Shown here piece by piece: positions 1 to 39,025 of a DNA stretch of 39,025 nucleotides (position 1 is its first letter; each line of letters starts with the position of its first letter). A model generated the notes under the pieces. The model did not search any database and had not been told where the DNA came from. It worked only from the letters and a program-made list of their open reading frames with translations. The position numbers and the translations under genes are program-made. Source of the stretch: a virus; IMG/VR virus record IMGVR_UViG_3300037189_015020, positions 1 to 39,025 of that record; one strand, written 5' to 3'.

Positions 1-1
1 T

Positions 2-1411
2 CAAAAAGATTTAATTGAATTTCAATTAAAATTTACTGATAGTAATATTAAAAATAGTAATAAATCACTTAATTCTTTATTAGTTTACTTTAGAAATATT
101 ACAGATATAGATGTAAAAAATAGTTATATTCATGTTTATCGTGAATCTAGTGTACTTATTAATTTATTGCCTTCAGTTACTAATTTTTCATTTTGTATTA
201 TTAGAAATGGTGTAATTATTTACTATTTTAAAATTAATTCTGAAATATTTTTAAGAGATCAAGTTTTAACATGTCTTGATGAAAATAATCCTTCATCATT
301 GTTAAATTATTTTAGAGATCCTTCTTTTTTCAAAGAAGAAATAGAAAATGGTTCAATTTTTAATAATTGTTGCATTGATATATACTCTGAAAAAAATGAT
401 TTGCCAATATTAAGTTTTGAATTTTCTGTAGAAAATTATGTAAATTATATTCATGAATATAATTTTACTAATAAAATTAATTTTGATTATTTTACTATAG
501 ATATAAATGACCAAAGAATATTTCAAAATTATGTAACTGTTATATCTTATAGAAATTTAATTCAAAATGAAACTATTGTAATTACAAAGACAAATTTGAA
601 TTCTAAATTTGATAAATATGTAAATGTTTCTAGCAATTTTAAAGAACATATAAATAAAATTACTAAACTACAAAATTTAGATAGTGTAAAGTTATTAAAT
701 GTATTGTTTAAAACTGGTAATATAAATGCAAATTCTAGTGAATATCATAAATTAGTTAAATATTTGTCTGAAAACGATAATACTAATAAATATAAAAGTA
801 ATGATTTATTATTTTTATATGAAAAAATAGATAAAAAAAACTTTAATTATGATGGATTAGTTTCAGCATCGTATTTAAATGAAATGTTATTTTATCTATG
901 GTATTTTGGTATTGATATTTTAATAGCTACTTATAAACTTCATGTTACAGCTAGTACATATTTAATTAAAGGTTTATCTTATTTTTATGATTTAAAACTC
1001 ACTAAAGTATCAGATAAAGTATTAGTTAAAAATGGTGATATTATTATTTTCACAAGAGAAAATAAAAAAATACCAAGTTTAAATATTTGTAATCCTTATA
1101 AAGTTATTAATATTTTGAATGTAAACAATGCAACTAGAGTAATATTAGTTGATGAAAAAGGTATAGAGTATTTAACAGAATTAAAAAATTATAAAATAGT
1201 AAATAATGAACAAAGTTTATTTAAAAATACTAAGCAGACATCCTTCTCACCGATCGTTAAGAAATTTGAAAAGAATTCAAACAACAAATCAAACAAAAAT
1301 GACCTCATTTTTGGCGAAAACGGGATCGATTTCAATTTCCCAAGGCCGCAACTTAGACACGTCGATGGACGCTTCAATGAATTACGTGAAGCAGCAGCAA
1401 ACATCCCTTAA
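2..1411 (+). CDS. Hypothetical protein, 5' end outside window
   Basis: The reading frame is open from base 2 with no stop before the TAA at 1409-1411, so the gene starts left of the window; a TTG at 167 is only an internal codon that could be mistaken for a start. At least 469 residues are visible. I recognise no family. The protein is rich in N, I, Y, F and K. Its middle has a hydrophobic helical stretch (around bases 860-990). It is followed by a beta-rich segment with a GDIIIF turn (near 1034), which could be an SH3-like domain. The last 60 residues are polar and then end in a segment rich in R, E and A. The last 113 bases are also open in the frame of the next gene and have about twice the GC of the body of the gene. 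It may belong to the amidoligase operon because it overlaps it, but a role cannot be assigned. Confidence 0.75.
   Translation, partial: QKDLIEFQLKFTDSNIKNSNKSLNSLLVYFRNITDIDVKNSYIHVYRESSVLINLLPSVTNFSFCIIRNGVIIYYFKINSEIFLRDQVLTCLDENNPSSLLNYFRDPSFFKEEIENGSIFNNCCIDIYSEKNDLPILSFEFSVENYVNYIHEYNFTNKINFDYFTIDINDQRIFQNYVTVISYRNLIQNETIVITKTNLNSKFDKYVNVSSNFKEHINKITKLQNLDSVKLLNVLFKTGNINANSSEYHKLVKYLSENDNTNKYKSNDLLFLYEKIDKKNFNYDGLVSASYLNEMLFYLWYFGIDILIATYKLHVTASTYLIKGLSYFYDLKLTKVSDKVLVKNGDIIIFTRENKKIPSLNICNPYKVINILNVNNATRVILVDEKGIEYLTELKNYKIVNNEQSLFKNTKQTSFSPIVKKFEKNSNNKSNKNDLIFGENGIDFNFPRPQLRHVDGRFNELREAAANIP
1299..1411 (+). other. Dual-coding overlap of two genes
   Basis: The end of the first gene (frame ending at 1411) and the N-terminus of the ATP-grasp gene (ATG 1299) are read from the same bases in different frames. 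By hand count GC is about 46% in 1301-1410, against about 20% just upstream. About 22 of 37 third positions in the ATP-grasp frame and about 16 of 36 in the upstream frame are G or C, whereas neighbouring codons nearly always end in A or T. That pattern is expected when neither frame can choose synonymous codons freely. A transferred fragment is the other explanation. Confidence 0.5.
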
Positions 1412-2219
1412 TAATGATACATTATTAATTGTGAGATTTGGTTCAAGTACAACTACTGAACAAATTTTAAATGCTAGAAGAGCAGAATTAAAAAATAAAG
1501 GTAAGTCTAAAGGTAAGTTAAATTACGATAAGATGAACGTTATTGAGCTTAATTCTGTTGAAGGTATTAAGAACTCTTCAGACAAGTTGTTAATGAAACG
1601 TGCTTTTGCAAAAGCTGGTGTTAAAACTGCTACATGGTACACTACTTCTGATGGTAAAACATTTTATCAAAGTGAAGATAAATCTAAAAGTGTAAATATT
1701 AATGATTTGGAATATCCTATTGTTTTAAAAAGTAGAACAGGTTCAAGAGGACGAGGTAATACTTTATGTAAAACAAAAGAAGAATTAGTAGCTGCTATGA
1801 GTGGTAAAACATTATCTAATTATATATTAGAGAAGTATTACGCTTATAACAAAGAATATAGAATTCACGCTAATTTAAACGGGTATTTTTATACTTGTAG
1901 AAAAGTTTTGAAATCTGATACTCCTGAAGATAAAAGATGGTTTAGAAATGATTCTAATTCATCTTGGTTAATTGAGGAAAATGAAGGTTTTGAAAAACCT
2001 AGATCTTTTGACGCAATTGTAAATGATTGTGTTAATGCTCTTAAACATCTAAAGCTAGATTTTGCTGCTTTTGATATTAGAGTGCAATCATCTAAAGATA
2101 AAAAAGGAAGAAATAGAGAATTTGAAGATTACATTCTTATTGAATCTAATTCAGCTCCTTCTTTTGGTGATAGAACAGCACAAGAGTATGAAAAAATGAT
2201 TACATCATTGGTAAAATGA
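1299..2219 (+). CDS. ATP-grasp ligase (RimK-like)
   Basis: Predicted ATP-dependent carboxylate-amine ligase, which activates a carboxylate as acyl phosphate and joins it to an amine. Numbered from the ATG at 1299 (306 aa), the ATP-grasp landmarks are: lysine in the SSDKLLMKRAF helix (near 95-105); YPIVLKSRTGSRGRGNT with the nucleotide-binding lysine near 144 and a glycine-rich loop; the LEKYYAYNKEYRIH strand with Glu near 178; the AAFDIR strand (Asp near 259); and LIESNSAPSF, the E-x-N metal site (282, 284). The start is uncertain. The frame is open from ATG 1206, and ATGs at 1365 and 1377 would also keep the whole ligase fold (IVRFGSS strand). I chose 1299 because the GC rise begins there, which suggests both frames are under selection. 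It shares ATGA with the next gene, so translation is probably coupled. It is the first recognisable enzyme of an amidoligase cassette. Confidence 0.85.
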   Translation: MTSFLAKTGSISISQGRNLDTSMDASMNYVKQQQTSLNNDTLLIVRFGSSTTTEQILNARRAELKNKGKSKGKLNYDKMNVIELNSVEGIKNSSDKLLMKRAFAKAGVKTATWYTTSDGKTFYQSEDKSKSVNINDLEYPIVLKSRTGSRGRGNTLCKTKEELVAAMSGKTLSNYILEKYYAYNKEYRIHANLNGYFYTCRKVLKSDTPEDKRWFRNDSNSSWLIEENEGFEKPRSFDAIVNDCVNALKHLKLDFAAFDIRVQSSKDKKGRNREFEDYILIESNSAPSFGDRTAQEYEKMITSLVK

Positions 2220-3169
2220 CAGAAGTTTTAGTAGAAGAAGAATTAAATGTAGAATTAGATAGTCTAAAAGAAAAATTCGATGAATTAATTGAGTTTAGAA
2301 AAAAACACAAAGATGATATTGTTAAACGTATAAACCAGTATAGTAATAGTTATTTTTGTAATTACCAAATAGAAGGTGATTATGATAATGAAAAAATAAT
2401 GTTTAATTTTCCAAACTATGCATGTTTTGCTTATTGCTTAACATCAACTTATATAGCTAAAAGTAAATATTATCAGCCATTTGCAAAACATTGTAAAAAT
2501 TTCAAAATGGCAATTACTATACCTAAAGTTTATAATTTAAAAAAATATTTACCTGAATCAGTAATTAAGAAATATTCAAATGAAGAATATAATTTATTAC
2601 AATATCAAAACTTAATTGATATATTAACTAACTTAGATTTAACATATCTATTAGAAGAAAATAATGAATATTGGTCATTGTATGTTGACTTTACAGATAT
2701 TAATTTTAATTACATTAAGTTTTGTTTATATATGATTCGTAGTAATTATGAATCATATATGATGAATAATGTAATTATTGAAAATAATAAATTTAAAAGT
2801 AATGACTATTTGAATATATTAAATGATTACAAAAATGAATATCCTAATGTTCATTTATTTTCTTTAATATTAATATTAAGATTTGGATTAGCTGCTTGTT
2901 ATTATGGTCATAGAATAATGGTATATGAAAGTTTTGATTTTACTAATGCTAAAATGAATTCTTTTATTGATAATTTAGTAAATAACAAAGTTGAAGGTAG
3001 TTATTTAGATCAGCATATAGATGACCATTTTAGAAGATCTCCAAATTCAAGATCTGATTATTTTTACAAAACTAGACATGATTATAAATCATCTCAATAT
3101 ATAGTTGATATTGACTTTGACAAAATAGAAAAAAAATTAAAACAATATGAAAATTTATGTAATAGGTAG
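2216..3169 (+). CDS. Hypothetical protein in amidoligase cassette
   Basis: 317 residues, no family recognised by direct reading. The ATG overlaps the stop of the ATP-grasp gene as ATGA, and its TAG stop lies 23 bases inside the next gene, so it is an integral operon member. The N-terminus is an acidic then basic helix (residues 1-45). Around residues 160-185 there is a beta strand (LYVDFTDINF) followed by a helix (KFCLYMIRSN). This resembles, in spacing and hydrophobic pattern, the HVHVGNFNF-helix region of the amidoligase at 6758-8131 and a similar segment in the unknown gene at 4182-5039. It lacks the catalytic residues of that family. It may be a non-catalytic structural partner or decayed paralogue; that is inference only. 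Confidence 0.7.
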   Translation: MTEVLVEEELNVELDSLKEKFDELIEFRKKHKDDIVKRINQYSNSYFCNYQIEGDYDNEKIMFNFPNYACFAYCLTSTYIAKSKYYQPFAKHCKNFKMAITIPKVYNLKKYLPESVIKKYSNEEYNLLQYQNLIDILTNLDLTYLLEENNEYWSLYVDFTDINFNYIKFCLYMIRSNYESYMMNNVIIENNKFKSNDYLNILNDYKNEYPNVHLFSLILILRFGLAACYYGHRIMVYESFDFTNAKMNSFIDNLVNNKVEGSYLDQHIDDHFRRSPNSRSDYFYKTRHDYKSSQYIVDIDFDKIEKKLKQYENLCNR

Positions 3170-3788
3170 CTCAATAGGTTACGCAAGATGGATGTTAGAT
3201 GTATTAAATGCTACACTAACAGATAAAATGGAAGATTCAGACCTAGTTGTACTTACTGGCGGTGCTGATATTGATCCTATGTTTTATGGCGAAAACAAAG
3301 GTAAATATACAAGTACATATGCACAAAGAGATGATTATGAATTTGCTGAAATTAATAAAGCTATCGATTTAAATAAAAAAATAGTTGGTATTTGCAGAGG
3401 TATGCAATGGTTAACTATCATCAATGGTGGTAAACTAATTCAGCATATTAATCATCCTGGTAGTCATAAAATTAAGTTATACAATAATAATGAAGTAATA
3501 GTTAATTCTATGCATCATCAAATGTGTTTTCCTTATGATATAACTACTAAATATAAGATTTTAGGGTTTACAGATAACATATCTAATGTTCACTTAAATG
3601 GTGACAATAAGAATGTTGAATTACCTAATAATTTTGTAGAACCAGAAATTATATTATTTAACGATAATCATTTAGGTTATCAATATCACCCAGAAGCTAT
3701 GAGCATGAACTCAGAAGGTATGCAAGCTACTGTTGATATATTTTTAAAATTTATGAACAATAAATTAGTAGAAGAAGTATATGAATAA
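3147..3788 (+). CDS. Class I glutamine amidotransferase-like hydrolase
   Basis: A 213-residue protein of the peptidase C26 / gamma-glutamyl hydrolase type (related to PuuD and other class I amidotransferases). The full triad is visible: nucleophile Cys83 in the elbow GICRGMQ, and His181 and Glu183 in YQYHPEAM. Other family marks are LTGGADIDPMFYGE (residues 36-49) with the conserved GG, and SMHHQMC near 121-127. Enzymes of this family hydrolyse gamma-glutamyl amide bonds or release ammonia from glutamine. Here it stands alone without a synthetase domain, next to a gamma-glutamylcyclotransferase, which favours cleavage of a gamma-glutamyl product or intermediate. The ATG lies 23 bases inside the preceding gene and the stop overlaps the next start. 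Family certain; substrate unknown. Confidence 0.9.
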   Translation: MKIYVIGSSIGYARWMLDVLNATLTDKMEDSDLVVLTGGADIDPMFYGENKGKYTSTYAQRDDYEFAEINKAIDLNKKIVGICRGMQWLTIINGGKLIQHINHPGSHKIKLYNNNEVIVNSMHHQMCFPYDITTKYKILGFTDNISNVHLNGDNKNVELPNNFVEPEIILFNDNHLGYQYHPEAMSMNSEGMQATVDIFLKFMNNKLVEEVYE

Positions 3789-4182
3789 ACATTATGTATT
3801 TGTCTATGGTACATTGCTTTCAGATTTACCAAATAATTATTTACTTAAAACAAGTAAATTAATTGGAGAAGCAAAAACTGTAGAAAAATTCAAATTACAA
3901 CATGATTGGATTCCTTTTCTTAACACTGAAAAAAAGGAACAATACATTAAAGGTGAAGTTTACGAAGTTAGTGATAACGTATTAGAAAGTTTAGATAGAT
4001 TAGAAGGTTACAGTGATGATAGACCTAAAAATTTAAACATGTATAATAGAGAAATTATCGAAGTTAAATGTGATAATCAAACACTTGAATGTTTTGTTTA
4101 TACAAATAATAATTTTGGTAAAGAAAACGTTCCTAATGGAGATTATAAAAAATTATATTTAAATAAGTTAAAATATCAATAA
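3781..4182 (+). CDS. Gamma-glutamylcyclotransferase-like protein
   Basis: 133 residues, the usual size of a single-domain GGCT / AIG2-like protein. The signature VYGTLL (residues 8-13) forms the phosphate-like binding loop, and Glu75 in DRLEGY is the expected catalytic base. The family cyclises gamma-glutamyl groups, releasing 5-oxoproline and a free amine; GGACT relatives do this on gamma-glutamyl-amine cross-links. It starts 8 bases before the end of the amidotransferase-like gene and ends by sharing one base with the next ATG (TAATG). In this cassette it probably removes or edits gamma-glutamyl groups formed by the ligases. The exact substrate is unknown. Confidence 0.88.
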   Translation: MNKHYVFVYGTLLSDLPNNYLLKTSKLIGEAKTVEKFKLQHDWIPFLNTEKKEQYIKGEVYEVSDNVLESLDRLEGYSDDRPKNLNMYNREIIEVKCDNQTLECFVYTNNNFGKENVPNGDYKKLYLNKLKYQ

Positions 4183-5039
4183 TGAAAGTAAAAAATTATA
4201 AAAGTTTAAGTTATACTATTTCTGATTACGTACTAACTTTTTATAACCAAAACAATAGTGTTTATGAAACTAAAGTTTTAGATCAATGTCATTCTTCAGT
4301 AAGATCAACTAGTTATTCAAAAATAAAAGTTGATTTTCGTATTGAATGTGAACAAGATGAATTAGAAAGAATAGAATCATATATTCAATACATTAATGAT
4401 TTAGGATTTCCTATATCTTATAAAATAATTAATCATGATGAAGAAACACATGGTATTGAAATAACTATGGAATATAAAGATTATACATCATCTAAATCAT
4501 TATATTTTGCATATGTATTAATTAGAAATATTGCTAAACTTAATGTTTTTGTAGAAGTATTAGTTAATATTCTTGAAAACTATAATAAGTTTAGATTTAA
4601 ATCTTTACCTTTGTTTGCTACTATAAATTATTTAATTTATTTTAATAATCTTCAATATAAAAATAATTTTGGTGGTAATAGTATAGCTAGTTCAGGTTAT
4701 ATGAATCCTTCAGTAGTAAGACCTACTACATCTTATTTAAGTGATAAAAATACAGAAATAATTAATAAAATATCTAATTATTCTAGTAGAGGTAGGCTAT
4801 TATGTATTGTTTTACCAATTAAATTAGAAGATTTAGTTAAATTGTATAATGCAGATACAAAAGTATTAGATGCTTTATTTATCAGAGAAGGTGAAATAGT
4901 AGGTTATGAAAATAGTATGAATAGTAATACTTTTTCATCAGTAGATGAATCAAAACATAAAGTTGTATTACAAGCAATTAAATCAACTAAATTAAGTGAT
5001 ATTTTTAACTATATAAAAGAATATAACAAAGTATATTAA
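4182..5039 (+). CDS. Hypothetical protein in amidoligase cassette
   Basis: 285 residues, no family recognised. The start is fixed by a TAATG junction with the cyclotransferase gene, and only one base separates its stop from the next ATG, so it belongs to the operon. Around residues 85-120 a strand (IEITMEYKDY) and a helix (LYFAYVLIRN) parallel the strand-helix unit in the unknown protein at 2216-3169 and, more loosely, the HVHV strand and following helix of the amidoligase at 6758-8131. The second half contains a serine- and glycine-rich stretch (near residues 160-195). No catalytic motif, signal peptide or convincing membrane segment is seen. A structural partner of the ligases is a reasonable guess, no more. 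Confidence 0.7.
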   Translation: MKVKNYKSLSYTISDYVLTFYNQNNSVYETKVLDQCHSSVRSTSYSKIKVDFRIECEQDELERIESYIQYINDLGFPISYKIINHDEETHGIEITMEYKDYTSSKSLYFAYVLIRNIAKLNVFVEVLVNILENYNKFRFKSLPLFATINYLIYFNNLQYKNNFGGNSIASSGYMNPSVVRPTTSYLSDKNTEIINKISNYSSRGRLLCIVLPIKLEDLVKLYNADTKVLDALFIREGEIVGYENSMNSNTFSSVDESKHKVVLQAIKSTKLSDIFNYIKEYNKVY

Positions 5040-5040
5040 T

Positions 5041-6771
5041 ATGTGTGGATTATACGGTTACTCCAAAGGAGATAAAACATTATTTAATAGTGATAAATTC
5101 ACTATACTCAGTATGCAAAATATGACTAGGGGAGAAGACTCTACTGGTTTGTATTTTGAAAATCAAAAACAATATAAATTGTTTAAAGATGCTGTTAGAG
5201 CAGATATATTTATAGCTGCTGAATATCAAGACATTAAACATTTTGTAAAATCAGCTAATGTAACAATAGCAATAGGTCATAATAGAGCTAAAACAGTAGG
5301 TGCAGCAACATTAGAAAATGCGCATCCATTTATTGTTAAAGGTGACAGAACAATAGTTTTAGCACATAATGGTACATTAAAAAATCATGAATTTGTAAAA
5401 GGTAAATATGATAAAATAAAAACTGTAAAATTAGATGTTGATTCTCAGTTATTTGTAAATTATTTTGCTAATTATAATGACTTTGATATTTTAAAACGTT
5501 ATGATGGTGCAGCTGCATTACTTTGGAAGAATGTAGATACAAATGATTTATATGCTTATAGAGATTCTGAAAGACCATTGCATTATGGTTATATAAATGA
5601 TAATATTTATATATCATCAGAAGCTTCTGCTTTACAAGTTATAGGTGCTACAAGAGTTACTCAATTTGAAGAAAGAAAAGTATATACTATTAGCGGTGGT
5701 ATAATTACTAATATTTCTGAAAAAATAGAGAAAGATTTGTTTGTTATTCCAACAACTACAAGAACAACAACTACTTATACTGCTAAGAAGAATACTTCAG
5801 TTTATCCTGCTTATACAAATAAACAGTTAAAAGCTGCGTGGAATAAATTTAAAAAGAATGAGTTAAAATATACAGTATCTTTAAATACTTATGTTAAATC
5901 TTCAATTTCTAAAAAAGAAAATGACAACATTTTAATATTTAAATGTCAAGACTCATTATCTGAAATGATGATTGATATAGATAATTTCTATGATGTAGAT
6001 TTTTCTAAATTTGTTACTGAAAAACAAAAAACTGATAAGTTTTTATTTATTAAAACAGTAATTAAGAATAAATCTAACACTAAAGATCTGGATATTGTAT
6101 TTGAGAATCCTATAAATTTTAAGGTTGGAGATTTAGGCACTATTGAGGAGGATAGTGATAACCCAAATCTCCCTATACGATTTCGCCCAGATGGAGATGG
6201 AGAAAGAAGAGACGGATGCATTTATTGTAAAGGTAATCCTAGTATTCATTTTTGTAATGCTAGTAGCTGCAAGTATAGCTTACAATTTACCTTAGACAAT
6301 GATGACGAAGATAAAATTACTCAAATCAATGTAATTACTTATAGTAACACAAATACAGCTAACTGTACAAATATGGATTGTGAAAATGGATATGATTATG
6401 TTAGAGAAACAATTTGTCCAGAATGTTTAGGTGTATCTAATAATATACCAAGCATTAAACAAGAAGATACACATGAAGAAAATGAAATAGGATCTAAGTA
6501 TGAAGAATTTTTAGACTTTGTTGATAATATATTTAACAATTATAAAAGTGAACTTAAATCATCAACTTATGAAAGTTACGAAGAATTTAAAATGCATACA
6601 GAAGATCTTACTTTAAGCTTTAAAGTTGTTGTAAATGATATAGTTGAATTATGTGATACACTTACTTCTTCTGAGTATAAAATATTAACAGTTGAAGAAA
6701 TGTGTAATATTGATGATTACAGTGAATATTTTCAAAAACAATTAAAATATGTAACAAATGAAGATAACTAA
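5041..6771 (+). CDS. Class II glutamine amidotransferase with Zn-ribbon tail
   Basis: 576 residues. The N-terminal 220 or so are an Ntn-hydrolase amidotransferase. MCG places the nucleophile at Cys2 after Met removal. The other marks are RGEDSTG (30-36), GHNRAKTVG with Arg82, the oxyanion-hole AHNGTL (109-112), DVDSQ (132-136), and DGAAALLW followed by a YAYRDSERPL strand. These enzymes release ammonia from glutamine. No synthetase domain follows. Instead there is a threonine-rich linker, a middle region, an SH3-like-looking strand pair (FKVGDLGTIEED, from about 360), and two groups of paired cysteines (393/396 with 405/410; 442/447 with 459/462) suggesting zinc ribbons. The last 100 residues are acidic and helical. 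It lies 14 bases into the amidoligase gene, implying coupled expression; ammonia or amine supply to that ligase is the simplest role. Confidence 0.9.
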   Translation: MCGLYGYSKGDKTLFNSDKFTILSMQNMTRGEDSTGLYFENQKQYKLFKDAVRADIFIAAEYQDIKHFVKSANVTIAIGHNRAKTVGAATLENAHPFIVKGDRTIVLAHNGTLKNHEFVKGKYDKIKTVKLDVDSQLFVNYFANYNDFDILKRYDGAAALLWKNVDTNDLYAYRDSERPLHYGYINDNIYISSEASALQVIGATRVTQFEERKVYTISGGIITNISEKIEKDLFVIPTTTRTTTTYTAKKNTSVYPAYTNKQLKAAWNKFKKNELKYTVSLNTYVKSSISKKENDNILIFKCQDSLSEMMIDIDNFYDVDFSKFVTEKQKTDKFLFIKTVIKNKSNTKDLDIVFENPINFKVGDLGTIEEDSDNPNLPIRFRPDGDGERRDGCIYCKGNPSIHFCNASSCKYSLQFTLDNDDEDKITQINVITYSNTNTANCTNMDCENGYDYVRETICPECLGVSNNIPSIKQEDTHEENEIGSKYEEFLDFVDNIFNNYKSELKSSTYESYEEFKMHTEDLTLSFKVVVNDIVELCDTLTSSEYKILTVEEMCNIDDYSEYFQKQLKYVTNEDN

Positions 6772-8131
6772 TTTTTATTTGTTGAATAATGATTTTCATA
6801 AAAAACTAAAAAATACAGGATTTGTTTATTCTAGGATATACTATATGGATGAATCAGGTAAAAAAGTTTTAATATCTGATATAAATAAAGATGATGTATT
6901 TAGTAAAAAAGAAATAAACATAGAACATTTTAAAGATATTAAACATATCAATGAATTACTATGTGCATTTTCAACTAAAGATAATTGTACATATTTATTT
7001 AAATCTTTAGAAGAAGCTAATAAAAATAACTTCTTTAGAAATACAGCAGGATTAGTGACAGATAATGTTTCTTCTAATAGTAGTAAAGTAGCTATATTTA
7101 ATGAATATTTTCCAAGAGATATATTAAAAAGCTTATATAGTCCTGCTGAATTAGGTAGTAAAAGTCCAACTTTTATTGTATCAGAAGGTTTAAGATTTAC
7201 ATTTGGTGTAGAAATAGAAACAAATATTGGTTACTTACCAGAATATGTTTATTTCAAAAATAAATTAAATCTTGAATGTATTAGAGATGGATCATTACGA
7301 AACGAATTAGGTGTAGAAGAAGGTGGAGAATATGTAACAGGTGTATTAAATGGCGATTTAGGATTTTTAAATCTTAAAAAATCTTTAGCAATGATTAGTT
7401 CTCATTGTAAAATAGATAAAAAATGTGGAATACACGTTCATGTTGGTAATTTTAATTTTTCTAAACAATTTATAGTATTAGCGTATATTCTAGCACTTAA
7501 AATTGAAGATGAAATATTTATAACATTACCACCTTCAAGAAGGAATAATGAAACTTGCGGAAGACTAAAACAACAACCTTATTTAGATGTAATTAAAAAA
7601 TATAATTTAGAATATGGTTCTGAATTATGTTATAATGATTTATTTGAGGATGTAGGTAATGGTAGAAAGTTAACTGAAAAATTAAATAAAAAATATCCAC
7701 ATCCAGGTGGTAGATATACTGATAGATACAGTAGAGGTATATCTCCAGCCAATTTATATAGATATAAATGGTTAAATTTTGTGCCATCTTTATTTAATAT
7801 GAAAGGAGACCAAGAAAACCCTATACATACATTAGAATTTAGATGTCATCCTGCAAGTTTAAATTATGATAAAATTCAAAATTGGATTTTATTCTGTTTT
7901 GCTTTTTGCAATTATGTAGAAAGTAATTACAAAAATATTATAGAAGATGATAATATTACCATTGAAAAAATCTTAAATTATTCATATCCAAAAAAGGGAA
8001 AAGAGTTATCTGATTACTTTAAAGATAGAATAGAAAGATTTAAAAACGATGGTGATACAAAAGAACTTTTAGAATATAAACAAAAAACAGTTAATAAGTT
8101 TTCTAACATAAAAGAAGCTTTAAAAATATAA
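6758..8131 (+). CDS. Amidoligase (glutamine synthetase-fold COOH-NH2 ligase)
   Basis: 457 residues. The C-terminal two thirds match the putative amidoligase family (Amidoligase_2 type): FGVEIETN with metal-binding Glu152 and Glu154; RDGSL (Asp177); GGEYVTG (Glu191); GIHVHVG with His226 and His228; an arginine in RYKWLNF (335); and TLEFRCHP (Glu360, Arg362). These correspond to the ATP and metal sites of the glutamine synthetase fold, so the protein should form an amide bond between a carboxyl and an amine using ATP. The first 140 residues are a separate region I do not recognise. It sits between two class II amidotransferases and downstream of an ATP-grasp ligase, the grouping typical of predicted peptide- or surface-modifying systems. 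All the key residues appear present, so it is probably active. The acceptor and donor are unknown. Confidence 0.9.
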   Translation: MKITNFYLLNNDFHKKLKNTGFVYSRIYYMDESGKKVLISDINKDDVFSKKEINIEHFKDIKHINELLCAFSTKDNCTYLFKSLEEANKNNFFRNTAGLVTDNVSSNSSKVAIFNEYFPRDILKSLYSPAELGSKSPTFIVSEGLRFTFGVEIETNIGYLPEYVYFKNKLNLECIRDGSLRNELGVEEGGEYVTGVLNGDLGFLNLKKSLAMISSHCKIDKKCGIHVHVGNFNFSKQFIVLAYILALKIEDEIFITLPPSRRNNETCGRLKQQPYLDVIKKYNLEYGSELCYNDLFEDVGNGRKLTEKLNKKYPHPGGRYTDRYSRGISPANLYRYKWLNFVPSLFNMKGDQENPIHTLEFRCHPASLNYDKIQNWILFCFAFCNYVESNYKNIIEDDNITIEKILNYSYPKKGKELSDYFKDRIERFKNDGDTKELLEYKQKTVNKFSNIKEALKI

Positions 8132-8133
8132 CA

Positions 8134-8829
8134 ATGTGCTTAATTGCAATTAAAGACGAAGGTGTTCCTTTAACAAAGGAATTTTATAAATCATTAGCTA
8201 GGAGTTTTCTTCTTAGAAATTATCATGGTTCAGGTTTTGCTATTTTGAAAAAAGATTCTAAAACTATATATATGAGAAAATCTATATATAATTTAAGAGA
8301 ATTAATTCATAGTATTAAAGCACAAAACATTGGACTAGACGACATATTAGTTGTTCATTTGAGACGAAGTAGTGGTTCACATCAATCTTCAATGAACACA
8401 CAACCAATGGTTATGTCTAATAAGTTTATTCAATTAAACAAATTAGAAGGATTTACAAAAGAAGATGTATTATTTCATAATGGTTATATAACTAGTTACG
8501 ACAAGTTTTTACCATATTATAGTGATACATATGCTTTCGTTCATCATTTTGCGAATTCTAAAAATTTTACTAAGTTTGCTAAATCATTACAAAATAAAAA
8601 TAAATTAGGTGAATTAACTAAATTTGTTTTTCATAGTAATAAAGTAGTTGTACTATCTCCAGAATCAAAATTATTAATAATTAATGAAGGTAGTTTTATC
8701 AAAAAAAATGGTTATTTATATAGTAACGATAGTTTTGATATCCCTAAGAAAATAATTGAATTTGATGATAGTGATTACGATAGATTTGCTAATGAGCGTA
8801 GATTTTTTAGAAGAGGTTTTTCAGATTAA
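8134..8829 (+). CDS. Second class II glutamine amidotransferase
   Basis: 231 residues, a stand-alone Ntn-hydrolase of the YafJ/GAT-II type. Cys2 of MCLIAI is the nucleophile. GSGFAI (32-37), VVHLRRSS with Arg77/78, LFHNGYI (oxyanion Asn116, Gly117) and YSDTYAF (Asp131) follow in family order. It starts two bases after the amidoligase stop and ends immediately before the next ATG. It is not a recent copy of the amidotransferase at 5041-6771: the sequences are clearly different and this one has no zinc-ribbon tail. Two such enzymes in one operon suggest either different acyl donors or that one acts as a peptidase or deacylase, which this fold also supports. The C-terminus is basic and aromatic. 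Confidence 0.88.
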   Translation: MCLIAIKDEGVPLTKEFYKSLARSFLLRNYHGSGFAILKKDSKTIYMRKSIYNLRELIHSIKAQNIGLDDILVVHLRRSSGSHQSSMNTQPMVMSNKFIQLNKLEGFTKEDVLFHNGYITSYDKFLPYYSDTYAFVHHFANSKNFTKFAKSLQNKNKLGELTKFVFHSNKVVVLSPESKLLIINEGSFIKKNGYLYSNDSFDIPKKIIEFDDSDYDRFANERRFFRRGFSD

Positions 8830-9333
8830 ATGAAAATAACATTAGATTTAGATTTATTAAAAGAAATAAATTTATCACCTAGTGAATACTGTGCATTAAT
8901 TGTAATACAAAAAGGAAATTATTTAGATTATCCTATTGGTGATAATATATTAAAATCATTAAATAATAAAGGATTTATTGACTCTAATAATAAACTAATA
9001 AGTGATATTGTAACTAAGAAACCAGATCCTATAGAAGAATGGGTTAATTTATGGCCAAAACATGTAATTAACAACAGCTATAGGGTTTCTGGTTCTGTTC
9101 CCGATTGTAAAACAAGAATGAATACTTTTAGTAAAAGATTTCCTATGTTCACATGGGATATAATTATGGAAGCAACTAAAAGATATTTAAAAAGACAAGA
9201 GGCATTAGGTTGGAAAATGACCAAGAAAAATTATAAATTTATTTATGATAGAGATGGTAGCATGCTTGCAGAAGAATGTGAAGCATTAGTTAGAGGTGAA
9301 GAGGATAATCAAACAAATAATATTTATTTATAA
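8830..9333 (+). CDS. Putative replisome adaptor or helicase loader
   Basis: 167 residues. The first 60 look like a winged-helix unit (helix, then LSPSEYCALIVIQ and a short turn). The last 100 hold a helical domain with a conserved look: EEWVNLWP, then a VSGSVPDCKTRM turn, FSKRFPMFTWDIIMEATKRY, and a WKMTKKNYKFIY strand. Similar C-terminal domains occur in phage proteins encoded next to replicative helicases. It lies directly upstream of the DnaB-type helicase with no spacer, which is the main reason for proposing a loading or adaptor role. No ATP-binding motif is present, so it is not a DnaC-type ATPase. A transcription regulator is an alternative. Confidence 0.55.
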   Translation: MKITLDLDLLKEINLSPSEYCALIVIQKGNYLDYPIGDNILKSLNNKGFIDSNNKLISDIVTKKPDPIEEWVNLWPKHVINNSYRVSGSVPDCKTRMNTFSKRFPMFTWDIIMEATKRYLKRQEALGWKMTKKNYKFIYDRDGSMLAEECEALVRGEEDNQTNNIYL

Positions 9334-10428
9334 TTGAATTACTTTGATTTATTTCAAAATGAGATTGATAAGGGTATAAAAAATGAATCCATTTATATAC
9401 CTTTATCTCAATCGAAATTGAATTCCAATATCATTTTTGGTAAATCTATGTATTTTTTAATCGGTGGTTTGCCCGGGTCGGGTAAAACTGCCATTGTTGA
9501 TTCTCAATTTTTATTAGAACCTTATTTATATTGGTGGAGAAATAAAGATAAATTGAATATTAATCCTTATTGGATTTATAGATCAATGGAAAGAAATCGT
9601 GTTTATAAAATAGCCAAATGGACTGCATATTTAATGTACGTAGATCACAATATCCTTATTGATGTTCCTACAATTATGGGTTGGCCAAATAAACTTAGAA
9701 ATCTATCTGAAGAAGAAATTAGTATAATTAAATCATATAAACCTTTTTTCGATGAATTATTTGAAAGAGTTTTAATATATGATGGTTCTCAAAATCCAAC
9801 AGGTATTTATAAAGATGCTGAACGTTTCATGTTAACAAAAGGTGAAATAGTTCAATTAGATCAATACAACAAAGTTTTTAAACCTAATAATAGTAATTTA
9901 TTTGTTTGTCATATAACAGATCACGTTGGTAAAATATCCAGTGAGAATAATGCACGATCAGATAAAGAAATATTAGATTTACATTCTGACTACATGGGTA
10001 AATTAAGAGATTTTTATGGTGTTACTTGTATAGATATATGTCAATTAAATAGAAATATTGAAAACACATATAGAGCAGTTAACACTGATATTGATGTACA
10101 ACCTCAAGATTTTAAAGGTAGTTCAGATATGTATGAAAACTGTGACGTTGCTATTGGTTTATTGAATCCTTATAAGATTCAAGCATATGATTATGGTGGA
10201 TATAAAATTAAAAATTTTGTAAACAAGAAAAACAATAATAGATTTAGATCTTTAAAAATTATTAAAAATTCATACGGTAACGATGATTTTGTTATTGGTT
10301 TTCACTTTATTGGTGAAAATGGATTAATGGCAGAAATACCAAATTCAATTGAAATAAATTATGATAGTTTTAAAGATGGTAAATATGTTCTTGATTTTTT
10401 AAAAAATAGAGAGAATTATGGAAGATGA
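9334..10428 (+). CDS. DnaB-type replicative helicase (RecA-fold ATPase)
   Basis: 364 residues, superfamily 4 helicase core. Walker A is GGLPGSGKT (44-52). A Walker B-like strand is LFVCHITDHVG. A DnaB-style segment reads CQLNRNIEN followed by FKGSSDMYENCDVAIGL, equivalent to the SQLSR...LxxSG/IEqdAD motifs of DnaB. The N-terminal primase-binding domain of cellular DnaB is absent, as in many phage helicases; only about 40 residues precede the ATPase domain. The start codon is TTG (9334), immediately after the upstream TAA; no better ATG exists before Walker A. The 3' end overlaps the next gene by 11 bases. It should unwind DNA at the phage fork together with the primase at 12094-13083. Confidence 0.8.
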   Translation: MNYFDLFQNEIDKGIKNESIYIPLSQSKLNSNIIFGKSMYFLIGGLPGSGKTAIVDSQFLLEPYLYWWRNKDKLNINPYWIYRSMERNRVYKIAKWTAYLMYVDHNILIDVPTIMGWPNKLRNLSEEEISIIKSYKPFFDELFERVLIYDGSQNPTGIYKDAERFMLTKGEIVQLDQYNKVFKPNNSNLFVCHITDHVGKISSENNARSDKEILDLHSDYMGKLRDFYGVTCIDICQLNRNIENTYRAVNTDIDVQPQDFKGSSDMYENCDVAIGLLNPYKIQAYDYGGYKIKNFVNKKNNNRFRSLKIIKNSYGNDDFVIGFHFIGENGLMAEIPNSIEINYDSFKDGKYVLDFLKNRENYGR

Positions 10429-10627
10429 TAGTATTGTAAAAAGCGTTGTTGAAGAATTTAAAACTAGATCTGAAAAAGGTATTAAAAAATACGGTGTCAC
10501 ATTAGACAGAACAGATTTAGACATTTTAGATTGGCTTCAGCACGCTAAAGAAGAGGCGATGGATTTAGTGTGTTATTTAGAAAGAACAATACAAGAAATT
10601 AAAAGTGAGAGAAATAGTTCTACCTAA
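10418..10627 (+). CDS. Small MazG-like phage protein
   Basis: 69 residues, almost entirely helical and acidic. The pattern KYGVTLDR, then LDILDWLQHAKEEAMDL and VCYLERTI matches a short, common phage family related to all-alpha NTP pyrophosphohydrolases. The HAKEEAMD part supplies the E-E-x-x-D acidic cluster that binds metal in MazG proteins. It is shorter than a full MazG domain, so activity would require oligomerisation, or it may be non-catalytic. It overlaps the helicase gene by 11 bases and the ATPase gene by up to 23, so it is embedded in the replication operon. Nucleotide-pool housekeeping is likely but not shown. Confidence 0.65.
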   Translation: MEDDSIVKSVVEEFKTRSEKGIKKYGVTLDRTDLDILDWLQHAKEEAMDLVCYLERTIQEIKSERNSST

Positions 10628-11330
10628 GCAGATGATAAAGGCTACAGATACATCACCAATTAAGATGATGATATACTCTAAGCCAAAAACTGGGAAAACA
10701 GAAGCTGTTGCCCAATTAGAAGGAGCATTAATATTAGACCTAGAAAAAGGTACTAAATATGTAGATGCTTTAAAAGTAAATATAGATTCTTTAGAAGAAT
10801 TGAGATCTGTATTAGATCAAATAATTAAAGAAGGAAAACCTTATAAATATGGTGTTGTAGATACAATTACTAAATTAGAAGATTTTGCTTTGAATCTAGC
10901 GTTAGAAATTTATAAGAAAACTCCAATGGGTCAAAATTATAAAGGTTTAAATATCCTTCATTTACCGAATGGAGCTGGTTATCAATATCATAGAGACGCT
11001 ATGAAAATTATATGTGAAAAAATAGAATCAGCATTTGAAAGAGTTATATATTTAGGACATTTAAAAACAAAAAGTATAAATATAGAAGGTAAAGAAGTAA
11101 ATGCTAATGATATAGATTTAACTGGTAAAGTTAGATCTTCAATGAGCGCTGATGTTGATGCTATTGGATATTTATATCGGAAAGATAATCAAAATATTTT
11201 GTCATTTAAAACTAAAGATGAAGTATTATGTGGGAGTAGATCGAAGCATTTAAAAAACGCTGAGATAATATTGAGTGAGATAGTTGATGAAAAACTTATC
11301 ACTCATTGGGATAAAATATATTTAGATTAA
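10605..11330 (+). CDS. Sak4/AAA_24-like recombination ATPase
   Basis: 241 residues from GTG 10605, or 232 from ATG 10632; both keep the whole domain. Walker A is SKPKTGKTEA (25-34), followed by a GALILDLEKGTKY strand typical of phage nucleotide-binding AAA_24 proteins and of the RecA-like Sak4 annealing ATPases. YGVVDTITKLED is the Walker B region. IYLGHLK carries the sensor-like histidine position. Members of this group help single-strand annealing in phage recombination and usually lie beside an SSB, as here (next gene starts one base after the TAA). The family is clear as a P-loop ATPase; the Sak4 role is inferred from neighbours. Confidence 0.75.
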   Translation: MREIVLPKQMIKATDTSPIKMMIYSKPKTGKTEAVAQLEGALILDLEKGTKYVDALKVNIDSLEELRSVLDQIIKEGKPYKYGVVDTITKLEDFALNLALEIYKKTPMGQNYKGLNILHLPNGAGYQYHRDAMKIICEKIESAFERVIYLGHLKTKSINIEGKEVNANDIDLTGKVRSSMSADVDAIGYLYRKDNQNILSFKTKDEVLCGSRSKHLKNAEIILSEIVDEKLITHWDKIYLD

Positions 11331-11331
11331 T

Positions 11332-12090
11332 ATGAGTAATTTATTTAACGTAAAAGAAAGAGAAAGTTCAGGACAAGAATTATATGTAGGAGTTATTCCT
11401 GATTTAAAAGTAGTAAGTGTTAATCCTTCTAAAGAAGAATTGATGACTTTACTAAATACAGAAAAAATAAACGAACCTAATTACATGAATAATGGTAAAT
11501 TACGTTTGGATATTTGGTTGCAAAACAAAGAACTAAATATGCTTCGTAAAATATCATTGTGGTTAGAAGATTCTGTACGTGTTGCTAAATCTAGTGGTAA
11601 TACACAATTTATCAACCAGAAAAACCAAACTTGTTGGGCTCAAAACATGCAAGAAATTGCATCTAAAGAATCAATGAAATGGTTTGATTTAACTACAGCT
11701 AGAGAATGTAAAGTTGGTGAGCAACAACTTTATGATTTTATTGTTGCTTATTTGAATGCAGATACAAACGAAGGTAATATTATTTTATCTTCTTACGATG
11801 CAATTGTTAAAGGTGATGTAACAGAACTTAGAAAACTGTTTGAACACTTTGAAAATCGTAGTATTAAATTACTTGCTGGTGTTAAAGATAACAGACAAGT
11901 ATTTTATACAAATTATTTCATGCGAAATGAAAATCGTAGTACTAATGCTCTTCGTAAAGCGTTAGAAGATAGAGATTTTGATGCTACTTATGACCTTGAT
12001 GGTTTTAAGAAATATTCAATTGCTATGGATGCTAATAAAGAATCTGTAGGAAGTATTGAAGGTGAAAAAGCAAAAGACGATCTATTTTAA
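11332..12090 (+). CDS. Probable single-stranded DNA-binding protein
   Basis: 252 residues, no exact family match by eye. Features that suggest an SSB: position between a Sak4-like ATPase and a primase; an early strand-rich region (YVGVIPDLKVVSVNPS, LRLDIWL); aromatic and basic residues across the body; and an acidic tail ending in DDLF, reminiscent of the protein-recruiting tails of SSB and T7 gp2.5. A central WAQNMQEI segment and the FYTNYFMRNENRS stretch are also aromatic/basic. Codon use is slightly richer in G and C than nearby genes, as expected for a highly expressed gene. Only three bases separate it from the primase ATG. The role is inferred mainly from context. Confidence 0.55.
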   Translation: MSNLFNVKERESSGQELYVGVIPDLKVVSVNPSKEELMTLLNTEKINEPNYMNNGKLRLDIWLQNKELNMLRKISLWLEDSVRVAKSSGNTQFINQKNQTCWAQNMQEIASKESMKWFDLTTARECKVGEQQLYDFIVAYLNADTNEGNIILSSYDAIVKGDVTELRKLFEHFENRSIKLLAGVKDNRQVFYTNYFMRNENRSTNALRKALEDRDFDATYDLDGFKKYSIAMDANKESVGSIEGEKAKDDLF

Positions 12091-12093
12091 AAT

Positions 12094-13083
12094 ATGATTC
12101 AAAAGGATGAAGTATTAAAATTAATATCTCAGGAAGAAATATTTCAAAAGTATTTTCCATATTCTATTGAGTTTAATAAAAAATATACTAATCCTTTTAG
12201 ATTAGATAAGTACCCTGGATGCGAATTTAAATATTCTAAATCTGGGGTACTTTATTTTATCGATTGGGCTAGAAGAAAAAAATATGATTGTTTTAATGTA
12301 GCTCAAGAATCAACTAATGAAATAAATTTTCAAAAGTTATTAAGAAAAATATCAAAAGATTTTGATTTAAACCTAATGCCTACATCCCTAGATATTAGTA
12401 AAAGTAAGATAAAAATGAATATTACAAAAGAAACAAATGATTATTTTGAATTTCAAAAAAAGAAAAAAGATACAAAATATTCATACAAAATATCAAGTAA
12501 TCAAAATCCAGTTTTAAAATTTTATAGTAATTATAGTTTTGATAAAAAAACTATAGACTTATTACAAATTTATCATCTTGATTTTTTTCAAATAAACGAT
12601 TATATTGAATATTCATATAGTGACTTTCCTATATTTATGTATAAATTTGATGATAATAATTATCAAGTTTATATACCAAATGCTAAAAATAATAGATTTT
12701 ACACTGTGTGTGAAGATCTTTATTTAGCAGGTAAAGAGCATTTACCATTAATGGGAACAGATGTTGTAATAACATCTTCTTATAAAGATGTTGGTGTATA
12801 TACACAGTTAAATATACCTGCATGTTGTCCATTAGGTGAAGCTACACCTATAAGAAAAGAAGATATGAATATGTTATTAAAAAGGTTTGATAGAATATGG
12901 TTAAACTATAATAATGACGAAGCTGGTAAACAATCAGCTTTAATGTTGAAAAATAGTTATCCTAATATTAATTTTAATGATATTATAAACAAATTAGAAA
13001 AAGATCCATCTGATACAGTAGAAGCATATGGATATGATTATCTAATTCAAGAATTAAAAGAGAATGGATTCGTATTTAGATAA
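12094..13083 (+). CDS. DnaG-type primase with TOPRIM domain
   Basis: 329 residues. The N-terminal 75 resemble the zinc-binding CHC2 domain (NPFRLDKYPGCEF, VLYFIDWARRKKYDCFNVAQ), but only Cys43 and Cys66 remain, so a zinc site is doubtful. The C-terminal 100 are a TOPRIM domain: VVITSSYKDVGVY (from about 224), CCPLGEATPI, IWLNYNNDEAGKQSA (from about 268) and DPSD. The usual TOPRIM glutamate in the first strand is replaced by serine or threonine, as is common in Bacteroides phage primases, whose glutamate may be supplied by the GEA turn. It should make RNA primers for the DnaB-type helicase encoded upstream. The 3' end overlaps the glycosylase gene by 20 bases. Confidence 0.75.
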   Translation: MIQKDEVLKLISQEEIFQKYFPYSIEFNKKYTNPFRLDKYPGCEFKYSKSGVLYFIDWARRKKYDCFNVAQESTNEINFQKLLRKISKDFDLNLMPTSLDISKSKIKMNITKETNDYFEFQKKKKDTKYSYKISSNQNPVLKFYSNYSFDKKTIDLLQIYHLDFFQINDYIEYSYSDFPIFMYKFDDNNYQVYIPNAKNNRFYTVCEDLYLAGKEHLPLMGTDVVITSSYKDVGVYTQLNIPACCPLGEATPIRKEDMNMLLKRFDRIWLNYNNDEAGKQSALMLKNSYPNINFNDIINKLEKDPSDTVEAYGYDYLIQELKENGFVFR

Positions 13084-13774
13084 ATTAAAAGATAGAGTAC
13101 ACCAAACGTGGTTTGATAAACTATATGATACATTTTCTTCAGATTATTTTAAGAATCTTTTGTTATATTTAACTAAAAGAAAAGAAAATACTAAAATATA
13201 TCCTGCACAAAAAGATATATTTAAGGTGTTTTCAGGCTCATTAGACAACGTTAAAGTAGTTATACTTGCGCAAGACCCGTATTATACTCCTTTTGTTGCT
13301 GATGGTCTTGCATTTAGTTCTAATATATATGGTCATATACCAGAATCTCTTGAAAATATATTTAGAGAAATGGATAATGATTTATATGGAACACACCAAA
13401 AAGTAGAAAGAAATGGTAATTTAGAATATTTATTTACACAAGGTGTATTTTTATTTAATACAGCATTAACAGTTGAAATTGGGAAACCAGAATCACATTT
13501 AAAATTGTGGGAAAGATTTACTCAAAATGTTTTAGAAACACTAAACAATAACAATAACCCAACAGTATTTATGTTGTGGGGAAACAAAGCTAAAAGATAT
13601 GAAAGGTATTTAACTAATCCTAATCATTTAGTTTTAACTAGTGGACACCCATCACCATTATCTGCTAATAAAGGATATTGGTTTGGTAATAAACATTTTA
13701 GTACAGCGAATGAATTCTTAACCAAACATTATGGAAAAGAAAAACAAATTAAATGGGATTGTTCATGCATCTAA
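13064..13774 (+). CDS. ung: Uracil-DNA glycosylase, family 1
   Basis: 236 residues, close to the size of cellular Ung. Motif A is AQDPYYTP, with the water-activating Asp71; the usual form is GQDPYH, so Gly is replaced by Ala and His by Tyr. Other blocks follow in order: PESLENIFREM (93-103), VFLFNTALTV (LLLN equivalent), VFMLWGNKAK, and motif B HPSPLS with catalytic His195. The enzyme removes uracil from DNA in base excision repair, and in phages it protects genomes from deamination or misincorporation. It overlaps the primase by 20 bases and the RusA-like gene by 44. Both catalytic residues are present, so activity is expected despite the motif A changes. Confidence 0.92.
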   Translation: MDSYLDKLKDRVHQTWFDKLYDTFSSDYFKNLLLYLTKRKENTKIYPAQKDIFKVFSGSLDNVKVVILAQDPYYTPFVADGLAFSSNIYGHIPESLENIFREMDNDLYGTHQKVERNGNLEYLFTQGVFLFNTALTVEIGKPESHLKLWERFTQNVLETLNNNNNPTVFMLWGNKAKRYERYLTNPNHLVLTSGHPSPLSANKGYWFGNKHFSTANEFLTKHYGKEKQIKWDCSCI

Positions 13775-14159
13775 TATTTTTATACCAACGAATACACCAA
13801 GTTTAAAAAATAGTAAAATATGGACTGGTAGAAGATTAATACCTTCAAAAACAGTAAGAGAATATATAAAATCAAGTGAAAAAGATTATAGAAATAATAA
13901 AGATAAATGGTTAGAGTTAATTAAAGATAAACAAAAACCATATCTTGTTGGTTTTCACTTTTACAGAAAAAGTAAACATAAATTTGATTTTATTAATGCT
14001 TGTCAGATTGTGCAAGATTTAATGGTTACTCATGGATGGATAGAAGATGATAATATGGACGAACTCATTCCTGTGTGTTTGATTTATGAAGAAGATAATC
14101 AATTAAAAGGTTATACTTACGATAAAGAAAACCCAGGTGTCGAGATAACTGTATTATGA
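13731..14159 (+). CDS. RusA-like Holliday junction resolvase
   Basis: 142 residues, the size of RusA. An N-terminal PSLKNSKIW segment is typical of RusA-like proteins (the PxSxNx-type opening). The core is KHKFDFINACQIVQDLM (Asp86, Asp96), then GWIEDDNMDEL (Asp106, Asp107), the acidic set that coordinates metal. A KPYLVGFHFYRKSK strand precedes it. The family cuts four-way junctions symmetrically, resolving recombination or replication intermediates before packaging. The ATG at 13731 lies 44 bases inside the glycosylase gene; no later start keeps the first strand. The stop shares ATGA with the next gene. Confidence 0.75.
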   Translation: MEKKNKLNGIVHASNIFIPTNTPSLKNSKIWTGRRLIPSKTVREYIKSSEKDYRNNKDKWLELIKDKQKPYLVGFHFYRKSKHKFDFINACQIVQDLMVTHGWIEDDNMDELIPVCLIYEEDNQLKGYTYDKENPGVEITVL

Positions 14160-14425
14160 TATATACAAAAGAATTACAAAATTTAATATATCTAAATTAT
14201 TCTGATAAAGTAATTGAACAACTTGATGATTGTATGATAAATAACGATCACAATAAAGTAAGAATTATATTAGAAGAAGAAATAGATGATCCAATATTAT
14301 ACGATAAACGTAAAATAAGAGAAAGCTACAAGTCTACCTATTTAAATAGGAAAAAAGCTTACTCATTATTTATGACTAACTACATAAAATATTTAGACAA
14401 TGCTAGCAATAATAGACGGAGATAG
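14156..14425 (+). CDS. Hypothetical small protein
   Basis: 89 residues, not recognised. Predicted largely helical, acidic in the first half (a run of glutamate and aspartate near residues 38-44) and basic at the end (NRRR). No cysteines for zinc binding and no membrane segment. It is placed by an ATGA overlap with the resolvase gene and a 26-base overlap with the 5' nuclease gene; its stop is TAG. The tight overlaps on both sides support real translation. Confidence 0.6.
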   Translation: MIYTKELQNLIYLNYSDKVIEQLDDCMINNDHNKVRIILEEEIDDPILYDKRKIRESYKSTYLNRKKAYSLFMTNYIKYLDNASNNRRR

Positions 14426-15146
14426 CTTAATTTATTTTAGTTTACCTAAAAAACAAGATGAAGCATCTACTTATGAAAATTGTTTAATTGAATTACAATC
14501 AAGAATAAACGAAATTCTAACTATTACAAAAGCTACTAAATATGTTATATGTATAACAGAGGGAAGATGCTTCCGATACAACAGATGGAAGTTTGCGTCG
14601 AACTATAAAGCTAATAGAGAGAGTTCAAAGCCTCCTATGTTTTACGCATTAAAAGAATACATGAAACAAAATTATAATGTTATATCTCAAAAAGAGTTAG
14701 AAGCAGATGATTTAGTTTCAATAATAGCTAATGAATGTAACGAACCATATACTGTATGTAGTATTGATAAAGATGTACTTGGACAAGTAGAAGGTATTCA
14801 TTTCAACTACAGAAATAAAACTTTTGTAGAAACTAAAAAAGAAGAAATAGATTACAATATATTTAAACAAGTATTAATTGGTGATACTATAGATGGAGTA
14901 TATGGTATAAGAGGAATAGGTGAAGTTACAGCAAAAAAACTTCTTGAAAATGGTAATTATCTTAATGTAGTGCTAGAACAATACATTAAAACTTATGGTA
15001 CACATGAAGGTTTAGTTAGATTTTATGAAAACTATACTTTAATCAGGTTACTAAGAAGTTTTGAAGATGTACAAAGAGAAGTTGGATTGAAGATAGAAAT
15101 GCCTAATTTTAGAGATGTTAACATTTATGGCGAATACGAATGGTAA
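14400..15146 (+). CDS. 5'-3' exonuclease / flap endonuclease (FEN-like)
   Basis: 248 residues, PIN/FEN fold like T4 RNase H or the DNA polymerase I 5' nuclease. Metal-binding acids are visible in IDGDS (Asp6, Asp8), ELEADDLVS (Glu99 or Glu101, Asp103, Asp104), SIDKD (Asp123, Asp125) and GDTIDG (Asp162, Asp165). The helix-3-turn-helix DNA-binding motif GIRGIGEVTAKK (169-180) follows directly. A basic arch region contains RYNRWKFASNYKANR (59-73). It probably removes RNA primers and flaps during phage replication. It overlaps the preceding gene by 26 bases and the following one by up to 32. Confidence 0.9.
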   Translation: MLAIIDGDSLIYFSLPKKQDEASTYENCLIELQSRINEILTITKATKYVICITEGRCFRYNRWKFASNYKANRESSKPPMFYALKEYMKQNYNVISQKELEADDLVSIIANECNEPYTVCSIDKDVLGQVEGIHFNYRNKTFVETKKEEIDYNIFKQVLIGDTIDGVYGIRGIGEVTAKKLLENGNYLNVVLEQYIKTYGTHEGLVRFYENYTLIRLLRSFEDVQREVGLKIEMPNFRDVNIYGEYEW

Positions 15147-15672
15147 TTTTAAAACTATTTATACAAAGAGCTTTTCGTATATATTACCTATGTGTGGGAA
15201 AACTTATTCAGATTTTTCACATTGTAAAGGATGTTTTGTAGGAGATAAAACAAAACCTGAACTAAAAGGTAAAATATTTATATTATACGATAAGAATTTT
15301 TCTTTATTTGAATACGAGAATGATATTATAATTTCAAATGAAAATTACTGTATGTCTTATGACATAAATGATAGTCTAATAATGTACGTTTACGATGTAC
15401 CTGATAAATATAAAGAAGACTATGATAAATTTCTAAAAGGTCAATATTTTGAAATCAGCAGTGATTACAAAATGCAAATTATAAATTTTCATTCTGAAGT
15501 TCATGATGTGGAGAGGATAAAAGATGTGTTATATAAATCAAATAAACTTTACGAACATTGGGAAAAAAAACTAGATGTTAAAATACCAAGAACACAAAAT
15601 ATTGGTAGTATTCCTAATATGGAGAAAGAAGAATTTGATTATATGATGGTAACAAAAGAAGAATGGATTTAA
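15127..15672 (+). CDS. Hypothetical protein
   Basis: Not recognised. The frame has ATGs at 15115 and 15127; I prefer 15127 because it reduces overlap with the nuclease gene and the protein (181 residues) then begins with a polar turn followed by strands. The N-terminal part is strand-rich with a CGKTYSDFSHCKGC cysteine group (three Cys) that might bind a metal. The middle is acidic and aromatic. The end is helical (YKSNKLYEHWEKKLD) and finishes with an acidic tail. It lies between the 5' nuclease and a MazG-type gene. No function proposed. Confidence 0.6.
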   Translation: MANTNGNFKTIYTKSFSYILPMCGKTYSDFSHCKGCFVGDKTKPELKGKIFILYDKNFSLFEYENDIIISNENYCMSYDINDSLIMYVYDVPDKYKEDYDKFLKGQYFEISSDYKMQIINFHSEVHDVERIKDVLYKSNKLYEHWEKKLDVKIPRTQNIGSIPNMEKEEFDYMMVTKEEWI

Positions 15673-16082
15673 TATTATCAGACAAAAAATTATACATTGA
15701 TGAATTAAAAGATACAATTCACAATGCAAATGCAGAAAAAGGTTTTTGGCCAGAAAACAAAGAAGAAAGAAATAAAAGTGAAGTATTAATGTTAATTGTT
15801 TCTGAAGCTGCTGAAGCTCAAGAAGCATTAAGAGATAATCATTTTACAAATATTTCTAACGAAGAAAAATTAAGAATGTTTGAATTATTCGACTTAGATA
15901 AAGAGGAATTCAAAAAAGAATTTGAAAATAAAGTCAAGAATTCATTTGAAGATGAAACTATTGACGTTCTTGTTAGAACATTAGATGCAATAGGTGGTTT
16001 TAATATTGATTTAATGTTTCATTTAAGAGCAAAATTATTATATAACAGTTTAAGAGGACATAAGCATGGGAAAACGTTTTAA
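15663..16082 (+). CDS. MazG-like NTP pyrophosphohydrolase
   Basis: 139 residues, all-alpha NTP pyrophosphatase. The motif SEAAEAQEA places metal-binding Glu48, Glu51 and Glu54, and EDETIDVLVRTLD places Glu96, Glu98 and Asp101, giving the E-x2-E ... E-x2-D arrangement of the family. The end KLLYNSLRGHKHGKTF is the typical C-terminal basic region. About 35 residues rich in acidic and aromatic side chains are inserted between the two halves (near 58-92). It would hydrolyse (d)NTPs to the monophosphate, cleaning nucleotide pools or lowering alarmone-type signals, as proposed for phage MazG. It starts 10 bases inside the previous gene and overlaps the next by 17. Confidence 0.85.
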   Translation: MDLILSDKKLYIDELKDTIHNANAEKGFWPENKEERNKSEVLMLIVSEAAEAQEALRDNHFTNISNEEKLRMFELFDLDKEEFKKEFENKVKNSFEDETIDVLVRTLDAIGGFNIDLMFHLRAKLLYNSLRGHKHGKTF

Positions 16083-16542
16083 GTTATTTGCTTTTCTTAG
16101 TAATTTATTTAGTGATAATAGACCATATGTAAATGAAACTATTGCTCAAGATAAAAAAGAAACAAATACTATTTGTGCAAAACACGATGTAGAAACTGTA
16201 AAAGAAGAAGCAGTAGAAGAAATTACTGAAGGTATTAAAGAAAGTCCAATGACTAGTACCGATGAATTGTTAATAGATGAAAAAGAATTTAATCATGTAT
16301 TTTTTAGTACAATGAGTGATTCAGGAACAATTATAACATGTTCATATGTTACACATACACTTGATTTAGATAATACCAAAGGTATAAAAGAAAGAAAATT
16401 AAAAAAAAGTAACACTAAAAAATATGATGCAGCTTTAACATTTGCAAGAAATAATAAAACTATTAATTTTCATATTGGTAGTTTTGATTCTATAGAAGAA
16501 GCACATAGAGCTAGACTTAATTATATACTAGATTTAATCTAA
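16066..16542 (+). CDS. Hypothetical protein with AP2-like C-terminus
   Basis: 158 residues. The N-terminus is short, basic and hydrophobic (MGKRFKLFAFLSNLF), then comes an acidic low-complexity stretch (residues 30-70). The last 45 residues show the strand-strand-strand-helix pattern of AP2/integrase-arm DNA-binding units: KKYDAALTFARNN, INFHIGSFDSIEEAHRAR. This suggests a small DNA-binding or accessory protein. It overlaps the MazG-type gene by 17 bases. A 25-base A/T gap follows, the only spacing of note in the plus-strand operon. Family assignment of the C-terminus is tentative. Confidence 0.6.
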   Translation: MGKRFKLFAFLSNLFSDNRPYVNETIAQDKKETNTICAKHDVETVKEEAVEEITEGIKESPMTSTDELLIDEKEFNHVFFSTMSDSGTIITCSYVTHTLDLDNTKGIKERKLKKSNTKKYDAALTFARNNKTINFHIGSFDSIEEAHRARLNYILDLI

Positions 16543-16567
16543 ACTATTAGTTTTAATAAAATAAAAA

Positions 16568-16942
16568 ATGATAACAATATATGAAGTATTAACTATAATT
16601 TTAATACATTGGTTTGCTGATTTTTTAATGCAAGATGAAAAATGGGCATTAGGTAAAAGTAAAAATTGGAATGATTTATTAAACCATACAGTTTTTTATT
16701 CTTTTATTTGGATATTTGGAATTATGTTTTTCTTATCTCCTGTAAAATCAATAATATTTGCAGGTATAACTTTTGTATTTCATACAGCTACAGATTATTT
16801 TACTAGTAGAATAGTAAGTAAAAAGTTTGAAAAAAAAGAATACGGATCAGCTATTCCTAATACTGGTGCATTTACTATAATTGGTATAGATCAAGTATTA
16901 CATTATGCTCAATTATTTTTAACCTATTTATATTTAAAATAA
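16568..16942 (+). CDS. DUF3307-type membrane protein
   Basis: 124 residues with three or four hydrophobic segments (about 4-22, 44-60, 64-80 and near the C-terminus), so an inner-membrane protein. The pattern HWFADFLMQDEKWAL, then LLNHTVFYSF, a central FHTATDYF and a final GIDQVLHYAQL matches the DUF3307 family, whose conserved H, D and Q residues line the helices. Function of the family is unknown; it occurs in many phages and bacteria. The ATG follows A-rich sequence (ttaataaaataaaaa) with no Shine-Dalgarno. Its stop shares a base with the next start (TAATG). Confidence 0.75.
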   Translation: MITIYEVLTIILIHWFADFLMQDEKWALGKSKNWNDLLNHTVFYSFIWIFGIMFFLSPVKSIIFAGITFVFHTATDYFTSRIVSKKFEKKEYGSAIPNTGAFTIIGIDQVLHYAQLFLTYLYLK

Positions 16943-17640
16943 TGCTAAAGTGTTTACATTTAAGTGATATACATGGGTTTCACGATCAGATTAATGTAAA
17001 AGGTTATTATGATTGTATATTTATTACAGGTGATGTAACTAATTCTAATGATACAAAAATTAATAAAGAAGAATTAGATAATTTTTTAGCTTGGATATAT
17101 AACTATAGACAACATGCTAAATATATTATTATGATTCCTGGTAATCATGATGTATCTATACCTCGTTTAGGTTTAAAAGATTATGTTGAAAGTTTTGGTA
17201 TTAAGTGTTTAATTAATGAAGAATTTGTAATTGAATTACCACATAAAAAATTTAAAGTATTTGGTAGTCCTTTTACACCTACTTATGGTAATAATTGGGC
17301 TTATAATTTAGATAGAAATAAATTATCTAAAGTATGGGAATTAATACCATTAGATACTGATATATTACTTACACATGGGCCACCTAAAGGTATATTAGAT
17401 TTATCTTATGATAAAAATAATAATTTAGAAATGTGTGGTGATAAATCTCTATTAAATAAAATTGAAACATTAAAACCTTATTTTGTAAATTTATTTGGTC
17501 ATATACATGATTGTAAAGATATTCAAAATTATGGTATGCTTCAAAAAGGACATAGAAGATTTTTTAATTCTGCAATGGTTAAAGATGGTAGATATGATTT
17601 AGGTTTAATACATGAAGGACAAAGTTTTTATGTTATCTGA
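16942..17640 (+). CDS. Metallophosphoesterase (calcineurin-like)
   Basis: 232 residues with all five blocks of the family: SDIHG (Asp9, His11), GDVTN (Asp31), GNHD (67-70), THGPP (144-148) and GHIH (186-189). The order and size fit the MPPED/UPF0046-like branch. It should hydrolyse phosphodiesters or phosphomonoesters with two metal ions; the natural substrate could be nucleic acid ends, cyclic nucleotides or a signalling nucleotide. It is translationally coupled to the membrane protein upstream (shared A of TAATG) and overlaps the zinc-finger protein downstream. An anti-defence role against cyclic-nucleotide signalling is conceivable but not supported by sequence alone. Confidence 0.88.
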   Translation: MLKCLHLSDIHGFHDQINVKGYYDCIFITGDVTNSNDTKINKEELDNFLAWIYNYRQHAKYIIMIPGNHDVSIPRLGLKDYVESFGIKCLINEEFVIELPHKKFKVFGSPFTPTYGNNWAYNLDRNKLSKVWELIPLDTDILLTHGPPKGILDLSYDKNNNLEMCGDKSLLNKIETLKPYFVNLFGHIHDCKDIQNYGMLQKGHRRFFNSAMVKDGRYDLGLIHEGQSFYVI

Positions 17641-17872
17641 TAATTTTAAAAATTGTTTTAATTGTGGTAGAAAATATCCTTTATTTTTATTTAAAAAAAA
17701 TAATAGAAAATATCAAAGACCACAAATGAAAAATAGAGTTTATAACTGTAGATTCTGTGAAGCTACTATATGTTATAAAAAAGAAAAAGAAATTCGATTA
17801 ATTGATGGTAAGTTTGAAGTTATACACTTTGAACCTACCATTTTTAATTGGTTAAAAAAATTTACTGAATAA
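17630..17872 (+). CDS. Small zinc-ribbon protein
   Basis: 80 residues from ATG 17630 (86 from ATG 17612). I favour 17630 because it leaves only an 11-base overlap with the phosphoesterase and removes six residues without motif value. Two cysteine pairs, CFNCGRK and CRFCEATIC, separated by about 30 basic residues, suggest a zinc ribbon that binds nucleic acid or a protein. The rest is basic and aromatic. No enzyme motif. Similar short zinc proteins are frequent in phage replication regions. Confidence 0.65.
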   Translation: MLSDNFKNCFNCGRKYPLFLFKKNNRKYQRPQMKNRVYNCRFCEATICYKKEKEIRLIDGKFEVIHFEPTIFNWLKKFTE

Positions 17873-17873
17873 A

Positions 17874-18362
17874 TTGAGTAAACAATTATTTTTAGACGTT
17901 GAAACTACTGATTTAAATCCTATTCTAGGTAACATAAAAGAATTAGGATATATTTACAGACTTAATGGTAAAATTAAGAAACGAAAACTATACAAGGGAA
18001 CAGAGAGAAAAATATACACTAGTTTTCTTTCTGATTTAGACTCTATGGTTGATAGATATGATGTTAATGATAAATTACATCTTATAGGTTATAACGTTAG
18101 ATTTGATGAAGATTGGTTAAGAAGTATGTTTGGAAGAAATCGTAATGATTTTTATGGTTCATATATGTTTAATCCATCAATTGATGTTATGCAAATGGCA
18201 GGTTTTTATTTTATGAATAAAAGAAAAAGACCTGAAAATTTTAAATTGATTACATTATTAGAATTTTTTAAAATTCCTTTTGATGCTAATAAATTACATT
18301 CTGCTCTATATGATGCAGAAAAAACAAAAATACTATTTGACATATTAAAAAATAAAATATAA
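17874..18362 (+). CDS. DnaQ-like 3'-5' exonuclease (DEDDh)
   Basis: 162 residues. ExoI is FLDVETT with Asp8 and Glu10, ExoII is GYNVRFDEDWL with Asp78, and ExoIII is HSALYDAEKT with His142 and Asp147, so the full DEDDh set is present. The start is TTG (17874), one base after the upstream TAA; the next in-frame start would remove ExoI. It probably proofreads or trims DNA (no polymerase is in this window), or degrades RNA. The stop shares a base with the next ATG. Length is that of a stand-alone exonuclease domain. Confidence 0.88.
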   Translation: MSKQLFLDVETTDLNPILGNIKELGYIYRLNGKIKKRKLYKGTERKIYTSFLSDLDSMVDRYDVNDKLHLIGYNVRFDEDWLRSMFGRNRNDFYGSYMFNPSIDVMQMAGFYFMNKRKRPENFKLITLLEFFKIPFDANKLHSALYDAEKTKILFDILKNKI

Positions 18363-18604
18363 TGAAAAATAAAAACAAAATGAAAATTAAATCATACAAC
18401 ATTTCAAGTAAATCTGTTGTAAGTAAAAAGAAAGTAACTAAAACTGCTACAACTTCAAGAAAAGAAAAATACATTTCTAAGAACAAATCAGGTACATATC
18501 GAGTAAGAATTAGACGAAATAATAATTCTTATGATATGTCTTTTCATACGTTAACAGCAGCACGTAATTACAAAAAACAAATACTCGCTAACTTAGGTGA
18601 GTAA
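18362..18604 (+). CDS. Small basic AP2-like DNA-binding protein
   Basis: 80 residues. The first 35 are strongly basic and unstructured (many K, S and T). The last 45 (KYISKNKSGTYRVRIRRNNN, SFHTLTAARNYKKQ) have the three-strand-plus-helix pattern of AP2 or integrase arm-binding domains, with the G-x-Y-R-V-R-I strand well kept. It is the last gene of the plus-strand block, immediately before the terminator. Such proteins may be nucleoid-like or regulatory. It is related in pattern to the C-terminus of the protein at 16066-16542. Confidence 0.7.
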   Translation: MKNKNKMKIKSYNISSKSVVSKKKVTKTATTSRKEKYISKNKSGTYRVRIRRNNNSYDMSFHTLTAARNYKKQILANLGE

Positions 18605-18621
18605 TTTTACAATTAAACAAT

Positions 18622-18648
18622 AAAAAAGGGGCGTTATGCCCCTTTTTT
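18622..18648. terminator. Bidirectional intrinsic terminator
   Basis: A perfect 11-bp inverted repeat: six A then GGGGC, loop GTTAT, then GCCCC and six T. It lies 18 bases after the last plus-strand stop and 21 bases before the last minus-strand stop. Because the A-run becomes a U-run on the other strand, it can end transcription from both sides, as expected between convergent operons. The GC-only core stands out in this AT-rich DNA. The whole 64-base gap 18605-18668 contains nothing else that I can see. Confidence 0.92.
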
Positions 18649-18668
18649 TACGACCCAATATTCAAATT

Positions 18669-21600
18669 TTATTTTGTAGGATCTAATGGAGAAAACAATT
18701 GCAATGCATTGTTTTTTAAATAATCATTTTTATATTCTGGGTTACGCATTTCAACTACATTTTTAAGAATAGGAATCATTTTTATTAATCCTTTTTCCCA
18801 ATTTTCGTAACCTTCGTACATACCTTTTTCAACTTGTTTACCATCAAATACAGAAAATAAGAAATCTTGTATCTTAATTATACCATCAGTAGATGCTGAA
18901 GGTGATTTTAATAAAGATATAATTTCAGTTGGATTAATAAAAGAAGAATGCTCTAACAATACTCTAGTAGATGTATATGCAAACATGTTTACAGTCCAAT
19001 CATCTTCATCATCAGCTGCTGCTTGTAATAATCCCCATATAACTGCTATACCTGTTAATATAGCTAAATCATACATAGTTCTTTGTACACCTAATTTTTC
19101 TTCTTTAGATAAGTTATTCCATATTGCCGATTTAAATTTAATCATTAAAGTTTTTTCAGCAATCATTTCTTTTATTATACTATTCATCATTATAAATGAT
19201 GCTCTATAATATCCTATATCTTCTTTATTTGTAGTATAATCAAATTGTTTATTTTTAAAACGTCTATCTATTCCAACAATTAACCAGTTTCTATGTACTA
19301 ATAGTGTTTGAGCTAATACATTAGAAAATGCTTTACCTTTATCTACATCAGTTATTCTACCATCTACAAGATTGGATAAATAATCAATTTTAAGTTGTAG
19401 TTTAATAATATCATTTTCATTAACATCTAACTTAGTAGTTAGTTTACCATTTTCAATAATAAAGTTTTCGTAGTAATTAGGGAGTTTATTAAACTCTTCT
19501 AATGTTAAACCATGTGCTTCTATTTTATCTATTGTAACTAATCTCCCATTATGTATTTTATTAGACATCATTAATGCTATAGCTGTTTCAGCTTTAATTG
19601 AATATTCACCTATTTCAAAAGGTAACATAGCACTAGAATCATTTGCTAAATATCTAATAACTCTATTTTTATCTACGTTTCTAAAAAACGTATTCATATC
19701 AAATACATTATTATGTAATAGTATTCGATGCATTTTATTTTGAGGATTACTAGATTTAGCATCTAAGTAAACACTTGGTAAATTCATTTTAAGTTCCCAT
19801 TTAGCTTTACCTAATGTTTGTTTACTAACATTCAAATGAACTAATGCTTCTGTTGCAATATCTATTTTAGCTTTTATAGTGTTGGATATAGCAGATATAA
19901 AATTACCACCTAAGTTAACGTTACGTATATAACCATTAAACTTTTGTACAATTTTAGATACATCAACGTTTTTATCAAATATTTGTCTTATTATTTTTTC
20001 TGTTTTAATAGAATAAATATTTCTATCAATTAGATTTTTAATAGTTTGATAATCATTTGATTCAGCACCTTTTTTACCTTTACCAACTGCATATCTTTTT
20101 TTCTCAAATCTTCTAAGTATAAGGTTAGCATCATATGATACTTTAGACATTACTTCATAGTTTTTACTCATTTCAGTAAATGCAATACTTATGTAATTTA
20201 AGTCTTTAGATGCATTAGGTATTTTTTGGAAAAAGTTTATAGGTACATATTTAATTTCGTTACCAAAATAATCAGTTCTAATATCACCATATTCTTGAAT
20301 ATCTTCTGGTTTAATTCTAACTCCATCTTTTACAATATCTAAAAATCCTTTACCTTGTGACCAAGCATCTAAGAAGTTTTGAGATATTTGTGGTAACTTA
20401 TATAAATTAGTATTTATACCAGTGTAATAATCATATCTGTTATATTTTTTTGGTAATCTTGCTAAGTCTTCTTTTCTTATATCTAATAGAAGGTTATAAT
20501 AATTTTTTACATCTTCAGAAAGAGAATTAAATTTAGGATTTAACCATTTACTATTTAACTTTAATGGAAATAAATCAGGTGATGCTTCTATAATTTGATC
20601 TTTTTGTCTAAAGAAATTATCTGTTAATTTTGAACCATCAGCAAATGTATAATTCTCTTTTGCAAAGTTTATCTTCCAAGAGAAATATGGAGCTTTTTCA
20701 TTTACACCATTATTATCATCTTCTAATGAATTAACAAATTCTCTCACTGATTTGTAATCTTTTATATTACGTCCTAGTTCTGTAGCATATTGAGTTAAAA
20801 ACTTTAATTCTTCTTTTCTTTCATGGGATTTAAATTCATTAAGTTTATATTCTTGAATTAAATATAATTCACCATCTACGTCTTCTATAAGTTCATCAGT
20901 ATTAAAATTACCTTTAATCTTATTATATGCTTCTAGTATTTCTAAACCTTTTTTATTTTTGTGATTTTCAACAACTTTTAAAGACTTAGCTACAATATTA
21001 GCAAGTGTACGTATTACATTATTAGATGAATATCTAGCGCTTCCTAAAAATAATCTAAACCAAGATGAATCAACAGTAGTTTTATTTTCATACATATTAG
21101 TTAACATATCATCAACTGTATATGGTACATCATATTCTTCTACTGCTTCAGTTAATACGTTACGCATTACTATTTTTTCCCATTTTTCATAATAACCTTG
21201 TAAAGTCATTATTTCAGAACGTTGCTCTTTTAACTTAGCTATTTCTTTATCAAATTTAATTGTATCTAAATCTTCAAGATAAGATATAACGTCATTTAAT
21301 GCAGAAGAATAATTATGTGTAAATATATAAATATCATCGAGCATTTCTGCAGTAATAGCAAAATTATCTCTGTTTAATTTAAATCTATTAATTAATGAAT
21401 CATTAGCTTCAGCAATATCTGTTGTAAAACCTAATAAATCTTTATCTATTTGTTTAGATAGTTCTTTTAATACAGTATTTGGATCATTGTTAGCTATTGC
21501 ACTTTTAATAACATCTAATCGTTTTGTTTCAACCATACCAGTTTCATCAACTGAGCTAGATGAATTGATAGTTTTTAATATATTTCTATTTTTACTTTGT

Positions 21601-24467
21601 ATTTTTTGTCTTCTGTTATCTACAACATTATAAATAGTTTCTAATAATTCTTTTTCATTATTAGGTATAGATGCTAACTTTAAATCATCAGTAAGATTGT
21701 TAGTGTTACCTTTCATTGTATTATTCAAAATAGAATATGCTATTTTCTTATTTATAGCCTCTATTTCTTGCTTATAATACTTATTTGATGTAATCGTATT
21801 AATTACACGTAGAAAGTTTCTATATATAGCGTTAAATGTTGATTTAAGTACATTGTCTGTTGAATTAAAATTAGATTTAATAGCTTTAGCTAATTCTTTA
21901 CCTAATACTTCTTTAAGTAATTTATTTCTATCACCCATGTATAGCTCATAATAACTTTCACCTAAAGCATCTTTTAATGATTCAGATGATGGTATTAATC
22001 GCATTAATCTTCTTACATGAGGATTATTATCTCCAAGTAATTCAATAGCAAAGTGAGCTACTTCTTCAGTAAATACATCTTCAGAACTATTAGAATCTAA
22101 TTCAATTAATTTAGATAGTATATTAGCTATACCATCTACTTTCATACCGTTTAATTTAAGATTATCAATAACTTTAACATCAATACCATATTTTTCACAA
22201 AATTCTTTTAACATTGAAGTTAATTCATTATCTGAATATCTTTCTGTACTAGGTAAAGCTTCATCAAATAATCTTTTTTGACCATTTGCTTTATCTTCTA
22301 TTTCCCAAGAGTATAAAGTAGATTGTCCTAATTGAGTGAATTTAACAAAATAAGAAGTATTGTTTAATCTATTATATTTTTCAACATTCTTTTTTACATT
22401 AATAGTTTGTTGATTAGACAAATGTTTACTATTTAACCCAAATTCTTTTCTTAAAGATGGTTGAGCTAATGTATTATTTGTGTATTCTTCAAATCTTTTA
22501 TAATTTTCTAAATTATTATTTATAATTTGTGTAGCTAAACTAAATGCCTGATTATAAAAAGAATCTGATTTTTTAACTTTTATAATAGATAATATTTTAT
22601 CAAATATATTTTCAAATAGATTTTTATAATTTCTAACTTTATTTAAAGGTGCTACTTCTTGTAATGCTTTTATAAACTTAGCATCTGTAAACAAACCTAC
22701 TATAAATTCATCAATATCAGTAAGTGCATAATAATCATCTTTATTTAAATTAGATAATGCATGATTATATAATCTTCTAAAAGCAATAGCTTCATTTGAA
22801 TTTTCTTTTACAGTATAATATGTTATATAATGTAATGCTTCATGTAACAAAGTATTTTCAAATGAATGTTTAAAATTAGCAAATTCAGCTATACTAATAT
22901 CTAATGTATTAGGATTAAATATACCTGCTGCATTAATAACATCACCTTGTGAATTACTAACATCAATAGCACTATCTGGTATTAAATTAACAACAGTATC
23001 TTCAGGTAAGTATTTTAATATATTATCTGCTAACTCACTTAATTTATAATCAGATTTTGATATTTTATTTAATACATCTTTTAAATTTGCTTGATTTTGA
23101 CCATTAAAATATTTTTCTTTCAGATCACTTGATTGATTATTAGATTGTTCAGTACTTTGTTTATCAAGTAATACTGGTACATCATTAACTTCATTTAAAA
23201 TAACCTCATTCCAAGTATTACCATATTCGTCAGTAATCTTATTTACAGTATAATTCTTTTTAAGAATATTAGTTAAAGTATTTTCATAAAAATTATAAAT
23301 AGGTTTTAAAGCACCAAAACCTTCTTTTTCAACTCTTTCTAGTTCTTGTTTAAGTTGGTTTATTTCTCTTTGTATTCCAATATTAAAATCTTTTTCATCA
23401 CCAATATTAAATGGGTCATTTTTGTCAAATTTTTCATTTTCAAGTTCTTTAATTCTATTTTCTTTTTCTTTTTTAAATTCTTCTAAAGTAGTATGACCTT
23501 CAACTTTACTAGCTGTATTACCACTAGGAAATAATACTTTTTCATAACCTTTGTTAATAGTATCCTGTATAATAGATTTAACGAAGAATGTTACCCAGTT
23601 ATTGTCTTTATTTAAAAGTTGTAAAAATTGATTTTTAATTTTTATTTCAATCGGATTATACATTATATCCGTAGATAATAAAAAATTTTCATTTCTACTT
23701 TTTTGAAATAAATCAGATTGTACTTCTAGTATTCTACGGGTTTTAGTGTTTTTTGTAAATTTAGCAATATCTTCTTCTGGCATATTTAGTAATTGAGCAG
23801 ATGTAAGACCTAAAGAAACACCATCTAGTTTATCATCACTTCTAAACCAACCAATACCATTATCTGTAGCAAATTGAGCATGACCTTTAATACCAGGTGT
23901 AATTAATGGTGTAGCTATTTCTACTTCTATATAATTAGTGCCGCCTGGAACTGTTAGATTAGAATAAAAACTTGTAGATTTTCCTTTTATTTCATTAACA
24001 GCTTGTTCGCTAGTTTCTCCTGTAATTATATCAACCATTTCAGGTGACCATTCGTAGTTTTTATTTCCTTTAGCAATATTAATTTCAACAGGATAGTTAT
24101 ATGTTGAAGCAAATTCTATCATTAAATCATTAAATGATTGTCCATCATATAATGATTCTAATAACAATACTTGTTCTTTAGGTAAATTATATTTTGTATC
24201 TAATAATTTTTTAAAGAAATCTTTTTTGTTTTTATATTGTGTAAATAATTTATTAAATTCATTAAATCTATTAGATATGATATTTAATAATTTAAAATTA
24301 TAATCTACACTATTATTTGATAATGTATTATTCTTTAACTTATCAATTTGTTCATCTGATAAAAAATCATAATTGTTTAATGTAAAATAGTAATTAGCCT
24401 TTGTTTCACCAAAGGCCGTTACCATTTTCTTATATCTACTATCGTTTTTATTTGGACATATTAACAT
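18669..24467 (-). CDS. Giant polyvalent virion protein with zincin domain
   Basis: 1932 residues. Visible parts: residues 140-330, a barrel-type domain of phage polyvalent proteins (GGTNYIEVEI at 175-184, GHAQF at 195-199, EVQSD at 248-252, then GYEKVLFPSG); a zincin metalloprotease unit with HEALH (542-546) and a likely third ligand Glu587 in DIDEFIVG; a second, decayed zincin-like stretch EEVAHFAIELLGD (near 805); long helical regions; and a late hydrophobic helix (LAILTGIAVIWGLLQAA) near residue 1830. Large multi-domain proteins like this in crAss-like phages are packaged as cargo or ejection proteins. Here the protease may act on virion proteins or host targets. The ATG shares a base with the ferritin stop (TAATG), so the two are co-translated. 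It is the last gene of the minus-strand block and ends 21 bases from the terminator hairpin. Confidence 0.85.
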   Translation of the reverse strand: MLICPNKNDSRYKKMVTAFGETKANYYFTLNNYDFLSDEQIDKLKNNTLSNNSVDYNFKLLNIISNRFNEFNKLFTQYKNKKDFFKKLLDTKYNLPKEQVLLLESLYDGQSFNDLMIEFASTYNYPVEINIAKGNKNYEWSPEMVDIITGETSEQAVNEIKGKSTSFYSNLTVPGGTNYIEVEIATPLITPGIKGHAQFATDNGIGWFRSDDKLDGVSLGLTSAQLLNMPEEDIAKFTKNTKTRRILEVQSDLFQKSRNENFLLSTDIMYNPIEIKIKNQFLQLLNKDNNWVTFFVKSIIQDTINKGYEKVLFPSGNTASKVEGHTTLEEFKKEKENRIKELENEKFDKNDPFNIGDEKDFNIGIQREINQLKQELERVEKEGFGALKPIYNFYENTLTNILKKNYTVNKITDEYGNTWNEVILNEVNDVPVLLDKQSTEQSNNQSSDLKEKYFNGQNQANLKDVLNKISKSDYKLSELADNILKYLPEDTVVNLIPDSAIDVSNSQGDVINAAGIFNPNTLDISIAEFANFKHSFENTLLHEALHYITYYTVKENSNEAIAFRRLYNHALSNLNKDDYYALTDIDEFIVGLFTDAKFIKALQEVAPLNKVRNYKNLFENIFDKILSIIKVKKSDSFYNQAFSLATQIINNNLENYKRFEEYTNNTLAQPSLRKEFGLNSKHLSNQQTINVKKNVEKYNRLNNTSYFVKFTQLGQSTLYSWEIEDKANGQKRLFDEALPSTERYSDNELTSMLKEFCEKYGIDVKVIDNLKLNGMKVDGIANILSKLIELDSNSSEDVFTEEVAHFAIELLGDNNPHVRRLMRLIPSSESLKDALGESYYELYMGDRNKLLKEVLGKELAKAIKSNFNSTDNVLKSTFNAIYRNFLRVINTITSNKYYKQEIEAINKKIAYSILNNTMKGNTNNLTDDLKLASIPNNEKELLETIYNVVDNRRQKIQSKNRNILKTINSSSSVDETGMVETKRLDVIKSAIANNDPNTVLKELSKQIDKDLLGFTTDIAEANDSLINRFKLNRDNFAITAEMLDDIYIFTHNYSSALNDVISYLEDLDTIKFDKEIAKLKEQRSEIMTLQGYYEKWEKIVMRNVLTEAVEEYDVPYTVDDMLTNMYENKTTVDSSWFRLFLGSARYSSNNVIRTLANIVAKSLKVVENHKNKKGLEILEAYNKIKGNFNTDELIEDVDGELYLIQEYKLNEFKSHERKEELKFLTQYATELGRNIKDYKSVREFVNSLEDDNNGVNEKAPYFSWKINFAKENYTFADGSKLTDNFFRQKDQIIEASPDLFPLKLNSKWLNPKFNSLSEDVKNYYNLLLDIRKEDLARLPKKYNRYDYYTGINTNLYKLPQISQNFLDAWSQGKGFLDIVKDGVRIKPEDIQEYGDIRTDYFGNEIKYVPINFFQKIPNASKDLNYISIAFTEMSKNYEVMSKVSYDANLILRRFEKKRYAVGKGKKGAESNDYQTIKNLIDRNIYSIKTEKIIRQIFDKNVDVSKIVQKFNGYIRNVNLGGNFISAISNTIKAKIDIATEALVHLNVSKQTLGKAKWELKMNLPSVYLDAKSSNPQNKMHRILLHNNVFDMNTFFRNVDKNRVIRYLANDSSAMLPFEIGEYSIKAETAIALMMSNKIHNGRLVTIDKIEAHGLTLEEFNKLPNYYENFIIENGKLTTKLDVNENDIIKLQLKIDYLSNLVDGRITDVDKGKAFSNVLAQTLLVHRNWLIVGIDRRFKNKQFDYTTNKEDIGYYRASFIMMNSIIKEMIAEKTLMIKFKSAIWNNLSKEEKLGVQRTMYDLAILTGIAVIWGLLQAAADDEDDWTVNMFAYTSTRVLLEHSSFINPTEIISLLKSPSASTDGIIKIQDFLFSVFDGKQVEKGMYEGYENWEKGLIKMIPILKNVVEMRNPEYKNDYLKNNALQLFSPLDPTK

Positions 24468-24955
24468 TATAGTAAGCTTTTTAAATCGTTATCAATCATT
24501 TTTAATGCTATTTTATCACCACCATAAGTATCTAACTTATCTACTAGTGTTTGAGCTTTATTAAGCTCTTCTAATTGTTCTTTACAATATCTAATAGCTA
24601 ATTGATATAATATATGATTATTCATTTTAATAGCAGCAATAGCTAAATCATTACATTGTTTTGTAATCATTTCTTCATGTTTATAAGTTTCACTTATTAC
24701 ATCTATTAAAGATGAACAATTACATTCTGGTTTTGGAATTTCTTTTAATTCAGGTGTAACACCATATGATAAAAGATAATTTTTAGCCCATTCAGCGTGT
24801 TCCATTTCTTCATCTGAATATTTTTGCCAGAGTTTAGGGGCATTTTCATACCCCATATTCTCTAAACAAAGTGCAAAATAATGATATATTCTACTTGAAT
24901 ATTCTTCTTGTTGAATTCTATAATTCAATAATTTAATTGTTTCTTCATTAATCAT
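24467..24955 (-). CDS. Ferritin (FtnA-like, non-haem)
   Basis: 162 residues, almost the length of bacterial FtnA (about 165), four-helix bundle plus short fifth helix. The ferroxidase ligands fall at the same numbers as in E. coli FtnA: Glu17, Tyr24, Glu50 and His53 (in DEEMEHAEW), Glu94 (KHEEM), Gln127 and Glu130 (KEQLEE). The third-site residues Glu49, Glu126 and Glu129 are also present. It should therefore oxidise Fe(II) with oxygen or peroxide and store iron in a 24-mer. Dps is less likely because its ligands lie at subunit interfaces in a different pattern. The gene sits between two giant virion genes, coupled to both: two bases (24956 and the first base of context) from the upstream stop and TAATG with the downstream start. 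Late expression and possible presence in virions follow from location only. Confidence 0.9.
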   Translation of the reverse strand: MINEETIKLLNYRIQQEEYSSRIYHYFALCLENMGYENAPKLWQKYSDEEMEHAEWAKNYLLSYGVTPELKEIPKPECNCSSLIDVISETYKHEEMITKQCNDLAIAAIKMNNHILYQLAIRYCKEQLEELNKAQTLVDKLDTYGGDKIALKMIDNDLKSLL

Positions 24956-24956
24956 T

Positions 24957-27900
24957 TTACATGCATTTTATATTGTTTAATTTCTCCATTAATTCGTTAT
25001 TGTTTATATCTACTTGGCGTAGTTGTTCTAAACTTTCTATACCTAATTCATTTAATTTTTTTAATTGTTCATCAGATGCTATTGGATATAAATCAATCAC
25101 AGAATCTAATATTTCTTTATTTGCGTTATTTACAGTTTCTAAACCAAATGATGTCATAAATGAACTATTATCATAATAACCACCATCTTCTGAATATTCT
25201 TCTGTATCTATAATAGCATCTTCTTCTGAAAGATTATTATTAGTAATTTGATTTTTAAATCTTGCTTTAAATTGATTTTCATCAGATATATCTTTACCAT
25301 TTATATCTCTAAATATCCAACCTTTAGGTGCAAGAATCATAGTAGGAATTCCTAATTTATAACCTGCTTTTGCACCAGCTTCATCAAAACCTGTTTGACC
25401 ACCTGTTCGCAATAATGAAATACTAATATTATTTTCTTTTAATTTATTAACAACATCAGTTAATAATTGTAAAGTAAAATTGTCAACTGATTCTTGACCA
25501 CCAGAAAATGTTTCTTTTAATGAATAGATACCATTACCTGCAATATTTAAACTAATTTGTTTTTTGTCAAGTTTTTTTATTTCACTAACTATTTTTTCAG
25601 CCATTAATGTAATTTCGTTACTTGAACTAAATACACCAGTTGATACAGGTAAGTATAATTTATTTTGATTTAGAACAGAAGATTTAGTTAATTTTTCTCC
25701 TGCTGTTTCAAAATCAACAGCAATTGCTATAGTTGCATCTGCAGAAGCATTTTTAATTGTTCTGTTTTTGTAACCAGAAGATTGTTCTTCTTTAAAAACA
25801 ATTTCATTAATAGCAGTTGATTCTTCTACCATTTCATCAAATAAAGATAATTGATTATCTGTTTTTGATTTTCTATTACTTAATAAATCATTCATTTTGT
25901 TATCTAATTGTTCTTTAGGTAAACTTGGTGTAGCTTGTATATTTTCAGTTAACAATATTAAATTATCTTTATCTACTACCATATTTAAATCAATAGATGT
26001 AATAGGATTATCTAACATTGTAGGTTGACTATCTTCTTTAACAACGTGAACTTGATTAGCAATAGAATAATCTTTAGTATGCATATCTAATGATAACATT
26101 GGAATACCTTTACTTGCTATTCTATAATATTCAATTTTATTGTTAATAAATGATTGTTCGTTTAATCTAAATATAACATCTTCACCTGCTATTTTAACAG
26201 TAAAATATTTAACTAAATAATTTATGTTTAATACTTTACTTCCATTAGGATCTGCAAATATAGTAAATTTACCTTCGTCTGTCAAGAGATTTTTTAAATT
26301 CATTAAATTAGTAGGTGTTTTATCTGTTAAATCAAATAATAAATGTGTAGCACCTACATCATCTTTTTGACCAACTGTAAACATTTTAATTGATGATTTA
26401 CCTATACCTCCTTGATAACTAGCACTGTTTCTAATTAATCTATCAGATAATTCTAACAATTCCATTTGATCCATATTGTTAACTCGCTTAGTTAAATAAT
26501 CAACAAATGATACACCTTTAGAATCTTTTAGATTAATATAAAAGGATGGTGGAATTAATTCAGTATAGCTTGTAGCATCTGATGTAAATCCATTCTTATA
26601 GAATGAATACAATACTAAGAACTTAGCTATTCTATATTCTTTTGAACTAGGATCTTCAGATAACATTTGTTTAAATTTATCCATCAAAGATTGTTTATCT
26701 TTACTGTTAATTCCATTTTTGTAAAATTCAATTACATTAGGTATTACAAAATCATTAAACTTAGATGTTTTAACTTGGAATCTTCTTAAGAACGGAGTAT
26801 ATTGAGAATCTGGATTATTTTCAATATATGCTAATATTGTATCAGCCATATTAATCATAACAGCATTTCTCATAGAATCGTTATTAAAATCTTCAGCAAA
26901 GAATTCAAAATCAGATGCTATACCTGTAAGTAATAAATAATTAATTCTATTTAATACTTTTCTATTAGAAGTAGCTTTTGCACTATTAACTATGTAATTT
27001 CTAACAAAGGTAAAATTATCATTTAACCATGGAAATAACTCAGAGTAAATTTCTTTAGCTCCTGCTATACCATAATCATAAAATGCACCTAATAGTTGAT
27101 CGTCAAATATATCTTCTATATTTGCTAATCCTTTAATTAACGAAATAGATTTAAATTTATTATCCATTAATTCAGTATCAATCAAACTACTTCTATTATT
27201 AGTACTATCAATTTTGATAGATGTAGATACATTACCAACATCTTGAGATATTCTATAATATGCTTTAAAATTAGAGAATACTTTAAATTGAGTATCAAAA
27301 TATTCTTTATTAGATATTCTTAAATTGTAATTTAACAAATCAAGTTCATTATCTCTTTCTGGAGATTGAGGTAATTTATTTAATTCTTTTATTTTATCCA
27401 ATGTTTCTTGTATTTTGAAATTTGCAACAATTGCATTTTTCATTTCTACATCTGTTAGATTGTATATTTTATCTTCAGGTTTTTTAGGATAAAACATATT
27501 ATCAATACTATATATATCTTCAAAATAGTTATTAATATCTTCCATTGCTTTCATTAATCTTGATTCATTGTTAACACCAGTTAACATATCATTAGCTAAT
27601 GATTTCAATATTGGTTGTGACATAAATAACTGTACAGTTTCTTTTGGAAAACCTAATCTATATAGTGTAGCATATGTATCAACTGTAAACGTATTAAGGT
27701 TCATAAACGATGCAATAGGATCTTTAGCATTATCTGTTGCAGATGCAATACATGATGCTAATACTTTACCTATTTTCTCACCTGCTAAATTATATAATTG
27801 ATTTAACTTATATAATATTTCATTGTTAAATTTAAATATTGTTTTTGATTCTATTTGAGTTTTCTCAAAGAATGAATGACAAGTATTATGATTAGCAAAG

Positions 27901-30900
27901 AATCCAATAAGTGCTTTACCAACTCTGTTACGTTCAATATATTCATATTGTGTACTTGGTAGAGTTAAATCTAATTCTTCTTCTTTAATACGTTTTTCAA
28001 CTTCATTTTCACTTATTGAGAACGCATCTGTGTAACCATTATCGGCAAGATAAATTCTTTGTGCAGTTATCTTTAAATCTTCAAAAGAAGAAGGTTCAAA
28101 TATATCTTTTTCACTAGATTCATGATTCAATACACCATTCATTAAATCTAATAATGCATTGTATCTTAAATAGTTACTTTGTGATTTATCTAAAATAGAT
28201 TCATTGTTATAATCATATCTTTCTAATCTTCCTGTTTCTTTAGATTTAGCATAATCTATAGATGGGAACATTGCATACAATTTATCAATGTCAAAGTCAA
28301 AACCAGATATTGTAGTTGCTTCAGTTGGTAATTGAATAGCTCCACCTTGTAATGGGTGCATAAATCCAACCACTCTAATTTTAAACATAGAGTGTTTCCA
28401 TTCTGTTGGAATACGATAAGCTATTACATCTAATAGATCACCTATTAATTTTTCATCATTATTATATTTAGCTTTTAATGCTTCAATATCAATGTTACCA
28501 TTTTCATCTACTAAATCTGCAAAATACTTTTTAGTCCAATATGGTAATCTCGCTTCAAAGTGTTCAAATGTACCATCTGCTTTATATTTGATTTTTAAGT
28601 TATCATCAAATCCAACAGAAGATACGTTTACTAATGATGCACCAGGAAACTTTTGTTTAACAACTCTATTTCTAATAAGAGAGTGTAATACACTTTCATT
28701 ATTTTTACCAAATGGAGGAAACCATAATGGTAATGGGAAATTATCATCAAACTCGCTACCTATTGTTTCGTAATACTGAGTAGGTAATTTATTATCTTTA
28801 GCAGATGCTTTCAATAATCTTTTTAAAGCTTTCTTATTAGATGTTTCAACTAATAAGTCATCAAAACTACTTTCAATATTTAAACCTATTAATTTCTTAT
28901 ATAAATCAGTTAATTCTTTGTGTGTTACACTATTAACATCACCAAATAATTTCTTAAGGTTTGGTATATGTTTTTCAGTATAAATCTCAGCATCATTTTT
29001 ACCTGATACAATAAGTTTCATAATCTGAGTACCAAAGTTATTTTCATCTTCAATAAAGTGTGTAGGTACTTCTACTTGAAGTCCATATCTATTATTAGCT
29101 AGCTCTACACTTTTTACATCATCAGATTTAACAAAATCTTCTAATGTAGAATAAACATTGTGTGTACCATCTTTAATAGCTGAGTCAAAGTTAATAGCTA
29201 CAAATTTACCTGTTTTGTTTTCAATTTCAATAGCTTTATTATAAACAGGTGTTAATCTATTTTTATCACCTAATACTTGTGGTATTAATAAAAATTCTGC
29301 TCGTTTAACTTGATATGGATATATTAAATTAATTGTTTTACCATCGATGGTCATTTGTTTATTATGATGAAAATCAAATGGTTTAATTGAACCAAATAAA
29401 TTCCAGTATTCAGTATAAACATCAATTATTTCTTTATCGTTCATTGGTTCGTTATTTACCATTTTATTAAACATGAATTCATGTTCTGGTGTCCAACGAT
29501 TTAAACCAACCATAATTTCTTTATATCTCTTAGGTGTAATAAATGATTGAGCATCTGTTAATGATGTTTTACTATAAGCATCTTTAATTTTAGATAACTT
29601 AGAATCTTTTTCAAATACTCTATCTAAGAAAGAATTAAATGTTTTATCTTGTGTAGTATCAACTTCTATATCTTTAATGTTAATAGTTAAATATGTAGGA
29701 TTAATAATACTATCATCTAAGTGTAATATTGGAGACATAACTTGTTTATTACGTTTTTGCCAATCATCATTAGATTTATAATACACTGGATCTCCACTAA
29801 ATAAAGATGTAAGTTGTGAATTAACTAATGTAGAATTATAAAAATATTCTTCTATTTTATTTTGTAAATTATTTTTAATCATTGAATTACTAAAATACTG
29901 TGAGGTTAATTCACCTTCAGTATTATATGATAGTAATGCAACATCTAATAACTTTTTAAATTCTTTTTGAAAATTACTTTCATAATATTCTTTAGCTAAT
30001 TCTATAACTTTAGCTTTACCTTCACTTGTAGTTACATCAATAATTAATGCTTGTTTTTTACCATTTACTCTAGTATTCATAAATGGCGATAATATATATT
30101 TACTATTTCTATTTAATACATTTTTTACACCTTTAAATAGTTCTTCATTTTCTTTTACAAATTGCATTCTGTTATACTCTTGTAAAACAGTAGTATAAAC
30201 ATTATCCCAAAACTCAGTTGATGTTTTAGGTGATTTAATCTTTTTGAATGATACAAATGCACTTTGTGGAGAATCAGAAAATACAGGCATTCTGTACCAA
30301 GCAGTTGTTCTATTTTGGTTGTAGAATGCTTCAATTGTAAGTAACCTTAAATCAAAAGGTTCCATATTATTAAAGTCTAATTTTCTGTCTTCTATAAGTT
30401 CAGAACCATCTAATATATTATATTGAAAATCATTTACTGAAAAATTACCAGATTCAAAATCTCGTAACATAAATGAATTAGAATAAAATATATCATTTAA
30501 ATATAATTCAACTAATTCTAGTTTGTTATTTTTTTTATTCTTTAATTCTGCTACAAATTCTTTTGCGAAGTTAGTATTAGAATGAGAAAATGTTTTAGTT
30601 GAGTTAATTGTCAAAAATGATTTTTCTGATTTATGTTTAGTAACAGGTACAAGCATTTTAGCTAATTTTTCTAAACGTGTACCTTCTTTATCTAATTGTT
30701 CATCTTGAATAGTAAATATATTCTTGTTATTTTTTAAATCAATAGTAACATCATATATAAAACTAACTAAGTCATATATTTTAGCTTTACTTACATTAGC
30801 AATGCTATCTATTTGTTCTCTACTGATATCAATGTTGTATTCTTTAAATACACTAGCTATTTCATCTATTACTTCATCTTTTAATTTAAAATCTTGAGTT

Positions 30901-33900
30901 TCAACATCTACAATATTATAGTTATTATTATTCTTAACTTTTTTCTCAAGCTCTTGCATTTTATTAGAAAATACATTTGCTTCTTCGACATTAATAATTT
31001 TATTAATGCCTGTTTTATCAAATTTAGAAGTTAATACTTTTGATTTATTGAACATTGATTTTAAATCTTCAATAATCAACATCTTAATATTGTTTCTGTT
31101 AGAGTTAATTATTCTAGCTTCTCCATTTACACGCTTCATGACAATGTAATTAGAATCAGATTTAGATGCAATGTATATAAATAGATTAGTTGCAAATTTA
31201 GAATCATTTAAAGCCATCTCATACACTTTATTGCTATAGTTAGAATAAGGTGCTAAGAACTTTAATTTCTTCATCATTTGTTCTTTATTATAAGTATCTG
31301 ATATATTTTCAATTAAGAAATTACGTACAGTATTATAATCTTCAAAAGATGAATAACCTAAATCATCAACGTCGTCTTCTGACTTTCTTATAGATTGTAA
31401 AGCTCTTCTTAATTCAACTGAGAAAGATGTTTCAGATGATACTTCATTTGCTTTAAATTGCCAAGTGTAAGTAGATTCATTACTATTACTATCGTCTGTT
31501 TCAACATTATCTTCATCAGGGTAATTTTCATTATCATAATGATAATCATCATCTATCTTAACTGCATTTTTTCTTTTAAATTTAATGTTAATACCCATTG
31601 AGTTTAAGTCATTAATAAACTCAACCATTAATGGTAGTTCAGCATTTAATTTAAAATTAAGAATAGTTGATGAACCATTTAAGAAATCTAAATTATTTAC
31701 TTTATCACCATTAGTTAAAGTGAATCCAGATTTAAGATCTGAATTATCTAAATCAATAAAGTTTCTTAAAAATGTATCATATGTATCTTCATAATAATTA
31801 ATATCGTCTTGATCTAATCCTGAATCAGCAATTGCATTTTTATCTTGTGCTATTTTAGTAGCTAATATAGATACTAAGTTTTCAAAACCTAAAGTAGATA
31901 TAATCTTAATATCAGATTTATCTTTAAATTGTTCTAGGTTTTTTAATTCGTTAATTAAATCAAAATAAAATAATTTAATATTAGCTGCTCTTTTCTCTTT
32001 TTCAAATACATCAATAGGTTTAGTGTTTCTCATAGAAAACGATGTATTCATCACTAAATTATTAATCTTAGAAGTATTAGTGTATTTTCCTTCATATGTA
32101 TTTTTAAAGAATCTTTCTATTTTATTCTTATTAGAAAGATTGTTAAATATATTCTTAAACCAATCCATTAATCTATTAAATAAAGATTTTTCTTCTTTAC
32201 TTGCTTTAGATAATGTTTCTTGGTTAAGTGCATATAATCTAAATTTCTCAGCTAAATATTCTTCTAATGCTATTTCTTCTAATTGTTCATTAGTAGCATT
32301 AGGATATAAAGTACTATAATAACTTAATTCAAATTCAGAAGGTGTGTATTCTTTTTTAGCAGCTGATAATAATTTAGACTTTTGTTTTTGCGATAAGAAT
32401 AAATCAATAATAGCGTGAATAGCTTCGTGATACGAAGTACCTTCTTCTGTCTTAGTTAATAATGTAATTACAGCATCTTCATATATACCATATGTAATTA
32501 AATCTCCAAGTTGTTCTATTTCATCTACAAACTTAGTTTTATTAACTAGATTAGCAGGTAAAACTCTTTTAAGCCTTTCTAATTCTTTTTCTATATTAGC
32601 TAAAACAGTTTGTCTATTATTTGCAGATTTTTTTCTAGGTGCAAATTTTTTATTAGACGAACCAACTTGTTTAGTTATATCTTCTTTTTTAGTATTTGCA
32701 GTAGGTTGCTCAGCAACCGTTTCTGTAGATTCAACTTTCTTACCTTCTAATATTTCTTCTATTTTAGAATCATATTTTAAAGATATAAAGTTTTGTAATT
32801 CAGAACCTATTAATACTCCTGTATCAGTGTAGTTTAATTCAATAGGAATAATAGTGTAATCTTTTACTTTAATTCCATATTGATTAAAAAATAATCTACC
32901 ATATGCAGATAATTGATTAGTGTGTTTTGTTCTATAATCTTTATCATAATTTGCAAATGATGTTGATGTTTTTAAATCAAATATACTTACTGAACCATCG
33001 TTATTAATTACTAATATATCTAATTCACCTGCAACTTTTAAATTGCTATCAAATACAACAATATTATTTGCTAATATATTATCTTTATTTGAATTAGATA
33101 ATAATAGATTATTTACTTCTTCAAATATATTTACTAATTGATTATATGCTTTTTCATTCATACTATCAGGCTTAGTAATTCTTTTACCTGATATATAATC
33201 TCTAAGTAATGAATCAATTACAGTACCAAGTTCTGAACTAACACTAGAAGAACTTTGCATTCTATTAGGGTTAATTACATCACTTACTCTAGTAAATAGT
33301 TCAGAGTCGATAACATATTTGTTATCAACTTTATTATCTGCTACTCTTTCTTGGTTGTTTAATATTTTTTGTTTAATTGGTGTTTCTGCTTTTTCTTCTG
33401 TAAATCCAAAAGATGCAAAAAACGAATCATTATCGTATGCTTCTTCACTTTCAAATTCTTCAGTTGATTGTGTAGTATTAGTAAATTCAGTAGTTGTTGT
33501 TTGAGTTACAGGTTTCTTTTCTGTTGTTTCAGTAACATTAGTTTTCCATGTTGGATAATCAATAACAATATTACTATCTGTAAATCTTGATTCCATCATA
33601 GTAGATTCTAATGCATTTTTAGAAATTAAACTTGCATTATAATTACCTTTGTTAATTTGCTTAGATGATACTTGAACATAATCATTCATTAATATCTCTA
33701 ACATATCTTCTTTAGAAACAAACAATGGTGTCTTCAAACGAATCATTTTACCTGTTTCTTTGTTAAATGTTCTAACTGTATAAAAAGGTAATTCAGGATT
33801 TCTTTCTGAATATCTAAATCTACTATATACGTATTTACTTAGTTCATCTTGTAATTCTTTAAAGTTAACATTTGGATCAGAAAATTTATCTAAAAGTTCA

Positions 33901-36900
33901 GATAATTTATTTTTTACTTCTTCAGCATTTTCTAATTGATTTATTCTTTTAACATTTAATTGAACAGGTACATAATTACCATTTGGTAATTTAGTCATTA
34001 GATAAACACCACCTGCACGTAATTTAGTTCTATCATAAAATATAGTAGACATATCTTGGATTGCTCCATTTGTCTCTAAATCAAGTATATTACCTTTTTT
34101 AACTACTACTCCAAATATAGGAGATTCATTTGGTTTTAATACTTCTGATAATGGACGTAATGTACTTACATTAATTTTACCAGTTATAATAGATTTAACT
34201 TTAGTTGTTACAGGTAATGTAACTATATCTGAACCTTTTAATTTTAAAAGTTCTTTACGTACGTTTCTTAGTGAATCACTTAATTGTACATTTTCTCCTT
34301 TTTTATTCTTCCAAACATCAGCTCTTAGTTTACCAACTAATACTCTATTTGTTTCTGATTTGTTCGCAGAGTTACCATCTTTATAATATACTAAATATAC
34401 TATAAAGTTACCATCTGTAACAGGTGTTGTGCTATTTTCAAAGTTAACACCAATTCTATTTAAATCTTCATTAGTTGTTTCAAAATATATTTCTTTATCT
34501 TGAAGCTCACCATTTTCGATTAATCTAATTCCTTCTGCAAATCTTGAATCGTATTTATCATTTATTGATCCATCTTTGTTTCTTTCTCTTTGTAAAATAG
34601 GAATATTATCCACATCTGAATTAATTGCTTGTTGTAATTTTTCAAATACAGATTCTGTTCCAGTTTCTTTTTCTTCTAATGAAGTAGCTTCAAACACAAT
34701 AGATGCTTCAATAGCTTCTAATTCTTGTGTAAGTTTTCTTTCAATTTCTTTATTGATCTCAGAGAAGAAATCTTTAATTTCTTTTATGTTAGTAGAAGCA
34801 TTTTCATTAATTCTTTTTTCTTCTAATTCATATTTATTATTTAAGTATAATTCTAAATTTTTAGCAGAAATATTTTTTACTTCAGTAGCTTCAGGTATGT
34901 TATTTAAATTTCTAGTTGAACCAGGTTCTATTACATACATTCTACCGTTAATAATACGTACATCTCTACCGTCTTTAGTTTTACCTAAATAATTATCATA
35001 TTGTTTATTATCAACAATTTCTTTATCTTGTTGCTTTAATGCTTCTAATTGTTCTAATTGTTGCTTAGCAGCATTGTTATTACCATATGCTAATTCAATT
35101 AATTCTTCTGTAGAATTAAAATCAATGTTTAATTTTTCTTTAAGTCTTTGTTTTTCAACTCTTGCTAATGCAGCATTATTTCTCCATCTACGAAGGATAG
35201 TATCAGCAAATGATTCTCTAGTAGTAAAATCTACATTTAAAGCTTTTTTACCTTGTCTATCTGCTGCAGATTCTAGTTGTACTTGTCTATCATTTTCATC
35301 TTCAAACTTAGATAAAGCATTATCTAATTCTAATTCATTAGTTGCTTTATTTACATAATCTTTTTTAGCTGCAAAGTAATTCTTATAAATCTTTTTATAT
35401 TTTTCTACAAGATTTAAATTGTCAATATTTGCTTCATATAGTTCGTCAAATTTTTCATTTGATTCTACTTTAGCTTTATTAATATCACTTAATTCTTTAT
35501 TTAATTCACTAGCTTTAGTGTTAAAACTTTTAATTAAAGGATTTCTACGATTTACTTTTTCTAATTCTGAAATACCTTCTAATTGATCTATTTCATTTAA
35601 TGAATTATCTAACTCACTTTTAAGAGTAGTTAATTCTTTTAATTTAGCTTTATAGTCATTATCCAAATGATATTGATTAACTCTATTGGAATACATAGCA
35701 AAAGGATAAGCTTTCTTATCGTTTAATGGTGCTATATTTTCTTTGAATATCTTTTGATAATTATCAAAATGTGATACTAATTCTTTTACAGTTTGTTTTT
35801 GATCGTCATTAAGTTGTTCATTTTCAGATAATTGATTATATACATCACGTAAATCTTTCCATGTATCGTTTCTAAATGATTCATACGCATTGTATGCCAT
35901 TGTTTGTAAACGAATTTTCTTAGCACCTTCTATATCACCAGCATTTTCTAATTCTTGTGCTTGGTGTAACATAGCAATATTATGAGTAGAAGAAAGTATA
36001 TTAGAAGATTGATCTGCAGGATTATTATATAATGCTTTTACATTATCAATAAAATCTTTTTGTTCAGCATATTTTTCTCTGAGATTGGTGTTCTTACCTT
36101 TGTACCATTTAGTATTTAAATTTGATATACCAGTAGATATTGATGTTTGACCAATACCTCCTATAGCACCAAGTATCATAGATGTTTTTAATTCATCTTT
36201 ATCTACATTTTGCCATATATTATCAAAAGTTAACTCTTTACCTTGTAATTGAGTTTTACCTGTAGCACCAGCAAATACGTTTACACCTTCTTCTAATGCT
36301 TCTTGTGTTCCTTCTTTAAGTAAATCTAAACCAGTTTTTTTTGACATAAATTTACTAGGTTCAGTTATAACTCTACCAACACTATTCATTAATGTTTTAG
36401 GAGACTTTATAAAATGTCCTGCTGAAGTTAAATTCAATGCAACATTAATGTAGTTAGTCATCATAGCTGTTTTAGCAGCAGATTCTACATTTTCTTTTGC
36501 TTTAGTTTCAGCCATTTTCATAGCTGTATTTTGATCGTAACCTTCTTGTGTATTTTGATAATACAATCTATTAAATTCTTGAACATATGAGTTTTTAAGA
36601 AGCTCGTTAGCTTCCATAGCACCTTCGATACCAGTTAATGCTGTAGCAGTACCAACTTGAGCAGCAGCTTGACCTAAACGTGAAGCTCCACCTATTTTAC
36701 CTAATACAGAACCTATTCCCATACCTGTAATAGCAAATGAAGCCATAGAGTTAACCAGGCCACTCATATTTTCCCAATTAATTACTTTATTTCTAGGATC
36801 ACCATATAACGGTAATGATTCATTTACTGAATCAATCCAATTATCCATAGCTTGTGAAATAGCGTTACCATCAGGTTTAGCAGTAACTACATCTTCTAGT

Positions 36901-37190
36901 AAAGCAAATCCTTTAATTACTTCAGGTACAATATTACCAAGCAATCTACCAGTGGTAGCACCTAAAGATTCCATAGTAGATTGGTTATCAGAAATTTGTA
37001 TTTTTTCTGTATCACCAAACACGTTAGGATCTACACCTGATAAATAATCATCAGCTTGAGAGTAAGATTTTGTTTCAATCAAATTCACAGCAGGTGAATA
37101 AGATTTATTATTTTTAATTTTAAAATTCTCTGGAATACCTGTATTTTGTTTAACAGGTAAATTTGTTATTGGGTCTAATTGTTCACTCAT
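24957..37190 (-). CDS. 4077-residue virion RNA polymerase polyprotein-like protein
   Basis: Very large fusion. From the N-terminus: a hydrophobic, glycine/alanine-rich region (about 125-210) of the kind found in ejected phage proteins; coiled coils (about 510-720); a PD-(D/E)XK nuclease-like domain (GELD with Asp1391, FDLK with Asp1405 and Lys1407, then QLSAY at 1426-1430); a zincin unit HEAIH (1588-1592) with EEYLAEKF near 1643; and a long middle leading to DFDID at 2965-2969 (bases 28284-28298). This is the catalytic Mg-binding motif of crAss-like virion RNA polymerases, which belong to the double-psi-barrel class. A SLOG/DprA-like Rossmann domain lies near the C-terminus (RTGGQTGFDEAG about 3928, ILAPKGW). 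In other crAss-like phages the polymerase is delivered with DNA to transcribe early genes. The start ATG is preceded by A-rich sequence and lies 11 bases after the upstream stop. Polymerase identity rests on the motif, size and neighbours. Confidence 0.85.
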   Translation of the reverse strand: MSEQLDPITNLPVKQNTGIPENFKIKNNKSYSPAVNLIETKSYSQADDYLSGVDPNVFGDTEKIQISDNQSTMESLGATTGRLLGNIVPEVIKGFALLEDVVTAKPDGNAISQAMDNWIDSVNESLPLYGDPRNKVINWENMSGLVNSMASFAITGMGIGSVLGKIGGASRLGQAAAQVGTATALTGIEGAMEANELLKNSYVQEFNRLYYQNTQEGYDQNTAMKMAETKAKENVESAAKTAMMTNYINVALNLTSAGHFIKSPKTLMNSVGRVITEPSKFMSKKTGLDLLKEGTQEALEEGVNVFAGATGKTQLQGKELTFDNIWQNVDKDELKTSMILGAIGGIGQTSISTGISNLNTKWYKGKNTNLREKYAEQKDFIDNVKALYNNPADQSSNILSSTHNIAMLHQAQELENAGDIEGAKKIRLQTMAYNAYESFRNDTWKDLRDVYNQLSENEQLNDDQKQTVKELVSHFDNYQKIFKENIAPLNDKKAYPFAMYSNRVNQYHLDNDYKAKLKELTTLKSELDNSLNEIDQLEGISELEKVNRRNPLIKSFNTKASELNKELSDINKAKVESNEKFDELYEANIDNLNLVEKYKKIYKNYFAAKKDYVNKATNELELDNALSKFEDENDRQVQLESAADRQGKKALNVDFTTRESFADTILRRWRNNAALARVEKQRLKEKLNIDFNSTEELIELAYGNNNAAKQQLEQLEALKQQDKEIVDNKQYDNYLGKTKDGRDVRIINGRMYVIEPGSTRNLNNIPEATEVKNISAKNLELYLNNKYELEEKRINENASTNIKEIKDFFSEINKEIERKLTQELEAIEASIVFEATSLEEKETGTESVFEKLQQAINSDVDNIPILQRERNKDGSINDKYDSRFAEGIRLIENGELQDKEIYFETTNEDLNRIGVNFENSTTPVTDGNFIVYLVYYKDGNSANKSETNRVLVGKLRADVWKNKKGENVQLSDSLRNVRKELLKLKGSDIVTLPVTTKVKSIITGKINVSTLRPLSEVLKPNESPIFGVVVKKGNILDLETNGAIQDMSTIFYDRTKLRAGGVYLMTKLPNGNYVPVQLNVKRINQLENAEEVKNKLSELLDKFSDPNVNFKELQDELSKYVYSRFRYSERNPELPFYTVRTFNKETGKMIRLKTPLFVSKEDMLEILMNDYVQVSSKQINKGNYNASLISKNALESTMMESRFTDSNIVIDYPTWKTNVTETTEKKPVTQTTTTEFTNTTQSTEEFESEEAYDNDSFFASFGFTEEKAETPIKQKILNNQERVADNKVDNKYVIDSELFTRVSDVINPNRMQSSSSVSSELGTVIDSLLRDYISGKRITKPDSMNEKAYNQLVNIFEEVNNLLLSNSNKDNILANNIVVFDSNLKVAGELDILVINNDGSVSIFDLKTSTSFANYDKDYRTKHTNQLSAYGRLFFNQYGIKVKDYTIIPIELNYTDTGVLIGSELQNFISLKYDSKIEEILEGKKVESTETVAEQPTANTKKEDITKQVGSSNKKFAPRKKSANNRQTVLANIEKELERLKRVLPANLVNKTKFVDEIEQLGDLITYGIYEDAVITLLTKTEEGTSYHEAIHAIIDLFLSQKQKSKLLSAAKKEYTPSEFELSYYSTLYPNATNEQLEEIALEEYLAEKFRLYALNQETLSKASKEEKSLFNRLMDWFKNIFNNLSNKNKIERFFKNTYEGKYTNTSKINNLVMNTSFSMRNTKPIDVFEKEKRAANIKLFYFDLINELKNLEQFKDKSDIKIISTLGFENLVSILATKIAQDKNAIADSGLDQDDINYYEDTYDTFLRNFIDLDNSDLKSGFTLTNGDKVNNLDFLNGSSTILNFKLNAELPLMVEFINDLNSMGINIKFKRKNAVKIDDDYHYDNENYPDEDNVETDDSNSNESTYTWQFKANEVSSETSFSVELRRALQSIRKSEDDVDDLGYSSFEDYNTVRNFLIENISDTYNKEQMMKKLKFLAPYSNYSNKVYEMALNDSKFATNLFIYIASKSDSNYIVMKRVNGEARIINSNRNNIKMLIIEDLKSMFNKSKVLTSKFDKTGINKIINVEEANVFSNKMQELEKKVKNNNNYNIVDVETQDFKLKDEVIDEIASVFKEYNIDISREQIDSIANVSKAKIYDLVSFIYDVTIDLKNNKNIFTIQDEQLDKEGTRLEKLAKMLVPVTKHKSEKSFLTINSTKTFSHSNTNFAKEFVAELKNKKNNKLELVELYLNDIFYSNSFMLRDFESGNFSVNDFQYNILDGSELIEDRKLDFNNMEPFDLRLLTIEAFYNQNRTTAWYRMPVFSDSPQSAFVSFKKIKSPKTSTEFWDNVYTTVLQEYNRMQFVKENEELFKGVKNVLNRNSKYILSPFMNTRVNGKKQALIIDVTTSEGKAKVIELAKEYYESNFQKEFKKLLDVALLSYNTEGELTSQYFSNSMIKNNLQNKIEEYFYNSTLVNSQLTSLFSGDPVYYKSNDDWQKRNKQVMSPILHLDDSIINPTYLTINIKDIEVDTTQDKTFNSFLDRVFEKDSKLSKIKDAYSKTSLTDAQSFITPKRYKEIMVGLNRWTPEHEFMFNKMVNNEPMNDKEIIDVYTEYWNLFGSIKPFDFHHNKQMTIDGKTINLIYPYQVKRAEFLLIPQVLGDKNRLTPVYNKAIEIENKTGKFVAINFDSAIKDGTHNVYSTLEDFVKSDDVKSVELANNRYGLQVEVPTHFIEDENNFGTQIMKLIVSGKNDAEIYTEKHIPNLKKLFGDVNSVTHKELTDLYKKLIGLNIESSFDDLLVETSNKKALKRLLKASAKDNKLPTQYYETIGSEFDDNFPLPLWFPPFGKNNESVLHSLIRNRVVKQKFPGASLVNVSSVGFDDNLKIKYKADGTFEHFEARLPYWTKKYFADLVDENGNIDIEALKAKYNNDEKLIGDLLDVIAYRIPTEWKHSMFKIRVVGFMHPLQGGAIQLPTEATTISGFDFDIDKLYAMFPSIDYAKSKETGRLERYDYNNESILDKSQSNYLRYNALLDLMNGVLNHESSEKDIFEPSSFEDLKITAQRIYLADNGYTDAFSISENEVEKRIKEEELDLTLPSTQYEYIERNRVGKALIGFFANHNTCHSFFEKTQIESKTIFKFNNEILYKLNQLYNLAGEKIGKVLASCIASATDNAKDPIASFMNLNTFTVDTYATLYRLGFPKETVQLFMSQPILKSLANDMLTGVNNESRLMKAMEDINNYFEDIYSIDNMFYPKKPEDKIYNLTDVEMKNAIVANFKIQETLDKIKELNKLPQSPERDNELDLLNYNLRISNKEYFDTQFKVFSNFKAYYRISQDVGNVSTSIKIDSTNNRSSLIDTELMDNKFKSISLIKGLANIEDIFDDQLLGAFYDYGIAGAKEIYSELFPWLNDNFTFVRNYIVNSAKATSNRKVLNRINYLLLTGIASDFEFFAEDFNNDSMRNAVMINMADTILAYIENNPDSQYTPFLRRFQVKTSKFNDFVIPNVIEFYKNGINSKDKQSLMDKFKQMLSEDPSSKEYRIAKFLVLYSFYKNGFTSDATSYTELIPPSFYINLKDSKGVSFVDYLTKRVNNMDQMELLELSDRLIRNSASYQGGIGKSSIKMFTVGQKDDVGATHLLFDLTDKTPTNLMNLKNLLTDEGKFTIFADPNGSKVLNINYLVKYFTVKIAGEDVIFRLNEQSFINNKIEYYRIASKGIPMLSLDMHTKDYSIANQVHVVKEDSQPTMLDNPITSIDLNMVVDKDNLILLTENIQATPSLPKEQLDNKMNDLLSNRKSKTDNQLSLFDEMVEESTAINEIVFKEEQSSGYKNRTIKNASADATIAIAVDFETAGEKLTKSSVLNQNKLYLPVSTGVFSSSNEITLMAEKIVSEIKKLDKKQISLNIAGNGIYSLKETFSGGQESVDNFTLQLLTDVVNKLKENNISISLLRTGGQTGFDEAGAKAGYKLGIPTMILAPKGWIFRDINGKDISDENQFKARFKNQITNNNLSEEDAIIDTEEYSEDGGYYDNSSFMTSFGLETVNNANKEILDSVIDLYPIASDEQLKKLNELGIESLEQLRQVDINNNELMEKLNNIKCM

Positions 37191-37201
37191 TATTTTTTAT
37201 T

Positions 37202-39025
37202 TTATCTTCCGTTATTATATCCGTAAAAATTTCTTAAATAATCCATATATGTTTTTGTAGTAGTTGTACCTTCTGAAAATTGAGCTGTACCAGAATTAAT
37301 TGCTTTTTTAGCTTCTTCTAATGTACTAGCGTTTTCAATCATTCTCATTGTGCTATATGGAACTGTTGTAGATGAATATGTATCATCTTGATTCTGATTT
37401 AAATTCAATTGTTTTTCAAGGAAAAAGAATTTACCATCTATTTCTTTAACTCCAGTAAATGATTTACTATTTAAATCAAATTCATTTAACTCATTACTTT
37501 TATCTATATAATAACTAACGTCTTCTCCATTTCTACCTTTTCTAACTTTATTACCAACTATTTCATATATATTACCTTCTTTATCGACAGCACTATATAC
37601 TTTATGTCCTGCACCATATTCAGGATGGTCAACTGTTATACCTGATTCATAAAATTCTAAATCAGCTGGTACATTAGAAATAGTTGATGTTTCATATTTC
37701 ATTTCTCCATTAGAACCTTGTTTTCTTATTTGCACAGAATTATTATTAAATGCATTTAATTGAGCTACATTATATTTCTTTTGTGCAACTTCAACTGGTG
37801 CTTCTTCTACGTTCCAAGCTGTAGAATTTGTTGATTTAGCTAAACCACCAAGTGTATTTAATACATCAGTATCATTTAACTCCATTGTTGTAGAACCTTG
37901 AGGTACTGAATTTTTATGTACTATTCTAGCAAGTTCAGTTTGTGGATCAATTACTTTTATATAATTACTTCTTACTTCTTTAAATTCTTGTTCGCTAGGT
38001 TTATATTCTTCCCAATCATTCATTGGTAGATCTAACGCCATACCTCCACTTAATGCTGCTGCATCTGTACCACCAGTTTTAACAGTTTTGTTTTTTCTAA
38101 ACAATTTACCATTCTCTATTTTATATTCATCACTATTGCTAGAAGATGAAAAAGGATTAAACACTGGTGTTCTTGGTGCTATTCCTTGTGAAGTTTTATC
38201 TGGATCTATATAACCAAATCCTTCTCTCATATCTGTATAAGATGCTCCAATATCGTATTTTCTATGTGCTCTTGATAATGCTTGTGCAGCAATCATATTT
38301 TGTACTTCTTGATCTATAGGTGCTCCCCATGCGTTTCTAACTGACATATAATCTCTTACTTTAGGATTACTTAATACAGCAGCAGTAACTAATTGCATAG
38401 CTCTATCTGCTTGTATTTCAGAAGTAACGTTTCCTTTTTTGTACATATATTTACCTGTAGGATTACCATTAGCATCTTTAGCTGAATATAAAACACTACC
38501 ATCTGCTAGTGAATACCCATTTGCATTTATATCAGCACCTGCTTTAGATATTATATTTTCTAAATCAGGATTTTCTCCAAGTAAAGGACTATTAACAGCA
38601 GAAGATCTACCATTATAATAATCCTCAAAGTTTCTACCTTGTAATCTATTTTGTTGATAATATTGATATGCTCTATTTCTATCACCTAAGTCTTTAATAT
38701 CAGATAATGATTTTTCATATTCTACTTCTTGATTGTATGCACCTTCAAGGTATTGAATCTTTCTTTGCATATCTTTATTATAAATAGCTTTCATCATTTC
38801 TGTTTTAGCACCTTCAAGATTATCTTCTTGTAGTAATTTAGCAATATTACTTGATGCTTCACTGTAATAATTAGTTACATCCATTGCTTCTTGTTGATGC
38901 CCCATATCATAAGAGTTAGGTTTAATATAATTAAACTTAGGTAACATATTAGCATTAGCAGCAACTAATTGGTCGTAACCTTGTTGTTTTTCTTTTAGTA
39001 CGTTATACATCATATTTGCATCTAA
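37202..39025 (-). CDS. Virion/cargo protein, 5' end outside window
   Basis: The frame runs unbroken to the right edge. An ATG at 39011-39013 gives 603 residues, but four more sense codons (L-D-A-N) precede it, so the true start is probably just outside the window. The N-terminal 150 residues are helical and rich in Q, Y, N and E (KEKQQGYDQLVAAN, YYQQNRLQGRNFEDYY), resembling the coiled internal proteins of crAss-like phages. The middle has short glycine-rich turns and beta strands; a serine run (FSSSSNSDEY) lies near residue 288. No enzyme motif was found. It lies upstream of the polymerase gene in the same transcript, 11 bases away. A cargo, muzzle or ejection role is inferred from position. 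Confidence 0.7.
   Translation of the reverse strand, partial: LDANMMYNVLKEKQQGYDQLVAANANMLPKFNYIKPNSYDMGHQQEAMDVTNYYSEASSNIAKLLQEDNLEGAKTEMMKAIYNKDMQRKIQYLEGAYNQEVEYEKSLSDIKDLGDRNRAYQYYQQNRLQGRNFEDYYNGRSSAVNSPLLGENPDLENIISKAGADINANGYSLADGSVLYSAKDANGNPTGKYMYKKGNVTSEIQADRAMQLVTAAVLSNPKVRDYMSVRNAWGAPIDQEVQNMIAAQALSRAHRKYDIGASYTDMREGFGYIDPDKTSQGIAPRTPVFNPFSSSSNSDEYKIENGKLFRKNKTVKTGGTDAAALSGGMALDLPMNDWEEYKPSEQEFKEVRSNYIKVIDPQTELARIVHKNSVPQGSTTMELNDTDVLNTLGGLAKSTNSTAWNVEEAPVEVAQKKYNVAQLNAFNNNSVQIRKQGSNGEMKYETSTISNVPADLEFYESGITVDHPEYGAGHKVYSAVDKEGNIYEIVGNKVRKGRNGEDVSYYIDKSNELNEFDLNSKSFTGVKEIDGKFFFLEKQLNLNQNQDDTYSSTTVPYSTMRMIENASTLEEAKKAINSGTAQFSEGTTTTKTYMDYLRNFYGYNNGR

What the first reader, a model, noticed from the sequence alone, without database searches (positions are those of the whole stretch)
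1299..8829. Complete amidoligase cassette in a crAss-like phage
Eight consecutive, mostly overlapping genes encode an ATP-grasp ligase, class I amidotransferase-like hydrolase, gamma-glutamylcyclotransferase, class II amidotransferase with zinc ribbons, GS-fold amidoligase, second class II amidotransferase and two unknowns. Active-site residues appear intact in all six enzymes. Two bond-forming, two ammonia/acyl-transfer and two gamma-glutamyl-removing activities in one operon suggest a full make-and-edit pathway for an amide- or gamma-glutamyl-linked product. Related groupings were predicted in phages such as phiEco32 and in bacteria (Iyer, Aravind and colleagues), but no product is known to me. 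Possible targets: host cell wall or capsule, a phage protein, a small defence-blocking metabolite, or less likely phage DNA bases.
Basis: partly seen in the sequence, partly recalled or inferred. Interest (0 to 1): 0.85.

Follow-up and report, generated by a model that had tools for sequence, protein, structure and literature searches.

The report
Phage amide-ligase cassette, cut short
A crAss-like virus of bacteria carries a known type of gene cassette that makes and breaks amide and gamma-glutamyl bonds; the piece seen here is cut off at the contig edge and lacks one expected ligase, and its two "unknown" genes belong to a fast-evolving protein family found in other such cassettes, whose purpose is still unknown.

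Summary
The eight genes are real, intact, and correctly assigned for the six enzymes, in a crAss-like phage fragment. The cassette is not new: it is the phiEco32/RIO-1/LUZ24-type set, already published as a "peptidoglycan modification cassette" and present in crAss-like phages phi14:2 and cr108_1. It is not complete here. The PF14395 COOH-NH2 ligase, found in 69 of 72 flank-complete relatives, is absent from all six frames; in the closest relatives it lies two genes upstream of the ATP-grasp gene, which would be off this contig's left end. The ATP-grasp gene starts at 1206, not 1299. New here: both "unknowns" match a profile of a divergent cassette-associated family built without them, with a nearly invariant Cys and Arg and no solved-structure match. 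An early Cys motif recurs in cassette-flanking unknowns of unrelated phages (8/9, then 6/17 in a second set; background 0.9%). Class II amidotransferase and Amidoligase_2 are immediate neighbours in 131 of 135 cases and co-vary (Mantel r 0.85), so probably form one glutamine-dependent enzyme. The target is unknown: envelope amidation is the favoured guess, while unexplained restriction resistance of phiEco32 relatives keeps a DNA or anti-restriction role open.

The parts
2..1411 (+). ORF0, open at the left contig edge (first in-contig start TTG 167); unknown, possibly with an SH3-like C-terminal segment; sits where sister cassettes have the one gene between the COOH-NH2 ligase and ATP-grasp
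   Evidence: Position matches L147, L150, L153, L155, L156 and others; sequence link is weak (hhalign prob 5%)
1206..2219 (+). ATP-grasp ligase (RimK-like); true start 1206
   Evidence: Pfam/PHROG hits; SRHPSHxxLR N-terminus conserved; metal-binding E313/N315 and K175 conserved in alignment A1
1206..1411 (+). overlap of ORF0 and ATP-grasp, holding most of a window-specific insertion in the ATP-grasp
   Evidence: third-position GC 0.39/0.41 in the two frames versus 0.07-0.13 nearby; insertion seen only in the window row of A4
2216..3169 (+). unknown 1, member of the cassette-associated Cys/Arg family (Cys70, Arg175)
   Evidence: family profile built without it, E 0.011, E 7e-4 in an earlier round; AF2 pLDDT 60.8
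3147..3788 (+). Peptidase C26-type class I GATase, PuuD-like hydrolase
   Evidence: PF07722 9e-21; closest solved structures Lin1909 and PuuD; triad conserved
3781..4182 (+). gamma-glutamyl cyclotransferase (GGACT/AIG2-like)
   Evidence: PF06094 4e-22; Y9, E75 conserved
4182..5039 (+). unknown 2, member of the cassette-associated Cys/Arg family (Cys36, Arg115)
   Evidence: family profile built without it, E 1.5e-5; AF2 pLDDT 64.7, best viral structure hits are crAss-like proteins
5041..6771 (+). class II glutamine amidotransferase (Ntn, Cys2)
   Evidence: PF13522 2.5e-15; catalytic residues conserved
6758..8131 (+). Amidoligase_2 (GS-fold ligase)
   Evidence: PF12224 6e-9, phrog_2443 1e-17; conserved GxExE, HxH, ExR positions
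8134..8829 (+). second, short class II GATase
   Evidence: falls in GAT2 profile; Cys2 and oxyanion residues conserved in 48 relatives
8830..10428 (+). context: small conserved protein (8830-9333) and DnaB-like helicase (9334-10428) that follow the cassette in sister phages too
18669..24467 (-). context: crAss-like RNA-polymerase-type protein
   Evidence: matches in 85 phage records

Best explanation
A contig-truncated member of the phiEco32/RIO-1-type phage amide-ligation cassette in a crAss-like phage. Shown by sequence: an ATP-grasp ligase, an Amidoligase_2 with a class II GATase as fixed neighbour, a C26 hydrolase, a GGCT, a second short GATase and two members of a divergent Cys/Arg family; a third ligase (COOH-NH2 ligase) is expected just upstream of the contig edge. 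Inferred: the class II GATase releases ammonia from glutamine for the Amidoligase_2, which amidates a carboxylate; the ATP-grasp and COOH-NH2 ligases add amino-acid or gamma-glutamyl units; C26 and GGCT strip unwanted gamma-glutamyl groups. Inferred and weak: the genes act in the replication phase and the target is a carboxylate-bearing envelope precursor such as a peptidoglycan stem peptide, so that the infected cell resists superinfection or early lysis.
For: Family hits and conserved active sites. Same gene set in phi14:2, cr108_1, Lbo-JY46, RIO-1, phiEco32, LUZ24. GAT2 directly upstream of Amidoligase_2 in 131/135 and Mantel r 0.85 support one glutamine-dependent enzyme. COOH-NH2 ligase in 69/72 cassettes, two genes upstream of ATP-grasp in the closest relatives. 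Published proposal of peptidoglycan modification and superinfection exclusion (PMC5498523; PMC10580990). Cassette sits beside primase, helicase or DNA polymerase and encloses phi32_gp79, a middle-gene product (PMC8948821).
Against: No biochemical or genetic evidence for any product was found. No envelope-directed gene (flippase, transferase, Mur ligase) was identified in the cassette. The envelope target is a literature guess. The ATP-grasp gene is co-inherited less tightly than the others (Mantel 0.34-0.36).
Confidence: 0.5

Rival explanations
1. The cassette modifies phage DNA, or makes an anti-restriction conjugate, adding amino-acid, amide or gamma-glutamyl groups during replication.
For: Cassette lies beside primase/helicase/DNA polymerase in many lineages. 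Gordonclarkvirinae are reported as remarkably resistant to restriction-modification without a known pathway (PMC11990801), and phiEco32-like phages of that group carry the cassette.
Against: DNA of phage tf, which has amidoligase, GATase and COOH-NH2 ligase genes, was digested and cloned with RsaI, HpaI, EcoRV and SmaI and cut with HaeIII (PMC3517423). The BASEL authors propose dCTP deaminase and nucleotidyltransferase instead. No DNA-binding or nucleotide-handling domain was recognised in the cassette.
Confidence: 0.12
2. The cassette makes or recycles a small gamma-glutamyl or amide metabolite (nitrogen salvage, or a defence-blocking molecule).
For: A comparable gene set was credited with nitrogen metabolism in Phage-ZRK32 (PMC10945688). 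PRPP synthetase and nicotinate/nicotinamide phosphoribosyltransferase genes lie beside the cassette in Lbo-JY46, LAh_9 and APT65.
Against: In the passages read, the Phage-ZRK32 growth effect was not tied to these genes by deletion. Three ATP-dependent ligases are more than salvage needs. The NAD-type neighbours are absent from most cassettes seen.
Confidence: 0.2
3. The cassette modifies a protein (host or phage), RimK-like, by adding amino acids or amides to carboxyl groups; the Cys/Arg proteins would be the acceptors or adaptors.
For: ATP-grasp is RimK-like; the Cys/Arg family is fast evolving and often present in two copies, as expected of a substrate or adaptor.
Against: No acceptor identified; role of the Cys and Arg untested.
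Confidence: 0.18

Closest known systems
Seven-gene 'peptidoglycan modification cassette' of RIO-1-like podoviruses (PSA-HP1, RIO-1) and phiEco32 (PMC5498523, citing Hardies 2013 and Iyer)
   Same: ATP-grasp, Amidoligase_2, class II GATase and GGCT in one cluster beside replication genes
   Different: COOH-NH2 ligase not on the contig; C26 hydrolase and a second short class II GATase are present; a crAss-like rather than podoviral genome
Cassette of crAss-like phages phi14:2 and cr108_1 (Steigviridae, Asinivirinae)
   Same: ATP-grasp, GAT2 and Amidoligase_2 orthologues, 38-46% (ATP-grasp) and 27-28% (Amidoligase_2) identity; cr108_1 also has C26 and two paralogous unknowns
   Different: Those have the COOH-NH2 ligase and a downstream uracil-DNA glycosylase; no second GAT2
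Environmental sister cassettes with a second GAT2 (L055, L031, L045, L147, L148, L155 and others)
   Same: GAT2 - Amidoligase_2 - GAT2 followed by the 8830-type gene and helicase
   Different: COOH-NH2 ligase two genes upstream of ATP-grasp; gene order around ATP-grasp differs
MurT/GatD peptidoglycan amidation (Staphylococcus aureus)
   Same: Works-like analogy only: a ligase paired with a glutamine amidotransferase
   Different: Different folds: GS-fold ligase with class II GATase here, Mur-ligase type with class I GatD there (own knowledge; PMC3267633 abstract)

Membership tests
phiEco32/RIO-1-type phage amidoligase cassette | ATP-grasp ligase and Amidoligase_2 in one cluster | tested here: met
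phiEco32/RIO-1-type phage amidoligase cassette | class II GATase next to Amidoligase_2 | tested here: met
   5041-6771 overlaps 6758-8131; 131/135 relatives
phiEco32/RIO-1-type phage amidoligase cassette | COOH-NH2 ligase (PF14395) | tested here: inconclusive
   absent in six frames, but its expected place is beyond the contig edge
phiEco32/RIO-1-type phage amidoligase cassette | gamma-glutamyl cyclotransferase | tested here: met
   PF06094; 56/72 relatives have one
phiEco32/RIO-1-type phage amidoligase cassette | placed among replication genes | tested here: met
   DnaB-like helicase, Sak4-like and primase genes downstream
phiEco32/RIO-1-type phage amidoligase cassette | modifies peptidoglycan | not testable with these tools
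   proposal only
Crassvirales (crAss-like) | giant RNA-polymerase-type protein | tested here: met
Crassvirales (crAss-like) | capsid, portal and terminase markers | not tested
   window is a 39-kb fragment
Cassette-associated Cys/Arg family (defined here) | profile match without self-training | tested here: met
   unknown 2 E 1.5e-5; unknown 1 E 0.011, marginal
Cassette-associated Cys/Arg family (defined here) | nearly invariant Cys and Arg | tested here: met
   Cys36/Arg115 and Cys70/Arg175
PuuD (gamma-Glu-GABA hydrolase) | equivalog-level score | tested here: not met
   33 bits against a cut-off of 266; C26 superfamily member only

The most novel reading that the evidence does not exclude
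The fast-evolving Cys/Arg proteins are an unrecognised core component (transferase or acceptor) of phage amidoligase cassettes in both crAss-like phages and podoviruses, and the cassette makes a new amide or gamma-glutamyl conjugate during replication that protects the phage, for instance accounting for the unexplained restriction resistance of phiEco32 relatives.
Probability: 0.1. Interest if true: 0.85.

Novelty: new member of a known kind. Interest (0 to 1): 0.45.

Why it matters
These cassettes are widespread (305 named phage records hold the COOH-NH2 ligase; about 100 distinct cassettes were found in environmental contigs here), yet no product is known. Showing that this crAss-like cassette is the same machine as the phiEco32 one, that GAT2 and Amidoligase_2 are a fixed pair, and that the "unknowns" belong to a shared family makes the question testable in culturable coliphages.

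Tried and rejected
Unknown 2 as a divergent COOH-NH2 ligase: rejected (hhalign probability 0.1). COOH-NH2 ligase elsewhere in the window: none in six frames. Single-protein scans for close relatives: none found. Structure search of both unknowns in the PDB: nothing significant. Anti-phage defence models: no credible match. RNA families: none. The GC-rich ATP-grasp insert as a copied repeat: no source found. Genome-collection scan for the ATP-grasp: one locus in an archaeal MAG contig, possibly a co-binned phage, not followed. Profile link of the Cys/Arg family to podoviral unknowns: not significant; only the motif test supports it. PA11 gp9 as a family member: no motif.

Full report
Observation. 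The eight ORFs lie at 1206-8829 on the + strand, overlapping or nearly so. Pfam, PHROGs and NCBIfam assign ATP-grasp, Peptidase C26/class I GATase, GGCT, class II GATase and Amidoligase_2. The second class II GATase (8134-8829) has no convincing direct library hit but joins the GAT2 profile; its relatives keep Cys2, Arg77, Asn116-Gly117 and Asp131. Active-site residues of the C26 and GAT2 enzymes are conserved too. The ATP-grasp gene must start at 1206: the SRHPSHxxLR N-terminus, shared with phi14:2 and 17 environmental relatives, lies upstream of Met 1299.

Phage identity. ORF 18669-24467 matches RNA-polymerase-type proteins in 85 phage records; those listed are crAss-like. The same protein is detectable in 8 of 26 contigs that carry the cassette or its GAT2-Amidoligase_2 pair. 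Capsid and terminase genes were not tested; the record is a 39-kb fragment.

The cassette is known. phi14:2, cr108_1 and Lbo-JY46 carry it, as do RIO-1, CVT22, LAh_9, phiEco32, LUZ24 and PA11 in whole or large part. It is published as a seven-gene peptidoglycan modification cassette thought to prevent superinfection (PMC5498523; PMC10580990). UFV-P2 has the set (PMC3890496), and a comparable set was credited with nitrogen metabolism in Phage-ZRK32 (PMC10945688). The Iyer 2009 paper itself was not held.

Neighbourhoods. Scans of IMG/VR gave more than 200 loci. Selecting ATP-grasp plus Amidoligase_2 within 9 kb gave 100 distinct cassettes; 72 had enough flank: GAT2 72, COOH-NH2 ligase 69, C26 57, GGCT 56, uracil-DNA glycosylase 29, second GAT2 26. 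ATP-grasp and Amidoligase_2 are present by selection. GAT2 is directly upstream of Amidoligase_2 in 131 of 135 cases with a median gap of 2 bp; 28 cases have the pair without ATP-grasp or COOH-NH2 ligase nearby, some of them on short contigs. Distance matrices correlate at 0.85 for this pair and 0.34-0.71 for the others, all above 300 permutations. Returned lists were capped at 80 loci per scan, ORFs were called by a simple script, and deduplication was by identical ATP-grasp sequence, so counts are approximate.

The missing ligase. The COOH-NH2 ligase (PF14395) is absent from all six frames of the window. In the closest relatives by Amidoligase_2 (L055, L148, L045, L031, L155, L147) it is exactly two genes upstream of ATP-grasp. 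In the window the intervening position is held by ORF0, which runs off base 1. The sequence link between ORF0 and the intervening genes is weak (hhalign 5%), so position is the main argument; gene order is variable enough in this group that loss is not excluded.

The two unknowns. Both were singletons by ordinary search. A family profile grown from other in-cassette unknowns, without the window, found unknown 2 (E 1.5e-5) and unknown 1 (E 0.011) over nearly full length, with large composition corrections; a few ORFs outside cassettes also match it. A Cys (91%) and an Arg (94%) are nearly invariant. AlphaFold2 models are of modest confidence (pLDDT 64.7 and 60.8) but share the order strand-strand-Cys-strand-helix-strand-strand-three helices; both used alignments that contained each other, so this agreement is not independent. 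Against viral models the best two hits of unknown 2 are a crAss-like virus protein (E 4.5e-3, prob 0.99) and a 300-aa cr108_1 protein of the same length as that phage's cassette unknown (E 0.07, prob 0.85); none reaches E 1e-3, and there is no PDB match. Podoviral cassettes also carry 250-500-aa unknowns. Profile similarity to them is not significant, but a C[FYH][GSAR] motif at residues 10-40 occurs in 8 of 9, against 12 of 1302 background ORFs. That motif was noticed partly in those same proteins, so nine further phages were fetched: 6 of 17 flanking unknowns had it (binomial P 7e-9). Those six come from three phages (two Cronobacter, three Aeromonas, one Vibrio protein), two of which are from the phiEco32-like end of the range, so they are not independent and the P value is optimistic. 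Homology across phage types is suggestive, not shown.

Mechanism. Shown: gene content, intact sites, fixed GAT2-Amidoligase_2 pairing. Inferred: glutamine-dependent amidation by that pair, further amino-acid or gamma-glutamyl ligation by ATP-grasp and COOH-NH2 ligase, trimming by C26 and GGCT. Timing: phi32_gp79, described as a middle-gene product (PMC8948821), is encoded within the phiEco32 cassette, and cassettes sit beside primase, helicase or DNA polymerase. Target: unresolved. For the envelope there is only the published proposal. For DNA or anti-restriction there is the restriction resistance of Gordonclarkvirinae without known cause (PMC11990801); against it, tf DNA is cut by common enzymes (PMC3517423).

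Overlap. ORF0 and ATP-grasp share 206 nt. Third-position GC in the overlap is 0.39/0.41 in the two frames against 0.07-0.13 nearby, and the ATP-grasp carries a window-specific insertion there. Dual coding or a recent insertion both fit; no source copy was found.

Verdict. A real and mostly well-read cassette of a known kind, incomplete as seen, with one new lead: an uncatalogued accessory family.

Noticed in passing
window 1206-1411: ORF0 and the ATP-grasp gene overlap by 206 nt; GC rises to 43-50% in part of it and third-position GC is high in both frames, with a window-specific insertion in the ATP-grasp: overprinting or a recent insertion.
   Followed up: partly
L004 1549-5758; L228 7696-10834; L236 1-2234: Ribose-phosphate pyrophosphokinase and nicotinate/nicotinamide phosphoribosyltransferase genes lie beside the cassette in Lbo-JY46, LAh_9 and APT65, resembling NAD+ reconstitution modules.
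   Followed up: no
L229 6931-16311 (phiEco32): The sigma70-inhibitor gene phi32_79 lies inside the cassette between GGCT and ATP-grasp.
   Followed up: partly
L090-L095, L186-L212: Many contigs have only the GAT2-Amidoligase_2 pair, without the other ligases nearby: a possible minimal unit.
   Followed up: partly
L230 1562-2890; L240 4129-5520: Longer cassette-flanking unknowns (442-463 aa) have an ACH-type Cys motif near residue 224-228 after an extra N-terminal region, possibly a fused SH3-like domain.
   Followed up: no
window 24957-37190 (-): A 4077-residue ORF next to the RNA-polymerase-type ORF; not examined.
   Followed up: no
L224: A cassette-type ATP-grasp gene on a contig binned with an uncultured archaeon MAG; probably a co-binned phage contig.
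   Followed up: no
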